Assembly: GCF_000378945.1 (NCBI RefSeq)
Contig: NZ_KB900539.1
Span: 3,484,122 to 3,548,121, forward strand
Source: Methyloversatilis universalis EHg5
GTDB lineage: Bacteria; Pseudomonadota; Gammaproteobacteria; Burkholderiales; Rhodocyclaceae
Reading direction: 5' to 3'
DNA: 64,000 nt
The position numbers and the translations under genes were made by a program. The notes under the pieces were generated by a model. The model searched no databases, was not told the origin of the DNA, and saw nothing but the letters and a program-made list of their open reading frames with translations. Below, in pieces: positions 1-64,000 of the stretch; position 1 is the stretch's first letter, and each line of letters starts with the position of its first letter.

Positions 1-67
1 GATCTGGGTGCTCATGATGCTGGAGCAGTGGCTGCAGGCCCACCCGGATGCCCGTCTGGAAAGCTGA
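1..67 (+). CDS. 3' end of a probable asparagine-synthase-type amidotransferase (partial)
   Basis: Only the last 21 codons are present, read from base 2 to a TGA at 65-67; the gene begins outside the window. The tail reads IWVLMMLEQWLQ followed by a short polar end. This Trp-x-Leu-Met-x-Leu-Glu-x-Trp pattern is typical of the extreme C-terminus of asparagine-synthase-like amidotransferases, and the full-length paralogue at 7420-9345 has a comparable LWTLLMFDAFL near its end. XrtA loci usually carry two such enzymes, so this may be the second. The stop lies 3 bp before the next start, so the two genes are probably cotranscribed. Twenty-one residues are too few for a firm family call. Confidence 0.5.
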   Translation, partial: IWVLMMLEQWLQAHPDARLES

Positions 68-70
68 CCC

Positions 71-1252
71 ATGAGTACGCATCTCGCCGCGGCGGGTGAT
101 CGCCGCTATCTGGTCATCACCGAACTGTTCCAGCCCACCAAGGGCGGCACGGCCGTATGGTTCGACGAGGTCTACCGCCGGCTCGGCGGCGCCGGCACGC
201 ACATCCTGACCGCCGACGTGCCGGGCGCGCAGGAGCACGACCGCGCCAGCCCGAACACCGTGCACCGGCTGGGCCTGAAACGCTATCCGTGGATACGGCC
301 GGAATCGCTGCCGGTCTATGTGGAGTTCTTCCTGAAGGCGCTGTCGGTCGGCCTGCGTCACCCGATCGAACAGATACACGCCGGCCGCGTGCTGCCGGAA
401 GGTCTGGTCGCCGTGCGCGCCGCCCGCCTGCTGCGCAAGCCGGTGGTGATCTACGCGCACGGCGAGGAAATCACCACCTGGCGCCAGCCCCGGCGCATCA
501 AGGGCATGCGCGAGGCTTACTGCAGCGCCGATCTGGTGATCGCCAACAGCACCTTCACCCGCGACCTGCTGCTGGAACTGGGCGTGCAGCCTGAGCGCAT
601 CGTCATCATCAATCCGGGCGTGGACACCGAACGCTTCCGCCCTGGCCTCGACGGCTCGCACCTGCGCGCCTCGCTGGGCCTGGGCCCGCAGTCGAAACTG
701 GTGCTGTCGGTAGGCCGGCTGTCGCGCCGCAAGAGCTTCGACCACGTGATGCGGGCCATACCCGAACTCGTGAGCCGGGGGCTGGACGTGCACCACGCGA
801 TCATCGGCAAGGGTGAGGACGCCGACTATCTGGCGGGCCTGCGCGCTGCGTCACCGACGCCCGAGCGCATCCATCTGCTCGGCGGCGTCGGTGCCGACGA
901 TCTGCCGCTGTGGTACGCCGCCAGCGATCTGTTCGCCATGCCCAACCGTGACATCGGTGCCGACACCGAAGGTTTCGGCATGGTCTATATCGAGGCGGCC
1001 GCCTGCGGCCGTGCGTCGCTGGCCGGCAATACCGGCGGCACCGGTTCGGCCGTGCTGGACGGGGTGACCGGCCTGCGCTGCGAAGGTGATTCGGTGCCGG
1101 CGATCGCCGACGCGCTGTTCCGCCTGCTCGATCCAACCAGCCCTTTCGGTGCCGAGTGCGCGGCACGCGCCCAGGCCCGCGCGCACGACGAATTTTCGTG
1201 GCACGCGGTGATGCGCAAGACGCTGGAACACTGCGGCCAGCTCGGCCGCTGA
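71..1252 (+). CDS. Glycosyltransferase family 4 protein
   Basis: A 393-residue GT-B glycosyltransferase that would transfer a sugar from a nucleotide-sugar donor to a growing exopolysaccharide repeat on the cytoplasmic side of the inner membrane. The N-terminal half starts with a Rossmann strand (YLVITELF) and the glycine-rich TKGGTAVW segment of GT4 acceptor domains. The C-terminal half begins with VGRLSRRKSF near residue 214 and holds the donor-site E-x7-E signature (Glu300 and Glu308 around GFGMVYIEAAACG). The ATG lies 3 bp after the upstream stop. It converges on the ligase gene that ends at 1288. Donor and acceptor sugars cannot be deduced. Confidence 0.88.
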   Translation: MSTHLAAAGDRRYLVITELFQPTKGGTAVWFDEVYRRLGGAGTHILTADVPGAQEHDRASPNTVHRLGLKRYPWIRPESLPVYVEFFLKALSVGLRHPIEQIHAGRVLPEGLVAVRAARLLRKPVVIYAHGEEITTWRQPRRIKGMREAYCSADLVIANSTFTRDLLLELGVQPERIVIINPGVDTERFRPGLDGSHLRASLGLGPQSKLVLSVGRLSRRKSFDHVMRAIPELVSRGLDVHHAIIGKGEDADYLAGLRAASPTPERIHLLGGVGADDLPLWYAASDLFAMPNRDIGADTEGFGMVYIEAAACGRASLAGNTGGTGSAVLDGVTGLRCEGDSVPAIADALFRLLDPTSPFGAECAARAQARAHDEFSWHAVMRKTLEHCGQLGR

Positions 1253-1259
1253 CCTGCCA

Positions 1260-1282
1260 GTGGGGGCCAGCGGAGCCCCCAC
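1260..1282. terminator. Hairpin between convergent genes
   Basis: A perfect 8-bp inverted repeat (GTGGGGGC / GCCCCCAC, 7-base loop) fills the short gap between the plus-strand glycosyltransferase and the minus-strand ligase gene. There is no clear U-tract on either side, so it may be a weak bidirectional terminator or a 3'-end stabiliser. Confidence 0.45.
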
Positions 1283-1287
1283 CCCGT

Positions 1288-2637
1288 TCAGCCGTGCGGC
1301 AGCACGCCGCCCGGGCGCTTCTTCTTCAGCCAGGGAATCACCAGCCGGCCGTTTTCCAGCAGGCCTGAGGGCCGGGTGCGCGCCCATTCCTCGTCGGACA
1401 TTCCGGCCACCCGCTGGCGGACCAGCCAGCTGGTCGCAATCACCGCCACCACCAGCATGTAGTAGTAGTCGTAATAGGCCATGCCGAGGAACTGGCCGGC
1501 GACCGCATAGGCGATCAGGCTCACCTGCACCATGCGCATCATGTCCGCCACCCAGTGGATGTCCGGCATCTTGCGCGCCTGCCGCGCCGCCCAGCCGGCG
1601 CTGTACCAGGTCATCAGGCCCAGCGTCAGGAACAGTGCGAGGCCGATGAAGCCGTGCTCTCCCAGCACCTCGAAGGTCACGCTGTGCACGTCGCGCACAT
1701 TGTCCGGGTCCGGTGCGTACAGCGCGAAGGTGGGCGACTGCCAGCACTCGAAGCCGCCGCCCATCAGCCTGTCCTTGGCCATATTGAAACTGGTCCACCA
1801 CGCGTTCACCCGCCCACGCGCCGATGCATCCTCGTCGTGAGTCTTGATGGTGCCCATGCGCTCGTACCAGGCTTCCGGCATCAGCGCGGCAATGCAGGCC
1901 CCGGTCACCACGACGATGATGCCGCTCATGAATTTGCGGCGGCTGTTGATCCACACGAAAAACGCCATCGCCGACATGCCCAGCAGCGCTCCGCGCGACT
2001 GCGTGCCGATGGCGGCAAAGGCGGTCAGCACGGTCCAGGTGGTCATGAACAGCTTCAGTGTCGGATTGGCGACGCGCGAGCGCACGAAGAACAGCAGCGG
2101 CACTGTCATGGCCATGGCCAGACCGAGTTCGTTATTGCCTTCGATGAAGGTGCCCGGTGGTCCCTGCACCCGGTGCACGCCGCCCTTGGAAATCGTGAAG
2201 ATGCCGCCCTTGAGGCCATAGAAACCGATCGACGCGGCGCACATGCAGACCAGCGCCTCGATGCGGTCGAAGCTGCGCATCAGGATGAGCGCGACAAAAA
2301 TCATCAGCTGGATCTTCAGCACCTTGTCGAGCTGCACCACCGCGTAATCGGGATACATCGCAAACGCGGTGGTGATGCACATCCAGATCACGAACAGCAG
2401 CAGGGTGACGGTTTCCCGCGTCCAGATGACCTTCTTGATCTCCTTCGAGAACAGCAGCGCCACCAGCGTGGTCAGCGCAACGATCATCGCGAACGGAAAG
2501 CGCAGCGAAAAGCCGTAGGCCATCCGGTGCGGATTCATCAGGCTGATCCAGGTGAACAGGATGATGCCGACCCACGGAAAGCGCAGCACGAAGGGCAGCA
2601 CGGTGAAAATGATGGATGAAACCAGAATGTCGCGCAT
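1288..2637 (-). CDS. XrtA-associated O-glycosylation ligase / Wzy-like membrane protein
   Basis: A 449-residue polytopic inner-membrane protein of the O-antigen ligase/polymerase type, matching the exosortase A-associated putative O-glycosylation ligase family. It would polymerise the exopolysaccharide or ligate it to an acceptor on the periplasmic side. The start chosen is the ATG at 2637 (MRDILVSSII), which begins directly with a hydrophobic segment; longer in-frame extensions are arginine-rich and unlike coding sequence. About ten membrane segments are visible. A large loop near residues 255-330 has the Wzy_C-like region with SRGALLG and ARGRVNAWW. It is the last gene of the long minus-strand operon, 14 bp after the CapK-like gene. 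Ligase versus polymerase cannot be decided from sequence. Confidence 0.85.
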   Translation of the reverse strand: MRDILVSSIIFTVLPFVLRFPWVGIILFTWISLMNPHRMAYGFSLRFPFAMIVALTTLVALLFSKEIKKVIWTRETVTLLLFVIWMCITTAFAMYPDYAVVQLDKVLKIQLMIFVALILMRSFDRIEALVCMCAASIGFYGLKGGIFTISKGGVHRVQGPPGTFIEGNNELGLAMAMTVPLLFFVRSRVANPTLKLFMTTWTVLTAFAAIGTQSRGALLGMSAMAFFVWINSRRKFMSGIIVVVTGACIAALMPEAWYERMGTIKTHDEDASARGRVNAWWTSFNMAKDRLMGGGFECWQSPTFALYAPDPDNVRDVHSVTFEVLGEHGFIGLALFLTLGLMTWYSAGWAARQARKMPDIHWVADMMRMVQVSLIAYAVAGQFLGMAYYDYYYMLVVAVIATSWLVRQRVAGMSDEEWARTRPSGLLENGRLVIPWLKKKRPGGVLPHG

Positions 2638-2651
2638 GCTCGCTGTCTTCC

Positions 2652-4010
2652 TCAGGCCGCGACGCGGCTGACCACGTAGCGGAACTTGCCGGAGCCTTCG
2701 GCCGGGATGGTGTCGACATGGTCGACCGTGATGTCCACCGTCCGGCCCAGCCGCGCCCGGAAGCCCTGCCTCACCCGCTCGTCGCCGTCCGCCGGGTAGG
2801 CCGGACCGCATACCACCGCCACCTTGGTGTGATCGGTGGTGAGCTGTTCGATCCGGAAGGCTTCCACCCCCGGCAGGTCACGCAGGATGTAGATGAGCGC
2901 GAGACCGTGCATGACGGTGCCGTCCTGCGCCACGATGAAATCGGTGCTGCGCCCCTGGATGTCCTGCAGCACCGGCAGGCCGCGGCCACAACTGCAGGCT
3001 GCGGTGGCCAGCGTGCCGATGTCGCCGGTGCGATAGCGGATGAAGGGGTAGTCGCGGGTAGCCAGATGGGTCACCACGATTTCGCCGGACTGCCCGTCGG
3101 GCAGCACGCGGCCGTCACGATCGACGATTTCGACGATGATGTCTTCCGCGGTCAGGTGCATCGACCCCTGCGGACACTGGTGGGCGATGAAGCCGGCGTC
3201 GCGGCCGCCATAGCCATTGGCCACCGGCGCGCCGAATACCGCCTCGATCAGCGTGCGCTGGTGGTCGTACAGGCGCTCGGAGGTGACGAAGACGGTGCGC
3301 ACGCCGATATCGTCCAGCCGCACGCCGGTATGCCGAGCGCGGGTGGCGATGTGGGCAAAGGCCGACGGGTAGCCGAAAAGCATGCGCGGGCGTACGGCGC
3401 GCATGTCTCGGATGAAGCCATCGACCCGGGCGTCCGACATTTCGAAAGCCGGCAGCAGCCGGGTACGCATCAGGCCGTCGCGCAGCCGGCGCACACGGTC
3501 CTGGGCACCCAGTTCGATCGGGCTGCCCCACAGCACGATTTCCGGGTCACCGATATCGACGCCCCACCAGCGGGTGGCGCGCCACTTCGCGGCCACGTCG
3601 CGGCTCACCCGCTCGTTACCGATGTAGAAGATGAGCGGCACGCCGCTCGAACCGCCGGTGTTGAAACGCGCCAGACCGCGCGCATCGTCGGCCTTCAGGG
3701 CATCGGTGTTCGCGCGGATCAGCGGCTTGTCGAGAAAGGGCAGCTGTTGCAGGTCGGTCACCGCGCTCACCGACCGTGGATCGAAGCCCAGACTGCGGAA
3801 CAGGTCGCGGTAATACGGAACATGGGTGGCGGCATGGCCCAGCAGCGCACGCAGGCGCTCGACCCGCAGCGCTTCCAGCCGGTCGCGCGGCCACCACTGT
3901 GACTGTTCCATCCCCCGTCGGTCGGCCACCGTGGAATGCCCCTTCAGGCGCTCCTGCAGCGGAAACACGACGGATGAAATCAGCAAGGACTGCAGACGAT
4001 CGAAAACCAT
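2652..4010 (-). CDS. CapK/PaaK-like adenylate-forming enzyme
   Basis: A 452-residue protein related to phenylacetate-CoA ligase and to CapK of capsule loci. Such enzymes activate a carboxylic acid as the acyl-AMP and often transfer it to CoA. The P-loop-like segment FNTGGSSGVPL, the YGGRDAGFIA core, the YRTGDIG hinge region and a CxCG pair (ACSCGRG, possible zinc ligands) are all present. The ATG at 4010 (MVFDRLQSLL) was chosen; the upstream extension is Pro/Arg-rich. It sits between a glycosyltransferase and the ligase gene in the exopolysaccharide operon, which suggests activation of an acyl group that decorates the polymer. The acid is unknown. Confidence 0.82.
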   Translation of the reverse strand: MVFDRLQSLLISSVVFPLQERLKGHSTVADRRGMEQSQWWPRDRLEALRVERLRALLGHAATHVPYYRDLFRSLGFDPRSVSAVTDLQQLPFLDKPLIRANTDALKADDARGLARFNTGGSSGVPLIFYIGNERVSRDVAAKWRATRWWGVDIGDPEIVLWGSPIELGAQDRVRRLRDGLMRTRLLPAFEMSDARVDGFIRDMRAVRPRMLFGYPSAFAHIATRARHTGVRLDDIGVRTVFVTSERLYDHQRTLIEAVFGAPVANGYGGRDAGFIAHQCPQGSMHLTAEDIIVEIVDRDGRVLPDGQSGEIVVTHLATRDYPFIRYRTGDIGTLATAACSCGRGLPVLQDIQGRSTDFIVAQDGTVMHGLALIYILRDLPGVEAFRIEQLTTDHTKVAVVCGPAYPADGDERVRQGFRARLGRTVDITVDHVDTIPAEGSGKFRYVVSRVAA

Positions 4011-4061
4011 GGGGCGGGGGCGGGCAGCGCGCGGCGGCAACGGAGGACAGACTGCGCTAGC

Positions 4062-5168
4062 TTAACCGCTGGCGCCGCCGGCTTGCGTGGCCGGGAGCAC
4101 GCTGCGGTACGCATTCTCGATGCGCTGCCGCACCGCCGGCCAGGCGAACTGCGCGACATGGGTCAGACCTTCGGCCCGCAGCGTCGCTGCGGTGTCCGGA
4201 TGGTCGAGCAGATGCAGCAGCGCCTGTGCCATCGCGTCGGGGTCGGCCGGCGGCACCATCAGTGCGGTCCGGCCGTCCTCGACCAGGAAGGGCACACCGC
4301 CGACCCGGGTGCTGACCACCGGCACGCCACAGGCGAGCGACTCGAGTACCGAATTGGGCGTGTTGTCGACCCGCGACGGATTGATCATCACATCGGCGTC
4401 GGCGTACAGCGCGGCCACCTGTTCACGACCCAGCCGCCCGGCGAAGTGCACCGAGGCGGTGACACCCAGCTGCGCGGCGAGCGCCTGCAGACGCGCCAGT
4501 TCGGGCCCTTCGCCGGCCAGCGTCAGGCGGGCGTCCGGACAGCGCGCACGCACCCGAGCGAAAGCGCGCAGCGCGGTTTCGTTGTCGTAGATCGCTTCCA
4601 GATTGCGGGTAACGATGAAGTGCGGCGCGTCCGGACGGAAGGCGCGCGCGCGCGGCACGAAGCGCTCGACATCCACCGCGTTCGGCAGCACTTCGGCGCG
4701 CATGCCGAAGCCCGCGAACACGCCCTGCAGGAAGCCGGAGGGCACCGCCAGCAGCGCGGCACGGCGCATCGTGAAGCGGACGACCGCCGCCTGCCGTTCG
4801 AGAAAGGACGCCGCTTCGCCGCCGCGGTAATTGACGATGACCGGACAGCCGCGCAGATGCGCGATCCAGATCGCGGGCGCAGCGAACAGGTGCCAGGACC
4901 AGCCGGAATTGGCCATCACGTGCATCAGGTCATTGCGGCCGGCAGCGCGCCACAGCGCGCAGAGAAAGGGCAGCAGCCGGCCGGCGGCGCGCAGCCCGCG
5001 CACCGACGCGAGCCAGGCGGGGCGGTAGGGGGCATTGGTCTGCACCAGTTCAACGCGCACGCCTTCGGCGGCGAGCTTGTCCGCCAGCTGGCGCGTCTGG
5101 TTGGCCATGCCGCCGGCTGGCGGCGGCAGCGGCCCGACCAGCGCGAGCCGGACCCCGCCCAGACTCAT
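4062..5168 (-). CDS. Glycosyltransferase family 4 protein
   Basis: A 368-residue GT-B enzyme. The N-terminus has LALVGPLPPPAGGMANQT, the glycine-rich entry loop of GT4 proteins. The C-terminal donor domain holds the NPSRVDNTPNSVLESLACG block with its E-x7-E-like pair, followed by GVPVVSTRVGG. It probably adds one sugar of the exopolysaccharide repeat unit. Its ATG overlaps the stop of the upstream Stp3-type glycosyltransferase by 4 bp (ATGA), so the two are translationally coupled. It is less clearly one of the named XrtA Stp families than its neighbours. Confidence 0.88.
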   Translation of the reverse strand: MSLGGVRLALVGPLPPPAGGMANQTRQLADKLAAEGVRVELVQTNAPYRPAWLASVRGLRAAGRLLPFLCALWRAAGRNDLMHVMANSGWSWHLFAAPAIWIAHLRGCPVIVNYRGGEAASFLERQAAVVRFTMRRAALLAVPSGFLQGVFAGFGMRAEVLPNAVDVERFVPRARAFRPDAPHFIVTRNLEAIYDNETALRAFARVRARCPDARLTLAGEGPELARLQALAAQLGVTASVHFAGRLGREQVAALYADADVMINPSRVDNTPNSVLESLACGVPVVSTRVGGVPFLVEDGRTALMVPPADPDAMAQALLHLLDHPDTAATLRAEGLTHVAQFAWPAVRQRIENAYRSVLPATQAGGASG

Positions 5169-6379
5169 GCAGCCGCCTGTCCGAGCAGGGAGCCGTATAC
5201 GCCGCGGTAGCGCGCGACCGAATTCGTCCAGTTGCGCTCGGTTTCGACGAAGCGGCGGCCGGCTTCGCGCATCTGCGGCCAGCGCGCCTGCATGGACATG
5301 AGCTGCAGCACGCTGCGCGCGAGATCGTCGGCGTCGCCGGCGCGGAACAGCATGCCGGTTTCACCGTCGCGGATCAGTTCCTTATGGCCGCCGACGTCGG
5401 ACGCGACCAGCAGCAGGCCCTGCGCCATCGCTTCCAGCGGCTTGAGCGGCGTTACCAGATCGGTCAGCCGCATCGAGTGGCGCGGATAGACCAGCACATC
5501 GACCAGGCTGTAATAGCGCTGCACTTCGGCGTGCGGCACCCGGCCGGTGAATTTCACGTGGTCCTGCAGACCGAGTTCCTGCGTCAGCTTCTTCAGGTTC
5601 TCTTCCTGCGGTCCGCCACCGGTCAGCAGCAGCGCGACGTCCGGCGCCTGGCGCAGGATGGCGGGCAGCGCACGCAGCAGCAGGTCCAGCCCCTCGTAGG
5701 CGTAGAAGGAGCCGATGAAGCCGAGCACCCGCTTTCCGTTCAGCCCCAGTTCGGCGCGCAGCGCCTCGTCGGCCGGCACCCGGTAGGCGAAGTTGTCGAT
5801 ATCCACTGCATTCGGAATCACGGTGATCTTGGATTCCGGCACGCCCCGCTCCACCAGGTCGCGACGCAGCCCTTCGCAGATGGTGGTGACCGCATCAACC
5901 GTGAACACCGCCCGCGTTTCCATCGCCCGGGTGGCGCGGTAGCGCAGGCTGCCTTCGGTGGTGGTGCCGTGGTCGACCGCGGCATCCTCCCAGAAGGCGC
6001 GGATTTCATAGACGACCGGAATGTCGAGGCGACGCGCGACCAGCAATGCCGGGAAGGCATTCAGCACCGGCGAATGCGCATGGATCACGTCCGGTTTGAT
6101 GTCGCTCGCCACTTCGAGCAGACGCTTTTCCAGAGCGCGCATCTGCGCCCGCTCGCGCAGCACCGGCACGCGGTCTATCGGGCCGGGTGTCCACGGTGTG
6201 CGGTGAAAGGTGAGGCCATCGACCTCTTCGACCATCGGGCCAGGCGCGGTGTGTTTGACGCTGGTGACATGGTGAGTGTCCCAGCCCAGCTTGCGCTGTT
6301 CGCGCAGGATGGCGGCGGTGCGGAAGGTGTAGCCGCTGTGCAGCGGAATGGAATGGTCCAGCACGTGCAGGATGCGCAT
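5165..6379 (-). CDS. XrtA/PEP-CTERM-associated glycosyltransferase (Stp3 type)
   Basis: A 404-residue GT4 enzyme whose N-terminus (MRILHVLDHSIPLHSGYTFR) closely resembles the exosortase A-associated glycosyltransferases of the Daro_2409 type. The donor domain contains GFIGSFYAYEGLDLL, VYPRHSMRLTD and PLKPLEAMAQG, the usual phosphate-binding and E-x7-E regions. It is expected to act on the lipid-linked repeat unit in the cytoplasm. It is placed between the acyltransferase (3-bp gap) and another glycosyltransferase (4-bp overlap) and is surely part of the same transcript. Family assignment rests on motif memory rather than a profile search. Confidence 0.87.
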   Translation of the reverse strand: MRILHVLDHSIPLHSGYTFRTAAILREQRKLGWDTHHVTSVKHTAPGPMVEEVDGLTFHRTPWTPGPIDRVPVLRERAQMRALEKRLLEVASDIKPDVIHAHSPVLNAFPALLVARRLDIPVVYEIRAFWEDAAVDHGTTTEGSLRYRATRAMETRAVFTVDAVTTICEGLRRDLVERGVPESKITVIPNAVDIDNFAYRVPADEALRAELGLNGKRVLGFIGSFYAYEGLDLLLRALPAILRQAPDVALLLTGGGPQEENLKKLTQELGLQDHVKFTGRVPHAEVQRYYSLVDVLVYPRHSMRLTDLVTPLKPLEAMAQGLLLVASDVGGHKELIRDGETGMLFRAGDADDLARSVLQLMSMQARWPQMREAGRRFVETERNWTNSVARYRGVYGSLLGQAAA

Positions 6380-6382
6380 GGG

Positions 6383-7423
6383 TCAGGCTCCGACCAGCAT
6401 GCGGCTGCGACGGCCGAACACGCCCTGGACGAGGCGGATAGACAGGGCCGAGAACAGCATGACCACGCACATCACGAACACGAACATCGGGAAACCTCCG
6501 GGCAACAGGACTTCGGTGGCGGACGTCGGCACATCCGCCAGCGTCGAAATGACCAGTTTGGATGCCGCAATGAAATAGGCATGTACGAAGTAGATGCCGA
6601 AACTGATGTCGGCAAGGTAATCGATCCGGGCCGGCACACGCTCCACCCAGTGATCGAAGGCCAGCAGGACGAGCGGAATGGACAGCGGCTTGAGCACGGT
6701 CTGCAGCGTGAAGCCCGCCTGGATCTTCAGCACGTACATCACATAGAGCGCAAGCACCGCGACGCCCAGCGGCCAGACCCATCTGCGCGACCACGCCATG
6801 ACGGACGCGAAATTCCGCGACACCCACATGCCCAGCAGATAGACCGGCAGGAAGTACACATACATGTTCAGCGGGCCGTAATGGCCACCTCGGCCGGTGG
6901 TGGCCGCGTACACCAGCAGCGGAAGGATGGCGAGATAGAGCATGGGCTGGCGACGATCGATCCAGACGAACACCGGCGCACTCAGATAGAACAGCACCAT
7001 CATCGGAATGAACCACATCGGCGCCAGGTGCTTGCCTGTCACGAGGAAAGCCAGCACCTGTTCCCATTGCGGCATGTTGTAGAAGTCGGGCCACAGCCCC
7101 GGCCTCTGGCTCACGAACACGAACATCACGATCGCCGGCAGCGACAGCAGGATGTAGGGCAGAACGACGTTGCGGGATTTGATCGCGAGGTAGTCGCCGT
7201 ACGCGAAACGACCCGACAGGTGATGGAACAGGAAGCCCGAAATGAACATGAAGTAGGTCGAGGACTCGTTGGTGAAGCCCAGGACCAGACGCTTGGTCGT
7301 CGTGTCGGGCCAGTCGATCACCGGCTGCACGTGCGCACCGACGATGAGCACGATGGCCATCGCGCGGAATACATGGATGGAGCGCAGAAAGGTTTGCGAC
7401 CTTCCGGCCGTGGTCGCGGTCAT
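6383..7423 (-). CDS. Acyltransferase 3 family membrane protein
   Basis: A 346-residue polytopic protein of the acyltransferase-3 family (OafA/NodX-like), which O-acetylates or otherwise acylates sugars using a cytoplasmic acyl donor. The start ATG at 7423 (MTATTAGRSQ) overlaps the TGA of the upstream amidotransferase by 4 bp; longer versions extend into that gene. His31 in the first membrane segment (VLIVGAHVQ) matches the conserved His of the family, and about ten membrane helices follow. In this operon it most likely acylates the exopolysaccharide. The acyl group and target sugar are unknown. Confidence 0.85.
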   Translation of the reverse strand: MTATTAGRSQTFLRSIHVFRAMAIVLIVGAHVQPVIDWPDTTTKRLVLGFTNESSTYFMFISGFLFHHLSGRFAYGDYLAIKSRNVVLPYILLSLPAIVMFVFVSQRPGLWPDFYNMPQWEQVLAFLVTGKHLAPMWFIPMMVLFYLSAPVFVWIDRRQPMLYLAILPLLVYAATTGRGGHYGPLNMYVYFLPVYLLGMWVSRNFASVMAWSRRWVWPLGVAVLALYVMYVLKIQAGFTLQTVLKPLSIPLVLLAFDHWVERVPARIDYLADISFGIYFVHAYFIAASKLVISTLADVPTSATEVLLPGGFPMFVFVMCVVMLFSALSIRLVQGVFGRRSRMLVGA

Positions 7424-9345
7424 GCGCACTTCCGGCCGTCGCCCTGCGCCGATTCGGAGTCGCTGTTGCGCAGGAAGGCATCGAACATGAGCAGGGTCCA
7501 CAGCGAAGCGCTGTAGTCGCGCCGGCCGTTCTGGTGGGCATCGACCAGATGTTCGAGATAGGGGCGGTTGAACCAGCCGGTATCCGCCAGCCGGCTGCCC
7601 AGCACCGCATCACGCACCCGCTGCTTCAGCGGGCCGCGGAACCAGCGGGCCAGCGGCACCGCGAAGCCCATTTTGGGCCGGTACATGATGTCGTGCGGCA
7701 AATGCGGTTCGAGCGATTTCTTCAGCAGGTACTTGCCTTCCTGCCCACGTATCTTCAGCGAAGCCGGCAGCGTGGCCAGCCATTCGACCAGCGGGTGGTC
7801 CATCAGCGGTTCGCGCACTTCCAGCGAATGCGCCATGCTGGCGCGGTCCACCTTGGTGTTGATGTCGCCGACCAGATAGGTGTTCAGATCCAGGTACTGC
7901 ACCAGCGACAGCGGCTCGTCGGAGTTGTGGCGGGCGGCGTGGCGATGGAACACCTCGACCGCGTTGTAGCCGCCGAGCGCCGACTTCATTTTCGGGCTGA
8001 ACAGCTGGGCGCGCATCGGATCGCGCAGGATGGACACCGAATGGAAATAGGCTTCGACCGACGAACGCGCCAGCGACTCGAAGGTGCTCTTGGCGCGGAA
8101 CACGCGCGGCGCCCAGTCTGCCTTGGGGTAGATCTGGCCCAGCGTGCCGAACAGCGGCTTGCGTACGCCCAGCGGCAGGCGCGCGCGCAGGCGCTCTTCC
8201 ATCAGGTGCATGCGGTAGCGGCGGTAGCCGCCGAAGCTTTCGTCGCCGCCGTCGCCGGACAGCGCCACGGTCACGTGCTTGCGCGCCAGCTGGCACACGC
8301 GGTAGGTGGGCAGCGCCGAGCTGTCGGCATAGGGCTCGTCGTACAGCCAGGCCAGCGTGTCGATCAGGTCGAAGTCGTCCGAAGCGACCATTTCGACCCG
8401 GTGATTGGTGTGGTAGCGGTCGGCCACCTGCTGCGCGAACTTCGATTCGTCGAAGGCCGGATCATCGAAGGCGATGGCACAGGTGTTGACCGGCGAGTCG
8501 GACGACTGCGCCATCATCGCCACCACCGCCGACGAATCGACGCCACCGGACAGGAAGGCGCCGAGCGGCACTTCGGAAATCATGCGCAGACCGACCGACT
8601 CGCGCAGCCGGCGTATCAGTTCCTCTTCCGCCTGCACCGCGTCGATCTGCTCGACGTGGCCGAAGTCGACGTCCCAGTAGCGGCGCGGCGCCGGCGGCGT
8701 TTCGCCGCGGCGGATGCGCAGGCTGTGCGCCGGCTCCAGCTTGAAGGCGTGGCGGTAGATGGTGCGCGGATCGGCGACGTAGCCGAGCGCGAAATATTCT
8801 TCGACCGCCAGCGGGTCCATGTCCCGGTTCAGGCCGCCGTGTGCGGTCAGCGCCTTCAGCTCGGAGCCGAAAATGAGCTGGCCGTCCGGCAGCAGTGCGT
8901 AGAACAGCGGCTTCACGCCGAGGCGGTCGCGCGCGAGGAAGAGCACGTCCTGATTGCGGTCGAACAGCGCGAACGCGAACATGCCGCGGAAGCGCTCGAC
9001 GCAGGCCTCGCCCCACTGCTCCCAGGCGTGCACGATCACTTCGGTGTCGCTGCGGGTGCGGAAGGTGTGGCCCAGCGCGGTCAGTTCGGGAATCAGCGAC
9101 TGGAAGTTGTAGATCTCGCCGTTGAACACGACGACGACCGAGCCGTCCTCGTTGGCCAGCGGCTGCTGCCCGCTCGCCACGTCAATGATGGACAGACGGC
9201 GATGACCGAGACCGACCCCAGGCTCCAGATGCAGATCGCCTTCGTCGGGTCCGCGGTGGTGCTGCGCCTCGTTCATCCGGTGCAGCACGTCGCGACCTAC
9301 ATCACGCCTGCTGCGCGTGTCGAAAATGCCAACGAAACCGCACAT
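7420..9345 (-). CDS. XrtA system-associated amidotransferase 1 (asparagine synthase family)
   Basis: A 641-residue class II glutamine amidotransferase fused to an asparagine-synthetase domain. It begins MCGFVGIF, so Cys2 would be the N-terminal nucleophile after Met removal; HRRLSIID and the NGEIYN motif complete the glutaminase half. The PP-loop SGGVDSS and SGDGGDESFGGYRRY form the ATP-pyrophosphatase half. In exosortase loci such enzymes are thought to amidate a sugar acid or an amino-acid substituent of the polymer rather than make free asparagine. It has a 51-bp gap after stp2 and overlaps the acyltransferase gene by 4 bp. The true substrate is not known. Confidence 0.92.
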   Translation of the reverse strand: MCGFVGIFDTRSRRDVGRDVLHRMNEAQHHRGPDEGDLHLEPGVGLGHRRLSIIDVASGQQPLANEDGSVVVVFNGEIYNFQSLIPELTALGHTFRTRSDTEVIVHAWEQWGEACVERFRGMFAFALFDRNQDVLFLARDRLGVKPLFYALLPDGQLIFGSELKALTAHGGLNRDMDPLAVEEYFALGYVADPRTIYRHAFKLEPAHSLRIRRGETPPAPRRYWDVDFGHVEQIDAVQAEEELIRRLRESVGLRMISEVPLGAFLSGGVDSSAVVAMMAQSSDSPVNTCAIAFDDPAFDESKFAQQVADRYHTNHRVEMVASDDFDLIDTLAWLYDEPYADSSALPTYRVCQLARKHVTVALSGDGGDESFGGYRRYRMHLMEERLRARLPLGVRKPLFGTLGQIYPKADWAPRVFRAKSTFESLARSSVEAYFHSVSILRDPMRAQLFSPKMKSALGGYNAVEVFHRHAARHNSDEPLSLVQYLDLNTYLVGDINTKVDRASMAHSLEVREPLMDHPLVEWLATLPASLKIRGQEGKYLLKKSLEPHLPHDIMYRPKMGFAVPLARWFRGPLKQRVRDAVLGSRLADTGWFNRPYLEHLVDAHQNGRRDYSASLWTLLMFDAFLRNSDSESAQGDGRKCA

Positions 9346-9396
9346 CCGGAGAACCCTGTCAGTGATGAAACTGCCGATGGAGACGCCGCCCGCGCG

Positions 9397-10521
9397 TCAA
9401 TGCCGCCCGGTCAGGTCAAGATAGGTGTCGCGATAGGCCGCAACCATCGCTTCGATGCTAAAGGAGGCCTCGATTTTTTGCCGTGAAGCACTACCGTGAC
9501 CGTCCCGCAACGCGGCATCGGATGCGTACTGCTGCACATGTGAAGACAGTGCCACCACGTCGCCCGGCGTGAACAGACGACCGTTCACACGGTCTTCCAC
9601 CAGCTCCGGCGTGCCACCGACCGCGGTCGCGACGATGGGCAGCCCGCAGGACATGGCTTCGAGGATGGTGTTCGATATGCCCTCGCCCAGTGACGGCAGC
9701 ACGAACAGATCGAAGGTGCGCATCAGGTCCGGAATGTCCTTGCGCTCACCGGTCAGCCAGGCACGATCCGAGACGCCGGCCTCGTCGAGCAGGCGCTGGC
9801 ACTCGGCACGCATGCCACCGTCGCCGACGATGACCAGCCGCAGCCGCGCTCCGCCCGGCTGCAGGGCGGCGTCGATGAAGGCGCGCACCAGGGTCGGATA
9901 GTCTTTCACGCCCACCATGCGACCCACGCTGCCGACCACGAAACAGTTGTCGCGAAAGCGCTCGGGCAGCAGTTCGCGCCGCGCATCGACAGGCGGGTGG
10001 AAGCGCTGCTTGTCCACACCGTTGTAGATCTGACGGATGCGCCCGGGCTCGACGCCGATGGCAGCTGACAGCCAGTGCTGCAGATCGCGGCTCACTGTCA
10101 GATAGCGGTGGACGAAGGGCCGCACCATGCGGCGCAGGCGGTTGTAGCGGCCGTTGCTGCCGTCAAGATCGAACACGTCGCGACCGTGCTCGCCGTGCAC
10201 CCGCGCGGGCACGCCGGCCAGCCAGCCGACGATGACCGCCTCCAACGCCGACAGGTTGCGCGTGTGCAGCACGTCCGGACGCAGCGCACGCAGCATGCGC
10301 CAGAGCCGGAAGTAGTGGGCCGGGTCCTTGCCCGGCCGCTTCTTCACGTCGTGAAAGGTGACCCTTCCCGCACGGATGCGTTCGACGAAATGCGAATGCC
10401 CCTGCAGACAGACCACGTGGTGGTCGAACTCGCCCTGCGGAAAATTGTTGAACAGGTTCACCATGCCGTTCTCGATACCACCGGTGCCGAAATGGTGGAT
10501 CACATGGACCACCTTCTTCAT
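9397..10521 (-). CDS. PEP-CTERM/EpsH1-associated sugar transferase Stp2
   Basis: A 374-residue GT4 glycosyltransferase. The start (MKKVVHVIHHFGTGGIENG) and LHTRNLSALEA are characteristic of the Stp2 family found beside exosortase A. The donor domain has VGSVGRMVGVKDYPTLV and LPSLGEGISNTILEAMSCG with the E-x7-E pair. The ATG at 10521 overlaps the exosortase stop by 4 bp, which argues against the longer in-frame start. It would add a sugar during assembly of the repeat unit in the cytoplasm. Confidence 0.9.
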   Translation of the reverse strand: MKKVVHVIHHFGTGGIENGMVNLFNNFPQGEFDHHVVCLQGHSHFVERIRAGRVTFHDVKKRPGKDPAHYFRLWRMLRALRPDVLHTRNLSALEAVIVGWLAGVPARVHGEHGRDVFDLDGSNGRYNRLRRMVRPFVHRYLTVSRDLQHWLSAAIGVEPGRIRQIYNGVDKQRFHPPVDARRELLPERFRDNCFVVGSVGRMVGVKDYPTLVRAFIDAALQPGGARLRLVIVGDGGMRAECQRLLDEAGVSDRAWLTGERKDIPDLMRTFDLFVLPSLGEGISNTILEAMSCGLPIVATAVGGTPELVEDRVNGRLFTPGDVVALSSHVQQYASDAALRDGHGSASRQKIEASFSIEAMVAAYRDTYLDLTGRH

Positions 10522-12056
10522 GGCTGCATGGCCTGCCGCAGTTGCGCATCGAGTGCGTTCGAAAAAGCCTGCAGACGCGCACGCGCAGCCGGGTCCTCTC
10601 CCTGCTGCGGCGTCCACAGCACCACCGCGTAACCGCTGTCTTCACCGTCGAGCAGCTGCGAACGTGCGAACAGCAGCTTTGCACGCACGCTGCTGACGGT
10701 GGGCACGGTGCCGACCACGAACCAGTCATGAATGAGCAGCCGCAGCGACGACGAGCGCAGTCGCGTTTCGCGCACCGGGTGCTGCGCCATGCCGACCACC
10801 TGCTCGCCGACGTTGGACCACACCTCGTGCTCCTGCTCGATCATGAAGTTGCGGGAATTGATCAGTTCGGCGTCCTGCCGCTGGCGCCCGTACCAGGCCA
10901 GATGCACGACCACGATTTCGTCACCGCGCCGGTACTGCAGCGTGGCCTGGCGGTCCGGGTTCTGGAAGGTCGGCCGCCAGTCGCTCAGCGTCACCGCATC
11001 GTCGCGCTGCCAGCCGCCCTCCAGCATGGCAGGCAGCGCGAGCGCCGGCTGCGGCGGCAGCGGCCGCTGCGCCAGGTGCGCGGCGTACAGCAGCGGCAGT
11101 CCGAGCAGGCCGGCCGCCAGCAGCCCGGTCACCAGCAGGCGCGACCGCGACAGCGTACGCGACGTGCCGGCGCCGTCCGCAGGGACGACATCCGGCGCTT
11201 CGTTTTCCTGCCAGAAGGAGCCGACCCAGAACAGCAGCAGCATGATGATGCCGAAGAACACCCAGCCGTAGATGATGTGATCGACGCCGGTGGCGAGCTT
11301 CATGTCCGAGTAGTGCGCCAGCAGCACGATCATCAGCGCGCGGAAACCGTTGGCCACCACCGGCACCGCGACCGATGCGACGATGAAGGCCGCACGCCGC
11401 CACAGCGAGCGGTAGCTCAGATAGGCGTAGAGAGCGCCGACGGTGAGCGATGCAATCAGGTAGCGCAGGCCGCTGCAGGCTTCGATCACCGACCAGCTGC
11501 CGGACGGCAGTTCGAAGAAGGTGCCTTCGCGATAGACCGGGAAACCCAGCAACTGCAGCGATGCCACCGTGAAGTCAGCGGTGTAGTTCATCAGCGGCAG
11601 CATCAGGTTCTCGCCCATCGGCACGCCGAGGAAGAGGAAGGCCAGCGGATAGGCGATCACCCACGCAATGCGCCAGCCCAGCACCGCCACCACCAGGGAC
11701 GGAATCGCCGCCACGAAAGCGAGCTGGCGGACCACCTGCACGCCGGCCATGTCGGCCACCAGCCAGCCGGCCAGCGACAGCGCCAGCGCCAGCAGCCCGA
11801 GCACGCTGGGCCGTGGCCGATGCGCGGTCAGCGCGCTGCGCTTGCGCCACACCAGCCACAGGAAGATGGGCGGCACGATGAGGCCATGGGCAAAGGTTTC
11901 GGAGCGCCACCAGATGCCGGCCATCGACATCGCGGTATCACGGTAGAGCCACAGCAGCAGCACGAACAGCAGCAGGAAGGCGGCGCCGGCGACACGCCAG
12001 GCGGCAGCGTTCGGTCGCTGCTCAGCCACGGGCATGGAGGAGGTCGGGGTGTACAT
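10518..12056 (-). CDS. xrtA: Exosortase A with C-terminal EpsI domain
   Basis: A 512-residue inner-membrane protein. Residues about 20-285 form the exosortase core with roughly eight membrane helices and the catalytic triad of the family: Cys194 in IEACSGLRY, Arg239 in NGFRALMI and His260 in GVDHIIYGW. Residues about 310-512 form a periplasmic EpsI-type domain, a fusion usual in XrtA. The enzyme is predicted to cut PEP-CTERM proteins at their sorting signal and transfer them to an anchor or glycan. The start is taken as the ATG at 12056 with GTGGAA upstream; a GTG at 12071 and an ATG at 12035 are alternatives. It overlaps the stp1 3' end by 35 bp. A likely substrate is encoded at 27069-28109. 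Confidence 0.95.
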   Translation of the reverse strand: MYTPTSSMPVAEQRPNAAAWRVAGAAFLLLFVLLLWLYRDTAMSMAGIWWRSETFAHGLIVPPIFLWLVWRKRSALTAHRPRPSVLGLLALALSLAGWLVADMAGVQVVRQLAFVAAIPSLVVAVLGWRIAWVIAYPLAFLFLGVPMGENLMLPLMNYTADFTVASLQLLGFPVYREGTFFELPSGSWSVIEACSGLRYLIASLTVGALYAYLSYRSLWRRAAFIVASVAVPVVANGFRALMIVLLAHYSDMKLATGVDHIIYGWVFFGIIMLLLFWVGSFWQENEAPDVVPADGAGTSRTLSRSRLLVTGLLAAGLLGLPLLYAAHLAQRPLPPQPALALPAMLEGGWQRDDAVTLSDWRPTFQNPDRQATLQYRRGDEIVVVHLAWYGRQRQDAELINSRNFMIEQEHEVWSNVGEQVVGMAQHPVRETRLRSSSLRLLIHDWFVVGTVPTVSSVRAKLLFARSQLLDGEDSGYAVVLWTPQQGEDPAARARLQAFSNALDAQLRQAMQP

Positions 12057-13284
12057 CGTCGGTCGTTCCACGTTCGGTAGTCGGTTTCACCGGCGTGCCC
12101 AGCCAGGCATCGATGCCGGCCAGCGCGGCGTCCCAGCGATAGGTCCGTTCGATGCGCGCGCGCGCCGCGCGGCCCGCTTCGTCGGCGATCGCACGGTCAA
12201 ACAGGCGCAGCACCTCGCGGGTATAGCCCTGCGCGTCGCCCGCGGTGAAGAATTCACGGCCCGGCTCGGCATCGAGGCTGGCCGCCAGGGTGTCCCACAC
12301 CACCACCGGCCGGGCCATCGCCATCGCTTCGAGCACCTTGTTCTGGATGCCGCGGGCCACCCGCAGCGGCGCCACCGCACAGGCGGCATGCGCCACCCAG
12401 GGCCGCACGTCGTCCACCCGGCCGGTCACGGTGACCCAGCCGAGCTCTTCCAGCTCGCGCACTGCCGGCGCCGGATTCATGCCCACCACATAGAAGCGGG
12501 CAGCCGGTTCGACTGCCCGGATGAGGGGCATCACCTCGTGGGCGAACCAGCAGGCGGCGTCGACGTTGGGCCAGTAATCCATCGCGCCGGTGAACACCAC
12601 CGGCCGCACGTCAGGCCCGTAGGGCGACACGCCAGCCTGCGACGGGTCGAAGAAAGCGGTATCCACGCCATTGGGCACCGCGCTGACCCGGCCCTTCTGG
12701 GCCGGCGCCAGCGCATCAAACAGGGCCACTTCGGCCGGCGTCACCAGATAGGCGGCGTCGGCCGCGGCCACCGCCTGCGCCTCGAAATCGAGCAGCGTGC
12801 GCGCCTCGCGCCGGTACAGCCAGGACATCGGCCAGCGATGGCGCGGCGCGTACTCGGACCACTTGGCCGAATCGACATCGACCAGATCGACCACGCGGCG
12901 TACCTGCGGATGGCGGTCGAGATACTGCGCCATGGTGGAACAGAACACGACCGCGCGCGTGATGCGGTGACGGGCAATGGTGTCATCGACCCAGCGCTGC
13001 ATCGCCGCCGAACGGTAGTAGGCCACGCTCAGCGCCTCGCCGGTGGCCAGCGCGCGCAGCGACCACAGCTTGCGGCTGCGCGGCGCGATTACCTCGGTGT
13101 GCAGCTGCGCGCACTGTGCCGCCAGCGTCGGCACATGAGGCAGGTCGGCCGCATCGTCGACGAAGGTGCCGACGTGCAGCGCATGCGTACGCGCCAGATG
13201 CTTCAGCAGGTGATAGGAACGGATCTTGTCGCCCTTGTTGGGCGGAAACGGCAGGCGATGCGCGAGGAAGAGCAGCGGCTCCAC
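12022..13284 (-). CDS. PEP-CTERM/EpsH1-associated sugar transferase Stp1
   Basis: A 420-residue GT4 enzyme with the hallmark N-terminus LFLAHRLPFPPNKGDKIRSY of the Stp1 family, which is restricted to exosortase A loci. The donor domain carries FTGAMDYWPNVDAA and RGIQNKVLEAMAMARPVV. The start codon is GTG at 13284, giving MEPLLFLAHR; it lies 4 bp after the FemAB-like gene. It probably catalyses an early sugar addition in the exopolysaccharide repeat. Its 3' end overlaps xrtA. Confidence 0.92.
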   Translation of the reverse strand: MEPLLFLAHRLPFPPNKGDKIRSYHLLKHLARTHALHVGTFVDDAADLPHVPTLAAQCAQLHTEVIAPRSRKLWSLRALATGEALSVAYYRSAAMQRWVDDTIARHRITRAVVFCSTMAQYLDRHPQVRRVVDLVDVDSAKWSEYAPRHRWPMSWLYRREARTLLDFEAQAVAAADAAYLVTPAEVALFDALAPAQKGRVSAVPNGVDTAFFDPSQAGVSPYGPDVRPVVFTGAMDYWPNVDAACWFAHEVMPLIRAVEPAARFYVVGMNPAPAVRELEELGWVTVTGRVDDVRPWVAHAACAVAPLRVARGIQNKVLEAMAMARPVVVWDTLAASLDAEPGREFFTAGDAQGYTREVLRLFDRAIADEAGRAARARIERTYRWDAALAGIDAWLGTPVKPTTERGTTDDVHPDLLHARG

Positions 13285-13288
13285 GCGC

Positions 13289-14323
13289 TCAGCCCAGGTT
13301 GCGGACGATGAAAGGCCCGATCGTGTTGGCGAGCGCGCGCGGCATGCGGCGCCAGGTTTCGATCATGAGCTTGTATTTCGGGTTCGACGGGTTGTTGCGC
13401 GGCAGGCTGTCGCGCTTGTACAGGCAGTACTCGTAGTGCAGCGGTGCCGGCTCGAAACCCCAGTTCTTCTTGAACGAATAGGAGCCGGTGCCCTGCTTGC
13501 TGCGGCCGTAGTCGAACACGCGGATGCCACGCTCGCAGGCGTGACGCATCAACTCCCAGTACTTGAAGTCGTTCGCCGCGAAGTCGCGGGCCGCGACCGC
13601 ATCGCCGGCGTAATAGGGCAGGATTTCGTCGCGGAAGTAGAAGCTCATGACGGTGCTGAGCAGCGCGCCGTCCGGGCCTTCGACCGTCATGACCGAACAG
13701 CGCTCGCCGAAGGTGGCGCGCAGCGCGTCAAAGTAGCGACGCGACAGCGCCGGCGTGCCGTGGCGATGCACGTTGTCGGAATACAGTTCGAAGAAACGCG
13801 CGTTGTCGGCATCGAAGGTCGCCTTCAGGCCGTTGCCGATGCCCTTGCGCACCATCGCGCGCTGTTTGCGCGGAATGGCCTTCATGTTCTCTTCAACGTC
13901 CGGCGACAGCACCTTGCGGAAGGTGACGTACAAGTCTTCGGTCGGCCAGTCGGTACGGCGCGCAGCCACGTTGCGGAACTCGAGATGCGCCACGCCCAGC
14001 GACTGCGCGATGCGCTGCGCTTCGGCTTCAAGCGCCTGCGCGGCCGCTTCGTCCTCGGCGGCGACACCGGCGTACACCGCAAACGGCAGCGATACCAGCG
14101 AGTGGCCGAACAGCCGGCTTTTCACTTCGGCCAGCGGCAGCACGCCGCAGATGCGGCCGCCCCGCTCCGCGAGCAGGTAATGAGTGCGATGGCGGAACAC
14201 GTCGCGCATCAGGTCGCGCCACTCGAACAGATGGAAGAAGGTCGCCGGCGGGCAGCTGTCGACGAAGGCGTTCCAGCTGGCGCGGTCAGCGTCAGTGGCC
14301 GCACGCACGGTAACCGCAGTCAC
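13289..14323 (-). CDS. FemAB-like XrtA/PEP-CTERM-associated protein
   Basis: A 344-residue protein with two GNAT-like lobes, as in FemA/FemX peptidyltransferases, matching the FemAB-related family of PEP-CTERM loci. Characteristic stretches are FFHLFEWRDLMRDVF in the N-terminal lobe and FDYGRSKQGTGSYSFKKNWG in the C-terminal lobe. Such proteins may attach an amino acid to a sugar amine or lipid. The GTG at 14323 was chosen because the sequence GAGGCGGA, overlapping the upstream TGA, is a good ribosome-binding site at the right distance; a GTG at 14344 would overlap the deacetylase by 11 bp. The substrate is unknown. Confidence 0.88.
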   Translation of the reverse strand: MTAVTVRAATDADRASWNAFVDSCPPATFFHLFEWRDLMRDVFRHRTHYLLAERGGRICGVLPLAEVKSRLFGHSLVSLPFAVYAGVAAEDEAAAQALEAEAQRIAQSLGVAHLEFRNVAARRTDWPTEDLYVTFRKVLSPDVEENMKAIPRKQRAMVRKGIGNGLKATFDADNARFFELYSDNVHRHGTPALSRRYFDALRATFGERCSVMTVEGPDGALLSTVMSFYFRDEILPYYAGDAVAARDFAANDFKYWELMRHACERGIRVFDYGRSKQGTGSYSFKKNWGFEPAPLHYEYCLYKRDSLPRNNPSNPKYKLMIETWRRMPRALANTIGPFIVRNLG

Positions 14324-14333
14324 GAATTCCGCC

Positions 14334-15188
14334 TCAGGCCGCACGGGCGATCTCCGGGAACACTTCGTCCATACGGCCCCAGCGGAAATCGCGCATCAGG
14401 CGCGCCAGCCGGCCTTCGGTACGGTGCAGGTTGATGTAGTGGCGGAAGCGCGACTTCGGGTCCACACCGGGCACGCGCGGCTGATCGGCATCGATCTCCC
14501 ACGGATGGCAGTAGAACATCGCCGGCTTGCGATCGCGCTTGTTCACCTGGCTCAGCAGCCAGCGCGAGGTGGCGTAGGGCAGCAGCCGGAAGTAACCGCC
14601 GCCGCCGGCGGGCAGATTGCGGCTGCCAACGCGCACGGTGGTGACCGGCACTTCCATCAGGCCATCGCGCGACGCAAACGGAAAGCGCGGCGCGTCCGGC
14701 ATGCCGTAATGGTCGTGCTTGACCGGATAGATGCTTGAGCTGTAGCGATAGCCCGCCTGCGCCACGCAGTCGAGCGCCCACGGATTGGTGTGGCCGATCG
14801 AGAAGCTGGGCGCGCGGTAGCCGCGCACCTCGACCCCGACGATGTCTTCCAGCACTTTCTTGGCGCGCGTAATGTCGTCGAGGAACTCGGCCGGCGTCTG
14901 GTCGGTGGCGCGCAGATGGGCAGTGCCGTGACTGGCGATTTCATGGCCGGCGGCGGCGATGCGGCGCACCATGCCCGGATGGCGCTCCGCGATCCAGCCC
15001 AGCGTGAAGAAGGTGGCGCGATTGCCGCTGCCCGCCAGCAGACCGAGGATGCGGTCGACATTACGCTCGACCCGGCATTCGATCGAATCCCAGCGGCTGC
15101 GCTCGATATAGGGCGCCAGCGCGGACACCTGAAAATAGTCTTCGACGTCGACGGTGAAGGCGTTGCGGATATCGGCCGGTGCATTCAT
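14334..15188 (-). CDS. XrtA-associated polysaccharide deacetylase
   Basis: A 284-residue NodB-fold deacetylase with a C-terminal DUF3473-type extension, the form seen in exosortase A loci. Motif 1 (FTVDVEDYF, metal and catalytic Asp14/Asp17), the metal-binding HEIASHGTAH and RGYRAPSFS are intact, so it should remove N-acetyl groups from hexosamine residues of the polymer. The ATG at 15188 lies 1 bp after the wecB stop; longer forms run into wecB. No signal peptide is visible, so it may act on cytoplasmic lipid-linked precursors. Confidence 0.92.
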   Translation of the reverse strand: MNAPADIRNAFTVDVEDYFQVSALAPYIERSRWDSIECRVERNVDRILGLLAGSGNRATFFTLGWIAERHPGMVRRIAAAGHEIASHGTAHLRATDQTPAEFLDDITRAKKVLEDIVGVEVRGYRAPSFSIGHTNPWALDCVAQAGYRYSSSIYPVKHDHYGMPDAPRFPFASRDGLMEVPVTTVRVGSRNLPAGGGGYFRLLPYATSRWLLSQVNKRDRKPAMFYCHPWEIDADQPRVPGVDPKSRFRHYINLHRTEGRLARLMRDFRWGRMDEVFPEIARAA

Positions 15189-15189
15189 G

Positions 15190-16335
15190 TCAGGCACTCC
15201 GTTGCAGCAGCCAGCCCTGCAGGTCGGCCGCGATGCGCTCGGCGGCGCGGCCGTCCCAGTACTCCGGTACACGGCCACGCTTGCCACCGGTGGCCAGGAT
15301 GTCGTCCAGGCTGCGGGCGAACAGCGCGTCGTCGATGCCGATCACGGTATTGGTGCCCTGCTCCACCGTGATCGGGCGTTCGGTGTTTTCACGCAGCGTC
15401 AGGCAGGGCACCGACAGTGCGGTGGTTTCTTCCTGCAGACCGCCGGAGTCGGTGATCATGACCGTGGCAGCGCTCATCAACCCCAGCATTTCGAGATAGC
15501 CCAGCGGCGGCAGCAGCGCAATGCGCGGATTGTCCAGCAGCGCGCCCAGGCCGAATTTTTCCAGATTGCCGCGGGTGCGCGGATGAATGGCAAACACCAG
15601 CGGGAGGCGTTCAGCCGCCCGTGTCAGCATGGCGGCCAGACGTTTCAGCTGTTCGGGGTCATCCACATTGCTCGGCCGGTGCAGCGTCACCACGCCGTAG
15701 CGCCCCTCCGCGATCAGGGCCGGGTCGATGCCGTGATCGGCCAGCGTCTTCGCCGACGGTACCGCCAGCGGCTGGCTGGACAGCAGCGAATCGATCATCA
15801 CGTTGCCGGCGAAATGCACCCAGTCCGGTGCCACGCCTTCACTCACCAGATTGTCGAGCGCGCTGCGCTCGGTGGTGTAGAGACGGTCGGAAATGCGGTC
15901 GACCAGGATGCGGTTGATCTCTTCCGGCATCGCGCGATCGCCGCTGCGCAGGCCGGCTTCGACATGCACCACCGGCACGTGCTTTTTCACCGCCACCAGC
16001 GCGCAGGCCAGCGTGGAATTCACGTCGCCCACCACCAGCACGCAGGACGGCCTGAGCTCGTCGACCAGCGGCTCGAAGCGCTTCATGATTTCGGCGGTCT
16101 GCACCGCATGGGTGCCGGAGCCGACTTCGAGGTTGTGATGCGGCGTCGGCAGCCGCAGGCCGCTGAACAGACGCTCGTTCATCGCGTGGTCGTAGTGCTG
16201 GCCGGTATGCACCAGCACCCACGGTATCGCCGGCACATGCTGATCAAAGGCACGCAGGATGGGCGCCATCTTCATGTAGTTGGGGCGGGCGCCGACCACG
16301 CACAGCACCGGTGCCGTCACGCGCTTGTCACTCAT
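15190..16335 (-). CDS. wecB: UDP-N-acetylglucosamine 2-epimerase (non-hydrolysing)
   Basis: A 381-residue GT-B-fold epimerase that interconverts UDP-GlcNAc and UDP-ManNAc, supplying an activated hexosamine for the exopolysaccharide. CVVGARPNYMKMAPIL at the N-terminus, HTGQHYD, VVGDVNSTLA, HVEAGLRSGDRAMPEEINR and the ITDSGGLQEE phosphate-binding region are all as in WecB/MnaA. The length is normal. Its ATG overlaps the ATPase stop by 4 bp. A ManNAc- or ManNAcA-containing polymer is therefore plausible; no dehydrogenase for ManNAcA is present in the window. Confidence 0.95.
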   Translation of the reverse strand: MSDKRVTAPVLCVVGARPNYMKMAPILRAFDQHVPAIPWVLVHTGQHYDHAMNERLFSGLRLPTPHHNLEVGSGTHAVQTAEIMKRFEPLVDELRPSCVLVVGDVNSTLACALVAVKKHVPVVHVEAGLRSGDRAMPEEINRILVDRISDRLYTTERSALDNLVSEGVAPDWVHFAGNVMIDSLLSSQPLAVPSAKTLADHGIDPALIAEGRYGVVTLHRPSNVDDPEQLKRLAAMLTRAAERLPLVFAIHPRTRGNLEKFGLGALLDNPRIALLPPLGYLEMLGLMSAATVMITDSGGLQEETTALSVPCLTLRENTERPITVEQGTNTVIGIDDALFARSLDDILATGGKRGRVPEYWDGRAAERIAADLQGWLLQRSA

Positions 16336-17447
16336 TCCTGATCCTTGTCCGCAGGTTCGGTGGACCGCTCGGCAATCTCGTACAGCAGCGCCATGGTCTG
16401 TTCCAGCGTGCGCTCCATCCGCGACAGGCGTTCTTCCAGATTGCCGGCCTGGTAGGCATTCACGTAGTCGCGTACCCGCTGTGCCGAATCCGCGTCCAGC
16501 TTGAACTGGGACAGATCCATGTCGAACAGCGGGGGCGCGGCGAACAGGCCGCTGCCGTTGAACGCGGCAAGACCCGCGGCACCCGGCATCGGTCCATCCG
16601 GTCGCTTGGCTGCAGCGGCCGCGGCGGCCGCCTCTCCGGCTTCATCGCGGATTTCGCTGACCACACCCGCCACGTCCTGCGCGGTAAAGGCGGTCGCGCC
16701 ACTCAGGAAGCCGGCCAGCAGCAGACGGTCGCACAGCGTGTTGATGCGGCGCGGTACACCGTCGGTGGCTTTGAAGATCGCTTCGTGCGCACCGGTTTCG
16801 AACGACGGCTTGCCGCGCCAGCCCACGTGCTTGAGCCGGTGTTCGATATAGGCCTCGGTTTCTGCCGAATCCATCGGCCCGAGGTGGTAGGACGCGATCA
16901 CCCGCTGGCGCAGCTGCTCCATGTGCGGGCTCTGCATGGTTTCGCGGAATTCAGGCTGCCCGACCAGGAAGCTCTGCAGCAGCGCATGCTCGCCGAGCTG
17001 GAAGTTGGACAGCATGCGCAGTTCCTCGACCGCACGCGGCGTCAGGTTCTGCGCCTCGTCGACGATGAGGAGCGCACGCTTGCCGGCCGCGGTCAGCGAC
17101 AGCAGGAACATTTCGATCGACAGCAGCAGGTCAGCCTTCTTCAGCTGCTTGTTGGGCAGACCGAAGGCGGCAGCCACCAGTCGCAGCGTGTCCTCGGCGT
17201 CGAGGTGGGTGCTCACCAGCTGGGCGGCCACCACCTTCTTCGCATCGAGCTTCTGCAGCAGGCTGCGCACCAGCGTGGTCTTGCCGGCACCGATTTCTCC
17301 GGTGATGACGATGAAGCCTTCGCTCTGGTGCAGGCCGTATTCGAGATAGGCCAGCGCGCGGCGATGGCCCTTGCTGCCGAAGAAGAAGGACGGATCGGGA
17401 TTGAGCTGGAAGGGCTTGCCGGAAAGACCGTAGAACGACTCGTACAT
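16332..17447 (-). CDS. XrtA-associated ExeA-like ATPase
   Basis: A 371-residue AAA-type ATPase of the ExeA/GspA family found beside exosortase A. It opens MYESFYGLSGKPFQLNPDP, has a Walker A at residues 50-58 (GEIGAGKTT), a Walker B at about 126-134 (ALLIVDEAQ) and a sensor-like QSFLVGQPEFR. The last 70 residues are Ala-rich and then predicted helical. A role in assembling or regulating the secretion complex is usually proposed, but the function is not established. It is 54 bp downstream of the outer-membrane protein gene and overlaps wecB. Confidence 0.9.
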   Translation of the reverse strand: MYESFYGLSGKPFQLNPDPSFFFGSKGHRRALAYLEYGLHQSEGFIVITGEIGAGKTTLVRSLLQKLDAKKVVAAQLVSTHLDAEDTLRLVAAAFGLPNKQLKKADLLLSIEMFLLSLTAAGKRALLIVDEAQNLTPRAVEELRMLSNFQLGEHALLQSFLVGQPEFRETMQSPHMEQLRQRVIASYHLGPMDSAETEAYIEHRLKHVGWRGKPSFETGAHEAIFKATDGVPRRINTLCDRLLLAGFLSGATAFTAQDVAGVVSEIRDEAGEAAAAAAAAKRPDGPMPGAAGLAAFNGSGLFAAPPLFDMDLSQFKLDADSAQRVRDYVNAYQAGNLEERLSRMERTLEQTMALLYEIAERSTEPADKDQE

Positions 17448-17501
17448 TGGGGCGCAGGCGTGGTTGGCGACATCCCCGGCCGGAGACGCAACCGGCCGGA
17501 A

Positions 17502-19025
17502 TCAGTTGAACATTGTCGAGAGCGTCGCAATCACTGCATTCTCGTCCACATCCCCGGCGGTGACTGTGGCACGCGTCATGCGCAGTCCAATCGAACCGGT
17601 GGTGCGCGGACTGAATTGCGTGGACCACGTGGTATTCAGCACATCGCGGTCGGATGACAGCGTCTGGGTGCGCCCATCGGACTTCGAGGTCGTGAACGAC
17701 ACGCTCAGCGAAGACACCGAACCCATACGGTGCGAATAGGTGGCGGTCCACCCGCGCTGGCGGATGACGCGCGAAGCCGCGAAGTCGTCACCGACCGCCG
17801 GCCCGATCGCGCCGATGCCGCCATCGCTTTCGGTCTGGAACACGCTGAGAGAGAGCGTGTTGCGCGGACCGGTACGGGTGGCCGACATCTGCCAGCGGGT
17901 CTGCAGGTACTGGCGGTCGGACAGAATGGGGCTGAGGCCCACCACGTAGCGCGACAGGCCGTTGGCACGCAGATAGGCTTCGATCATCTGCTGACGCAGC
18001 ACCGGATCCGGTTCGCTGGCGAACGGCTCGATCAGCGACAGCGACTGCACCAGATCGGTGGTGCCGGTCGGCGACAGCAGCTGCTCGGCGCGGTTGGTCA
18101 GATTGCGGGAGTACGAGGCGGTGAAGGACGTACGCGGCAACCGGTGCGTCAGATTGACGTTGTTGGTGCGCGCATACGGACGCTGGTCGTAGTCGGCACG
18201 GAAGGTGGTGCGTTCCGACGGATTCCAGCCCATGCCGAGGCCGTAGGTCGACCCGCTGCGCTGGCTGGCGAAATTGGTGTCTTCGTAGCCGTAGCGCACG
18301 GTGAAATCAGCGGTCGCATCCGGGCGGTAGATCAGCGAACCGACAATGCTCTTGCGGTTGACCGATGCGCGGCGATCCGACTCGGTGCGGTTGGACATCA
18401 CGTCCACCTTCCAGCCGAGGCGGGCGGGATAGCTGGTCAGCGAGCCATGGAAGGTTTCGCTGGTCAGCGTATTGGCCGCCAGGCCGGAGGTTTCGCTGCG
18501 CACCATGTTGTAGTTCGAGCGCCAGGTCGCAACATCACTCAGCCTCATCGTGCCCATGAAGGACGGCGTGAACGAGTAGGTACGGGTGCGCGACAGCTGG
18601 TTGGCCGCAAGCGTCGCGTCGGTCGGCACCGCATTGAACACCGACTGGTTGCGCTGCGCCGAAATCGCCCGGGCATCGATGAACATGAAGTCATCGATGA
18701 CTTCGAAACGCCCGCTGCCGTTGAAGTCCTGGGACAGCCGGGAATCGTAGGTATCCTGGGTGTAGTACAGATAACGCGGGGTGTAGGCGGCGTCGAGCGT
18801 CAGACGGGGACTTTTGCGCGTTACCCGCACCGACGGATTGAGTTCGAGCAGCGTGTCGGACGATGGCGCCGTGGGCGAGAAATTGATGTTGTCGCTCGCA
18901 ATCGCCCGGGTGGTGACCCCGGTTTCAACCCGCCATCCCTCGGCCAGCACATCAGCGGGAAATACCCCAGCCGTGCCCGCCATGGCCACGGCCAGCGAAG
19001 TCATCCGTAAGTTCAGCACGCGCAT
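17502..19025 (-). CDS. TIGR03016-type PEP-CTERM-associated outer-membrane protein
   Basis: A 507-residue predicted outer-membrane beta-barrel. Residues 1-28 form a signal peptide (ending VLAEG-like). The rest is a series of amphipathic strands rich in Ser, Thr, Arg and Tyr, and the last residues end in a hydrophobic pattern with terminal Phe-Asn. It matches the hypothetical protein family regularly found between the kinase and the ATPase in exosortase A loci. It may form or line the outer-membrane exit route for the polymer. Its ATG shares one base with the TGA of the kinase gene (TGATG), implying coupled translation. Confidence 0.82.
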   Translation of the reverse strand: MRVLNLRMTSLAVAMAGTAGVFPADVLAEGWRVETGVTTRAIASDNINFSPTAPSSDTLLELNPSVRVTRKSPRLTLDAAYTPRYLYYTQDTYDSRLSQDFNGSGRFEVIDDFMFIDARAISAQRNQSVFNAVPTDATLAANQLSRTRTYSFTPSFMGTMRLSDVATWRSNYNMVRSETSGLAANTLTSETFHGSLTSYPARLGWKVDVMSNRTESDRRASVNRKSIVGSLIYRPDATADFTVRYGYEDTNFASQRSGSTYGLGMGWNPSERTTFRADYDQRPYARTNNVNLTHRLPRTSFTASYSRNLTNRAEQLLSPTGTTDLVQSLSLIEPFASEPDPVLRQQMIEAYLRANGLSRYVVGLSPILSDRQYLQTRWQMSATRTGPRNTLSLSVFQTESDGGIGAIGPAVGDDFAASRVIRQRGWTATYSHRMGSVSSLSVSFTTSKSDGRTQTLSSDRDVLNTTWSTQFSPRTTGSIGLRMTRATVTAGDVDENAVIATLSTMFN

Positions 19026-20005
19026 CAGCGGTTCTCGGCACTTTCTCGGAAACCGGTTTCGGTCCCATAGCCATAACCGTAGCCATAGTAACCATAGTAA
19101 CCATCGGTACGGGCGTAACGGGCCTTGTTGAGCACCAGCATCTTGACCGGGCAGCCCTGCACCTTGGCCAGCGCCTGCTTGACCATGGTGTGCGTGGTGC
19201 GCCCGGCTTCCACCACCATCACCAGCTGTCCCATCGACTGCGCCAGCGTCGGCGCTTCGGTGGTCACCATCAGCGGCGGCGAATCGAAAATGATGATGCG
19301 GTCGGCGTAGCGATGCGCCAGTTCCACCAGCAGGGCACGCATCGCGCCGCTGGCCAGCAGTTCGGTCGCATTCTTGTGCGGCATGCCGGCCGGCAGCAAC
19401 GTGAGCTTTTCGACGTTGGTGCGCAGCATCACGTCCTGCAGACGCACGTCCTCGTCGAGCAGCACGTCCATCAGGCCCTTGGCGGGCGGCAGACCAAGCA
19501 GGTTCAGGATGGACGGGCGGGCGACGTCGGCATCGACCAGCAGCACCCGGTTGTCCAGTTCCATCGCGATGCTCATCGCGAGATTGATCGAGTTGAAGCT
19601 CTTGCCCTCGCCCGGCACCGAACTGGTCACCATGATGAGGTTGCCGTTATCGACCGGTGCGGCGCCCTTGCCGTGCGCATTGGCCAGTATGGGGCGCTTG
19701 ATGACGCGGAATTCTTCGGCGATCTGGGAACGCGGTGCCGACGGCACCACCAGACCCATGGAATCCAGTCGCGCCAGATCGAGCTCGACCAGGCGGGAGT
19801 TTTCACCGGCAGCCGGCTTCACGCTGTCCGGCACCGCGACCGCTGCCGGCGCAACCGGTGCGGGGGCGGGCGCAGCGCTGATCGGTGCCGGTGCCGCCGG
19901 AGCGACTTCGGCAGCCGGCGCGGGCGCCTGCCCGTCCTCGCCGATCTCGACACCCGCACGCTTCAGATGGGCCATCCGCTCGATGGCCTGTTCGATGATG
20001 CTCAT
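19025..20005 (-). CDS. XrtA-associated tyrosine autokinase (CpsD/CapB family)
   Basis: A 326-residue cytoplasmic bacterial tyrosine kinase that partners the chain-length determinant and controls polymer length through cyclic autophosphorylation. Walker A is at about 128-137 (SSVPGEGKSF), Walker A' at 155-160 (LLVDAD) and Walker B is IIIFDSPP. The N-terminal 65 residues form an Ala/Pro-rich linker after the conserved MSIIEQAIERM. The C-terminal tail holds a striking tyrosine cluster (DGYYGYYGYGYGYG), the probable autophosphorylation region. A GAGG ribosome-binding site lies 7 bp before the ATG, and the gene is 9 bp downstream of the wzz-like gene. Confidence 0.93.
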   Translation of the reverse strand: MSIIEQAIERMAHLKRAGVEIGEDGQAPAPAAEVAPAAPAPISAAPAPAPVAPAAVAVPDSVKPAAGENSRLVELDLARLDSMGLVVPSAPRSQIAEEFRVIKRPILANAHGKGAAPVDNGNLIMVTSSVPGEGKSFNSINLAMSIAMELDNRVLLVDADVARPSILNLLGLPPAKGLMDVLLDEDVRLQDVMLRTNVEKLTLLPAGMPHKNATELLASGAMRALLVELAHRYADRIIIFDSPPLMVTTEAPTLAQSMGQLVMVVEAGRTTHTMVKQALAKVQGCPVKMLVLNKARYARTDGYYGYYGYGYGYGTETGFRESAENR

Positions 20006-20014
20006 GATTGATCC

Positions 20015-21616
20015 TCAGGCACTGCGCATCACGAGTGACACGAACGCGAGCATGGCGACATAGGCAGCCACCAGACCGCCCAGACCACCGAAGAACACGA
20101 AGGTCCGGCGACGCTCGTAGCGCTTGCGCTCATTGGCGAGCAGCATCGACACCGAGCCGAGCACCGGCACGCCGGACACCTCGGCCAGAGCGCGACCGTC
20201 GTGGAACACCGGCCTGAGCTGGGACACGACGAAGGATGCCGCAACCCCCACCAGCATCGACGCAGCCAGCACCGCGGTCAGCAGGATGAGACGGTTGGGC
20301 GCCACGGGCTCCGGTGCCACGCGCGGCGGTTCGATCAGCCGGAATTCGGCGACGCCGGTGGCATCCATTTCTTCCGAGATGGACGCCGATTCACGGCGCG
20401 ACACGAGGTTGTTGTAGTTGGTGCGATGCACTTCGTAATCGCGATTCAGCTGGCTGAATTCGGCTTCGAGTTCAGGCAGCAGGCGAGAGGACTGCTTGAG
20501 AGTGGTCAGACGCGTCTGATACTCGCCCACGCGCGCGCCCAGCGACGCCACCGACGCTTCGGCGGACGCCAGCGCAACCTTGATCTGCTGGTACACCGGA
20601 TTGGGTATCTGCGCGCCGCTCAGCTGAGCACCCTGCGCCGGCTTGGCATCGGCGCTCTTGGCCGCTTCAGCCGCGTGCTTCTCGATGATCTGCTTGCGCT
20701 CGTCCTCGAGATTGCGGATGCGTGCCCGCAGTTGCTGGATATCCGGATGCTTTTCGGTGTAACGCTGAAGCATGCCTTCCACGTCGTTACGCAGCGCCGA
20801 GATGCGGGCGTCGATTTCCGCCGTGGAGGGGCCGCTCGAACCGCCGGAGCCGATGCCCAGCGAGGACGCATCGGCATTCAGGGTCGGCTCTTCACCCGCC
20901 AGCTGGCGCTTGAGCGCGTCGCGCGAATTGGTGGCTTCGCGCAGGTCGAGCTGCGCCTGATTCAGCTGAGCCTGCACCTCGCTCAACGAACCGAAGTAAT
21001 CCTTCCCGCCGCCGCCTGCACGCTCCAGGTTCTTCAGCTTGAATTCCTTGAGGCGGTTTTCCGCCTCCAGCAGCTTGGCCTCATAGGCCTTGATCTGCTC
21101 CTCGATGAACTTGCGCGCCTGATCGGCATCCTGACGCTTGCTGCCCAGGCCGGATTCGACGAACAGGGTCACCATCGCCTGCACAACCTTCTGCGCGCGC
21201 GCCGGTTTCCTGTCGCGATAGGACACGATGTAGAGGTTGTCGCGCCCTGAGCTGGACAGCTTGACGCTTTCCATCAGGTCGTCGATCAGCTTGTCGCGCT
21301 CGACCTTGGTCTTGGCTTCGAGATCGAGGTCCGCCATGCGGATCAGCTTCTCGATGTTCGGCCGGCTGATCAGCGTGCGACTCAGCATATTGATCTGCTG
21401 GTCGAGATTGGGCGTCACCGTAAGACCGGACATCAGCGGCCGCAGGATGGACTGGGTATCCACATAGATCTTGGCGGAGGCCTGGTACTGATCGGGCAGC
21501 ACGAGCACCACGCCCATGCCGGCCAGACCGACCACCCAGGCGGCGATCAGGCCAACCCAGCGATAGCCCCAGGCAGACCTGAGATAACCCGACAACTGGC
21601 GGAGAAAATCATCCAC
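20015..21616 (-). CDS. XrtA system polysaccharide chain-length determinant (Wzz/PCP family)
   Basis: A 533-residue inner-membrane co-polymerase. One transmembrane helix lies near residues 18-38 (WVGLIAAWVVGLAGMGVVL), a long periplasmic coiled-coil region spans about 160-400, and a proline-flanked second helix sits near 430-455. A third hydrophobic segment is at the C-terminus (residues about 505-528). The start is GTG at 21616 (MDDFLRQLSG). It would set polymer chain length together with the tyrosine kinase encoded next and the Wza-like exporter encoded before it. Confidence 0.92.
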   Translation of the reverse strand: MDDFLRQLSGYLRSAWGYRWVGLIAAWVVGLAGMGVVLVLPDQYQASAKIYVDTQSILRPLMSGLTVTPNLDQQINMLSRTLISRPNIEKLIRMADLDLEAKTKVERDKLIDDLMESVKLSSSGRDNLYIVSYRDRKPARAQKVVQAMVTLFVESGLGSKRQDADQARKFIEEQIKAYEAKLLEAENRLKEFKLKNLERAGGGGKDYFGSLSEVQAQLNQAQLDLREATNSRDALKRQLAGEEPTLNADASSLGIGSGGSSGPSTAEIDARISALRNDVEGMLQRYTEKHPDIQQLRARIRNLEDERKQIIEKHAAEAAKSADAKPAQGAQLSGAQIPNPVYQQIKVALASAEASVASLGARVGEYQTRLTTLKQSSRLLPELEAEFSQLNRDYEVHRTNYNNLVSRRESASISEEMDATGVAEFRLIEPPRVAPEPVAPNRLILLTAVLAASMLVGVAASFVVSQLRPVFHDGRALAEVSGVPVLGSVSMLLANERKRYERRRTFVFFGGLGGLVAAYVAMLAFVSLVMRSA

Positions 21617-21659
21617 GGCTACTGAACCCTTCCGGCTGAAGCACGATGACCCGACACGC

Positions 21660-22286
21660 TCAGAACCAGCTCTGCGGAATGATCAGGATGTCGCCCGGCT
21701 TCACATCGACGTTGGCGCTCACGTCGCCGCGACGGATCAGGTCCTTCAGGCGCACGTTGTACTGCTTGTCGCCTTCCGAAGTACGCAGGATGGAGGCCCC
21801 GTTGCCGTCAGCAAAGTCGGTGATGCCGCCGACCGCAATCATCACGTCGAGCAGCGTCATCTTCTGCTTGTAGGCCAGCGCCTGCGGCTTGGCGGCTTCG
21901 CCGATCACGCGGATCTGTTCGCTGTAGGGGCCGATGCCACCGGCGACGATGACGGTGACGATGGGATCGCGGATGTACTTACCCAGCACCTGTTCGATCT
22001 CGCGGGCCAGGGTCGAGGGGTCACGGCCGGCCGCCGGCAGATCCTCGAACAGGGTGCCGGTGATCTTGCCGTCCGGACGGATGGTGACGGTGGAAGAAAT
22101 CTCCGGATTGCGCCAGACGACGATGCTCACCGAGTCACCCGGACCCAGGATGTAGTTGTAATCGTCGCTGTAGGCCTGCGTCGGGGCCGGCGGATACGGC
22201 GAGGAAGCGCAGCCAGCGAAGGCAAGCGGCACCAGCAGCAGCGCCAGCAGGCGCAGCATGGACATCAGACGGTCAGAATTCAACAT
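21660..22286 (-). CDS. XrtA/PEP-CTERM exopolysaccharide export lipoprotein (Wza family)
   Basis: A 208-residue outer-membrane lipoprotein with a Poly_export domain followed by SLBB-type domains, shorter than E. coli Wza as is usual in XrtA loci. It would form the outer-membrane channel for the polymer. The signal peptide ends in a lipobox (LAFAGC). The export signature YILGPGDSVSIVVWRN is followed by VTIRPDGKI. The ATG at 22286 has a GGAGG ribosome-binding site 7 bp upstream, which rejects the longer reading. It appears to be the first gene of the long exopolysaccharide operon. Confidence 0.92.
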   Translation of the reverse strand: MLNSDRLMSMLRLLALLLVPLAFAGCASSPYPPAPTQAYSDDYNYILGPGDSVSIVVWRNPEISSTVTIRPDGKITGTLFEDLPAAGRDPSTLAREIEQVLGKYIRDPIVTVIVAGGIGPYSEQIRVIGEAAKPQALAYKQKMTLLDVMIAVGGITDFADGNGASILRTSEGDKQYNVRLKDLIRRGDVSANVDVKPGDILIIPQSWF

Positions 22287-22323
22287 TGCTTCCTCCAAAG
22301 GACAGCGGCCAGACAAGCCGCGA

Positions 22324-22329
22324 ATCATA
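22324..22329 (-). promoter_or_regulatory. Possible -10 box of the exopolysaccharide operon
   Basis: On the minus strand TATGAT lies 38 bp before the wza-like start. No good -35 hexamer is found at normal spacing, so this would be a weak or activator-dependent promoter. The 84-bp gap to the preceding permease gene holds no terminator that I can see, so readthrough from the permeases is possible. Confidence 0.3.
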
Positions 22330-22370
22330 GCCAAGGCGCCGGTTCGCGCGCTCTAATGCGTCACGGCCGG

Positions 22371-23582
22371 TCAGATGTTGTAGCGCAGCGCATCAACGAT
22401 GGGCGTGCGCGACACCTTGCGGGCCGGCAGCAGAGCCGCCGCTACGGTGGCCCCGACGCCGACCAGGAAGGCCAGCATTACATTTTCCGGCATCACCCGG
22501 ATGGACGCGGTGTACCCCACGTTCGAATTCGGCGGCGGCGGCATCGGAATGCCGACTTCGCTGATCGCCAGCGCCACCAGCACGCCGACCAGCACGCCGC
22601 AGATCGCGCCGCTCAGCCCCAGCAGCGCGTTCTCCGTCAGCACCAGCCGGAACACGTATCCTCGCGAATTGCCGAGTGCCATGAGCGTTCCGAATTCACC
22701 GACCCGCTCAAAGACACTCATGTTCACAGTATTGAACACGCTCAGCAGCACCATCATCAGCACGATCCACTGCAGCACGCCGAACTGGGTCCGGTAGAGC
22801 TCAACGGTCTTCGAATAGAAGTCGGAAAGCTGCACCCAGTCACGGATGTCGAACCCCAGACTTTCCAGCTTGGGCACCAGCAGCTCCTTCACCCGTGCGG
22901 TATCGACCGTGCGATGCAGCAGCAGCACGATGGAGTTCGATCCTTCGCGCGCAACCAGATTGCGGGCGGCCGCCACCGGAATTCTTACGGCACGCGCGTC
23001 GAAATCCTTTGAAAAACTCTGGAACACGCCGACCACCGAAAATTCGGTGGTATTCAGCGCGCCGTCCGCGGTATTCATGATGAGCGTCACCGCATCGCCC
23101 GGCTTCAGCGCCAGCGCCTTGGCCACGCCATCGCCGATCAGGATGCCGCCGCTGTCGCTGTCCTTCAGTGCACGCCCGGCCGTGATGCGGACGAAGGTGC
23201 CGAGATGGCTCTCCTTGTCAGGCTCCACCCCCTCCCCCATCACCGCCCAGTCAGCCTTGCCGTTGTTGAGCAGGCCGGTGAAGCTCACTCGCTGCAGCAC
23301 CGTATCCGCCTCCGGCATGCGCGCCGCAAACTCGGCAATCCTGGCCGCATCGTCGATCATGAATTTTTCGGGCGAACGCGAACCCTGTTCGTAGAAGCCC
23401 TTGCGGAACACCTGCACATGACCCAGCTGGCTGTGTATAGTCGCCTCGCCCAGCTGGGTGAGCACGTCGGCCACAAAACCGCCACTCAGGATGAGACCGG
23501 CCACACCGAAGATGATGGCGGCCAGCGTCATCGCGGTACGCGATTTCTGGCGGAGGATGTTGCGCAGGGCGAGCTTGAACAT
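22371..23582 (-). CDS. FtsX/LolC-type ABC transporter permease (second of a pair)
   Basis: A 403-residue permease with the four-helix layout of LolC/MacB: a first helix at about 20-42 (TAMTLAAIIFGVAGLILSGGF), a large periplasmic domain, and three C-terminal helices with the FtsX core (VGEFGTLMALGNSRGYVFRLV). Such permeases work as mechanotransmitters, extracting lipids or lipoproteins from the inner membrane and not forming a channel. The ATG at 23582 (MFKLALRNIL) is 5 bp after the stop of the first permease. No ATPase is adjacent; the only LolD-like ATPase in the window is at 32021-32776. Confidence 0.9.
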   Translation of the reverse strand: MFKLALRNILRQKSRTAMTLAAIIFGVAGLILSGGFVADVLTQLGEATIHSQLGHVQVFRKGFYEQGSRSPEKFMIDDAARIAEFAARMPEADTVLQRVSFTGLLNNGKADWAVMGEGVEPDKESHLGTFVRITAGRALKDSDSGGILIGDGVAKALALKPGDAVTLIMNTADGALNTTEFSVVGVFQSFSKDFDARAVRIPVAAARNLVAREGSNSIVLLLHRTVDTARVKELLVPKLESLGFDIRDWVQLSDFYSKTVELYRTQFGVLQWIVLMMVLLSVFNTVNMSVFERVGEFGTLMALGNSRGYVFRLVLTENALLGLSGAICGVLVGVLVALAISEVGIPMPPPPNSNVGYTASIRVMPENVMLAFLVGVGATVAAALLPARKVSRTPIVDALRYNI

Positions 23583-23587
23583 GGCGG

Positions 23588-24817
23588 TCAGCGGCTCTGC
23601 CGGAGCGCGTCGACGATATTCATGCGCGAGGCGCGCCACGCCGGATACAGACTGGACACGAAAGCGCTGGCTACCGCGATCGCCAGCGCCCTGGCGACGA
23701 TGCCGAACGTGAGCCGGATCTCGCCGCTGAAGCCCTGTTCCATGCCCGGTGGCGGCGGCAGCGGAATGCCGACCGCCGAAATCGCCAGTGCCAGCACGCA
23801 GCCGATCACCACGCCCAGACCGCCCCCCACCAGCCCGAGCATCACGCCTTCCGACATGAAGATGCGACGGATGCGCGCCCGGGTCAGTCCGAGCGCCATG
23901 CAGGTGCCGATCTCGCTCACCCGCTCCATCACGCTCATCGACAGCGTGTTGGAAATGCTCAGCACGATGATCATCAGGATGATGAACTGCACCACATTGA
24001 CCTGGCTGGCAAACAGATCGCGCGTCTTGTTATAGAAGTCGGACAGCTGATACCAGGGAACCAGATCGAACTTGCCGGCGGGCATCACGCCTTTCAGCTC
24101 AGCCAGTTTGGCGTCGGTCTGCGCGGTGTCGTCAAGCAGCACCAGCCACTGCTGGGCACCATTGACCCGCACCAGCTGCTGGGCCAGCGCAAGCGGCATG
24201 CGCAACGCGGAGTCGTCGTATTCCTTGCTGACCGAATTGAACAGACCCACCACCGGCGCCTCGACCGCATTCACGTTGCCGGCAGCGGTGGTGGTCATCA
24301 GCACCACCGTATCGCCGACCTGCACGCCGAGATTGGCCGCCAGACCACGGCCCATGATCATTTCGTTCACGCCGTCGGCCGACAGGTTGCGACCGCGGGT
24401 GATGGTGACCGAACTCGACAGCACCGACTCGGCCTTGGCCGAAACCCCCTGACCGAGGAAGGCCAGCGTATTGTCGCCCTTGCTGGCCAGCCCGTTGAAG
24501 CTCAGGCGCGGCGCGACCACCTTCACGTCGGCACCGGATTCGATTTTCTGCCGGAGCGCGTCCTCGCCGTCGATCACGAAGCCATAGGGATCCGAAGTGC
24601 CGCGCTCGACATAACCCGGACGCACCACCTGCACATGGCCAAGCTGGGACTTTATGGTCGATTCCCGCATACCCTCCATCAGCCACTCGATGAAGCCGGC
24701 GGACAGGATCATCGCGATCACGCCGAAACTGACCGCACCGATGGCAATGAGCGTGCGGCGTCCCTGACGGAGGACGCTGCGCATCGCCAGCCACAGGTCA
24801 AGCAGCCAAAACTTCAT
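23588..24817 (-). CDS. FtsX/LolC-type ABC transporter permease (first of a pair)
   Basis: A 409-residue paralogue of the adjacent permease. It shares the architecture of an N-terminal helix (LIAIGAVSFGVIAMILSAGF), a periplasmic domain of about 220 residues and a C-terminal FtsX domain (VSEIGTCMALGLTRARIRRIF). Shared segments include KSQLGHVQV and IPLPPPP near the third helix, so the pair may form a heterodimer like LolCE. It is the promoter-proximal gene of its operon and is divergent from the ThiF-like gene across 110 bp. Cargo is unknown; the neighbours suggest envelope lipids or lipid-modified products. Confidence 0.9.
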   Translation of the reverse strand: MKFWLLDLWLAMRSVLRQGRRTLIAIGAVSFGVIAMILSAGFIEWLMEGMRESTIKSQLGHVQVVRPGYVERGTSDPYGFVIDGEDALRQKIESGADVKVVAPRLSFNGLASKGDNTLAFLGQGVSAKAESVLSSSVTITRGRNLSADGVNEMIMGRGLAANLGVQVGDTVVLMTTTAAGNVNAVEAPVVGLFNSVSKEYDDSALRMPLALAQQLVRVNGAQQWLVLLDDTAQTDAKLAELKGVMPAGKFDLVPWYQLSDFYNKTRDLFASQVNVVQFIILMIIVLSISNTLSMSVMERVSEIGTCMALGLTRARIRRIFMSEGVMLGLVGGGLGVVIGCVLALAISAVGIPLPPPPGMEQGFSGEIRLTFGIVARALAIAVASAFVSSLYPAWRASRMNIVDALRQSR

Positions 24818-24836
24818 CCGGATTCAAGACTTCAGG

Positions 24837-24852
24837 TGCTAAGGTATTGCCA
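24837..24852 (-). promoter_or_regulatory. Possible sigma-54 promoter for the permease pair
   Basis: The minus-strand sequence TGGCAATACCTTAGCA has GG and GC separated by exactly 10 bases, as sigma-54 requires, 20-35 bp before the permease start. The -12 block (TAGCA in place of TTGCA) and the CG after TGGCA are imperfect, so this is a moderate candidate. Confidence 0.35.
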
Positions 24853-24886
24853 GCATAACAGTTTTCCCCTCACCATCCCCAGCTGT

Positions 24887-24900
24887 CGACGCATGCGTCG
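24887..24900. promoter_or_regulatory. Palindrome in a divergent promoter region
   Basis: A perfect 14-bp palindrome (CGACGCATGCGTCG) lies 27 bp before the ThiF-like start, in the divergent region between it and the ABC permeases. It could be an operator for either direction. No regulator gene is nearby. Confidence 0.35.
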
Positions 24901-24927
24901 GAGATAGCCGGGACACCGGGTGGAGCG

Positions 24928-25803
24928 ATGACAACACAGTTCAATTACGAAGAAGCTTTCAGCCGCAATCTCGGCTGGTTCACCGAAGCCGAACAGGCCA
25001 GACTGCGCCGGAGCACGATCGCCATCGCCGGTCTAGGCGGCGTCGGCGGCATTCACCTGCTCACGCTGGCCCGACTGGGCATAGGCCGCTTCCGGATCGC
25101 CGATTTCGACACTTTCGGCGTACACAACTTCAATCGCCAGGTCGGCGCGACCATGAGCACGCTCGACCGCTCCAAGATAGAAGTGCTGACCGAACAGGCG
25201 CGCGACATCAATCCGGACATCGAGATCGAGTGCTTTCCGCAGGGCGTGTCGCCGGACGACCCGGACAGCTTTCTGAAGGGTGCGGACGTCTACGTCGACG
25301 GCCTTGATTTTTTTGCATTTTCCGCCCGCAGAGCCACATTCGCCGCCTGCCACCGCCTGGGCATCCCGGCGGTGACCGCAGCACCGCTGGGCATGGGCAC
25401 CGGGCTGCTGGTGTTCTCACCACAGGGCATGAGTTTCGAACAGTATTTCCGGCTGGACGGCTGCGACGAAACCGAACAGGCCTTGCGCTTCCTCGTCGGT
25501 CTGGCACCAGCCGGACTGCACCGCCCCTATCTGGTCGAGCCCTCGCGCATTGATCTGGCCAACAAGCGCGGCCCGTCCACGATGATTGCCTGCAACCTCT
25601 GCGCAGGCGTCGCCGCCGCCGAAACGGTCAAGCTGCTGCTCGGCCGCGGCGACGTAAGACCGGCTCCATGGGCCCTGCAGTTCGATGCCTTCCGCAATCG
25701 GATGGTCCGCACCTGGCGACCGGGCGGCAACGGCAACCCCTTGCAGCGCCTCATCATCGCCCTCGGCCGGCGGCAGCTGCTCAAGCAGATCACCCGCGCC
25801 TGA
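24928..25803 (+). CDS. ThiF/MoeB-like E1-type adenylyltransferase
   Basis: A 291-residue E1-like enzyme. The Rossmann loop GLGGVGG is at residues 35-41, the acidic pair is in IADFDTFGVHNFNRQ (Asp59, Asp61, with Asn69 and Arg70 of the ATP site), and a later CNLC is a single possible metal-binding pair. Enzymes of this fold adenylate the C-terminus of a ubiquitin-like protein or peptide. The usual second CxxC pair and a clear catalytic Cys loop are not evident. The gene is followed after 15 bp by a nitroreductase-like gene, a known recurrent partnership of unknown function. It is probably not for thiamine or molybdopterin synthesis, since no thi or moa gene is near. Confidence 0.85.
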   Translation: MTTQFNYEEAFSRNLGWFTEAEQARLRRSTIAIAGLGGVGGIHLLTLARLGIGRFRIADFDTFGVHNFNRQVGATMSTLDRSKIEVLTEQARDINPDIEIECFPQGVSPDDPDSFLKGADVYVDGLDFFAFSARRATFAACHRLGIPAVTAAPLGMGTGLLVFSPQGMSFEQYFRLDGCDETEQALRFLVGLAPAGLHRPYLVEPSRIDLANKRGPSTMIACNLCAGVAAAETVKLLLGRGDVRPAPWALQFDAFRNRMVRTWRPGGNGNPLQRLIIALGRRQLLKQITRA

Positions 25804-25818
25804 TTAACGGAGCTCCCC

Positions 25819-26889
25819 ATGCGCACGATAGAAAAGATTCTCGATCAGGCCCGCTGGGCTCCCAGCGGCGATAACACCCAGACCTGGCGATTCGAAATCC
25901 TGAGCGACGACCATGTGGTCATCCACGGTTTCGACACCCGAGACTGGTGCGTCTATGACCTGGACGGCCACGCCAGTCAGCTCGCGGTGGGCGCCCTGCT
26001 GGAAACGCTGTCCATCGCCGCCAGCGGCCACGGTCTGCGGGCCGACATCACTCGCCGTCCTGACACGCCGGACACCCATCTGCTGTTCGATGTGCGGCTG
26101 GAGCCCGATTCGTCAGTCCAGCCCAGCCCGCTCATCCCCTGCATTGAAACCCGCAGCGTGCAACGCCGCGCCATGGGCAGCCGCGCGCTGACGCTGGACG
26201 AGCGCAAGGCACTGGAAGCCGCCGTTGCGCCCTACCGCATTCTGTGGTTCGAAACGCTGGGCGAGCGGTCGCGCATCGCCAAGCTGAATTTCGACAGCGC
26301 GGAAATCCGGCTCACGATTCCAGAGGCCTTCCGTACCCATTCGACCATCATTGAATGGGGCGCCCGCTTCAGCGAGGACCGTATCCCGGAAGTCGCGGTC
26401 GGCGTAGATCCGATGACCGCCAGGCTGATGAAGTTCGTGATGCAGAGCTGGGGGCGCGTCGATTTCTTTAACAGGTGGCTGTTCGGCACACTGGCGCCCC
26501 GCATACAGCTCGATTACATCCCGGGCATCGCATGCTCGGCCCACGCCTTCATGGTGGCCCCGTCAGCGCCGGTTTCAATCGACGACCACATCGCGGCCGG
26601 GCGGGCGATGCAGCGACTGTGGCTCACGACAGAAAAGCTGGGCCTGCAGTCGCAGCCCGAAATGACCCCGCTCATCTTCAATCAGTACGCACGTGAAGGT
26701 AAGCACTTCACCGGAAAGGAATCCGCTCGTCACCGGGCCGCGGATCTAGCGGCCCGCCTGGGCACGCTGTTGTCACCGGAAAACGTCGATCGCACGGTCT
26801 GGGTGTGCCGACTCGGCCGCAAACGCCCCATACCTGGCCGCTCGATCCGACTGCCCCTGCCCCGATTGAATACATCACAGGATCGCTGA
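25819..26889 (+). CDS. Long nitroreductase-family protein paired with the ThiF-like enzyme
   Basis: A 356-residue protein, much longer than the roughly 200-residue simple nitroreductases. The FMN-contact signature ARWAPSGDNTQTWRFE is at residues 11-26 and further family-like segments lie in the C-terminal half (AGRAMQRLWLTTEKLGLQSQPE). It may oxidise or reduce a small molecule or peptide using FMN, as SagB-like azoline oxidases do, but no such peptide substrate is seen here. It is in one operon with the ThiF-like gene. Whether this should be called MoeY-like is uncertain. Confidence 0.75.
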   Translation: MRTIEKILDQARWAPSGDNTQTWRFEILSDDHVVIHGFDTRDWCVYDLDGHASQLAVGALLETLSIAASGHGLRADITRRPDTPDTHLLFDVRLEPDSSVQPSPLIPCIETRSVQRRAMGSRALTLDERKALEAAVAPYRILWFETLGERSRIAKLNFDSAEIRLTIPEAFRTHSTIIEWGARFSEDRIPEVAVGVDPMTARLMKFVMQSWGRVDFFNRWLFGTLAPRIQLDYIPGIACSAHAFMVAPSAPVSIDDHIAAGRAMQRLWLTTEKLGLQSQPEMTPLIFNQYAREGKHFTGKESARHRAADLAARLGTLLSPENVDRTVWVCRLGRKRPIPGRSIRLPLPRLNTSQDR

Positions 26890-26953
26890 ACAGGCTGTCG
26901 GTAAACCTTACAGAACCACAGGCGCTGCACACCGAATCACCGGACACAGAACT

Positions 26954-26985
26954 TCGTTGAAAAAAACATCATTCATTTTCAACGA
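26954..26985. promoter_or_regulatory. Perfect 10-bp inverted repeat upstream of the PEP-CTERM gene
   Basis: TCGTTGAAAA and TTTTCAACGA form perfect arms with a 12-base spacer, centred about 64 bp before the predicted sigma-54 start site of the PEP-CTERM gene. It could be an enhancer-binding-protein site; the PrsR regulator known for PEP-CTERM genes is a candidate. It could also act as a terminator hairpin for the nitroreductase gene ending at 26889, but no U-tract follows. Confidence 0.45.
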
Positions 26986-27006
26986 GATAAAAGAATAGTC
27001 TAAAAC

Positions 27007-27022
27007 TGGCCCGTCGATTGCT
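27007..27022 (+). promoter_or_regulatory. Sigma-54 promoter of the PEP-CTERM gene
   Basis: TGGCCCGTCGATTGCT fits the -24/-12 consensus TGGCACG-N4-TTGCW with one mismatch and exact GG-to-GC spacing. Transcription would begin near 27034, giving a leader of about 35 bases that carries GGAG before the ATG at 27069. Sigma-54 control of PEP-CTERM genes is established in floc-forming relatives. Confidence 0.72.
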
Positions 27023-27068
27023 TATAGCCAACCGTGGTTCTCCCAAGCCAACCAACGGAGTAATTCAA

Positions 27069-28109
27069 ATGATCAAGTTCAAGCAAATCGCCGTTGCCGC
27101 AGCGCTGGCCAGCGCCTTCGCCGCAGCGCACGCAGCGCCGATCAGCGTGTTCACCCCCAACGGTCAAGTGAGCGGCATCGCTGCTTTCGACTGGGCCCCG
27201 TCGCCGGTGCTCGCCCAAGGCGGTAACGCAGCGTTCGTCAAGCTCGCGAACGGCACCAATGACGGCGTCGCCGGCATCACCAACACCACCGCAGGCTTCC
27301 CGCTGACCGGCAACGCCTTCACGGTGTACTCGCAAGGTCGTCTGAACCTGTTCCAGAACGGTACCGGCGCTGCAACCGCTGGCCTCTGGACTGGCGCTGG
27401 CTCGACCGCTGGCAAGTACGAAATCACTTTCGAACTGGCCTACACCGAAATCGTTGGCGTCGCGAACACCTTCCCGACCAACCAGGCTTTCTTCGATTTC
27501 GCTGCCACCCAGACCATCAACTACTTCCGCGTCTATGTCCAGGATCTGGATGACGCCGGTGCAGTCGCTTCGAACTACGCCTCGGGCAACGGTTTCAACG
27601 ACGGCAAGCTGGTGTTCGAAGGTAAGGTCGCTCCCGCCGCCTCCCAGGCTGGCGTGTTCTCCGACTTCAAGGTTGGCGCTGGCGTGACCCCGCTGGGCAG
27701 CGATGGCGATGCCTCGAACGGCACCTCGTCCCTGTCGTCGGTGAATAGCGTGAATGGCAGCGGCAGCACCCCGATCATCGACCTGCTGTCGGTCATCCCG
27801 ACCACCTATGATCTGAGCTTCTGGAACGGCGTCCTGACCGAGTTTCTGATCTCGAACATCAACCAGAACCTGCCCTTCACCTCGGTGGATCCGTCGGAGA
27901 AGTTCCACGGCTCGATCACCCCGAACGTCGGCACCACCAACGGTGGCACGAGCTTCCAGCCGGGCGTTGGCCTGGTTGCTTCGGGTCCGGACATTCTGTT
28001 CCAGACCGACCCGAACGGCCCGCTGCAAGCCGTGCCGGAACCCGGCACCCTGGCGCTGGCTGGCCTGGCACTCGGCGGTCTCGCCCTGGCCCGTCGCCGC
28101 AAGGCCTGA
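27069..28109 (+). CDS. PEP-CTERM sorting-domain protein, possibly PepA-like
   Basis: A 346-residue exported protein. Residues 1-23 are a Sec signal peptide ending AAAHAA. The C-terminal 25 residues are a textbook PEP-CTERM signal: VPEPGTLALAGL, a hydrophobic helix, then ARRRKA. The middle is rich in Asn, Gly, Ser and Thr and lacks Cys, with many possible O-glycosylation sites. Exosortase A at 10518-12056 is the expected processing enzyme. The ATG at 27069 has GGAG upstream; an earlier in-frame ATG lies upstream of or inside the promoter. Aromatic and WAPSPV-type segments recall flocculation protein PepA, but this is from memory. Smoother codon use than its neighbours suggests high expression. 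Confidence 0.9.
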   Translation: MIKFKQIAVAAALASAFAAAHAAPISVFTPNGQVSGIAAFDWAPSPVLAQGGNAAFVKLANGTNDGVAGITNTTAGFPLTGNAFTVYSQGRLNLFQNGTGAATAGLWTGAGSTAGKYEITFELAYTEIVGVANTFPTNQAFFDFAATQTINYFRVYVQDLDDAGAVASNYASGNGFNDGKLVFEGKVAPAASQAGVFSDFKVGAGVTPLGSDGDASNGTSSLSSVNSVNGSGSTPIIDLLSVIPTTYDLSFWNGVLTEFLISNINQNLPFTSVDPSEKFHGSITPNVGTTNGGTSFQPGVGLVASGPDILFQTDPNGPLQAVPEPGTLALAGLALGGLALARRRKA

Positions 28110-28130
28110 TAGGCAAGCAGTCGCATGATC

Positions 28131-28158
28131 AAAAACGGGAGCTTCGGCTCCCGTTTTT
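28131..28158 (+). terminator. Intrinsic terminator of the PEP-CTERM gene
   Basis: A stem of AAAACGGGAGC paired with GCTCCCGTTTT around a TTCG tetraloop, followed by TTTTTGTTTTG, starts 21 bp after the stop codon. It is a strong rho-independent terminator and confirms a single-gene transcript. The A-run on the left also makes it usable from the minus strand, against the converging glycosyltransferase gene. Confidence 0.92.
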
Positions 28159-28268
28159 GTTTTGCTGCTCCGGTTGTGCTGTTCTGCAAGAAACGCCAGC
28201 TTCGGAAAACACAAGCCGCCTCGACGCGCACACCGTGTCGCCCCGATCGGTGACCGGGCATCCCCACC

Positions 28269-29471
28269 TTACAGCGTAGCAACCTCTCTGCGTATGCCTT
28301 CGCCGGCATCGTGCCGGAGGAAATCCGCCTGTACGGCACGCGCCGCATCGCGGAAAGCCGCGCCGGACGGACCGGTCATGCGGCGAATGGCGGCGCTCAG
28401 ATCGCCATAGCCAGCGGTGCCCGCACGCAGAGCAATGCCTGCCCCCGCATCGACCACTCGCGCCATGGTCAGAAACTGGTCCATGTTCGAACAGACGCCG
28501 ATTACCGGCCGCCCCTGTGAAAGCGTCTGATACACGGTCGCGCTGCCGCCATTGCAGATAACGAAATCCGCGCGCGCAGCCGCTTCGAGTCCAGGCAGGT
28601 AATCGGCGACGAAACAGTGCGGCCCCGGCGACGCAACATCTGAGCGCCCGGCCGTAGCGGTCATCGCATTGACACCGCAGTCTTCGAGCGCACGGAACAG
28701 TTCGGGCAGCAGATCCACCCGCCCGGTCGAGCCCAGCGTGACATAGGCGAGCGGGCCGTCCGGCAACGCAGTCCACCATGCGGGCAGCGCCATCGCCGGC
28801 GACCACACGATAGGGCCGATATAGCGGTGATGAGACGGGCAATCCGGTCGCACCGGCACCAGTGAGGGCGTGTCGGCATACAGCGTGCGATCGCCATCGG
28901 TATAGGCGTAACGGACATCCGGAAAAGTGCTCAGTCCGAACTTGCGGCGAAGCGCATTCAACGGACCGGCATGCAGCCGGAACGCAATCGGCTGGCCCAG
29001 CCGGAACAGCGGTTCTGCCAGCTTGGGCCCAAGCACCCGGGTCAGCGTGATGTCAGGCAGCGGAAAGCGGTCGTGCAGTGCCCACGGACTCCAGTGAGCA
29101 TTGCACAGCGCGAAGTACGGAATGCCGACCAGGCGGGCGGAAACGCTCAGCGACAGCCTGAAATCGCCGATCACTGCATCCGGGCGCAACCTGCGCAGCA
29201 GCGCCACGTCTTCGTCGATATAGCGTTCGAGCTCGGCCCGGGTATAGAGCGGGGCACCCGCCGCCAGCCGTTCGAGAAAAATGGCAGCAGGAATGCTTTC
29301 AAGCGATTCGCGCGCCAGCCCGGTACCGCGGAAGCAGAGATCGAAAACCGGCGCAGAAGCCACCGTCACGTCATGCTCACCCGCCAGCGCATTCGCCAAC
29401 ACCACCGGACGCGCAACATGGGCCAGCGATACCGCTTCCGCCACCAGCAGGACGCGGCGGCGCGCCGTCAT
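28269..29471 (-). CDS. UGT/MGT-type glycosyltransferase (GT1 family)
   Basis: A 400-residue GT-B enzyme of the GT1 class, which glycosylates lipids or small acceptors and not usually polymers. The N-terminus (RRVLLVAEAVSLAHVARPVV) is the acceptor domain entry. The donor domain has LAYVTLGSTGRVDLLPELF and the plant-secondary-product-like box DFVICNGGSATVYQTLSQGRPVIG. The ATG at 29471 shares one base with the TGA of the epimerase gene (TGATG); a GTG lies one codon earlier. Together with the epimerase it may attach a deoxysugar to a lipid, acyl-amino acid or glycoprotein. Confidence 0.85.
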   Translation of the reverse strand: MTARRRVLLVAEAVSLAHVARPVVLANALAGEHDVTVASAPVFDLCFRGTGLARESLESIPAAIFLERLAAGAPLYTRAELERYIDEDVALLRRLRPDAVIGDFRLSLSVSARLVGIPYFALCNAHWSPWALHDRFPLPDITLTRVLGPKLAEPLFRLGQPIAFRLHAGPLNALRRKFGLSTFPDVRYAYTDGDRTLYADTPSLVPVRPDCPSHHRYIGPIVWSPAMALPAWWTALPDGPLAYVTLGSTGRVDLLPELFRALEDCGVNAMTATAGRSDVASPGPHCFVADYLPGLEAAARADFVICNGGSATVYQTLSQGRPVIGVCSNMDQFLTMARVVDAGAGIALRAGTAGYGDLSAAIRRMTGPSGAAFRDAARAVQADFLRHDAGEGIRREVATL

Positions 29472-30604
29472 CACGCGCCCTTTGCGCGACCGAACAGACC
29501 GAAGCGGCTCAATTCCGCCACCGTCTGCTGATAGCGGTCTTCCGAGGGCTGACCGCTGGCCCAGGCAGCGAACTCGGCCATGCCCTGATCCAGCGAACAG
29601 GCCGGCGCATAACCCAGCTCGGCACGGGATCGAGCCAGATCGGCGACGCAGCCGAAAATGTCTCCCACCCGGAATTCACCCCGGTCTTCCATCGTGACCG
29701 GCTTGCCGACCGCCCGCGCCAGCGCGTTCGCGATGTCGCCTATCGTGCTGGCCACGCCGGCCCCGACATTGAAGGTGGAGCCGGCGGGCACGTCGGCCAC
29801 CAGGGCGCGCATATTGGCCGCGACGACGTCGGACACATGCACGAAGTCACGCACCGGCAGGCCGCCTTCATAGACCGAGATCGGCTGACCGGCGCAGATG
29901 CGCGAGTAGAAAATGGAGACGACGCCGGTATAGGGATTTTTCAGCGACTGGCGAGAACCGAACACGTTGAAGTAGCGCAGGATGACCGCCGGCACGCCGA
30001 AGGTTTCCGCCGCGTAACGGACGAAATCCTCCTGGTGCTTCTTGGTGATCGCGTACACCGAAAAGGGCTCGGATCGCTTGTGCTCGGGTGTGGCCACCGC
30101 ATCAAGATCGCCTTCACACACCGGGCAGGGCATCGTGAAACGGCCGGACTCGAGCCGCTCGCGGGTGCGTGGCGCAGGGAACTGTTCGCCGTGCGTCGGG
30201 CAGACATAGGACCCTTCGCCATAGATGGCGCGCGAGGACGACAGCACTAGGCGCTTCAGCGCATGGCCACCCTTCACGATGCCTTCGATCAGCGTGGTGG
30301 TGCCGATGGCATTGACCCGGGCGTAGTGAGTCATGTCGTACATGCTCTGACCGACGCCGGTCAGCGCAGCAAAGTGATACACCGCATCCACGCCGTCGAG
30401 CGCACGCGCCACGTCATCCGGATTGCACACGTCGCCGACCTGAAGCTCGACCTCTGGGGCGAGGTAGGCCGGGCGCTGGCGCGCCTCGCCGTGGATCTGC
30501 GGATCGAGAATGTCCAGCGCGCGCACGCTGTGGCCGGCGGCCAGCAGCGCATCGGCGGTATGCGAGCCGATGAAGCCGGCTCCGCCTGTGATCAGCACCT
30601 TCAT
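29471..30604 (-). CDS. NAD-dependent epimerase, dTDP-L-rhamnose 4-epimerase-like
   Basis: A 377-residue extended SDR enzyme. The NAD loop GGAGFIGSH is at residues 7-15, and the YAITKKHQE segment supplies the catalytic Tyr-x3-Lys. Between the Ser site and the Tyr, an insertion carries VCPTHGE and later MPCPVCEGD, a Cys/His set that looks like a small zinc site. The same insertion is known in the dTDP-L-rhamnose 4-epimerase branch, so dTDP-6-deoxy-L-talose is a likely product. The ATG at 30604 is chosen because it begins exactly at the first Rossmann strand. It lies 19 bp downstream of the DUF1302 gene and is coupled to the UGT-type gene. Confidence 0.85.
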   Translation of the reverse strand: MKVLITGGAGFIGSHTADALLAAGHSVRALDILDPQIHGEARQRPAYLAPEVELQVGDVCNPDDVARALDGVDAVYHFAALTGVGQSMYDMTHYARVNAIGTTTLIEGIVKGGHALKRLVLSSSRAIYGEGSYVCPTHGEQFPAPRTRERLESGRFTMPCPVCEGDLDAVATPEHKRSEPFSVYAITKKHQEDFVRYAAETFGVPAVILRYFNVFGSRQSLKNPYTGVVSIFYSRICAGQPISVYEGGLPVRDFVHVSDVVAANMRALVADVPAGSTFNVGAGVASTIGDIANALARAVGKPVTMEDRGEFRVGDIFGCVADLARSRAELGYAPACSLDQGMAEFAAWASGQPSEDRYQQTVAELSRFGLFGRAKGA

Positions 30605-30623
30605 GTCAGGCCTCCGGTGAAGG

Positions 30624-32024
30624 TCAGAAGGAGTAGCGCAGTTCGCCGTAGTAGCGGTCGGAATTCCCGAAGCGGCCGAAATAGCCATTCGGATTGCCGC
30701 CGAACAGATCGGCGCCAAACTGGGCGCGCCAGTTCGACTGCACCCGCCAGATGAGCTTGGGGCGGAACATGTAGTCGTTGCGCACCAGCGACTGCACCCA
30801 CAGCATTTCGCCTTCAAGGCGCTCGTCGAACTTGTGGTTGTACAGCAGCGCCATGCCATTCTCGCGCTTCGACGCCAGCAGGTCGGCGTTGCGGTCGATG
30901 TGGTAGCGCTCGAAATACTGGATGTTGAAGCGCGATTCGTTCTGGAACGGGAAGTCGAGGCCGATTGCATAGTCGACCATGTCCTGCCGGACCAGACCAT
31001 CAGGCAGCGCGGACGACACCGGCAACCGGCGATCACGCGTCAGCACGCCTTCGGCACGCAGCAGGAAGCTGCCGAAATCCTTGGTCAGCGTAGCGCCGTA
31101 CTGGTGTATCCAGTCATGCTCCGGCGTATAGATGACCGTGGTCGGCGACGCGAAGCGGCGAGCGAAGGTGGGATTCACGTCCAGGCTGCGGTAGTAGAAG
31201 GCCGACAGGTCCCAGCCCTTCACAAGGGTACCGACCCGCAGGCCGTAGTTCGAGTTGCTCAGCTTCGAATCCGGCCGCTGCTGCGCTTCGTAGCGGGCAT
31301 TGACACCGGGGATCGCCGGCTGGGTCGGATAGAAATCACCGCCGAAGCGACCGATGTTGTCCACGCTCACGTACGGCACCCAGATCAGCTCGGCGCGCCA
31401 GTCGTTGCGGAAGTACTCGGCGCGGGCCGCCCACTGCGGAATGCGCTGCTGATCGAATTCCTGGGTGAAGAACTCGCGCATGTCCCGGGCCGATACGACG
31501 TCGGCGAAGAACAGGCCGACCATTTCGCCCCACACGATGTGCTGGCGACCCAGCCGCAGTTCGACATCGCCGACCGGCATGTCGACATACACCTCGCGCC
31601 AGGCGAATTCGCTGCGGCGGTCATCGCGCACCGCAGCCGGGTAGAAATCGTTCTCCCAGCCGTAGGCGAGGTCGTAATCGATGCGGCCGACCGCCTTCCA
31701 CTTGATGCCCTGGCCGAAACTGCCGCTGCGGCCCAGTTCGTTGCGCCAGCGCGCCTTCGACCAGTGGCTGTCACCGGACACCGTGCGCGCCAGTTCGAAC
31801 TGGCTGAAACCGCGCCAGCCGGACATACCTTCGCCACTGCTCGCCGCGCCATCGGCCGCCTTGCCGTCCGCCTGTTTCGCCTTGCCATCGGTTTCGGCCG
31901 GCGGGTCCGCGAACAGGTCGTCGAGCGAATCGGCAGCCTGCGCCGGCGACAGTGCGCAGGCTGCAGCAAAGGTCAGCGCGGCCAGAGGCACACGGCGGAA
32001 GGACGGAAAGGAACGACGCATCAT
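30624..32024 (-). CDS. DUF1302-family outer-membrane protein
   Basis: A 466-residue predicted outer-membrane barrel with a signal peptide of about 30 residues (LAALTFAAACALSPAQA). After a charged Ala/Lys-rich linker the barrel has family segments such as VELRLGRQHIVWGEM and the terminal strand YYGELRYSF ending in Phe. Two ATGs stand in tandem; the first, at 32024, overlaps the TGA of the ABC ATPase gene as ATGA. Its operon partner is the LolD-like ATPase, and the LolA-like gene is divergent just beyond, so it is probably the outer-membrane terminus of that transport route. A second DUF1302 protein lies at 51005. Confidence 0.82.
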   Translation of the reverse strand: MMRRSFPSFRRVPLAALTFAAACALSPAQAADSLDDLFADPPAETDGKAKQADGKAADGAASSGEGMSGWRGFSQFELARTVSGDSHWSKARWRNELGRSGSFGQGIKWKAVGRIDYDLAYGWENDFYPAAVRDDRRSEFAWREVYVDMPVGDVELRLGRQHIVWGEMVGLFFADVVSARDMREFFTQEFDQQRIPQWAARAEYFRNDWRAELIWVPYVSVDNIGRFGGDFYPTQPAIPGVNARYEAQQRPDSKLSNSNYGLRVGTLVKGWDLSAFYYRSLDVNPTFARRFASPTTVIYTPEHDWIHQYGATLTKDFGSFLLRAEGVLTRDRRLPVSSALPDGLVRQDMVDYAIGLDFPFQNESRFNIQYFERYHIDRNADLLASKRENGMALLYNHKFDERLEGEMLWVQSLVRNDYMFRPKLIWRVQSNWRAQFGADLFGGNPNGYFGRFGNSDRYYGELRYSF

Positions 32025-32776
32025 GAAGCGGCTGCCTGAAGTGAAGCGGTTTTCGGTGGTTTGACGTAAGCCCATTCGCCCGGCGCTTTCTGCACGCCCA
32101 GCGCAGTCAGCTCGCCGTCCTCGATGCGCACCAGGCGATCCGCCATCGACATCACCCGCTTGTCGTGCGTCGAGAAGATGAAGGTGGTCTTCATCGTGCG
32201 GTTGATCTCGCGCATCAGTTCGAGAATGGCATCGCCGGTCTTGCGATCTAGGTTGGCGGTCGGTTCATCGGCCAGCACGATGGCAGGCTGAACCGCAAGC
32301 GCGCGGGCGATGGCCACCCGCTGACGCTGACCGCCGGAGAGCTGATTCGGCCGGTGAGTCATCTTCTGCCCGAGACCGACGATTTCGAGAAAGTAGCGTA
32401 CGCGACGGTCACGCTCTTCCTTGCCGATTTCCGGCAGCTGAAGCAGCGGGTATTCGACGTTCTCGTAGGCCGACAGCACCGGCAGCAGATTGAAGGTCTG
32501 GAAGATGAAACCGATGGTGCGAGCACGCAGGCTGGCCAGTTCGTCTGGCGTCTGACCGGACACGTCCTGACCGTTGATCAGTATCTGACCAGAGGTTGGC
32601 GTATCGATGCAGCCGATGAGATTGAGCAGCGTTGATTTTCCGCTGCCGGACGGCCCCGCAATGGCGATGAACACGCCGTCCTCAATATCCAGCGTGATAT
32701 TCTTCAACGCATTGACCTGCTGGCCGCCAAGCATGTAGCTGCGGCTCACATTCCGGATCTGGACGACGTTGTTCAT
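32021..32776 (-). CDS. LolD/MacB-type ABC transporter ATP-binding protein
   Basis: A 251-residue ATPase. Walker A is at 41-49 (GPSGSGKST), the Q-loop is FIFQTFNLLP, the signature is LSGGQRQRVAIARAL, Walker B is IVLADEPTANLD and the switch His lies in FSTHDKR. This is the MacB/LolD class that works with FtsX-type permeases. No permease gene is next to it, but two unpaired FtsX permeases are at 22371-24817 on the same strand. The ATG at 32776 (MNNVVQIRNV) starts the canonical fold. It is divergent from the LolA-like gene across 53 bp. Confidence 0.93.
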   Translation of the reverse strand: MNNVVQIRNVSRSYMLGGQQVNALKNITLDIEDGVFIAIAGPSGSGKSTLLNLIGCIDTPTSGQILINGQDVSGQTPDELASLRARTIGFIFQTFNLLPVLSAYENVEYPLLQLPEIGKEERDRRVRYFLEIVGLGQKMTHRPNQLSGGQRQRVAIARALAVQPAIVLADEPTANLDRKTGDAILELMREINRTMKTTFIFSTHDKRVMSMADRLVRIEDGELTALGVQKAPGEWAYVKPPKTASLQAAAS

Positions 32777-32829
32777 CTGGAAGCCCGGTTCAGAAAACGG
32801 GTCATGCGCCCGGTGCTGGAGACAAGAAC

Positions 32830-33642
32830 ATGAATCATCCGAACACCCCTTGCGCACCGCAGGCAACGACTGCGCCCGGATGCGCACGACGCGCCCGCCA
32901 TGCCCTGCTGCGTATCCTCGCGGCGACCGCGGCCTGTACTGCACCGTTGTGGGTTGCGTCGCAGGCGTACGCCCAAGATGCCGCAAGTATACTGGAAAAG
33001 GCCGACACCATCCGGTTCCCGCGTGAGCCCTTCCAGGTGGAAGTCAGCGTCACCTCGACCACCGCGAGCGGCGAGGAATTCCGCAAGTACCGCATCCTGT
33101 CCAAGGGCAACGAAAACACCATCGTGCAGACCACCGAGCCGGCATCCGAGCGCGGCCAGATCCTGCTGATGAAGGCGCGCGACCTCTGGGTGTTCCTGCC
33201 CACCGTATCGCAGCCGGTCCGCCTGTCGCTGGCACAGCGACTGACCGGTCAGGTGGCCAACGGCGATCTGGCGCGCGCCAATTTCTCCGGTGACTACACA
33301 CCCAAGCTGCTGCGCACCGAGAAGGTGGATGGTCAGGACCACCACGTACTCGAACTGAGTGCGGTCGACCGCGGCGTGACCTATGCCCGTGTGCTGTTGT
33401 GGGTGCGTGCCGCCAACAATGCGCCGCACAAGGCCGAGTTCTATTCACTGTCCGACAAGCTGCTGAAAACCTGCGTCTATGACGAATACAAGACACTGGG
33501 TGGCAAGCTGCGACCGACCCGGCTGACCATGCAGGACGCACTGAAGGCGGGCGAGCAGTCGGTACTCGAGTACGGCGCCATGCAGATCCGCGAAATTCCG
33601 GACAAGGTGTTCGACAAGGAATACCTGAAGAAACTACAGTAA
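32830..33642 (+). CDS. LolA-like outer-membrane lipoprotein-sorting protein
   Basis: A 270-residue periplasmic protein. The first 48 residues form a long signal peptide ending AYAQD, after an n-region rich in Cys, Arg and Pro. The remainder has the all-beta LolA_like fold seen beside FtsX or MMPL transporters: FQVEVSVTSTTASGEEFRKY, LLMKARDLWVFLPTVSQPVR and YDEYKTLGGKLRPTRL. It would carry a hydrophobic cargo between the ABC complex and the outer membrane. GGAG lies a few bases before the ATG. It is followed after 57 bp by the acyltransferase gene. Confidence 0.88.
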   Translation: MNHPNTPCAPQATTAPGCARRARHALLRILAATAACTAPLWVASQAYAQDAASILEKADTIRFPREPFQVEVSVTSTTASGEEFRKYRILSKGNENTIVQTTEPASERGQILLMKARDLWVFLPTVSQPVRLSLAQRLTGQVANGDLARANFSGDYTPKLLRTEKVDGQDHHVLELSAVDRGVTYARVLLWVRAANNAPHKAEFYSLSDKLLKTCVYDEYKTLGGKLRPTRLTMQDALKAGEQSVLEYGAMQIREIPDKVFDKEYLKKLQ

Positions 33643-33699
33643 GAAGAACAGTTCAGCGCACGCGGGATACACACCCGCGGCTCACCCGGTCAGATCATC

Positions 33700-34446
33700 A
33701 TGTTTCTGCTCGAAGTCGGAAGCCTCAAGGAAAACTTCGCCAAGTATTTCGCGGTGGAAGCCGCCGTGGACGAAGCGATGAGGCATGAGGTGTACCGCGT
33801 CCGGCACCAGGTGTATTGCGAGGAACTGGGCTACGAGGAAGTCAATCCGGATCACGAGGAAACCGATCAGTACGATGCGCAGTCGCTGCTGATCGCGCTG
33901 CGCGCGCAGGGCAGCGGTCGCATCGTCGGCTGCGTGCGACTGGTACAGGTCGATCCGGCAGATCCGGCCGCCGAGCTGCCCTTCGAGCATCTGTGCAGCG
34001 ACGCGATAGACCGTACCACCATCGACCCCGCCCGCATCGATCGCCGGCACATGGTCGAAATTTCGCGACTCGCAGTGCTGTCGGATTACCGCAAGCGGAA
34101 GGGCGACAGCGGCGGCCCGATCGCGATTTCAGACGAAGATCTGGGCACCCGCGACCAGCCTCGCTTCCCCTACATCCCGGTCGGCCTCTATCTGGGCCTG
34201 CTCGCCGCCGCGGAACTGCACGGCGTTGAACATCTGTTTACGCTGACAGAAGCAAGACTGGCGCGCCACCTGACCGCGCTCGGATTCCGCATCCACCTGA
34301 TCGGCCAGGCGGTGGAACACCGCGGCAAGCGCGTACCCTCGGTCATCTACCGCAGGGAACTGATGGAGCACCTTCCGCCCTTCATGCGGCCTCTGTACGA
34401 CCAGCTGCTTGAAGAGATGTCGGCACGTTACGCGTTGCCGGCCTGA
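33700..34446 (+). CDS. PEP-CTERM/exosortase-associated acyltransferase (N-acyl amino acid synthase type)
   Basis: A 248-residue GNAT-fold protein distantly related to acyl-homoserine-lactone synthases. Typical segments are VYRVRHQVYCEELGYEE, DAQSLLIALRAQGSGRIVGC and MVEISRLAVLSDYRKRKGD, the latter two forming the acyl-carrier binding core. This family is confined to genomes with the PEP-CTERM/exosortase system, and members tested in other bacteria make long-chain N-acyl amino acids. Here it ends the LolA-like operon. The product could be a signal, a surfactant or cargo of the neighbouring transporter; its amino acid is not predictable. Confidence 0.88.
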   Translation: MFLLEVGSLKENFAKYFAVEAAVDEAMRHEVYRVRHQVYCEELGYEEVNPDHEETDQYDAQSLLIALRAQGSGRIVGCVRLVQVDPADPAAELPFEHLCSDAIDRTTIDPARIDRRHMVEISRLAVLSDYRKRKGDSGGPIAISDEDLGTRDQPRFPYIPVGLYLGLLAAAELHGVEHLFTLTEARLARHLTALGFRIHLIGQAVEHRGKRVPSVIYRRELMEHLPPFMRPLYDQLLEEMSARYALPA

Positions 34447-34602
34447 GCCGCACGAGTCATCCAAATCGCACCGGACAAAGGTCCGCGGCAGCGCTGAGTC
34501 ACTGACCCCGCAGACGGCCACTGCCGCCCTTCCCCTGCCGTTTCCCTTCATTCCATCCGCATCGATCCCGGCGCTGCACCCATCCGGACGCGTAAACGAA
34601 AA

Positions 34603-34625
34603 CGGCCCGCCATGAAGGCGGGCCG
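34603..34625 (-). terminator. Intrinsic terminator downstream of tRNA-Phe
   Basis: A 9-bp GC stem (CGGCCCGCC / GGCGGGCCG, loop ATGAA). On the minus strand it is followed by TTTTCGTTTACGC, so it terminates the tRNA-Phe transcript 10 bp after the CCA end. Confidence 0.8.
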
Positions 34626-34635
34626 TCCGGAAATC

Positions 34636-34711
34636 TGGTGGCCTGGGGCGGAATCGAACCACCGACACGCGGATTTTCAATCCGCTGCTCTACCAACTGA
34701 GCTACCAGGCC
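34636..34711 (-). tRNA. tRNA-Phe(GAA)
   Basis: A 76-base cloverleaf with encoded CCA. The acceptor stem pairs GGCCTGG with CCAGGCC, the D-arm has GCTC-AGTTGGTA-GAGC, the anticodon loop is TTGAAAA with anticodon GAA, and the T-loop is GGTTCGATTCC. The body closely resembles bacterial tRNA-Phe. Confidence 0.97.
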
Positions 34712-34799
34712 AGGTGAGTCGAAGATAATAGTCGTTGATCGGAAGTCTGTCAAAGGGTTTCCGATCATCCGCACCCTTCAAGTACGCCTGATCACCCGG

Positions 34800-35105
34800 C
34801 TAGACGGCCGCCATCTGCGCGAACAGTACCACCTTGGCGATGATGAGCAGCAGCTCGAACAGCAGCAGGAAGACGAACGCGAACACCGGCATCCAGCGAT
34901 CCGGCACGAAGCGCGGCAGCACCCGGCGACAGAGCCGGAACAGCGGCCGGCCGACACGGCTGAAGGCGCCATAGATCAGATTGTCTTCGCGACGCGTGCC
35001 GGCCAGCAGCCATAGCGCCCCTTGACCCAGCAGAGTCAGCAGCAGCAGTTCGTTCAGCCCTTTCAGCAGAACGACCAAGCGCAGCGCAATCTCGACTCCG
35101 TCCAT
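34800..35105 (-). CDS. Small two-helix membrane protein of unknown function
   Basis: A 101-residue protein with hydrophobic segments at about 15-37 (LNELLLLTLLGQGALWLLAG) and 73-97, separated by a basic loop with several Arg (FRLCRRVLPRFVPDRW). I do not recognise the family. Its ATG lies 8 bp downstream of the histidine kinase stop, so it is cotranscribed with the two-component system and could be an accessory or feedback protein. Both termini are predicted on the same side of the membrane. Confidence 0.7.
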   Translation of the reverse strand: MDGVEIALRLVVLLKGLNELLLLTLLGQGALWLLAGTRREDNLIYGAFSRVGRPLFRLCRRVLPRFVPDRWMPVFAFVFLLLFELLLIIAKVVLFAQMAAV

Positions 35106-35113
35106 ACCCGTGC

Positions 35114-36598
35114 TCAGGCCTCGCGCGGTGCAACTGCCGCCCCCTCGATCACCCGCGGAAAGGACACGCGGACGATGAGGCCGGTGTAGCCCTGCTCACT
35201 CGCCGGATGGGCGCCGAGCAGCTCCACCTCGGCGCGGTGCAGTTCGGCGATTTCGCGCACGATGGGCAGACCCAGCCCCGACCCTTCGACCTGGGTACCC
35301 AGCACCCGGTAGAAGCGCTCGAACACCCGCTCCCGGTCTTCTGCAGGAATGCCCGGACCCGAGTCCTCGACTTCGACGATGGCGCGTATGTCGGCTTTCA
35401 GCCTCACGGTCACCATGCCAGCGCGCGGCGTGTACTTGATCGCGTTGTCGATCAGGTTCTTGAACATTTCGCCCAGCAGAACAGGATTGGCGTCGACATG
35501 CAGCGGCACGTGCGCGCGCTCGAAGCCGATGTCGATATGACGCCGGCGCGCCGCCGGCACCCAGTCAGCAACCTGGCTTTCGAGCAGCCCGTTCAGTTCC
35601 ACCCGCTCTACCGCATGCACTTTTTCCGAACTGGCTTCGGCTCGCGCCAGTGCCAGCAGCTGGTTGATCAGGTGGGCGGCATTGGTGGAACTGAGCAGTA
35701 TCTTTTCCATGCAGGCACGGATCTGTGCCGGATCCTGCTCCAGCAGCGCCAGTTCGGCCTGGCTTCTGAGTCCGGTCAGCGGTGTGCGCATCTGGTGCGC
35801 GGCGTCGGCGATGAAGCGCTGCTGCGCGGCGAGATTCAGTTCCAGGCGCAGCATCATGTCATTGAGCGCGTGAATCAGCGGCCTGAGCTCTTCCGGCACC
35901 CTGCGCACATCGATCGGCGACAGGTCGGTCGGCCGCCGGGTCTCGATCACCGCCTGCAGCCGCTTCAGCGGCCACAGACCGCGACCCAGTCCGAAATACA
36001 CCAGCACCACCGCGATCGGGATGATGACGAACTGCGGCAACAGCACGCCGGACAGGATGCGTGAGGTGAGCGCCTCGCGCTTGTTCAGCGTTTCCGCGAC
36101 CTGCACCGTCACATAGGAGCCGGGAATGGTGGTGACCGGCTGGAACATGTAGGCGATGCGCACGTCCTCGTTGTTGATGCGCCCGCCGCGGTAGTACAGC
36201 TCGCCCGGCTTCCACTTCGGATCATCCGGCACATCCGGTACTTCGCTGTCACCGGCCAGCAGTTCGCCGGCGCCGCCCAGCACCTGGTAGTAGATGATGT
36301 CCTCGCCGTCGATGTGGAACAGGTCGCGCATCTGCGGCGGCTTGACGAAGATGGCGCCGACCGGCGTGAAGCGCACCTGCCGGCTCAGTTCGTACACGCT
36401 GTCACCGAGCACCTTGTCATAGGGCGCATGGGCGATGTCGTCAGCCACGTTGTGGATGATGGCGATGCTGATCGGCCACACGAACATCAGTGGCGCGAGC
36501 ATCCAGTCGAGGATTTCGCCGAACAGCGAGTTGTATTCGCCGGTCTTCTCGCCAGTGGACTTGTTACGGCGCAGCTTCAGCTTGTCACGCGACGGCAT
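35114..36598 (-). CDS. Sensor histidine kinase (OmpR-partner class)
   Basis: A 494-residue membrane kinase. Membrane helix 1 is at about 28-49 and helix 2 at about 185-207; the periplasmic domain between them resembles the 2CSK_N type of TctE/QseC-like kinases. A HAMP-like region follows, then the H-box ADAAHQMRTPLTGL with the phosphoacceptor His, the N-box FKNLIDNAIKYTP, and G-boxes EDSGPGIPAED and GSGLGLPIV. It should phosphorylate the response regulator encoded upstream, which it overlaps by 14 bp. The stimulus is unknown. Confidence 0.92.
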   Translation of the reverse strand: MPSRDKLKLRRNKSTGEKTGEYNSLFGEILDWMLAPLMFVWPISIAIIHNVADDIAHAPYDKVLGDSVYELSRQVRFTPVGAIFVKPPQMRDLFHIDGEDIIYYQVLGGAGELLAGDSEVPDVPDDPKWKPGELYYRGGRINNEDVRIAYMFQPVTTIPGSYVTVQVAETLNKREALTSRILSGVLLPQFVIIPIAVVLVYFGLGRGLWPLKRLQAVIETRRPTDLSPIDVRRVPEELRPLIHALNDMMLRLELNLAAQQRFIADAAHQMRTPLTGLRSQAELALLEQDPAQIRACMEKILLSSTNAAHLINQLLALARAEASSEKVHAVERVELNGLLESQVADWVPAARRRHIDIGFERAHVPLHVDANPVLLGEMFKNLIDNAIKYTPRAGMVTVRLKADIRAIVEVEDSGPGIPAEDRERVFERFYRVLGTQVEGSGLGLPIVREIAELHRAEVELLGAHPASEQGYTGLIVRVSFPRVIEGAAVAPREA

Positions 36599-37259
36599 CC
36601 GGTCTTTCCAGGCAGTAGCCCAAACCGCGCAGGGTCACGATGCGCAGGCCGCTGTGCTCGATCTTCTTGCGCAGGCGGTGCACATAGACCTCGATCGCGT
36701 TATTGCTCACTTCCTCACCCCAACCGCACAGGTGATCGACCAGCTGTTCCTTGTTTACAAGACGGCCGGCACGCAGCAGCAGCACTTCGAGCAGCGCGGT
36801 CTCGCGCGCCGACAGTTCGATCGGCTGGCCATTGACGCTGGCCACGTGGTCGGTCTGGTCATAGGCCAGCGCCCCGACCTCGATGCGGGTGGGCATGCCG
36901 GTACCGCGCCGGGTGAGCGCACGCACCCGCGCCTCCAGCTCGGGCAGCGCGAAGGGCTTGCACATGTAGTCGTCAGCGCCGGCATCCAGCCCGCGCACGC
37001 GGTCATCGATGCCGTCCTGCGCGGTCAGTATCAGCACCGGCGTCGTGCATTTGCGCGCGCGCATGCGCTTGATCACCTCGATGCCCGACAGCTTGGGCAG
37101 GCCGATGTCTATGATGGCCAGATCGAAGGACTGGCCGTGCAGCGCAGCGTCGGCTTCACCGCCGCTGGCCACGCTGTCGACCGCGTAACCGGCGCGTCGC
37201 AGCGCCCTGACCACGGCATCGGAAATGACCGGGTCGTCCTCGGCAAGCAGAATATGCAT
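36585..37259 (-). CDS. OmpR-family response regulator
   Basis: A 224-residue two-domain regulator. The receiver has the acidic pair in LLAEDDP, the phosphoacceptor Asp51 in IIDIGLPKL and the signalling Thr/Lys region ILTAQD and DYMCKPFAL. The C-terminal winged helix carries LSARETALLEVLL, SNNAIEVYVHRLRKKIE and IVTLRGLGYCLE. It resembles TctD/QseB regulators. The direct repeat at 37354-37370 upstream suggests autoregulation. Confidence 0.94.
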   Translation of the reverse strand: MHILLAEDDPVISDAVVRALRRAGYAVDSVASGGEADAALHGQSFDLAIIDIGLPKLSGIEVIKRMRARKCTTPVLILTAQDGIDDRVRGLDAGADDYMCKPFALPELEARVRALTRRGTGMPTRIEVGALAYDQTDHVASVNGQPIELSARETALLEVLLLRAGRLVNKEQLVDHLCGWGEEVSNNAIEVYVHRLRKKIEHSGLRIVTLRGLGYCLERPDAVA

Positions 37260-37353
37260 CGCAATCCGGCCTTGCGGCCGCCTCCTCCATGAACGTCTGC
37301 TGCGTTCGTCCGGGCGCTGCGACCGTCAGCCGCATAACCCCACTGCGCGTCAG

Positions 37354-37370
37354 TGTAAGGGAGATGTAAG
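37354..37370 (-). promoter_or_regulatory. Direct repeat, probable response-regulator box
   Basis: On the minus strand CTTACA-N5-CTTACA, with an 11-bp period, lies about 95 bp before the regulator start. This is the layout bound by OmpR/PmrA-type dimers, at the position of a -35 element; GGTTATGC follows 16 bp downstream as a possible -10. Autoregulation of the two-component operon is the simplest reading. Confidence 0.5.
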
Positions 37371-37443
37371 CGCTCAAGAATAGTCTGCGCAGCGCTGTTC
37401 TTCTTTTGGTCCGCGGGGGCACACCGGTCACACGGAACGCCCC

Positions 37444-37487
37444 GGGGAGCACCCTTCCCCTGCACGGGGTGCTCCCCACCAATTTTT
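37444..37487 (+). terminator. Orphan intrinsic terminator-like hairpin
   Basis: GGGGAGCACCC and GGGTGCTCCCC form a perfect 11-bp stem with a 12-base loop, followed by ACCAATTTTT. In the plus orientation this has the form of a rho-independent terminator, but no plus-strand gene precedes it. A small RNA ending here is possible. Confidence 0.5.
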
Positions 37488-37603
37488 CTGGCGCGCGCCG
37501 CCCTCCCCTTTCCCCTGTACGGTTTCACCCGCCGCGTCCGCCCCGCCCCGGCCGACCTTTGCTGCGCGCCCATCCACGCCGCATGAATCGGGTGCGTAGA
37601 CGA

Positions 37604-37633
37604 AAAAAGGCCCGCACCTGAGTGCGGGCCTTT
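37604..37633 (-). terminator. Intrinsic terminator of groESL
   Basis: GGCCCGCAC and GTGCGGGCC form a strong stem with loop CTGA; read on the minus strand it is followed by six T residues. It lies about 50 bp after the groEL stop. Confidence 0.9.
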
Positions 37634-37680
37634 CGTGGTCAGCTGACCGGGCTCCGGCCGCCGCAGCGGCCGGAAGGACA

Positions 37681-39321
<1,641 letters not shown>

Positions 39322-39360
39322 TTAATCTCTCCGATGTAGGGGTTGCAGCGACGGGGAGGC

Positions 39361-39651
39361 TCAGGCCTCGACCACGGCCACGATGTCTTCTTCGCGCAGA
39401 ACCAGCAGTTCTTCGCCGTCGATCTTCACGGTCTGGCCGGCGTACTTGCCGAACAGCACGCGGTCACCGGCCTTGACTGCCGGCGGACGGACCTTGCCGT
39501 CTTCCAGGATCTTGCCCGTGCCCACGGCGATGATTTCGCCTTGATCCGGCTTCTCGGTAGCGGAATCGGGAATCACGATGCCCGAGGCGGTCTTGCGCTC
39601 TTCTTCCAGACGTTTGACCAGCACGCGGTCGTGCAACGGACGGATTTTCAT
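39361..39651 (-). CDS. groES: Co-chaperonin GroES (10 kDa)
   Basis: A 96-residue co-chaperonin starting [18 protein letters not shown], with the mobile loop [15 protein letters not shown] and the ending [13 protein letters not shown]. The ATG at 39651 matches the family start; the longer reading runs into the CIRCE promoter region. It caps GroEL and is the first gene of the operon. Confidence 0.99.
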
Positions 39652-39737
39652 GCAATGACTCCTTGAGGATTGAAGACGCGAACCCAGTCGCGACGTTTGA
39701 CGATATTCGGGGCGATGCGACACAGCGCGTCGCCGTG

Positions 39738-39764
39738 TTAGCACTCACTGCCAACGAGTGCTAA
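39738..39764 (-). promoter_or_regulatory. CIRCE operator (HrcA binding site)
   Basis: TTAGCACTC-N9-GAGTGCTAA, a perfect match to the CIRCE consensus, lies 86-113 bp before the groES start and overlaps the predicted transcription start. HrcA repression of groESL is therefore expected; hrcA itself is not in the window. Confidence 0.96.
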
Positions 39765-39792
39765 TAGTAGTGGCGCCCAGTTCCGATTTCAA
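39764..39792 (-). promoter_or_regulatory. Sigma-70-type promoter of groESL
   Basis: On the minus strand TTGAAA (39787-39792) and TACTAT (39764-39769) are separated by 17 bp, directly ahead of CIRCE. The CTTGAAA -35 also fits the sigma-32 -35 consensus, but no clear CCCCAT -10 follows, so the vegetative factor plus HrcA is the likelier control. Confidence 0.75.
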
Positions 39793-39813
39793 GGGTGGAT
39801 CTGCAAGGAAATT

Positions 39814-41490
39814 TCAGGCCGCCTTCGGAGCGACCAGCCGGTTCCGGCCGGCCGACTTGGCCTGATAGAGCAGCGCATCGGCCGCCCGCACCGCGACATC
39901 CTCGTCCTGATGCGCGGGGTCAGCCATGGCCAGGCCGATGCTCAGCGTGACCATGCCGACCGCCTCGGTCGGCGAGTTCTCGACTGCCGTGCGCACCTTC
40001 TCGCCCACCGCGGCCGCATCGGTCAGTGGCGTTGCAGGCAGCAGGATGAGGAATTCCTCGCCACCGAAACGAGCGACGAAATCGGTTTCGCGCAGCGCGC
40101 CGCGCAGCACCGCCGACACATGGCGCAGCACCGCGTCGCCGGCCGCATGGCCGTGGCCGTCGTTGATGCGCTTGAAGTAGTCGATGTCCAGCACCAGCAC
40201 CGCATAGGCGCTGCGCATCCGCTTCATGCGGACGAATTCCCCGCGCAGCCGCTCGTTGGCCGCCAGCCGGTTGGGCAGGCCGGTCAGCGCGTCCCGCCTG
40301 GCCTGATCACGCAGTTCATCATTCAGGCGCGCCAGTTCGGCGGTCCGTTCCGCCACCCGGGCTTCCAGATCACGGTTGCTGGCTTCCAGTGCCTCGCGCC
40401 GGTGGATCAGCGTAGCGGCCATGCTGCGCAGCGCAGCCCCCAGATGGACCACTTCGCGCGTGCTGCCCGGTATCGCGAGGTCGGCAGACTCGTCACCCTT
40501 TTCGATGCGCCGGGCCTGCAGCGCCAGGTATTCCAGCGGCTGGCTCAGGCGGCCGGCAGCCCACCAGGCCAGCAGGCACAGCGTGCCACCGGCCAGCAGC
40601 GAAAACAGCAGCACCGCGCGCCGCAGTTCGGCCACGTCGGCGGTCAGCGTATCCAGCGGCTGGCGCACCACCACCTGCCAGCCCAGAGGTGCCTCCGGAA
40701 CGACTTCGCGCACCGGCGCCAGCGCGGTGACGTAGTCAGTCTGGCTGCCCCAGCGATCGATCACGAAACGCCGGGCCTGCAGGCGCTCGGCCAGCGGCAG
40801 CGTCAGCGCATCGCGCTCCGGGTGGATCACCCGACCCTGTCGGTTCACGATGAGGAATTCCAGCCCCAGCTTTTCGGCCTCACGCGGTTTGAGCACCTGC
40901 AGCACCTCGCCCGCCCAGCGCCAGTGAGCATGCGCGCCGAGCACGCCGCGCAGGCGGCCGGAATCGTCGTACACCGGCACCGAAAAATCGATGAAGCGGA
41001 TGGGCGCACCATCCGGCTCGGGCTTGAGCAGCCGGCTCAGCAGCAGCGCGTCATGCACGTCACCCAGATGCGGGCCCTTGCGTCCGCCGGTGTACCAGGG
41101 CCGTTGCGACACGTCGGCCCCCATCAGCAGGCCGGCGGTGGAGGCGCGCACGACGCCGTCCACATCGGACAGTCCTATCCAGGAATAGGCGGGGTAGGAT
41201 TTCTGCAGCCGCTCAAGGCTGGGCTGGAATTCGACGCTGTCCAGCGGCGCCTGCCGGAACAGCGGTGTGCGCGACAGCAGCTCCACCTCGCGTCGGCGCT
41301 CGTTCAGGTTTTCGGCGATCACCGCAGCCACCGCGACCGCCTGTTCGTGCAGCGCTTCGCCGCGGTCGTCCAGCAGACGCTGGGCGTACACGTGATTGAT
41401 GTACAGATAGGCCGGCAGGCCGATGAGCAGGCCCAGCCCGCCGCACAGCAGCACCAGGCGGGTTCGGAAGCTCTCCGGCATCAGCTTCAT
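39814..41490 (-). CDS. Membrane diguanylate cyclase with Cache sensor
   Basis: A 558-residue protein. A first membrane helix at about 10-32, a periplasmic dCache-like domain to about 285, a second helix near 290-310, HAMP, a short coiled coil ([20 protein letters not shown]), then GGDEF. The active site is RFGGEEF and the inhibitory I-site RxxD (RETD) lies five residues before it, so the enzyme should make cyclic di-GMP with product inhibition. The ATG at 41490 ([10 protein letters not shown]) is used; the longer reading lacks coding character. Cyclic di-GMP could regulate the exopolysaccharide locus, but no direct link is visible. It is divergent from tal. Confidence 0.93.
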
Positions 41491-41612
41491 GGCGCTCCAG
41501 GGTCTGCAACAAGGATGGCGCACGATACGCGAAACCGGCAATGCCCGCCAAACCTGCCCCCGGGGGTGGCACACTGCCAGCCCCGCCGCATGATCTTGTT
41601 ACGGACTTCCGC

Positions 41613-42557
41613 ATGACCACGCATCTCGACTCGCTGAAACAGCACTCCACCGTGGTCGCCGACACCGGCGACATCGAATCCATTGCGCGGCTGAAGCCGC
41701 AGGACGCGACCACCAATCCGTCGCTGCTGCTGAAGTCGGCGCAGGACGCTCGCTACCGGCCGCTGCTCGATGGTGCGCTGGCGCAGGCGAAGGCGGCCGG
41801 CGAAGATCTGTCCGGCGCGATCGACCGGCTGTTCGTCGCCTTTGGCTGCGAAATCCTGAAACACGTACCCGGCCGGGTGTCGACCGAAGTCGATCCGCGC
41901 CTGAGCTTCGACACCGAAGCCAGCATCGCCAAGGCACGCCACCTGATCGCGCTGTACGAAGCAGCCGGCATTTCGCGCAGCCGCGTACTGATCAAGCTGG
42001 CCACCACCTGGGAAGGTGTGCGTGCAGCGGAGAAGCTGGAGCGCGACGGCATCCACTGCAATCTCACGCTGCTGTTCGGCATGGCCCAGGCCATCGCCTG
42101 TGCCGACGCCGGCGTCACACTGATTTCGCCCTTCGTCGGGCGCATCTACGACTGGTACTGCGCGCAGCAGAAGGTGGCCGACATTCCGCTGGAACAGGAC
42201 CCGGGGGTCGCTTCGGTCACCCGCATATATAACTACTACAAGCAGCACGGCTATCACACCGAAGTGATGGGCGCGAGCTTCCGCAAGGTGGGTCAGGTCG
42301 AGGCGCTCGCCGGCTGCGACCTGCTCACCATCGCCCCCGATCTGCTGGACCAGATGGCTGCCCTGCCCGGCGAACTGGAGCGCCAGCTCGACCCGACCCG
42401 CACCACGCCGGCCGAACGCGTCACGCTGGACGAGCGGGCCTACCGCTGGCTGCACAACGAGGACGCGATGGCGGTCGAAAAGCTGTCGGACGGCATACGC
42501 CGCTTCGACGTCGATGCGCGCAAGCTCGATGCCTTCGTTGCCGGCCTGATGCGATGA
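41613..42557 (+). CDS. tal: Transaldolase
   Basis: A 314-residue class I transaldolase of the TalB type, which moves a dihydroxyacetone unit between sedoheptulose 7-phosphate and glyceraldehyde 3-phosphate in the pentose phosphate pathway. [32 protein letters not shown] and the Schiff-base lysine segment [12 protein letters not shown] are present, as is [15 protein letters not shown]. The ATG at 41613 ([10 protein letters not shown]) fits the family start. Its stop overlaps the next ATG by 4 bp. Confidence 0.97.
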
Positions 42558-42778
42558 GCGAACCGTCACCGGCCGACGAGCCGGACACACCCTGCGTCGC
42601 CATCTGCAGCACGCTGTTCGACGAGGTGTGCCGCGGCTGCGGCCGCACCGTCATGGAAGTGGCGAACTGGGTATTCATGACGCCGGACGAGAAGCGCGCC
42701 GTGTGGACGCGCATACGCGCCGAAGGATACCCGCGGCGTGACATCCACGGCCTGACCGACCGGCCGGAGCGCCAATAG
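42554..42778 (+). CDS. DUF1289 family small protein
   Basis: A 74-residue protein with the family signature [20 protein letters not shown], whose four Cys suggest metal or iron-sulfur binding, followed by a Trp/Met motif ([16 protein letters not shown]). The function of DUF1289 is not established. It is translationally coupled to transaldolase (ATGA overlap). Confidence 0.9.
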
Positions 42779-42797
42779 GCGCTCCGTACCGGCGCCT
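42777..42797. terminator. Short hairpin between convergent genes
   Basis: AGGCGC and GCGCCT form a 6-bp stem in the 18-bp gap between the DUF1289 and catechol dioxygenase stops. There is no T-tract, so termination strength is doubtful. Confidence 0.3.
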
Positions 42798-43723
42798 CAG
42801 GTGTGCACGTTCAGGAAGGCTTCGTTCAGTTTGCGGTCGTGATAGAAGATCGCCCGCCCGAGGTCTTCCACCTTCCACGTGATCACCGGCTTGTCCGGGT
42901 AATGGATGTAGCCGCCGGCGAACACCTCGTTGCGGTTGCCTGACGGATCAAAAAAGTAAATGGTGGCGCCGCGCGTGATGCCGTGCCGGGTCGGGCCGAT
43001 GTCCAGCGACACGTCCTTGCGCGAAATGATGTCCGCCGCGCGCAGCACGTCATTCCAGGTATCCAGGATGAAGGAGCAGTGGTGGAAGCGCCCCTTCTCC
43101 GGATTGCGGATGAAGGCGATGTCGTGCGGCTTGGTCGAACAGGTGAGAAAAGCACCGACCAGCACGTCACCGGCCATCACCTGTTCCGCCATCTTGAAGC
43201 CGAGCACTTCGGTGAACAGCTTCACCGTGCCATCGACGTCATCGCCGTACAGCAGGCAGTGGTCGAAACGGGTCGGCTGCATGCCGATCAGACCGTCCGG
43301 CCACGGGTCCGGATTCACGTCCGGCAGTCCGTTGCCCACCTTGTCCTTGGTCGCGAACAGTTCGATCGCGTGCCCGGTCGGCACCGTGAAGCGGAAGCGC
43401 CGGCCGGTGTGCATATGCTCGCCCGCCGCCACCCACTGCAGGTCGCTCGCCAGGCGGCTGCCTTCAATCTCCGCCGCCAGACGGTCCAGCGTCGCTTCGC
43501 TGTCCACGCGGAAGCCCATGTAGTCCATGCCCGGCGCCTCCGCCGCACGCAGCACCACGCTGTGGTGGTCGTGTTCGTCCCAGGCCTTGAAATACACCCG
43601 ACCCTGGGCATCCCGCCCGGTCTCGATCAGGCCCAGCACCTGCCCGTAATGCTTTACCGCGGCATCCAGGTCGGTCACGCGTAGCGCGACATGACCCGGG
43701 CGCAGCACGCCCGTCATCGGCAT
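42797..43723 (-). CDS. dmpB: Catechol 2,3-dioxygenase (extradiol)
   Basis: A 308-residue two-domain vicinal-oxygen-chelate dioxygenase that opens catechol to 2-hydroxymuconic semialdehyde using Fe(II). The iron ligands are visible: His155 in TRFDHCLLY, His214/215 in GRFHHCSF and Glu266 in GNRNEVFAGG, and the catalytic-loop HGITRG is intact. The ATG at 43723 was chosen because GGAGG stands 8 bp upstream; an ATG at 43738 overlaps that site. It is a single-gene transcript from the sigma-54 promoter at 43779 and is separated by about 13 kb from the dmpCDEFGHI genes that process its product. Confidence 0.96.
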   Translation of the reverse strand: MPMTGVLRPGHVALRVTDLDAAVKHYGQVLGLIETGRDAQGRVYFKAWDEHDHHSVVLRAAEAPGMDYMGFRVDSEATLDRLAAEIEGSRLASDLQWVAAGEHMHTGRRFRFTVPTGHAIELFATKDKVGNGLPDVNPDPWPDGLIGMQPTRFDHCLLYGDDVDGTVKLFTEVLGFKMAEQVMAGDVLVGAFLTCSTKPHDIAFIRNPEKGRFHHCSFILDTWNDVLRAADIISRKDVSLDIGPTRHGITRGATIYFFDPSGNRNEVFAGGYIHYPDKPVITWKVEDLGRAIFYHDRKLNEAFLNVHT

Positions 43724-43778
43724 TTCTCCATCCTCCATCTGTTGTCATGGCCCGGCTCGTGTCCGGGCAGCAAGGCTT

Positions 43779-43794
43779 TGCAATCGCCGTACCA
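43779..43794 (-). promoter_or_regulatory. Sigma-54 promoter of catechol 2,3-dioxygenase
   Basis: TGGTACGGCGATTGCA on the minus strand matches TGGCACG-N4-TTGCW with one mismatch and correct spacing. The start site would be near 43769, about 46 bases ahead of the ATG. It is almost identical to the promoter at 49355-49370, so both are probably driven by the XylR/DmpR-type activator encoded divergently. Confidence 0.85.
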
Positions 43795-43820
43795 GCCAGA
43801 AGCTGCATGGCAAGCCCCTG

Positions 43821-43841
43821 TTTATTCGAAGATTCAATAAA
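43821..43841. promoter_or_regulatory. Imperfect inverted repeat upstream of the dioxygenase promoter
   Basis: TTTATT...AATAAA arms flank TCGAAGATT, an AT-rich patch in an otherwise GC-rich region. It lies close to the -24 box. The adjacent AAATCTCGA (43841-43849) is shared with the GntR-linked operator at 63240. It may bind an activator, repressor or IHF. Confidence 0.35.
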
Positions 43842-43937
43842 AATCTCGACATTTTTCACCAGTGATTTCATGATTTGGCGAAACCGCACCCACCGCCACC
43901 TGCGGCATTTCCGGCATACCGACGACTGGATTCCGCC

Positions 43938-45671
43938 ATGCCCCGTCCTTCCCACGGCCCGCTGACCGCCATCACCGACGCCATCGACGACCGCACGCTG
44001 GCGAAGAACGTGCACTTCGCGCCGGACAGCGGCCACATCCTGCTGTTCGACCAGCGCATGCTGCTGATGCACGGCTTTTCGGTGGCCGCGCTGAGGCACG
44101 AACTGGTGGAGCGGCTCGGGCTGGACCGCACGCGCGAACTGTTCACCCGCATGGGCTACCAGCAGGGCGTGGCCGACGCGCGCTGCCTGCGCGAAGCCGA
44201 AGGCGGCGACACCGACGACACGCTCAAGCGCACGCTGGCGCTGGGCCCGCGGCTGCGCGAAATCGAAGGATTCGTGCGCAACCAGGCGGTCGAACGCATG
44301 CAGTTCAGCACCGACAGCGGCGAGTTCTGGGGCGACTACTACTGGCAGGCCTCGTGGGAGGCAGAAGCCCATCTGAAGCATTTCGGCGTCAGCGGCTCGC
44401 CGGCCTGCTGGATGATGACCGGCTATGCCAACGGCTTCACCACCACGCTGATGGGGCGCCCCATCCTGTGGCGTGAACTGGAATGCGTGGCCATGGGCCA
44501 CGCCCGCTGCCGGGTGATCGGCCGGCCGCTGGAAGAATGCGAAGACAGCGCGGACGACCTCGCCTTCCTGCAGATCGAGGACTTCGTATCGGCGCCGCGC
44601 GGCCGCAGTTCGGCCGGCGCCGCTGCGGCGCCCGCAGCTCCGGCCGGCCTGCCAGACCTGGTCGGTGCCTCCGCCGGCTTCAATTCGGTCGCCCATCTGC
44701 TGCGCCGGGTAGCCCCGACCGACGCCACCGTGCTGTTCACCGGCGAAAGCGGTGTCGGCAAGGAGCGCTTTTCGAAAACCCTGCACGCCATCGGCCCGCG
44801 CGCGAACGGGCCCTTCATCGGCGTGAATTGCGCCGCCATCCCGGCCGAGCTGGTCGAAGCGGAGCTGTTCGGCGTCGAGCGCGGCGCCTTCACCGGCGCG
44901 CATGCGTCACGGCCGGGCAAGTTCGAGCGCGCGCACGGCGGCACGCTTTTCCTCGACGAAATCAGCAGCCTGCCGATGCCGGCCCAGGGCAAGCTGCTGC
45001 GGGTGCTGCAGGAGGGCGAGGTCGAGCGGGTCGGCGACACCCGGGTGCGGCCGGTGGATGTACGCATCGTCGCCGCCGCCAACCGCGACCTGCGCGCCGA
45101 AGTCGCGGCCGGCCGCTTCCGCGAGGATCTGTTCTTCCGGCTCAATGTGTTCCCGATCGAGATTCCGCCGCTGCGCGAGCGGCGCGAGGACATCGCGCTG
45201 ATGGTGAACGTGTTCGTCGAGCGCTACGCGAAGCGCTTCGGCAAGCGCATCGCCGGCCTCACCCAGCGCGCCGCCGAAGCGCTGTGGGCCTACGACTGGC
45301 CGGGCAATGTGCGTGAGCTGGAGAACATCGTCGAGCGCGCGGTCATCCTGGCCGACGACGGCGGCAACCTCGACGTGCAGCATCTGTTTTCCGGCGGCGA
45401 ACGGCTCACCCAGCCGATGTTCAACCTGTCGGCCGGTGGCCGGCTCACCCGCGAAGCCACCGAGCCCGCGCCGGGCGAACGCCCGCAGGACGGCCTCGAC
45501 CGCCTGATCGCCTCGCTGGTCGATGCCGGCCTCGGATTCGAAGAACTGGAACAGCGCCTGCTCGACCACGCAATGACCCGCACCGGCGGCAACCTGTCTG
45601 CCGCCGCCCGGCTGCTGGGGCTGAGGCGGGGGCAGTTCGAATACCGCACGAAGAAGCGCACCGGCAGCTGA
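43938..45671 (+). CDS. XylR/DmpR-type sigma-54-dependent activator
   Basis: A 577-residue regulator with the XylR_N/V4R aromatic-sensing domain (about 20-220; AVERMQFSTDSGEFWGDYYW, ECVAMGHARCRVIGRPLEE), an Ala/Pro linker, an AAA+ domain with Walker A GESGVGKE, GAFTGA sigma-54 contact loop, Walker B GGTLFLDE and the R-finger region, and a C-terminal Fis-type helix-turn-helix (NLSAAARLLGLRRGQFEYR). It should respond to a phenol-like or other aromatic effector and activate the two sigma-54 promoters at 43779 and 49355. The ATG at 43938 was chosen; the upstream extension overlaps the promoter region. Confidence 0.94.
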   Translation: MPRPSHGPLTAITDAIDDRTLAKNVHFAPDSGHILLFDQRMLLMHGFSVAALRHELVERLGLDRTRELFTRMGYQQGVADARCLREAEGGDTDDTLKRTLALGPRLREIEGFVRNQAVERMQFSTDSGEFWGDYYWQASWEAEAHLKHFGVSGSPACWMMTGYANGFTTTLMGRPILWRELECVAMGHARCRVIGRPLEECEDSADDLAFLQIEDFVSAPRGRSSAGAAAAPAAPAGLPDLVGASAGFNSVAHLLRRVAPTDATVLFTGESGVGKERFSKTLHAIGPRANGPFIGVNCAAIPAELVEAELFGVERGAFTGAHASRPGKFERAHGGTLFLDEISSLPMPAQGKLLRVLQEGEVERVGDTRVRPVDVRIVAAANRDLRAEVAAGRFREDLFFRLNVFPIEIPPLRERREDIALMVNVFVERYAKRFGKRIAGLTQRAAEALWAYDWPGNVRELENIVERAVILADDGGNLDVQHLFSGGERLTQPMFNLSAGGRLTREATEPAPGERPQDGLDRLIASLVDAGLGFEELEQRLLDHAMTRTGGNLSAAARLLGLRRGQFEYRTKKRTGS

Positions 45672-45763
45672 GCGCCGTTTTTTGGCGCAGGGCCTCGTTC
45701 AGGTCGCTGTCTTCCGGGCACTGCGATTGCGGCCTGGATTCAGACGACCGCGCCGGACACCCG

Positions 45764-45849
45764 CCGCATCGCGGCGAGGGCGCCGCTCCCACCCGAATCT
45801 GCGCTGGCTGTCGCCCGTGTCGTGGGAGCGGCGCCTCGCCGCGATGCGG
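45764..45849. repeat. Large inverted repeat, REP-like
   Basis: CCGCATCGCGGCGAGGGCGC... at 45764-45792 is repeated inverted at 45822-45849 (28-29-bp arms differing by one extra base, 29-base loop). The arm ends in GCGCCGCTCCCAC, and the related GTGGGAGCGGCGC occurs at 62708-62733. This looks like a dispersed REP or terminator-like element, here downstream of the activator gene and facing the DedA gene end. Confidence 0.7.
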
Positions 45850-45907
45850 CCTCGGATCAGGCATCGCCCCTGTTCCAGAGCGCCCGGCACCGGGGCGCGG
45901 AACAGCA

Positions 45908-46846
45908 TCAGGACAAGCGGGCCTCCAGACCTTCGACCCTGTAGCCCGCGGCACGCCAGCCGTCGATACCGCCACGCAGCGGGCGCGCGTGCTTCAGGCC
46001 GGCGGCGTGCAGTTTCAGCGCGGCGCGCACTGCCGACACATCGTTCGGGCAGGCGCAGTACACGATGAGCGGCAGGTCGCGCGGCAGCCGGTGCAGCTGG
46101 CTGGCGATCTGTTCAAGTTCGATGTGCAGCGCACCCGGTATGCGCACCGGCTCGGCTTCGGTGATCAGGCCGGAGCGCACATCGACCACGGTGACCGCGT
46201 CACCGCGGTCCAGCATGGCCAGCAGGTCTTCCGGCGCCACCCGCTCCGACTGCAGCTGGCGCAGCGCGCGCCGGCGGTCCAGCCAGCGCCAGCCGATGTA
46301 GAGCGCGAGCAGCACGGCGACCAGTGCCGCGGCATAGATCCCCATTTCGGCCAGCGCGTCGAGCACCGCGTCGATCTGGGCCGCGAAAAGCAGACCCAGC
46401 AACAGCGCCGCGCCGGCCCACAGCACCGCGCCGGCGGTGTTGAACAGCATGAAGGCGGAGGGCTTCATGCCGAGCGCACCGGCCAGCGGCGGCGCCAGCG
46501 TGGACAGCCCAGGCACGAACTTGGCGATCACCAGCGTGGCGATGCCGTAGCGGGTGAAGGTGGATTCGCTCTGCCGCACGCAGGTGTCCGGCGACAGCGA
46601 AATGCGGCACAGCAGCCGCAGCACGCGGTGACCGTGCAGGCGGCCGGCGACATACCAGGCGGCGTCGCCCAGCGCCGAGGCGGCCACCGCAACCGCGAGC
46701 GCCAGCACGCCGTACAGCGGATCGTCCGCCACCCGGGCGCCCGCCAGCATGACCAGCGGCACCGCCGGGATCGGCAGGCCCAGCTGTTCCGCCAGCACCA
46801 CCGCAAAAAGAAGCCACAGCCCGTACTGGGCCAGCAATTCGGTCAC
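45908..46846 (-). CDS. DedA-family membrane protein fused to a rhodanese domain
   Basis: A 312-residue fusion. Residues about 1-190 are a DedA/SNARE-associated membrane domain with IPAVPLVMLAG, GDAAWYVAGRLHG and RYGIATLVIAKFVPGLSTLAPPLAG-like helices, a family linked to lipid flipping. Residues about 200-312 are a rhodanese domain with the active Cys in VYCACPND and LRGGIDGWRAAGY. The start is GTG at 46846, with CGGAG 7 bp upstream; no good ATG exists. It is common in betaproteobacteria. Its link to the aromatic genes is only positional. Confidence 0.88.
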   Translation of the reverse strand: MTELLAQYGLWLLFAVVLAEQLGLPIPAVPLVMLAGARVADDPLYGVLALAVAVAASALGDAAWYVAGRLHGHRVLRLLCRISLSPDTCVRQSESTFTRYGIATLVIAKFVPGLSTLAPPLAGALGMKPSAFMLFNTAGAVLWAGAALLLGLLFAAQIDAVLDALAEMGIYAAALVAVLLALYIGWRWLDRRRALRQLQSERVAPEDLLAMLDRGDAVTVVDVRSGLITEAEPVRIPGALHIELEQIASQLHRLPRDLPLIVYCACPNDVSAVRAALKLHAAGLKHARPLRGGIDGWRAAGYRVEGLEARLS

Positions 46847-46867
46847 CCTGATCTCCGGAATCGATGC

Positions 46868-46899
46868 GGCCGTCACGATGACACGGATTCGTGACGGCC
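46868..46899. promoter_or_regulatory. Perfect 11-bp inverted repeat before the DedA gene
   Basis: GGCCGTCACGA and TCGTGACGGCC with a 10-base spacer, 22 bp upstream of the GTG start. It would be either an operator or a stem in the leader RNA of the DedA-rhodanese gene. Confidence 0.45.
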
Positions 46900-47091
46900 G
46901 GAAAGTCGTTCCGGACAGATGAGGGCGGCGGGCGGGATTTCCAACGGAGCGACGCGGGCGCACGGAGCTGACCGCTGCCGTCGGCCCGCTCACCGCCGCA
47001 TCACGGGCAGGGGGCGTTCCAGTGCCCGCCGGCGCAGGCATGTATCCCGGGCTCCCGCCCCTGCACGCGAGGACGATTCAGACGAACCACG

Positions 47092-48198
47092 TCAGCCGAC
47101 CGCGCGCAGACCGCTGCTGCGTTCGGCGTCGATCAGCTTCTTCAGCAGCCGGCGCACCCGCACCGCGGCGATGTCGTTGCTCATCAGCACCGGGCTCAGC
47201 GAGAAGAAATCGGTGGTGCCCATTTCGTCCTGCGTGGCCTGGATGACCGGACCGTCCTCGTTCTCGAAGGCGGCGTGCATGGCGCGTATCTTCATCGCGT
47301 TGTACTCGGCGTTCTCGACATCGTGATTGCGCCGGGTGGCGAAGTAGTAATGGGTGGTCGTCGCCGACTCCGGCGTGCAGGTATGCAGGTCGTACTGCCC
47401 GGTGCAGTGGTCCAGCGTCAGCGGGCCGTCATCCTGTACCGCCGCCACCGTGAGCTGGATGTTGGCCGGCGGCGTCCAGGTGATGTCGAAGAAGTGGCGG
47501 GCCGGCGCAGCCGGGTCCGGCAGGAAGTTCGCGAAGATGAGCATGGCCGGCTGCTGGCTCCACTCCCAGCGGGCGTTCACGCTGGCGGCGCCCTCCTGCA
47601 CCGCCGGCACCAGCGGCGACAGCTGGCCGCGGGTGCTGATGATTTCGCTGTGCACATGGTCGATGTGGCTCAGATCCATCACGTTGTCGATGATGAGCTC
47701 GTAGTTCACGTCCATGCGCATGTAGGTGTGCGCCAGCGCGTTCGGATGGCCGTCGTCCAGCGGGCCGAAGTCCGGCAGCTTCCCCGGGTCGGCCAGCGCG
47801 GCGTCGCCCATCCAGATCCACACGAAGCCGTACTTCTCCAGCAGCGGAAAGCTGCGCACCTTGGCCGCCTTCGGAATCAGGCCGTTGCCGTGCGGGTTGT
47901 GCGTACAGGCGCCGCTGCAGTCGAAGCGCAGCGCGTGGTAGGCGCACACCACGTCGTCGCCGATGCGCTTGCCCAGGTGCAGCGGCGCGAAGCGGTGCGG
48001 GCAGCGGTCGTGCAGCGCCACCGGCGTGCCGTCGGCCTTGCGGTAGATGAGCACCGAGGTGTCGAGAATGCGGCGGTGGAACAGGCCCTCCGCCGGCACC
48101 TCGCCCGCAAGCGCCGCGACATACCAGCAGTCGGTCAGGAACTCGACCTTCCTTTCGACCTTCTTTTCGACCGTCTTTTCCAGCACATGGGTATTCAT
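47092..48198 (-). CDS. VanA-like Rieske aromatic oxygenase, catalytic subunit
   Basis: A 368-residue oxygenase of the VanA/TsaM class. The Rieske [2Fe-2S] ligands are Cys66, His68 (DRCPHRF), Cys85 and His88 (CAYHALRF). The mononuclear iron site is in DNVMDLSHIDHVH, plus a later Asp. Such enzymes typically O-demethylate or hydroxylate single-ring aromatics with electrons from a VanB-type reductase, which is encoded immediately upstream. The ATG at 48198 has GGAGGAG upstream. Because a complete catechol meta pathway follows, the product is probably catechol or a substituted catechol; guaiacol-like substrates are one possibility. The 5' KKVERKV repeat is unusual. Confidence 0.9.
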   Translation of the reverse strand: MNTHVLEKTVEKKVERKVEFLTDCWYVAALAGEVPAEGLFHRRILDTSVLIYRKADGTPVALHDRCPHRFAPLHLGKRIGDDVVCAYHALRFDCSGACTHNPHGNGLIPKAAKVRSFPLLEKYGFVWIWMGDAALADPGKLPDFGPLDDGHPNALAHTYMRMDVNYELIIDNVMDLSHIDHVHSEIISTRGQLSPLVPAVQEGAASVNARWEWSQQPAMLIFANFLPDPAAPARHFFDITWTPPANIQLTVAAVQDDGPLTLDHCTGQYDLHTCTPESATTTHYYFATRRNHDVENAEYNAMKIRAMHAAFENEDGPVIQATQDEMGTTDFFSLSPVLMSNDIAAVRVRRLLKKLIDAERSSGLRAVG

Positions 48199-48271
48199 TC
48201 TTCTGTCTCCTCCGTCTTGTCGTGATGCGCCCGGCGGACACCGGGCACCTGGGTGCGTCCGCTGGCTCCGA

Positions 48272-49234
48272 TCAGAGATCGAGCACCAGCAGCGCGGATT
48301 TCGAGCGCGAACAGCAGGGCGTGAAACAGCCGCCTGCACCGTGTTCGGCCTCGGTGAAAAAGCAGTCGCGGTGGTCCGGCTCGCCGTCGAGCACGCGCAC
48401 CGCACAGCTGCCGCAGATGCCCTGTTCGCAGGACAGCGCCACGTCGACGCCATGGGCGGCCAGCGCCGCCGCCACGGTCTGGCCGGCGGCGACCTCCACC
48501 GTGCCGCCGCTGCGTGCGAGCCGCACGCTGAAGGCCTCGTCGCCGCTGCGCGCCGAGGCGCCCCCGGAAAAGGATTCGGAATGGATGTTCGCGTCGGCCC
48601 AGCCGGCAGCGCGCGCACTGTCGATCACGTGCGCCATGAAGCCGGATGGCCCGCACACGTAGAGGTGGGTATCCGGCGACGGCGTGGCGAGCACCGCGGC
48701 GGTGTCCAGCTTCTGCCGCGGGTCGCCGTCATCGAAGTGCAGGCGCACCCGGTCGGCCCAGGGCGCGTCGCGCAGACGGTCGATGAAAGCGGTGCGCGCC
48801 GGCGTGCGGCTGCAGTAATGCAGCGTGAAATCGGCCCGGCCGTGTGCCAGCTGCTGCGCCATCGCCAGCATGGGCGTGATACCGATGCCGCCGGCGAACA
48901 GCAGCGTGCGGCGCGCCGGCTGCAGCGCGAACAGGTTGCGCGGTGCGCCGATGCGCAGCTGCATGCCGGCGCGTACGTCCTCGTGCGCGCTGCGCGAGCC
49001 GCCGCGACCGCCAGCCTCCTTCAGCACGCCCAGTTCGTAGCGCGTGACCTGCGCCGGGTCGCCGAGCAGCGAGTACTGACGCACCGCGCCGTTCGGCAGC
49101 TCGAGGTCGATGTGGGCGCCGGCGTTCCAGGCCGGCAGCGGCGTGCCAGCAGGCGACTCCAGCACGATATGAACGATGTCGTCGGCGACCCGCACATGGC
49201 GGGTCACGACGACCGGCAGGTCGGGGGCGCTCAT
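48272..49234 (-). CDS. VanB-like oxidoreductase (FMN, NAD, plant-type ferredoxin domain)
   Basis: A 320-residue reductase that passes electrons from NAD(P)H to the Rieske oxygenase. The flavin domain has RQYSLLGDP, the nucleotide domain has LLFAGGIGITPMLAMAQQL and YVCGPSGFM, and the C-terminal [2Fe-2S] domain has Cys ligands in SCEQGICGSC and, further on, HRDC. The domain order (FMN/NAD first, ferredoxin last) is that of phthalate-dioxygenase-reductase enzymes. Its ATG overlaps the TGA of the 22-codon leader ORF (ATGA). It is 73 bp before the oxygenase gene. Confidence 0.93.
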   Translation of the reverse strand: MSAPDLPVVVTRHVRVADDIVHIVLESPAGTPLPAWNAGAHIDLELPNGAVRQYSLLGDPAQVTRYELGVLKEAGGRGGSRSAHEDVRAGMQLRIGAPRNLFALQPARRTLLFAGGIGITPMLAMAQQLAHGRADFTLHYCSRTPARTAFIDRLRDAPWADRVRLHFDDGDPRQKLDTAAVLATPSPDTHLYVCGPSGFMAHVIDSARAAGWADANIHSESFSGGASARSGDEAFSVRLARSGGTVEVAAGQTVAAALAAHGVDVALSCEQGICGSCAVRVLDGEPDHRDCFFTEAEHGAGGCFTPCCSRSKSALLVLDL

Positions 49235-49299
49235 CGTGCAACGCCTTGCGCCATGGCCTGCACGTTCTGCGTGCTGGCCCGGTTGCAGCAGTGATTCAT
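49231..49299 (-). CDS. 22-residue leader ORF coupled to the oxidoreductase
   Basis: A 22-codon ORF (MNHCCNRASTQNVQAMAQGV, then Ala-Arg) with a GGAGG ribosome-binding site four bases before its ATG. Its TGA overlaps the ATG of the reductase gene. The transcript from the sigma-54 promoter at 49355 would have about 45 bases before this ORF. The reductase itself has only a weak AAGG site, so its translation probably depends on this ORF. It may be a pure coupling leader or a functional small protein with a CC motif near the start. It is too short for homology judgement. Confidence 0.5.
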   Translation of the reverse strand: MNHCCNRASTQNVQAMAQGVAR

Positions 49300-49354
49300 G
49301 TGTCCTCCGGATGTTCTTGTGATGCGCGAACTCGGATCGCGCTGCATCCGGTTT

Positions 49355-49370
49355 TGCAATCACCGTGCCA
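49355..49370 (-). promoter_or_regulatory. Sigma-54 promoter of the reductase/Rieske operon
   Basis: TGGCACGGTGATTGCA on the minus strand is a perfect match to the sigma-54 consensus TGGCACG-N4-TTGCA. The start site would be near 49344. Together with the dioxygenase promoter it forms a pair that shares the wider sequence GGyACGGyGATTGCAAA. Confidence 0.92.
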
Positions 49371-49398
49371 TCCGCCACCCGAAGGACAAGCATCTGAT

Positions 49399-49414
49399 CG
49401 GAAAGCGTTTTCCG
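49399..49414. promoter_or_regulatory. Short palindrome near the sigma-54 promoter
   Basis: CGGAAA-GCGT-TTTCCG lies about 30 bp upstream of the -24 element. Its role is unclear; it may be an auxiliary regulator site. Confidence 0.3.
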
Positions 49415-49451
49415 CACCCGCAGCCGGCGGATGTCGCTCTGCGCACAAGGG

Positions 49452-49493
49452 TTTCGGCATTTGACGCGACGGCGCTTTCTTCAAATGCGGAAA
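49452..49493. promoter_or_regulatory. Candidate upstream activating sequence
   Basis: TTTCGGCATTTGA and TCAAATGCGGAAA form inverted 13-bp arms with 12 matches and a 16-base spacer. The centre is about 128 bp before the predicted start site, where XylR/DmpR activators usually bind. No other comparable repeat is seen in the intergenic region. A weaker resemblance is present upstream of the dioxygenase promoter at 43871-43910. Confidence 0.6.
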
Positions 49494-49527
49494 TCGTCAG
49501 CGGGCGTGTTCGCGAAGACGGTAGGCC

Positions 49528-49568
49528 GAAAAAAAGAGCCCCGGCACGGGGGGTATCCGTGTCGGGGC
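49528..49568 (-). terminator. Intrinsic terminator of the meta-cleavage/transport operon
   Basis: GCCCCGGCACGG and CCGTGTCGGGGC form a stem with one mismatch or G-T pair and a 7-base loop. On the minus strand it is followed by TCTTTTTTT. It lies 80 bp after the DUF1329 stop and ends the operon that starts near 63.2 kb. Confidence 0.85.
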
Positions 49569-49648
49569 GTGTCCCGGCGAACCGGGAACGAGGAGTGCTG
49601 CTCACATCACCGTTGGCGTCACGCGGACACGCGTGACCGGGGCGGGCT

Positions 49649-50950
49649 TCAGTTGCCGCCGCGCATGTTCTGCACCTGGAACAGGTTGGCCGGGCTCAGC
49701 TTGGGATCGACCTTGCCCTTGAACTGGCCGGTCGTGCAGTGCTTGGCCTGCACGTCGACCATCGAGAAGGAATCGTCGAGCGCGACACCGGTGCCCTTGT
49801 TGATCGGCAGGTGGAAGTCCGGGTGCGCCTTGCCGATGGTCCAGCTCTTCCACAGCTCGCCCTTGCGGTCGTAGACCAGCGTGCGCGACGCGCCATAGAC
49901 CTGGGCATCGAAATGCATCACGCGCTTGCTCACCGGGTGGGCCGGATTGACCGCCACCGCTTCGACGATGTGCACCTTGCGCAACTGCCAGGTGATGTCG
50001 GGGAAGCACTCGCCCTGGCCGGTGAAGCTCACGTACTTGTAGCCGTCCTCTTCCTTGAATTCGTCCGACAGCTTCATGTCGTTGTGCTTGTAGTAGGGCA
50101 TCAGCAGGTTCTTCGTGCCGATGAACTTCCACTGCATGTCCGACACCCGGCTTTCATAGCCTTCGAAGTCCTCGATCATCAGGTCGGAGCCGAGGAAGGA
50201 ATCGGTCACCTGCCCCGCCGCCAGGCGGCGTACCCGGCGCTGGAAGCCGAGGTAGAGGTAGGCATCGTCGAACTTGGTGTCGTCCTCGTACTTCTGGATC
50301 AGCAGCTGCGTGTTCTTCAGATCCTGCGGCTCCAGCACCTGGGCGTAGATGGCGCGATAGAGGTTGGCCGCATTCGGCGTCACCTCGGGCGTCGGCGCGT
50401 GGTCGGTGCGGTGCTTGAAGTTCAGGAAGAAGAAGTTGAACTTCAGCGTCCGCTCAAGCTGGCCGGTCGTCATGTTGCGGTACTTCCAGTAGAACGGATG
50501 GATGGCGGCGTTGTCGCCCCAGTTCGCGCCGTACTTGAAGTTCCACGCCACCTTCTCGCCAGCACGCGGATCGGAGGTGCTGGGTTCTTCCGGGAAGGGG
50601 CGACCGCCGGCAAAGCCTTCGATCTCGCCGGTCTTCGCGCCCAGCTTGGTCTTGTTCAGGTTCTTGCGGGTGGCCTCGACATAGCCCTTGGGGTTGGGGA
50701 AGCTCAGCGTTTCGCCGACCTTGATCTGGTACCAGCCGTTCTTGATCACCATGTACATGCCGGCGTCCAGCGCGTCCTTGAACTGGTCGACGTTGTCCTT
50801 GCTGATGACGGTGCCCACGCTCAGGCCCGGAAAGGTCGGGAAGCCCTTCTTGTACGGCTCGAAGGCGGTGTCGACATCGGCTTCGCTGGCAGCGAAGGCC
50901 TGGGTGCACAGTCCGGCTGCGAGCAGACCGGCGGCGAGTAGCTTGTTCAT
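49649..50950 (-). CDS. DUF1329-family periplasmic or outer-membrane protein
   Basis: A 433-residue exported protein with a 20-residue signal peptide (LLAAGLLAAGLCTQAFA). The body is beta-rich with family segments such as GDNAAIHPFYWKYRNMTTGQ, LYLGFQRRVRRLA and the MQWKFIGTKNLLMPYYKHND region. DUF1329 proteins almost always accompany DUF1302 barrels and MMPL transporters in clusters for hydrophobic compounds, and a LolA-like carrier fold is suspected. It is the last gene of the operon, 54 bp after the DUF1302 gene. Molecular function is unproven. Confidence 0.85.
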   Translation of the reverse strand: MNKLLAAGLLAAGLCTQAFAASEADVDTAFEPYKKGFPTFPGLSVGTVISKDNVDQFKDALDAGMYMVIKNGWYQIKVGETLSFPNPKGYVEATRKNLNKTKLGAKTGEIEGFAGGRPFPEEPSTSDPRAGEKVAWNFKYGANWGDNAAIHPFYWKYRNMTTGQLERTLKFNFFFLNFKHRTDHAPTPEVTPNAANLYRAIYAQVLEPQDLKNTQLLIQKYEDDTKFDDAYLYLGFQRRVRRLAAGQVTDSFLGSDLMIEDFEGYESRVSDMQWKFIGTKNLLMPYYKHNDMKLSDEFKEEDGYKYVSFTGQGECFPDITWQLRKVHIVEAVAVNPAHPVSKRVMHFDAQVYGASRTLVYDRKGELWKSWTIGKAHPDFHLPINKGTGVALDDSFSMVDVQAKHCTTGQFKGKVDPKLSPANLFQVQNMRGGN

Positions 50951-51004
50951 TGCGTGCGTCTCCTGTGAAGCCGGGGCGGGCCGCCCCGGCTGTGCGGTTG
51001 AAGG

Positions 51005-52984
51005 TCAGAACTTGTAGCGGAGGGTTGCGAAGATTTCGTCCTCGGCCCAGGCAGCGCCGATCGGGCCGGCACGGAAGCGGCCCAGCGGTTCCAGCCCGCC
51101 CAGACCGCGCGAGAAGGCCTGCGCAGCGTTGCCCGGATAGTTCGGGCCGGCGGTGAAGGGCGGCCACGGGTTGCAGGCACGGCAGTCATCGAACTTGTAG
51201 CGGTCGTTGTTGCTGCCGAACTTCACGTTGGCGCCCACCGTGAACTTCAGGTTGTCGCTGAGTAACCATTCCACCTGCGGCGCCGCCACCGTCGACTGCG
51301 CGCGGAAGTCGTGCGCGAAGATGATCTGCGGGCTGAGCCGGTCGTTGTTCAGGAAGGCCTTGATCAGCAGCGTGCCGATCACGTTGTCTTCCCAGTCCGG
51401 AATGCCCACCTTGCCGAGCGGGCCGTCACGCAGCGTGTGATCGAAGATGTGCTGATAGAACAGCTGGCCGGAAATGAGCGTGGTGCGGCGCGGGTTGATG
51501 AAGGGGATGAAGGTCGGCCGGTCGATGCCGATCACCGCGCGGAACACGTCGTTCGACGAATACAGCTCGGGCTTGGCGGTGTTCGCGAACTCTTCGCCGT
51601 TGGTATAGGCCGCCTCGATGCGCACCGCCGCGTTCGCCGCTTCCCATTCGAAGTCCATCGAACCGCCGATCAGGTTCACCCGCGGGAAGTACATGTCGAA
51701 CGAGATCAGGTAGGGCCAGTAATCGCGGAACTCGCCGTTGAAGCCATTGAAGGCGCGCTTGGCGCCGCGCAGGCTGGGCAGCTGCGAACGGTAGGTCAGC
51801 GCGTTCAGCGAGAAGGACAGGCCGTCCTGGGTCACGCCTTCGTATTTCACGCCGAGCTGGGTGTTCTTCAGCTTCCAGCCGGGCAGGTTCACCTCGTTCA
51901 GGCCGATCTGGCCGGGACCGAAGTCAGTGGCCAGAAAGGTGCCGGGCGCCACGTTGGCGAAGTTGGCCACGGTGCTGCCGTTGTCCCACAGGTTCTTCAT
52001 GCCGCGGAAGAAGCAGCCCGCGTCGAGGATGACGTTGGGCGAGCCGCACTGGCCGAGGTTGTTGGCGCGGAACTGGTCGAAGTTCCACACCACCTGCAGG
52101 TTGCGCTCCTGCATGGACTCGCTGCCGCCCATGCGGTACTCGGCCTGCACCATCCACATCGGAATGCGGATGTCCTCCAGCTCGTCGTAGATGTTGTTGC
52201 GCGAGTAATCGACCGGGTTGATCACGTCGAGCACCCGGAACAGGTCGGTACGGCCCCACACCACCTGCTGCTTGCCGATCTTGACGAACACCGAACGCTG
52301 GTCGTCCAGCGCGAAGGTCTTCTTCACATAGGCTTCGCGGATGAAGTCGAGACGCGAATTGAATTCGGGCGATTCCAGTTCCGAGCGCTTCAGGTCGCCG
52401 TAGCCGCCGAAGTCGGTACACCCGCGCTTGTCGTAGTCGCAGGGCCGCACCGGCACACCGAAGGCCATGCCGCCCTCGACATCGTGCCAGCGGTCGCCGA
52501 GCACACGCAGACCGTCGTTCGGATTGGCCACCGTGCTGAAGCCGAACACGTTCCCCGGCGGGCCGGACGCGTTGTTGATCGGGCCGCCGCCATGCGGACT
52601 GGCTATCGTGCCGCCCGGCGTGGTCGAGTCGAGCGTGATGGCGCCGCCCGCCTCCTTGCCGAACTGGTCATCGTTGATGCGGTAAGCACCGTCGAAGGTG
52701 CCGCGCAGCACGCCGTGGAACTCCCAGCCATTGGACAGCGGACGGTCCGCCTCGACCTGCACCGTGTTGCGGAACTTGGACAGCCCGACCGTGCGACCGG
52801 TGTTGTCCTTGCCGCGGAAGCGGGTGTCGTTCTCGTAATAGACATCCACCTTCCACTTGTCGGCACCGCTGCCCAGGTCGGGCAGGTTGTCCTGCGCCGT
52901 CGCGCCCAGCGACATCAGGGCGCACAGCGCGCCGCCGAGGCCTATGCGGGCCGACAGGCGGCTTCTTTTCTTGTGTGTATCCAC
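51005..52984 (-). CDS. DUF1302-family outer-membrane protein (catabolic cluster)
   Basis: A 659-residue predicted outer-membrane barrel, longer than the DUF1302 paralogue at 30624. A 30-residue signal peptide (LGGALCALMSLGATAQD) is followed by many amphipathic strands; VFVKIGKQQVVWGRTDLFR is the family hallmark and the protein ends FATLRYKF. It probably admits or exports a hydrophobic compound across the outer membrane in concert with the MMPL transporter and the DUF1329 protein. It starts 114 bp after the transporter stop; a hairpin lies in that gap. Confidence 0.85.
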   Translation of the reverse strand: MDTHKKRSRLSARIGLGGALCALMSLGATAQDNLPDLGSGADKWKVDVYYENDTRFRGKDNTGRTVGLSKFRNTVQVEADRPLSNGWEFHGVLRGTFDGAYRINDDQFGKEAGGAITLDSTTPGGTIASPHGGGPINNASGPPGNVFGFSTVANPNDGLRVLGDRWHDVEGGMAFGVPVRPCDYDKRGCTDFGGYGDLKRSELESPEFNSRLDFIREAYVKKTFALDDQRSVFVKIGKQQVVWGRTDLFRVLDVINPVDYSRNNIYDELEDIRIPMWMVQAEYRMGGSESMQERNLQVVWNFDQFRANNLGQCGSPNVILDAGCFFRGMKNLWDNGSTVANFANVAPGTFLATDFGPGQIGLNEVNLPGWKLKNTQLGVKYEGVTQDGLSFSLNALTYRSQLPSLRGAKRAFNGFNGEFRDYWPYLISFDMYFPRVNLIGGSMDFEWEAANAAVRIEAAYTNGEEFANTAKPELYSSNDVFRAVIGIDRPTFIPFINPRRTTLISGQLFYQHIFDHTLRDGPLGKVGIPDWEDNVIGTLLIKAFLNNDRLSPQIIFAHDFRAQSTVAAPQVEWLLSDNLKFTVGANVKFGSNNDRYKFDDCRACNPWPPFTAGPNYPGNAAQAFSRGLGGLEPLGRFRAGPIGAAWAEDEIFATLRYKF

Positions 52985-53056
52985 CTTCTTCCTCCTCCGT
53001 TATGTGCTGCTTGTCTGTCCTGCCAGGGCACTGCAAAACCTCTTTGCCATGACCGT

Positions 53057-53075
53057 GGGCGGTGGCAGACCGCCC
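53057..53075. other. Intercistronic hairpin
   Basis: GGGCGGT and ACCGCCC form a perfect 7-bp stem with a 5-base loop in the 114-bp gap between the MMPL and DUF1302 genes. It lacks a U-tract, so it may mark an mRNA processing or stability site rather than a terminator. Confidence 0.35.
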
Positions 53076-53098
53076 GGTCAGATCGGTTCGAACGGGTA

Positions 53099-55519
53099 TC
53101 AGGCGGCGGCGCGGGCGATTTCGCGCGGCGCGTCGTCCTCTTCCAGAACGCCGTCCTCGTCGTAGTGGGTGGCGACCACGAAGTGCGGGCGGAACACCAC
53201 GCACCAGGCCGGCACGATGAGCATCGCGGCCAGCGCATTGACGATGAGCATGAAGGACAGCAGGACAGCAGCATCCGACTGGAAGCGCAGGTCGGACATG
53301 AAGATCCACATGACGACGCCGGCGATCAGCGTCGCGGCGGTGAAGGACACCGCGTAGCCGGTGGTGGCGACCGCATTGATCACCGCGCGGTGGATGTTGC
53401 GGGTGACCGCCATCTCCTCGCGGATGCGGTCCATGAAATACACCGCGTAGTCGATGCCGACGCCGACGCCCACCGCGATCACCGGCACCGTATTCACGCT
53501 GATGCCGATGTTGGCCCAGCCCATGTAGGCATAGGTCATGACGGTGGCGAACAGCATGGGCAGCACCATCAGCCAGCCGGCGTGCAGCGACTGGTAGTAG
53601 GCCATCACCAGGAAGAAGGCCAGCAGCATCACCGCCGGAATGATGATCATGTGGTCGGTATGCAGCGCCTGGTTGGCCGCCGCGGTGACGCCGATGATGC
53701 CGCCGCCCAGTTCGATCTTCAGGCCGGGCACTTCGGCCTCGATGCGCTTCTTGCCCTCTTCGGCGAGCGCGACCACGCGGTTGATGGTGTCCGCCTGGTG
53801 GTCCTTGTAGAAGAACACCATGTTGGCTTCGTTCTCGTCCGGGCTGACGTACTCCTTCAGCGCGCCGGGAATCGGGCTGGACGCCATGTAGGCGAACATC
53901 AGGCCGCCCACTTCGTCGGCGTTGTCCGGCAATTGCGCCCAGCGCGGATCGTCGTTGTGGGTGAGCTGGTTCACCACCCGCACCACACCCGGCAGCGCGC
54001 GTGCGCCGCCCAGCGTCGGGTCGGACAGCATGTGGGCCTGGAAGCGCTCGATCGCCTGCAGCACTTCCGGCCGCTTGATGCCGCCCTTGTCCTCGGTACG
54101 GGCGACCACGTGCAGCTCTTCAGAGCCCGGGAACAGGGTGTTGATCGCCGCGGTGGAGAGGTTGTAGTCGTGGTCGCGGTTGAGCAGCGGGCTGCCCGGC
54201 TCGGATTCGCCGAGCTGCACGTGGGCGACGTACCAGCTGCCCACCACCACGCAGGCGAGCGACGCGAACAGGATGGCGCGCGCGCCGCCGTCGGTGCCGC
54301 CGGTACGCGCCATCGCATTGCCGAGGAAATTGCGCACGCCTTCGTTGGCGTTCTCCATCGTCTTCGGCTGCGGCAGCACGGTCAGGGCCAGCGGCACCAT
54401 GAAGTGCACCGTGAAGATGACCGAGAAGCCCCAGAAGCCGGCAGCCAGACCCAGCTTGTAGTTGAAGGGCGCAGCACCGAGCACCAGCACCGCGATACCC
54501 ACCGCATCGACGATGATGGCGAGCGACCCAGGGCGGAACAGCGCGTCCAGCGCATTGCGTGCCGCCTGCTTGCCATTCTTCACGATGGCCAGTTCTTCGT
54601 AGTAGCGCACCACCAGCTGCACACCGTGCGAGGTGGCCCGGGCAGCGATCAGGAAGGGGATGGGCAGCGACAGCGGTTCGAGGTTGATGCCGGCCAGCGC
54701 CATGAAGCCCAGGCCCCAGATCGACGACAGCGCGATGCCCAGCAGCGGCAGCGCGATGCCGTACAGGCGGCGGAAGTACACGATGAGCAGCGTGGCCAGC
54801 AGCGCCAGCGTCCACGCCAGGATCTGCACAATCTGGTCGAGATAGGTGTAGACCCAGCCGGTCAGCACCGGATTGCCGGTCACGTGCACCTTGTGGCCGT
54901 CACGCGCCAGCGTTTCGCGTACCTTCTGCAGCGCGGCGAAGGTGGCCACGTAGTCGAGATCGCTCTCGTTCAGCTGTGCCTTGATCAGCGCCGCCTTGAA
55001 GTCAGGCGACACCATCAGACCGTACAGATTGGGGTTGGCGATCACGTCGCGCTGCATCTGCGCGAGTTCGTCCGCCGAGTAGGTCTTCGCCGGGTCGTAG
55101 TAGGGCTGCGACACGAAGCTGCCCTCCGGCGACAGGAATACCTTGCGCGCGGTGCGGTGGGTCAGCGAAGCCACCAGGTTGTGGTTCACGCTGGGCAGGT
55201 TGTCGATGCCCTGTGTCGCCTCGTTCACCAGCTTCAGCGTGTCGTTGTTGAAGATGGTGCCCTGCTCCACCTCGATCGCCATCACGATCATGTTGGCGCC
55301 GCCGAAGTTCTCCTTGATCCGGTTGTAGGTCTGGATATACGGATGCTGCTGCGGCAGCAGGTCGGAGAAATCGGAATAGATGCGCAGCTTGGGCAGCGCG
55401 GCGGCAAAGGCCAGCGTGACCAGGAAAATCATGCTGAGCACAATCTTCGGGTTGGCGAAGATCCACCCTTCCGCCTTGTGCAGCGTGTGGGTGATGGACT
55501 TGCGGATCGGGGCGATCAT
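53099..55519 (-). CDS. MMPL/RND-family transporter
   Basis: An 806-residue inner-membrane transporter with about twelve helices and two periplasmic domains (about 50-225 and 455-620). Each half has the RND core; GVGVGIDYAVYFMDRIREE in the second half carries the conserved acidic and Tyr residues of the proton relay. It belongs to the hydrophobe/lipid-type MMPL group, not the drug-efflux AcrB group, and no membrane-fusion gene accompanies it. The ATG at 55519 overlaps the YCF48-like stop by 4 bp. With DUF1302 and DUF1329 it likely forms a trans-envelope route for the aromatic substrate or a lipid. Confidence 0.93.
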   Translation of the reverse strand: MIAPIRKSITHTLHKAEGWIFANPKIVLSMIFLVTLAFAAALPKLRIYSDFSDLLPQQHPYIQTYNRIKENFGGANMIVMAIEVEQGTIFNNDTLKLVNEATQGIDNLPSVNHNLVASLTHRTARKVFLSPEGSFVSQPYYDPAKTYSADELAQMQRDVIANPNLYGLMVSPDFKAALIKAQLNESDLDYVATFAALQKVRETLARDGHKVHVTGNPVLTGWVYTYLDQIVQILAWTLALLATLLIVYFRRLYGIALPLLGIALSSIWGLGFMALAGINLEPLSLPIPFLIAARATSHGVQLVVRYYEELAIVKNGKQAARNALDALFRPGSLAIIVDAVGIAVLVLGAAPFNYKLGLAAGFWGFSVIFTVHFMVPLALTVLPQPKTMENANEGVRNFLGNAMARTGGTDGGARAILFASLACVVVGSWYVAHVQLGESEPGSPLLNRDHDYNLSTAAINTLFPGSEELHVVARTEDKGGIKRPEVLQAIERFQAHMLSDPTLGGARALPGVVRVVNQLTHNDDPRWAQLPDNADEVGGLMFAYMASSPIPGALKEYVSPDENEANMVFFYKDHQADTINRVVALAEEGKKRIEAEVPGLKIELGGGIIGVTAAANQALHTDHMIIIPAVMLLAFFLVMAYYQSLHAGWLMVLPMLFATVMTYAYMGWANIGISVNTVPVIAVGVGVGIDYAVYFMDRIREEMAVTRNIHRAVINAVATTGYAVSFTAATLIAGVVMWIFMSDLRFQSDAAVLLSFMLIVNALAAMLIVPAWCVVFRPHFVVATHYDEDGVLEEDDAPREIARAAA

Positions 55520-56496
55520 TGGGCTGCTCCGGGTTTGGACGCGCCGCCGTCGGTCACGGCACGCAGCAGGCCACCGGGCCCGCCGATCAGAAGGGTGTTG
55601 TTCGCGGCAACCGAGACGCCCGCGGCCAGCGGTACCGGTCGCGCGTCCGGATAGGCCACCGCGACCCACTCGTCGCCCTGCAGCCTGACCACGGCACCAC
55701 CGGCGCCTACCGCATGCGGTGAGCCGGCGTGCATGAAAATGCGGTACAGCGGCGCACCGGCGCGATTCACCTGCGCCTGCCAGGTGAGACCGCCGTCGGT
55801 GGTATGCACCAGCTGGCCGGCCAGACCGCTGACCCAGCCTTCGGTGGCCGACACGAACAGCGCCGCGTAGGGATAGAACTCGGCGGGCAGCGCGCCACGC
55901 TTCGTCCACGTGTGGCCGCCGTCGGTGGTGACCACCACGGTGCCGAATTCACCGGTCGCGAAGCCGTTCTGCTCATCGACCATCTGCAGCGTGGTGATCT
56001 GCAGATCCTCCTGCAGGTCGGTCCTGACCCAGCTCTTGCCCTGGTCATCGCTGCGCACGATGAGCGCGCCGCTGCCGGCCACCCACCAGCGGCCCTGGCG
56101 GTCGCAATGCACGGCCAGCGCGGTGTGCGGTGCCTCCAGTGGCTGGGCGGTCCAGGCGGACAGCTGGGCGTCGGCCGTCCATAACTTCCGGTAGAAATCG
56201 ATGGCGATGAAGCGGCCGTCCGGGCACACGTCGATGCCGGTGATGGACGACGGGCCGGCCAGCGTTTCGCGTCGCCAGCTCTGGCCGCCGTCGGCCGACA
56301 CCAGCACCGCACCGCTGCGGGTGCCGGCCGCGACCACGTCACCGTGGGCCGCCAGTGCCTGGATGCTGTCGTAGCGCTGCAGCGGCTTCTGTGCCTCGGC
56401 GCGCGCGGCGCTCAGGTCGGGCGCCTGGGTGCAGCCGGCGGACAGTGAGGCAAGCGCGGCACACACGGCCAGCGCCCTGAATCCGTAATGGTTCAT
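55516..56496 (-). CDS. YCF48/BNR-repeat lipoprotein
   Basis: A 326-residue lipoprotein. The signal peptide ends in the lipobox LSAGC. The mature part is a beta-propeller with repeats such as VSADGGQSWRRE, VTTDGGHTWTKRG and HTTDGGLTWQAQ, typical of photosynthesis-system-II-assembly-factor-like (YCF48) proteins that in heterotrophs accompany MMPL/DUF1302/DUF1329 genes. It may scaffold the envelope complex. The ATG at 56496 starts the signal peptide. Coupled by 4-bp overlap to the transporter gene. Confidence 0.9.
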   Translation of the reverse strand: MNHYGFRALAVCAALASLSAGCTQAPDLSAARAEAQKPLQRYDSIQALAAHGDVVAAGTRSGAVLVSADGGQSWRRETLAGPSSITGIDVCPDGRFIAIDFYRKLWTADAQLSAWTAQPLEAPHTALAVHCDRQGRWWVAGSGALIVRSDDQGKSWVRTDLQEDLQITTLQMVDEQNGFATGEFGTVVVTTDGGHTWTKRGALPAEFYPYAALFVSATEGWVSGLAGQLVHTTDGGLTWQAQVNRAGAPLYRIFMHAGSPHAVGAGGAVVRLQGDEWVAVAYPDARPVPLAAGVSVAANNTLLIGGPGGLLRAVTDGGASKPGAAQ

Positions 56497-56564
56497 GTGT
56501 TTCTCCTCCTTGCCCGGCTCTGCGGCCGGGTCATCGTTCGGGTAGGGTGTTGAGGCTGCGGTGG

Positions 56565-56756
56565 CTAGCGGCCGAGGTCCTTGGCGCTGACGCCGCCGAT
56601 GCCCCAATGCGAACTGGGTACCTCGACGATCATCACGCGCACCGTTTCACGCGGCGCGCCGACCGCCTCGACCAGCGCCTGGGTCACCTTTTCGATGACG
56701 GCGCGTTTCTGGTCTTCGGTGCGGCCTTCGATCATGTTGATCTGTGCGAATGGCAT
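56565..56756 (-). CDS. dmpI: 4-Oxalocrotonate tautomerase
   Basis: A 63-residue tautomerase (62 after Met removal) with the catalytic N-terminal Pro (MPFAQINMIEGR) and the conserved Arg residues (near 12 and 40). It ketonises 2-hydroxymuconate in the oxidative branch of catechol meta-cleavage, feeding the decarboxylase encoded just upstream. Last of the seven dmp-type genes in this operon. Confidence 0.96.
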   Translation of the reverse strand: MPFAQINMIEGRTEDQKRAVIEKVTQALVEAVGAPRETVRVMIVEVPSSHWGIGGVSAKDLGR

Positions 56757-56787
56757 CGTTCATGTCTCCAGGGAAAGCGACCGGCGG

Positions 56788-57576
56788 TCAGATGAAGCGC
56801 ACGCTGGTCGAACCCAGCGACTGGATGCGCAGGCTCACGCTGTCGCCGGCCGCGACCGCGACCGCCTCGGTGATGCCGCCGGACAGGATGAGCGTGCCGG
56901 CCGGGATCTCTTCGCCACGCCGGCCCAGCATGTTGGCCAGCATGGCGATCGCCGCGGCCGGGTGGCCGAGCACTGCTGCACCGGCGCCGAGCGCCACCGG
57001 CTGGCCGTTCTTCTCCAGCACCACGCCCAGCGTGCGCAGGTCCAGCCCCTCGACCGGGGTGGCGGTGCCGCCGACCACGAAGCGCGACGACGAGCAGTTG
57101 TCAGCCACCACGCTCTTCAGGTCGAACTTGAAATCGCGGTAGCGCGAATCGATGATCTCGATCGCCGGAACCACGAAGTCGGTGGCGGCGAGCACCGCGG
57201 CGATGTGGCAGCCCGGGCCCCGCAGCGGCGCCTTGGTGACGAAGGCGATCTCCGGCTCGACTTTGGGGTGGATGAGCTTCTTCGTGTCGATGTCGCCGCC
57301 GTCGGCGACCGCGAAGTCATCGACCAGGAAGCCGAACACCGGGTCTTCGACGCCCATCTGCTTCATCTTGGCGCGTGAGGTGAGCCCCGCCTTCAGGCCG
57401 ACGATGCGTGCGCCGCGCGCCAGCTTGCGGGCGCGTATCGCGTCCTGCACCGCATAGGCGTCCTCCCAGTCCATGTCCGGGTGGTCGTCGGTGATCTTGG
57501 TGGTGTCGCGCGCTTCCAGCTCGCAGTTTTCGAGGCGCTCGGCAAGCAGCGCGATGGTGATGCGGTCGAGGCTCAT
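56788..57576 (-). CDS. dmpH: 4-Oxalocrotonate decarboxylase
   Basis: A 262-residue member of the fumarylacetoacetase-like hydratase/decarboxylase family. It decarboxylates 2-oxohex-3-enedioate to 2-oxopent-4-enoate in the meta pathway. The metal ligands are in VEPEIAFV and a later Glu (AIEIIDSRY). It is paralogous to the hydratase at 59591, as in other dmp clusters; the order next to the tautomerase identifies it as the decarboxylase. A 3-bp gap follows the aldolase gene. Confidence 0.94.
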   Translation of the reverse strand: MSLDRITIALLAERLENCELEARDTTKITDDHPDMDWEDAYAVQDAIRARKLARGARIVGLKAGLTSRAKMKQMGVEDPVFGFLVDDFAVADGGDIDTKKLIHPKVEPEIAFVTKAPLRGPGCHIAAVLAATDFVVPAIEIIDSRYRDFKFDLKSVVADNCSSSRFVVGGTATPVEGLDLRTLGVVLEKNGQPVALGAGAAVLGHPAAAIAMLANMLGRRGEEIPAGTLILSGGITEAVAVAAGDSVSLRIQSLGSTSVRFI

Positions 57577-57579
57577 CGT

Positions 57580-58620
57580 TCAGCCCTCCGCCGCCGCGGT
57601 CGCCCGCTCGCGCGCCATCGTGATCGCAGTGTCCTCGATCATGTCCTCCTGCCCGCCCACCATGCCGCGGCGGCCCAGTTCCATCAGGATGTCGCGCGGC
57701 GCGATGCCGTACTTGGCGCCGGCGCGCTTGGCGAACAGCAGGAAGGAGGAATAGACGCCGGCGTAGCCCAGCGTCAGCGAATCGCGGTCGATGCGCACCA
57801 GATGCTCCATCATCGGCAGCACCAGGTCTTCGGCCACGTCCATGATGCGGTACAGGTCGACACCGGTCTCGATGCCCATGCGGTTGGCCACCGCGACGAA
57901 CACTTCCAGCGGCGTGTTGCCGGCGCCTGCACCCAGACCATTGGTCGAACCGTCGATGCGGGTGGCACCGGCCTCGATCGCCGCCAGCGAATTCGACACG
58001 CCCATCGACATGTTGTGATGGCCGTGGAAGCCGATTTCGGTTTCAGGCTTCAATGCCTGGCGCACCGCGCTGACGCGCGCCGTCACGTCGTCCGGCAGCA
58101 TGTAGCCGGCGGAGTCGGTCACATAGACGCAGTTGGCGCCGTAGCTTTCCATCAGCCTGGCCTGCGCGACCAGCTTTTCCGGCTCGATCATGTGGGCCAT
58201 CATCAGGAAGCCCACGGTGTCCATGCCGAGCTTGCGCGCCAGACCAATGTGCTGTTCCGACACGTCGGCTTCGGTGCAGTGGGTGGCCACCCGTATCGTG
58301 TGCACGCCCAGTTCGTGCGCCATGCGCAGGTGATCGACGGTGCCGATGCCCGGCAGCAGCAGCGCCGAAACCTTGGTGTTCTTCATCGCCGGAATGACGG
58401 TGGAGAGGTACTCCTCGTCGCTGTGCAGCGGGAAGCCGTAGTTCACCGAGGCGCCTCCGAGGCCATCGCCGTGCGTCACCTCGATCAGCGGCATGCCCGC
58501 CTCGTCGAGGCCGCGCGCCACCGCCAGCATCTGGTCCAGCGTGATCTGGTGGCGCTTCGGATGCATGCCGTCGCGCAGCGTGTTGTCGTGCAGCGTGACC
58601 TTCTTGCCCTTGAGATTCAT
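57580..58620 (-). CDS. dmpG: 4-Hydroxy-2-oxovalerate aldolase
   Basis: A 346-residue TIM-barrel aldolase that cleaves 4-hydroxy-2-oxovalerate into pyruvate and acetaldehyde. [15 protein letters not shown] (Arg16, Asp17, His20) and the metal-binding [11 protein letters not shown] are visible. It normally forms a channelling complex with the acetaldehyde dehydrogenase encoded 17 bp upstream. The ATG at 58620 ([10 protein letters not shown]) with AGGA upstream is favoured over an earlier one. Confidence 0.97.
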
Positions 58621-58637
58621 GGTCGTGTCCTTTGCGC

Positions 58638-59555
58638 TCAAGCGGGAACCGGCTCAAGCGAGAGCGAGCCATTGAGGATTTCTTCGGCGAACATCTCGGC
58701 CGTGCGCGCGGCGGCGGCGGTCATGATGTCGAGATTGCCGGCGTACTTCGGCAGGTAGTCGCCGAGGCCAGCGACTTCCATGAAGATGGACACGCGGTGG
58801 GTGTCCATGTCGATCACCGGGCCATTGACCAGGCGATAGCCCGGCACATAGGCCTGCACCTGGCGGATCATGTCGTGCACCGATTCCTCGATCTCGGCTG
58901 CGCGCGGCGCCGATTCGGTGATGCAGTGGATGGTGTCGCGCATGATCAGCGGCGGCTCGGCCGGGTTGATCACGATGATGGCCTTGCCCTTCGCCGCACC
59001 GCCGACGCGCTCGATGGCGCCCGAGGTGGTGCGGGTGAATTCGTCGATGTTCTTGCGCGTGCCGGGGCCGACCGAGCGGCTGGACACGGTGGCGACAATC
59101 TCGCCATAGCTCACCGGCTGCACGCGCGACACCGCGGCCACCATCGGGATGGTGGCCTGGCCACCGCAGGTGACCATGTTCACGTTCATTTCGCGCTTGC
59201 CGACGTGTTCCTTCAGGTTCACCGGCGGCACGCAGAAGGGGCCGATGGCGGCCGGCGTGAGGTCGATCATCATCACGCCCAGCGCATTGAGCTTGCGCGA
59301 GTTCTCGGCATGCACATAGGCGCTGGTAGCGTCGAAGGCAATCTGTATGCCATCGGCTTTCACGTGCGGCAGCAGGCCATCGACGCCGTCGCTGGTGGTC
59401 TTGATGCCCATGTCGCGGGCGCGCGCCAGACCTTCGGACGCCGGGTCGATGCCCACCATCCACACCGGCTCCAGCACCGGGCTGCGCTTCAGCTTGTAGA
59501 GCAGGTCGGTGCCGATATTGCCCGGCCCGATCAGTGCACACTTGATCTTGTTCAT
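58638..59555 (-). CDS. dmpF: Acetaldehyde dehydrogenase (acylating)
   Basis: A 305-residue CoA-acylating dehydrogenase that converts acetaldehyde to acetyl-CoA. The NAD loop GPGNIGTDL is at 10-18 and the catalytic Cys130 is in [14 protein letters not shown]. The ATG at 59555 ([10 protein letters not shown]) begins the Rossmann fold; the longer in-frame reading is an artefact. Partner of the aldolase gene. Confidence 0.97.
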
Positions 59556-59590
59556 GCGGTCTCCGTGGAGTCTCGAGTTCGGTGGGGCGG

Positions 59591-60376
59591 TCAGACGAAG
59601 CGCACCGAGCAGCCGCCGAGGCCGCCGATGGCGATGCGCAGGCTGTCGCCCGCCTTGACCGGAATGAGTGCGGCGAGCGAACCGGACAGGATCACTTCGC
59701 CCGCCTTGAGCGGAATGCCGAGCCGGCCCAGCGTGTTGGCCAGCCAGACCACGGCATTGACCGGGTGGCCGAGGGCGGCGGCACCGGCGCCGGTGCCGAC
59801 GATGTCGCCATTCAGCTCCAGCACCATGCCGCACAGGCCGAGGTCCAGATTGCGCGGCGACACCGCGCGGTCGCCGAGCACGAACACGCCGCAGGAGGCG
59901 TTGTCGGCCACCGTGTCCTGGATGCGGATCTTCCAGTCGGTGATGCGCGAATCGACGATTTCGAAGCAGGGCATCACGCACTCGGTGGCGCGCAGCACGT
60001 CGGCGCCGGTGACGCCCGGGCCCATGATGTCGTGCTTGAGGATGAAGGCGATCTCGCCCTCGGCGCGCGGCTGGATCAGCGAGTTCGCGGCGATCGACTC
60101 GCCCTCGTTGTAGATCATGCCGTCGAGCAGGTAGCCGAAGTCCGGCTGGTGCACGTTCAGCATGTTCTGCACGACTTTCGAGGTGACGCCGATCTTCTTG
60201 CCGACGATGCGCTCGCCGGCGTCGAGCCGGCGCGCAATCATGCGCTGCTGGATGTGATAGGCATCCTCGATCGTGATGTCCGGCTCGCGGCTGGTCAGCG
60301 GCGCCACGGTTTCGCGGGTGGTGAGCGCGGCGTACAGCTCGTCGCCGTAGCGCTGGATCTTGTCGGCTTGCATCAT
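59591..60376 (-). CDS. dmpE: 2-Oxopent-4-enoate hydratase
   Basis: A 261-residue hydratase of the fumarylacetoacetase-like family. It adds water to 2-oxopent-4-enoate to give 4-hydroxy-2-oxovalerate. The metal-binding EGEIAF segment and the CFEIVDSRI block are present. Two ATGs stand in tandem at 60376 and 60373. Its place between hydrolase and acetaldehyde dehydrogenase is that of dmpE. Confidence 0.95.
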
Positions 60377-60389
60377 GTCCGGGGCCTGT

Positions 60390-61223
60390 TCAATTGGGTT
60401 CAGAGAGGAAGTCGCCAACGAGACGCGCAAAGCGGGCCGCGTGCTCGATCTGCGTCCAGTGGCCGCACTTGCCGTACACGTGCAGTTGGGCATTCGGTAT
60501 CCACTGGGCCAGCATGAGCGAGGTATCGAGCGGGATGACCAGGTCTTCGCGGCCGTGGATCACCAGCGTTTCGTGCGGCAGCGCCTTGATGTCCTCGACA
60601 TTGCTGGCCATGGCGTCTACCCAGCGCTGGCGCGGTGCCGGGAACATCGACGCGAAGGACTCCTGGAAGCCCGGGCGGATGGTGGCTTCGTAGCGCAGCC
60701 TGGCCAGATCGTCGTTCACCAGCGAACGGTCGTAGGCGAACAGGTCGAGCAGGCCGCGCATGGTTTCGATCGACGGCGTGTAGCCCCACACCGCATCGAG
60801 CGCCGGCGTGATGTCGAAGCGCACACCGACGCTGCCCATCAGCACCAGGCGGCGGATGCGCTGCGGGTGACGGATGGCGACCTGGAGCGCCAGACCGCCG
60901 CCGAAGCTGTTGCCGACCAGATCCGCCTGTTCGATGCCGAGCGCATCCAGCATGCCGACGGCCTGAGCGACCCAGGTGTCCATGTCGTACCGGAGGTCGG
61001 GGCGGCGCTCGGTGTAGCCGAAGCCGGCCATGTCCGGCGCGATCACGCGTGCGCGTTCGGCCAGTGAAGGCATGACCAGCCGCCAGTTCGCCCAGGCGCT
61101 GACACCAGGGCCGGAGCCGTGCAGCATCAGCACCGGAAAGCCGCTGCCCAGGTCGTGATAGTTGGTCCTGATGCCGGCGGCGACGATGCTGCGGGCGACT
61201 TCGGGGTTGAGCTGTGCATTCAT
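60390..61223 (-). CDS. dmpD: 2-Hydroxymuconic semialdehyde hydrolase
   Basis: A 277-residue alpha/beta hydrolase that cleaves 2-hydroxymuconic semialdehyde to 2-oxopent-4-enoate and formate. The nucleophile is Ser106 (LVGNSFGGG), the acid is in HGREDLVIP and the base His in GKCGHWTQIE; the oxyanion motif LHGSGPG is intact. The ATG at 61223 begins MNAQLNPEVA. This gives the hydrolytic branch next to the dehydrogenase branch. Confidence 0.95.
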   Translation of the reverse strand: MNAQLNPEVARSIVAAGIRTNYHDLGSGFPVLMLHGSGPGVSAWANWRLVMPSLAERARVIAPDMAGFGYTERRPDLRYDMDTWVAQAVGMLDALGIEQADLVGNSFGGGLALQVAIRHPQRIRRLVLMGSVGVRFDITPALDAVWGYTPSIETMRGLLDLFAYDRSLVNDDLARLRYEATIRPGFQESFASMFPAPRQRWVDAMASNVEDIKALPHETLVIHGREDLVIPLDTSLMLAQWIPNAQLHVYGKCGHWTQIEHAARFARLVGDFLSEPN

Positions 61224-61234
61224 GTCGTCGGTCC

Positions 61235-62695
61235 TCACAGCTTCACGCACACGTTCTTCAGCTCGGTGTAGAACTCGAGCGAATGCACGCCGCCTTCGCG
61301 GCCGATACCCGACTGCTTGGCACCGCCGAAGGGTGTGCGCAGGTCGCGCAGGAACCAGGCGTTCACCCACACCAGACCGGTGTCGAGTGCGGCAGCGACG
61401 CGGTGGCCGCGCGTGATGTCGGTGGTCCACACCGAGGCGGCGAGGCCGTAGTGGGTGTCGTTGGCCATGCGGATCGCATCCTCTTCGCGATCGAAGGGCG
61501 CGATGTGGCAGCAGGGGCCGAAGATTTCCTCGCGCACGACGGCGGCGGTTTCCGGCAGACCGGTCCAGATCGTCGGTTGCACCCAGGCGCCGTCGGCCAG
61601 TTCGCCCGGCATGTCCGGTACGCCGCCGCCGGTGACGACGGTGGCGCCCTCTTCCACCGCGCGGCGGTAGTAGGACAGCACCTTCTGTCTGTGCTCGGCA
61701 GAGATCAGCGGCCCCATGCCGGTGGCGTCGTCCTCCGGCCGGCCCAGCTTCATCGCTTCGGCGCCGGCCTTCATCGCCTGCACGAAGCGCTCGAAGATGG
61801 GCCGTTCGACATAGACGCGCTCGGTGCCCAGGCAGACCTGGCCGCAGTTGTCGAAGGCGGAGCGCAGCGTGCCGGCGATGGCGGCATCGAAGTCGCAGTC
61901 GGCGAACACGATGGCCGGGTTCTTGCCCCCCATTTCCAGCGACACCGGCCGTGCGCCGCCGGCGGCCGCCTTCATGATGGCTTCGCCGGTGCGGGTTTCG
62001 CCGGTGAAGGTGATGGCATTGACGCCCGGGTGGGTGGTCAGGAATTCGCCGGCCGAGTCGGGACCGAAGCCATGCACCACGTTGTAGACGCCGGCCGGCA
62101 CGCCGACCGCGTTCATCACCTCACCGAGCAGGGTCGCGGTCTGCGGCGTCTCTTCCGACGGTTTCACCACGACGGTGTTGCCGCAGGCCAGCGCCGGGCC
62201 CACCTTCCAGGTCATCAGCAGCAGCGGCAGGTTCCACGGACACACCACGCCGACCACGCCGACCGGCTTGCGCAGCGCGTAATTGATCGCGCCGCGACCG
62301 TCCGGCGTCGCCATCTCGAAGAACTCGCCCGGCACGTTCTTGACCACGTCGGCGAAGATCTTGAAGTTGGCGGCACCGCGCGGAATGTCGAGGTGACTGG
62401 CCAGGCTGACCGGCTTGCCGGTGTCGGCCACTTCGGCGGCGACGAAGTCGTCGAAGCGGCGGTTGATTTCATTGGCGACCGCGTACAGCAGTTCGGTGCG
62501 CTCGGTCACCGTCATGCGGCCCCAGGGGCCTTCGAGCGCGGCACGCGCTGCGGCGACCGCGGCATTTACCTCGTCGCGCCCGGCTTCGCTGACCGAGGCG
62601 ATGACGCGGTTGTCCAGCGGCGAACGCTTGTCGAAGCGGCGGCCTTCGCGGCCGGCGACGAACTCGCCGTTGATGAAGTGGCTGATCTGTTTCAT
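61235..62695 (-). CDS. dmpC: 2-Hydroxymuconic semialdehyde dehydrogenase
   Basis: A 486-residue NAD-dependent aldehyde dehydrogenase that oxidises 2-hydroxymuconic semialdehyde to 2-hydroxymuconate. The catalytic Cys is in FDNCGQVCLG, the general base Glu in VSLEMGGKNP, and the NAD-site segment FTGETRTG is normal. Starts MKQISHFING. It is the first dmp gene of the operon, 27 bp after the GlcG-like gene, and a REP-like hairpin sits in between. Confidence 0.95.
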   Translation of the reverse strand: MKQISHFINGEFVAGREGRRFDKRSPLDNRVIASVSEAGRDEVNAAVAAARAALEGPWGRMTVTERTELLYAVANEINRRFDDFVAAEVADTGKPVSLASHLDIPRGAANFKIFADVVKNVPGEFFEMATPDGRGAINYALRKPVGVVGVVCPWNLPLLLMTWKVGPALACGNTVVVKPSEETPQTATLLGEVMNAVGVPAGVYNVVHGFGPDSAGEFLTTHPGVNAITFTGETRTGEAIMKAAAGGARPVSLEMGGKNPAIVFADCDFDAAIAGTLRSAFDNCGQVCLGTERVYVERPIFERFVQAMKAGAEAMKLGRPEDDATGMGPLISAEHRQKVLSYYRRAVEEGATVVTGGGVPDMPGELADGAWVQPTIWTGLPETAAVVREEIFGPCCHIAPFDREEDAIRMANDTHYGLAASVWTTDITRGHRVAAALDTGLVWVNAWFLRDLRTPFGGAKQSGIGREGGVHSLEFYTELKNVCVKL

Positions 62696-62707
62696 CGATC
62701 TCTTTCG

Positions 62708-62733
62708 TGTGGGAGCGGCGCGTCAGCGCGCCG
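62708..62733. repeat. REP-like hairpin
   Basis: GTGGGAGCGGCGCG, TCAG, CGCGCCG: a 7-bp GC stem with tetraloop that contains the stop codon of the GlcG-like gene. The GTGGGAGCGGCGC core is shared with the inverted repeat at 45764-45849. In the operon it could modulate transcript stability between the two genes. Confidence 0.55.
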
Positions 62734-63160
62734 AGGTCAAATCGAGCGCAGCGAGCGCTGCGCGAGCGCAGTCCTCGTCCTGCGCCTCGGAACCGCCGGA
62801 AATGCCGATGCCGCCGATGCGTTCGCCGGCCACCACCAGCGGCAGGCCGCCGCCGAACATGACCATGCGCGGGCGCAGCGGCAGCCCTTGGCGGACGGCA
62901 TCGGAATGGGATGACAGGGCGACCGCCCAGTCGCCGGTCGGCAGACCGAAGCTGGCGGCGGTGTAGGCCTTGTCGATCGCGATATCGACCGAGTGCAGCG
63001 GCGCGCCCGGCATGCGGAGGAAGGACACCAGCTGTCCGGCGCGATCGACCACGGCCGCATTGACGCAGGCGCCGACCGACTGCGCGTGCGCCACAGCCGC
63101 CTGCACCGCTGCCGATGCCGCCCTCCAGCCCACCGTCGATTGCCGTGCTGCCACGTCCAT
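62723..63160 (-). CDS. GlcG/HbpS-like protein (DUF336)
   Basis: A 145-residue protein of the GlcG/HbpS family with AVVDRAGQLVSFLRMPGAPLHS-type and KAYTAASFG segments and the glycine-rich GGGLPLVVAGERIGGIGISGG end. Members are frequent in aromatic catabolic operons (between regulator and hydroxylase genes), some bind haem or cofactors, and their role is unsettled. It is the first gene of the long operon and is divergent from the GntR-type regulator. Confidence 0.9.
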   Translation of the reverse strand: MDVAARQSTVGWRAASAAVQAAVAHAQSVGACVNAAVVDRAGQLVSFLRMPGAPLHSVDIAIDKAYTAASFGLPTGDWAVALSSHSDAVRQGLPLRPRMVMFGGGLPLVVAGERIGGIGISGGSEAQDEDCARAALAALDLTSAR

Positions 63161-63223
63161 GTCGTCTCCTCCGTGGGGCTGCTGTATCGCGGCCTCTCAC
63201 TCAATCGATATTCGATGGACTTA

Positions 63224-63252
63224 ACGATATAAAACGATTATCTCGACGTCAA
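63224..63252 (-). promoter_or_regulatory. Sigma-70-type promoter of the meta-cleavage operon
   Basis: On the minus strand TTGACG (63247-63252) and TATCGT (63224-63229) are separated by 17 bp, about 64 bp before the GlcG-like start. The operator-like inverted repeat at 63240-63268 overlaps the -35 box, which fits repression by the neighbouring GntR protein. No sigma-54 element was found here. Confidence 0.6.
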
Positions 63253-63268
63253 CGTTTTTTCTCGAGAT
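63240..63268. promoter_or_regulatory. Operator-like inverted repeat (ATCTCGA / TCGAGAT)
   Basis: Perfect 7-bp arms whose centres are 22 bp apart, about two helical turns. It lies in the 190-bp divergent region between the GlcG-like and GntR genes and overlaps the -35 box of the operon. The arm plus T-run TCGAGATTTTT is also present in the catechol dioxygenase promoter region at 43839-43849. Confidence 0.55.
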
Positions 63269-63350
63269 TTTTGGCTTTTCATGGAGAAAGTTCGGCACTA
63301 GAATGCATGCATGCCCGCTCAACCCGTGGGGGCATTCAGGGAAACATCAA

Positions 63351-64000
63351 ATGGATCAGTTGATTACCGGCGAATTTCAGGCCAACGGCGAGGCCTACGA
63401 GCCGAAAACCCTGGTCGATGGCGCCTACCGGCAGCTGCGGCGCGACATCATCGAAGGCCGTCACGCCCCCGGTGCCAAGCTGCGGGTCGAACATCTGAAG
63501 GACGCCTACGAGGTGGGTGCCGGCACGCTGCGCGAGGCGCTGGCGCTGCTGGTGAGCGATTCGCTGGTGGTGGCGCAGGGCCAGCGCGGCTTTCGCGTGG
63601 CGCCGATTTCGCTGGCCGATCTCGAGGACATCACGCGCACCCGCGTCATGCTGGAAAGCGAAGCGCTGCGACAGAGCATCGAGAACGGCGACGAAGCGTG
63701 GGAAGGCAATCTGGTGAGCGCCTTCCACCTGCTCACCCGGGCCGAGGAGAAGCTGGCCGGCGATCTGGATGGCAGCGTGAACGAGTGGGAAGACAGAAAC
63801 CGGGGGTTCCACGAAACGCTGATCGGCGCCTGCAACTCGCGCTGGATTCGCCACTTCCTGGCCATCCTTTACCGGCAGTCCGAGCGCTACCGGCGCATCT
63901 CGGTGCTGAACCGGCCGGTGCCGCAGGACGTGCACGAAGAGCACGAGCAGATTTTCAAGGCCACGATCGCGCGCGATGCCGACGAAGCCTGCCGTCTGCT
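63351..64000 (+). CDS. GntR-family regulator with FCD domain (partial at window end)
   Basis: 216 codons are visible and the frame is open at the window end. Residues about 20-90 form the GntR winged helix (VDGAYRQLRRDIIEGRHAPG, AGTLREALALLVSDSLVV) and residues about 100 onward the FCD ligand domain (LEDITRTRVMLESEAL, RNRGFHETLIGACNSRW). FCD regulators often bind organic acids or pathway intermediates. It is divergent from the meta-cleavage operon and probably represses it, through the operator at 63240-63268. The ATG at 63351 begins MDQLITGEFQ, with AGGGA upstream. Confidence 0.92.
   Translation, partial: MDQLITGEFQANGEAYEPKTLVDGAYRQLRRDIIEGRHAPGAKLRVEHLKDAYEVGAGTLREALALLVSDSLVVAQGQRGFRVAPISLADLEDITRTRVMLESEALRQSIENGDEAWEGNLVSAFHLLTRAEEKLAGDLDGSVNEWEDRNRGFHETLIGACNSRWIRHFLAILYRQSERYRRISVLNRPVPQDVHEEHEQIFKATIARDADEACRL

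Follow-up and report, generated by a model that had tools for sequence, protein, structure and literature searches.

The stretch of 64,000 nucleotides from Methyloversatilis universalis EHg5 (contig NZ_KB900539.1) analysed here, hereafter the window, raises the question of whether two permease genes and a distant ATPase gene encode one transporter, and what that transporter might carry. Permease 2 (22371..23582) and permease 1 (23588..24817), both on the minus strand and LolC/E-like (MacB_PCD and FtsX domains), are 5 bp apart, and the domain annotation of 22371-24817 bears out the preliminary description, in which neither has a neighbouring ATPase. The LolD/DevA-like ABC ATPase (32021..32776, minus strand, PF00005) was likewise correctly described as having no neighbouring permease, and lies 7.2 kb from the pair; its Walker A, LSGGQ, Walker B and H-loop motifs are all intact. 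For permease 2 and for the ATPase (TTG start, 321 aa), the annotated ORF starts seem too early, and reading of the sequence gave 23582 and 32776, respectively, as better starts. The permeases scored 129.1 and 106.0 bits against TIGR02212, below the equivalog cut-off of 362.45, and the ATPase 231.4 bits against TIGR02211 (LolD), below the cut-off of 307.75. Since a canonical LolCDE is encoded elsewhere in the genome (LolC/E 500.2 bits and LolD 327.7 bits, both above cut-off), the Lol-like set in the window is an additional system. It stands beside an XrtA-type exopolysaccharide locus (12022..22334, minus strand), whose export gene is 36 bp from permease 2 and whose NCBIfam matches, all above their cut-offs, are TIGR03087, TIGR03019, TIGR03006, a WecB-type epimerase, TIGR03015, TIGR03016, TIGR03018, TIGR03007 and TIGR03027. 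The exosortase XrtA (EpsH) itself matched TIGR03109 at 11205..11981 on the minus strand (G000:C1:3495326-3496102; 349.6 bits, cut-off 208). A scan for sigma-54 patterns gave 44 matches, fewer than the 77.5 expected by chance.

To determine how the parts are distributed, we surveyed 81 related genomes, of which 28 carried the transporter and 53 did not, with thresholds between orthologues and paralogues chosen after inspecting gaps in the score lists. Orthologues of permease 1, the ATPase and the LolA-like carrier occurred in an identical set of 28 genomes, and the barrel was present in 27 of these 28. The exception, G053, is represented by a 6.5-kb contig ending inside permease 1; its partial match of 225.8 bits was counted because it showed 49% identity and adjoins the ATPase, one paralogue elsewhere reaching 235 bits. 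The refuting cases named beforehand were not encountered; at the thresholds used, permease 1 without the ATPase and LolA-like genes was found in 0 of the 81 genomes. The parts are separated by 140 kb in G034 and by more than 2 Mb in the Accumulibacter-like G026, yet they co-occur. These distributions support the earlier proposal that the permeases, ATPase, carrier and barrel are one system, and judged from them the permeases and the ATPase behave as one machine and would form a complex. It appears highly improbable that they are not partners, with other subunits encoded elsewhere and co-occurrence arising through a shared link to XrtA. In G043, another ATPase-type match, with 33% identity, is located close to permease 2, but the identical presence over 81 genomes is tighter than that of either part with XrtA. 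In addition, an FtsX search of the strain's own 4.09-Mb genome gave eight matches at six loci, one being the permease pair, and four of the other five loci adjoin their own ATPase within the 3.3-kb piece, while at the fifth (an 851-aa duplicated permease, L005/L006) no ATPase was found within a piece of that size.

The two remaining parts suggest a route across the envelope. The LolA-like periplasmic carrier (32830..33642, plus strand) matched PF17131 with 165.3 bits (gathering 30), by which it counts as a soluble LolA-fold protein, its solubility being judged by eye from a signal peptide without a lipobox; it is close to PDB 3BUU (NE2245, named LolA superfamily; 309.1 bits) and matched no NCBIfam model at E 0.01. 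The DUF1302-type outer-membrane barrel (30624..32024, minus strand; PF06980, 40.3 bits, gathering 23.2) has a signal peptide, again judged by eye, and its ATG shares bases with the stop codon of the ATPase (ATGA); no sequence relative was found in the PDB at E 1. The set resembles LolCDE-LolA in its LolC/E/F-related permease pair, LolD-like ATPase and soluble LolA-superfamily carrier, but differs in scores that fall short of the equivalog cut-offs for LolC/E and LolD, in adding a DUF1302 barrel, in its division into two gene groups and in its XrtA link. A DUF1302 barrel with a LolA-superfamily periplasmic protein is shared with AmeABCD of Castellaniella, which combines these with an RND pump, and with the export example PP_0765/PP_0766 of P. 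putida, as given in PMC6394551 and PMC10866462, respectively. There the drive is an RND pump, whereas here it would be a LolCDE-like ABC transporter, and the carrier is PF17131, not DUF1329. No RND protein was present among the annotated genes of 22371-34446, and no AmeC-type protein among the annotated genes. The best reading by analogy is that the exporter is an ABC-driven counterpart of the DUF1302/LolA-fold/RND systems, in which the two permeases and the ATPase would form one LolCDE/MacB-type extractor lifting a lipid from the inner membrane. The LolA-like protein, being soluble, would ferry this lipid through the periplasm to the barrel, which would insert it into the outer membrane or pass it across. 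If this is correct, an ABC machine can drive DUF1302/LolA-fold export.

A candidate for the lipid is offered by three biosynthesis genes co-encoded at 24928-26889 and 33700-34446. The PEP-CTERM/exosortase-associated acyltransferase, of the N-acyl amino acid synthase type (33700..34446, plus strand), begins 57 bp past the LolA-like gene and matched TIGR03694 with 229.4 bits (cut-off 111.95), in addition to the Acetyltransf_5, Autoind_synth and FeeM domains. The ThiF/E1-like adenylyltransferase (PRK08223; 24928..25803, plus strand; 462.7 bits, cut-off 266), a predicted oxazolone cyclase, retains intact adenylation residues, GxGGxG, R70, K83 and D127 being near-invariant over 33 aligned rows; judged from their spacing, these would be the equivalents of MoeB/ThiF residues. 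An Acg/Rv1355c-like flavin nitroreductase and predicted desaturase (25819..26889, plus strand; PF00881, 35 bits) follows 15 bp past ThiF; its best curated model was NF047509, at 116.5 bits and below the cut-off of 199, and it scored 98 bits against the Rv1355c family (cut-off 476); it may belong to FDO-A, the oxidase subgroup of TyzC/OxzB. Among 36 ThiF loci, seven of them chosen mostly for their ThiF or synthase, a synthase was found in 29 and a nitroreductase match in 22 within the DNA examined, and the ThiF loci of the named collection had a synthase at 14 of 18. The triple fusion of these enzymes (NF011425) gave 0 matches in 299 Pseudomonadota genomes, where no control matched either.

The same trio is described for tyzABC and oxzAB (PMC10404671), for trzAS (PMC12856293) and for producers of kyonggic and thalassotalic acids (PMC12479983). 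The synthase, ThiF-like cyclase and flavin nitroreductase are common to these clusters, the stieleriacines and the present locus, which differs from such acyl-oxazolone and N-acyl dehydrotyrosine clusters in having its own predicted exporter and an XrtA locus, in a synthase of the TIGR03694 subfamily, and in the 6.8 kb between the synthase and nitroreductase genes. On balance, we somewhat favour the reading that an N-acyl (dehydro)amino acid lipid is synthesised by this locus and exported by its own ABC-driven LolA/DUF1302 system beside the XrtA locus. In the first step, the TIGR03694 enzyme would couple an amino acid with a fatty acyl chain. The ThiF-like enzyme would then adenylate the carboxylate and cyclise the N-acyl amino acid to an oxazolone, and/or the nitroreductase would desaturate it, so that the product would be either an acyl-oxazolone or an N-acyl-dehydroamino acid. 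If so, such lipids would have a named, deletable exporter.

The preliminary description had linked the acyltransferase to the transporter, and this linkage was evident in both surveys. TIGR03694 was present in 22 of 28 transporter genomes vs 5 of 53 without the transporter; in a class survey of 370 genomes, it was present in 14 of 15 barrel genomes vs 41 of 355 others, and 10 of those 14 had it no farther than 4 kb from the barrel. The barrel matched at E 1e-25 in 46 of these 370 genomes, and only the 15 with at least 486 bits were counted, the next matches reaching at most 267.5 bits; six genomes with best matches of 225-268 bits included three with XrtA (G241, G259, G350) and two with TIGR03694 above cut-off (G241, G128). 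Counting one genome per genus gave 11/17 vs 5/52 for TIGR03694 and 11/17 vs 6/52 for ThiF. Six transporter genomes lacked TIGR03694; four of them have a FeeM-type synthase at an examined locus (G061, G074, G039 and, weakly, G015), while in G026 and G075 there was neither TIGR03694 above cut-off nor a FeeM-type gene at the examined loci, G026 also showing no PRK08223-type ThiF. A synthase was found at 54 of 90 core loci (41 of 62 among loci with full context), and none within about 20 kb at six Zoogloea-clade loci (L068, L071, L084, L094, L099, L106); the cargo may therefore be wider. Conversely, G038, G067 and G078 carry the synthase and ThiF without the transporter.

XrtA was also associated with the transporter (27/28 vs 9/53 in the first survey, 14/15 vs 62/355 in the class survey, and 16/17 vs 8/52 with one genome per genus). 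The nine XrtA genomes without the transporter, out of 36, include the same-genus G009, in which the whole module is absent; G009 was dropped as evidence since the contig with XrtA stops short of where the module would be expected, a possible assembly gap. An alternative that we regard as rather unlikely is that the ABC-LolA-barrel route is a dedicated Lol pathway that brings to the outer membrane either PEP-CTERM proteins processed by XrtA and attached to a lipid, or the lipid anchor of these proteins. In that case, the genes for the acyl amino acid would be frequent neighbours with a separate role. Lipidated proteins are handled by LolCDE machines. XrtA is the tightest non-core partner in the first survey and equals the synthase in the class survey, and the ATPase-barrel pair directly adjoins the export gene of the XrtA locus at five Zoogloea loci and in L094 and G043, where the examined piece showed no synthase. 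The exosortase is proposed to hand proteins to a periplasmic nucleophile en route to the outer membrane, according to PMC1569441. Against this alternative, 62 of 76 XrtA genomes in the class survey lack the barrel, G053 and G424 carry the transporter and synthase with no XrtA above cut-off, and in G018 and G034 a FeeM-type gene lies between the export gene and the barrel. Moreover, the synthase is the statistically tighter partner in the class survey. It counts against the favoured lipid reading that, in the first survey, the transporter was not significantly associated with TIGR03694 (10/16 vs 4/8, p 0.44) or ThiF (p 0.32) when only genera with XrtA were compared, though among XrtA-bearing genomes of the class survey the barrel was associated with TIGR03694 (13/14 vs 23/62, p 0.00014); all Fisher values ignore kinship and multiple testing.

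It is conceivable, if decidedly unlikely, that in many Betaproteobacteria the module supplies the half that the XrtA system has been missing, making an anchor lipid (an N-acyl amino acid or activated oxazolone) for the exosortase or the polysaccharide, with the Lol-like route delivering this lipid, or the PEP-CTERM protein anchored by it, to the outer membrane. Since oxazolones are electrophiles, one that is exported might even acylate free amines of a deacetylated polysaccharide. Craig (2011), as cited in PMC11072679, reportedly dealt with PEP-CTERM/exosortase-linked N-acyl amino acid synthases, which share with the present synthase the link to an XrtA system. We found no description of the ABC-LolA-DUF1302-XrtA set in searches of the open-licence literature, including PMC11072679, PMC2907700 and PMC11980579. 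If the favoured lipid-export reading is correct, it would provide a testable candidate for the old question of the XrtA attachment target, and bear on how XrtA products reach the outer membrane in floc- and biofilm-formers such as Zoogloea and Accumulibacter.

Finally, we asked why the permeases and the ATPase lie apart. As described previously, the intervening 7 kb hold the ThiF pair, a PEP-CTERM protein gene (27066..28109, plus strand; PF07589, 29.2 bits), a UGT/EryCIII-type glycosyltransferase (28269..29474, minus strand; PF06722, 33.4 bits) and an NAD-dependent sugar epimerase/dehydratase (29471..30607, minus strand; PF01370, 169.3 bits); the barrel also falls inside 24818-32020. The UGT, epimerase, barrel and ATPase genes form one tight run, with a 4-bp overlap between the first two and a 16-bp gap before the barrel, and the UGT and epimerase may attach a sugar in this strain. 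This run and the polysaccharide locus 36 bp from permease 2 would fit the export of an exopolysaccharide component, such as a sugar, acylated or bound to a lipid, in whose synthesis the two enzymes take part. We consider this very unlikely, since homologues of the UGT and epimerase occur at only 17 and 5, respectively, of 90 core loci, many of which have short flanks, and the XrtA locus carries its own polysaccharide export genes. Of the 90 core loci, 6 carried a homologue of the PEP-CTERM gene. Clustering of ORFs with a GC3 filter gives counts that are too low for low-GC genomes, with no ORF retained for L010.

The idea that an accessory island had interrupted an ancestral ABC-LolA-DUF1302 unit was not supported, because ThiF and the nitroreductase form a known pathway trio with the acyltransferase and because the UGT and epimerase run tightly with the ATPase and barrel; the epimerase and PEP-CTERM genes alone look variable. 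The gene layout recurs across the genus and partly beyond, and is thus neither a chance nor an assembly effect. Two gene groups recur, one comprising the LolA-like gene and the ATPase-barrel pair and the other the permeases, which in many cases point away from an adjoining ThiF-nitroreductase pair. At 16 of the 28 loci with both genes, ThiF and permease 1 diverge across no more than 200 bp, nine of the 16 being from Methyloversatilis. Genomes in which the permeases adjoin the ATPase unit, for which a search had been suggested, do exist (20 of 79 loci within 600 bp), and G075 has ATPase, barrel, permease 1 and permease 2 in a single row. The two groups, serving one machine, would move independently while being kept together in genomes. 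On an 86-locus tree (FastTree only, with a weak root and some long branches), the separated same-strand layout needs seven changes, six of them forced by starred branches, suggesting that the parts have been rearranged repeatedly.

In the window, the XrtA exopolysaccharide locus (11-22 kb, minus strand; XrtA at 349.6 bits, eight XrtA-associated families over their cut-offs) was followed, directly after its export gene, by the LolC/E-like permeases 2 and 1 (22371-24817, minus strand, 5 bp apart). Divergent from these were a PRK08223-type ThiF (predicted oxazolone cyclase), an Acg-type nitroreductase (predicted desaturase) placed 15 bp from it, and a PEP-CTERM gene (24928-28109, plus strand). 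The LolD-like ATPase, the DUF1302 barrel, an epimerase and a UGT ran from 32776 down to 28269 on the minus strand, the ATPase stop overlapping the barrel ATG, with a barrel-epimerase gap of 16 bp and an epimerase-UGT overlap of 4 bp. The LolA-like gene (PF17131) and, 57 bp further, the TIGR03694 acyltransferase (32830-34446, plus strand) were divergent from the ATPase, with 53 bp between. This layout bore out the preliminary description, in which permeases and ATPase were set apart. Next to the module, at 35114-39321 (minus strand), were genes read as a two-component sensor and regulator and as GroEL; all three also adjoined the acyltransferase in loci L027 and L030. A -24/-12 site of sigma-54 type, deviating at one position, lay at 27007-27021 (plus strand), 44 bp upstream of the likely PEP-CTERM gene start, and perfect matches lay at 49356-49370 and 59338-59352 (both minus strand); the total match count for this pattern was below chance.

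ATPase orthologues were called at E 1e-70 or better, with at most one per genome, in 81 relatives. They occurred in 28, and orthologues of permease 1 and of the LolA-like protein occurred in the identical 28; the barrel was present in 27, the exception being G053, whose 6.5-kb contig stops within permease 1. With one genome per genus, the ATPase, permease 1 and LolA-like sets still coincided (17/17 vs 0/52). The parts were kept together even when distant (140 kb in G034, more than 2 Mb in G026) or on separate contigs (G015, G018, G043), and in G032 (L024, L026) the ATPase alone had left the barrel-LolA interval for another contig, with no permease match beside it. A third contig of G032 carried another, diverged permease pair. 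In the window's own genome (4.09 Mb, two contigs), whose nearest named relatives are Methyloversatilis, four of the five other FtsX loci had an ATPase in the DNA piece examined, and a LolC/E-LolD set over curated cut-offs was encoded elsewhere. XrtA over its cut-off was found in 27/28 transporter genomes vs 9/53 others, and, in a class survey of 370 genomes where the barrel was the sole transporter part sought, in 14/15 barrel genomes vs 62/355 others. Barrel and XrtA shared a contig in eight of these 15, lying within 19 kb in six, 51 kb apart in G197 and 432 kb apart in G298. The co-occurrence of permease 1, ATPase and LolA-like gene in the same 28 genomes, and of the barrel in 27, indicates that they constitute one system; this split, XrtA-linked transporter is real and conserved. 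A second exosortase-like gene of the window's genome (G000:C1:1847131-1847916) scored 149.7 bits, under the XrtA cut-off. G022, G014, G069, G070, G033 and others have a paralogous pair, in which an FtsX permease stands next to a PF17131-type LolA-like gene (28-38% identical to the window's); such genomes include both carriers and non-carriers of the XrtA-linked system.

The separation had been tentatively ascribed to insertion of an accessory island into an ancestral ABC-LolA-DUF1302 unit. Among 79 named loci (80 taken from 337 relatives in GTDB r220, minus one reversed copy), permeases close to the ATPase-barrel-LolA unit, within 600 bp, were indeed present in 20, of which 16 had them convergent to the barrel and four on the LolA side; they lay 0.9-5.8 kb away in 22 and were not found in the examined flank of 34, while the ATPase was absent from the examined DNA piece in three. 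In a tree built from 86 loci, the window's same-strand separated layout required seven changes (starred branches forced six of them), the adjacent layout with convergent orientation six (four forced) and all layout labels together 20; with its weak root, the tree points to no particular ancestral layout. ThiF was divergent from permease 1, no more than 200 bp away, in 16 of the 28 loci with both (nine of the 16 from Methyloversatilis), and a FeeM-type synthase, the second synthase type, stood in one row with ThiF and nitroreductase at loci such as L009, L042 and L121, which argues that the island mostly belongs to the system. A single insertion was therefore not upheld, given the repeated layout changes and the tie of ThiF to permease 1. 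Only the epimerase (5/90 core loci) and the PEP-CTERM gene (6/90) look like variable cargo; 28 of the 90 loci span less than 18.5 kb.

TIGR03694 was found in 22/28 transporter genomes vs 5/53 others in the first survey, as was ThiF PRK08223 in 22/28 vs 6/53; in the class survey TIGR03694 occurred in 14/15 barrel genomes vs 41/355 others; the two lay no more than 4 kb apart in 10 of the 14, and only about 0.1 kb apart in G352, G424, G197 and G443. With p values computed ignoring kinship, the barrel was tied to TIGR03694 among XrtA-bearing genomes of the class survey (p 0.00014), and among XrtA-bearing genera of the first survey the transporter was not significantly tied to TIGR03694 (p 0.44) or ThiF (p 0.32). 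Of six transporter genomes without TIGR03694, G061, G074 and G039 had a clear FeeM-type synthase at an examined locus and G015 a weak match; none was found in the DNA of the loci examined in G026 and G075. Either synthase type was present in 54/90 core loci and in 41 of the 62 with full context, and neither was found in six Zoogloea-clade loci, which, like the lack of a significant tie within XrtA-bearing genera of the first survey, weighs against a close link to the synthase. PF21926 was detected in both FeeM-type members scanned (L039, L110). FeeM-type synthases recurred beside ThiF plus nitroreductase or the transporter at L009, L039, L041, L042, L057, L082, L083, L093, L110, L112, L113 and L121, and L082 carries both types.

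Identity with LolCDE was excluded by curated cut-offs, and identity with the Ame system by the lack of an RND pump in the module. OxzA/OxzB, TyzA/TyzB/TyzC and TrzA/TrzS yield acyl-oxazolones through an N-acyltransferase acting on amino acids, a ThiF-like cyclase that depends on ATP and a nitroreductase-superfamily flavin oxidase (PMC10404671, PMC12856293), while producers of kyonggic and thalassotalic acids have the same trio adjacent, yet oxazolones were not seen (PMC12479983). The window's ThiF has its adenylation residues intact. Regarding export, AmeABCD combines a DUF1302 barrel, a LolA-superfamily protein and an RND pump (PMC6394551), and a P. putida DUF1302 barrel is predicted to be in complex with a DUF1329 protein (PMC10866462); the LolA-like protein of the window is closely related to NE2245 (PDB 3BUU). 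By analogy, both halves of the mechanism, biosynthesis and export, have published precedents. Whereas Ame systems are RND-driven, the module has ABC-type permeases and an ATPase, and a LolCDE/MacB-type ABC machine would here supply the energy for DUF1302/LolA-fold export. The transporter is most likely an exporter of the predicted N-acyl (dehydro)amino acid lipid. From linkage, we infer that the lipid made at the locus would be the cargo carried, with caution since the transporter occurs without a nearby synthase in the Zoogloea loci and G026. Also recurrent near the module (L022, L049, L013 and others) were TPR proteins with a median length of 928 aa, HDOD-histidine kinases of 737 aa and 734-aa proteins partly resembling a response regulator, which are perhaps its regulators.
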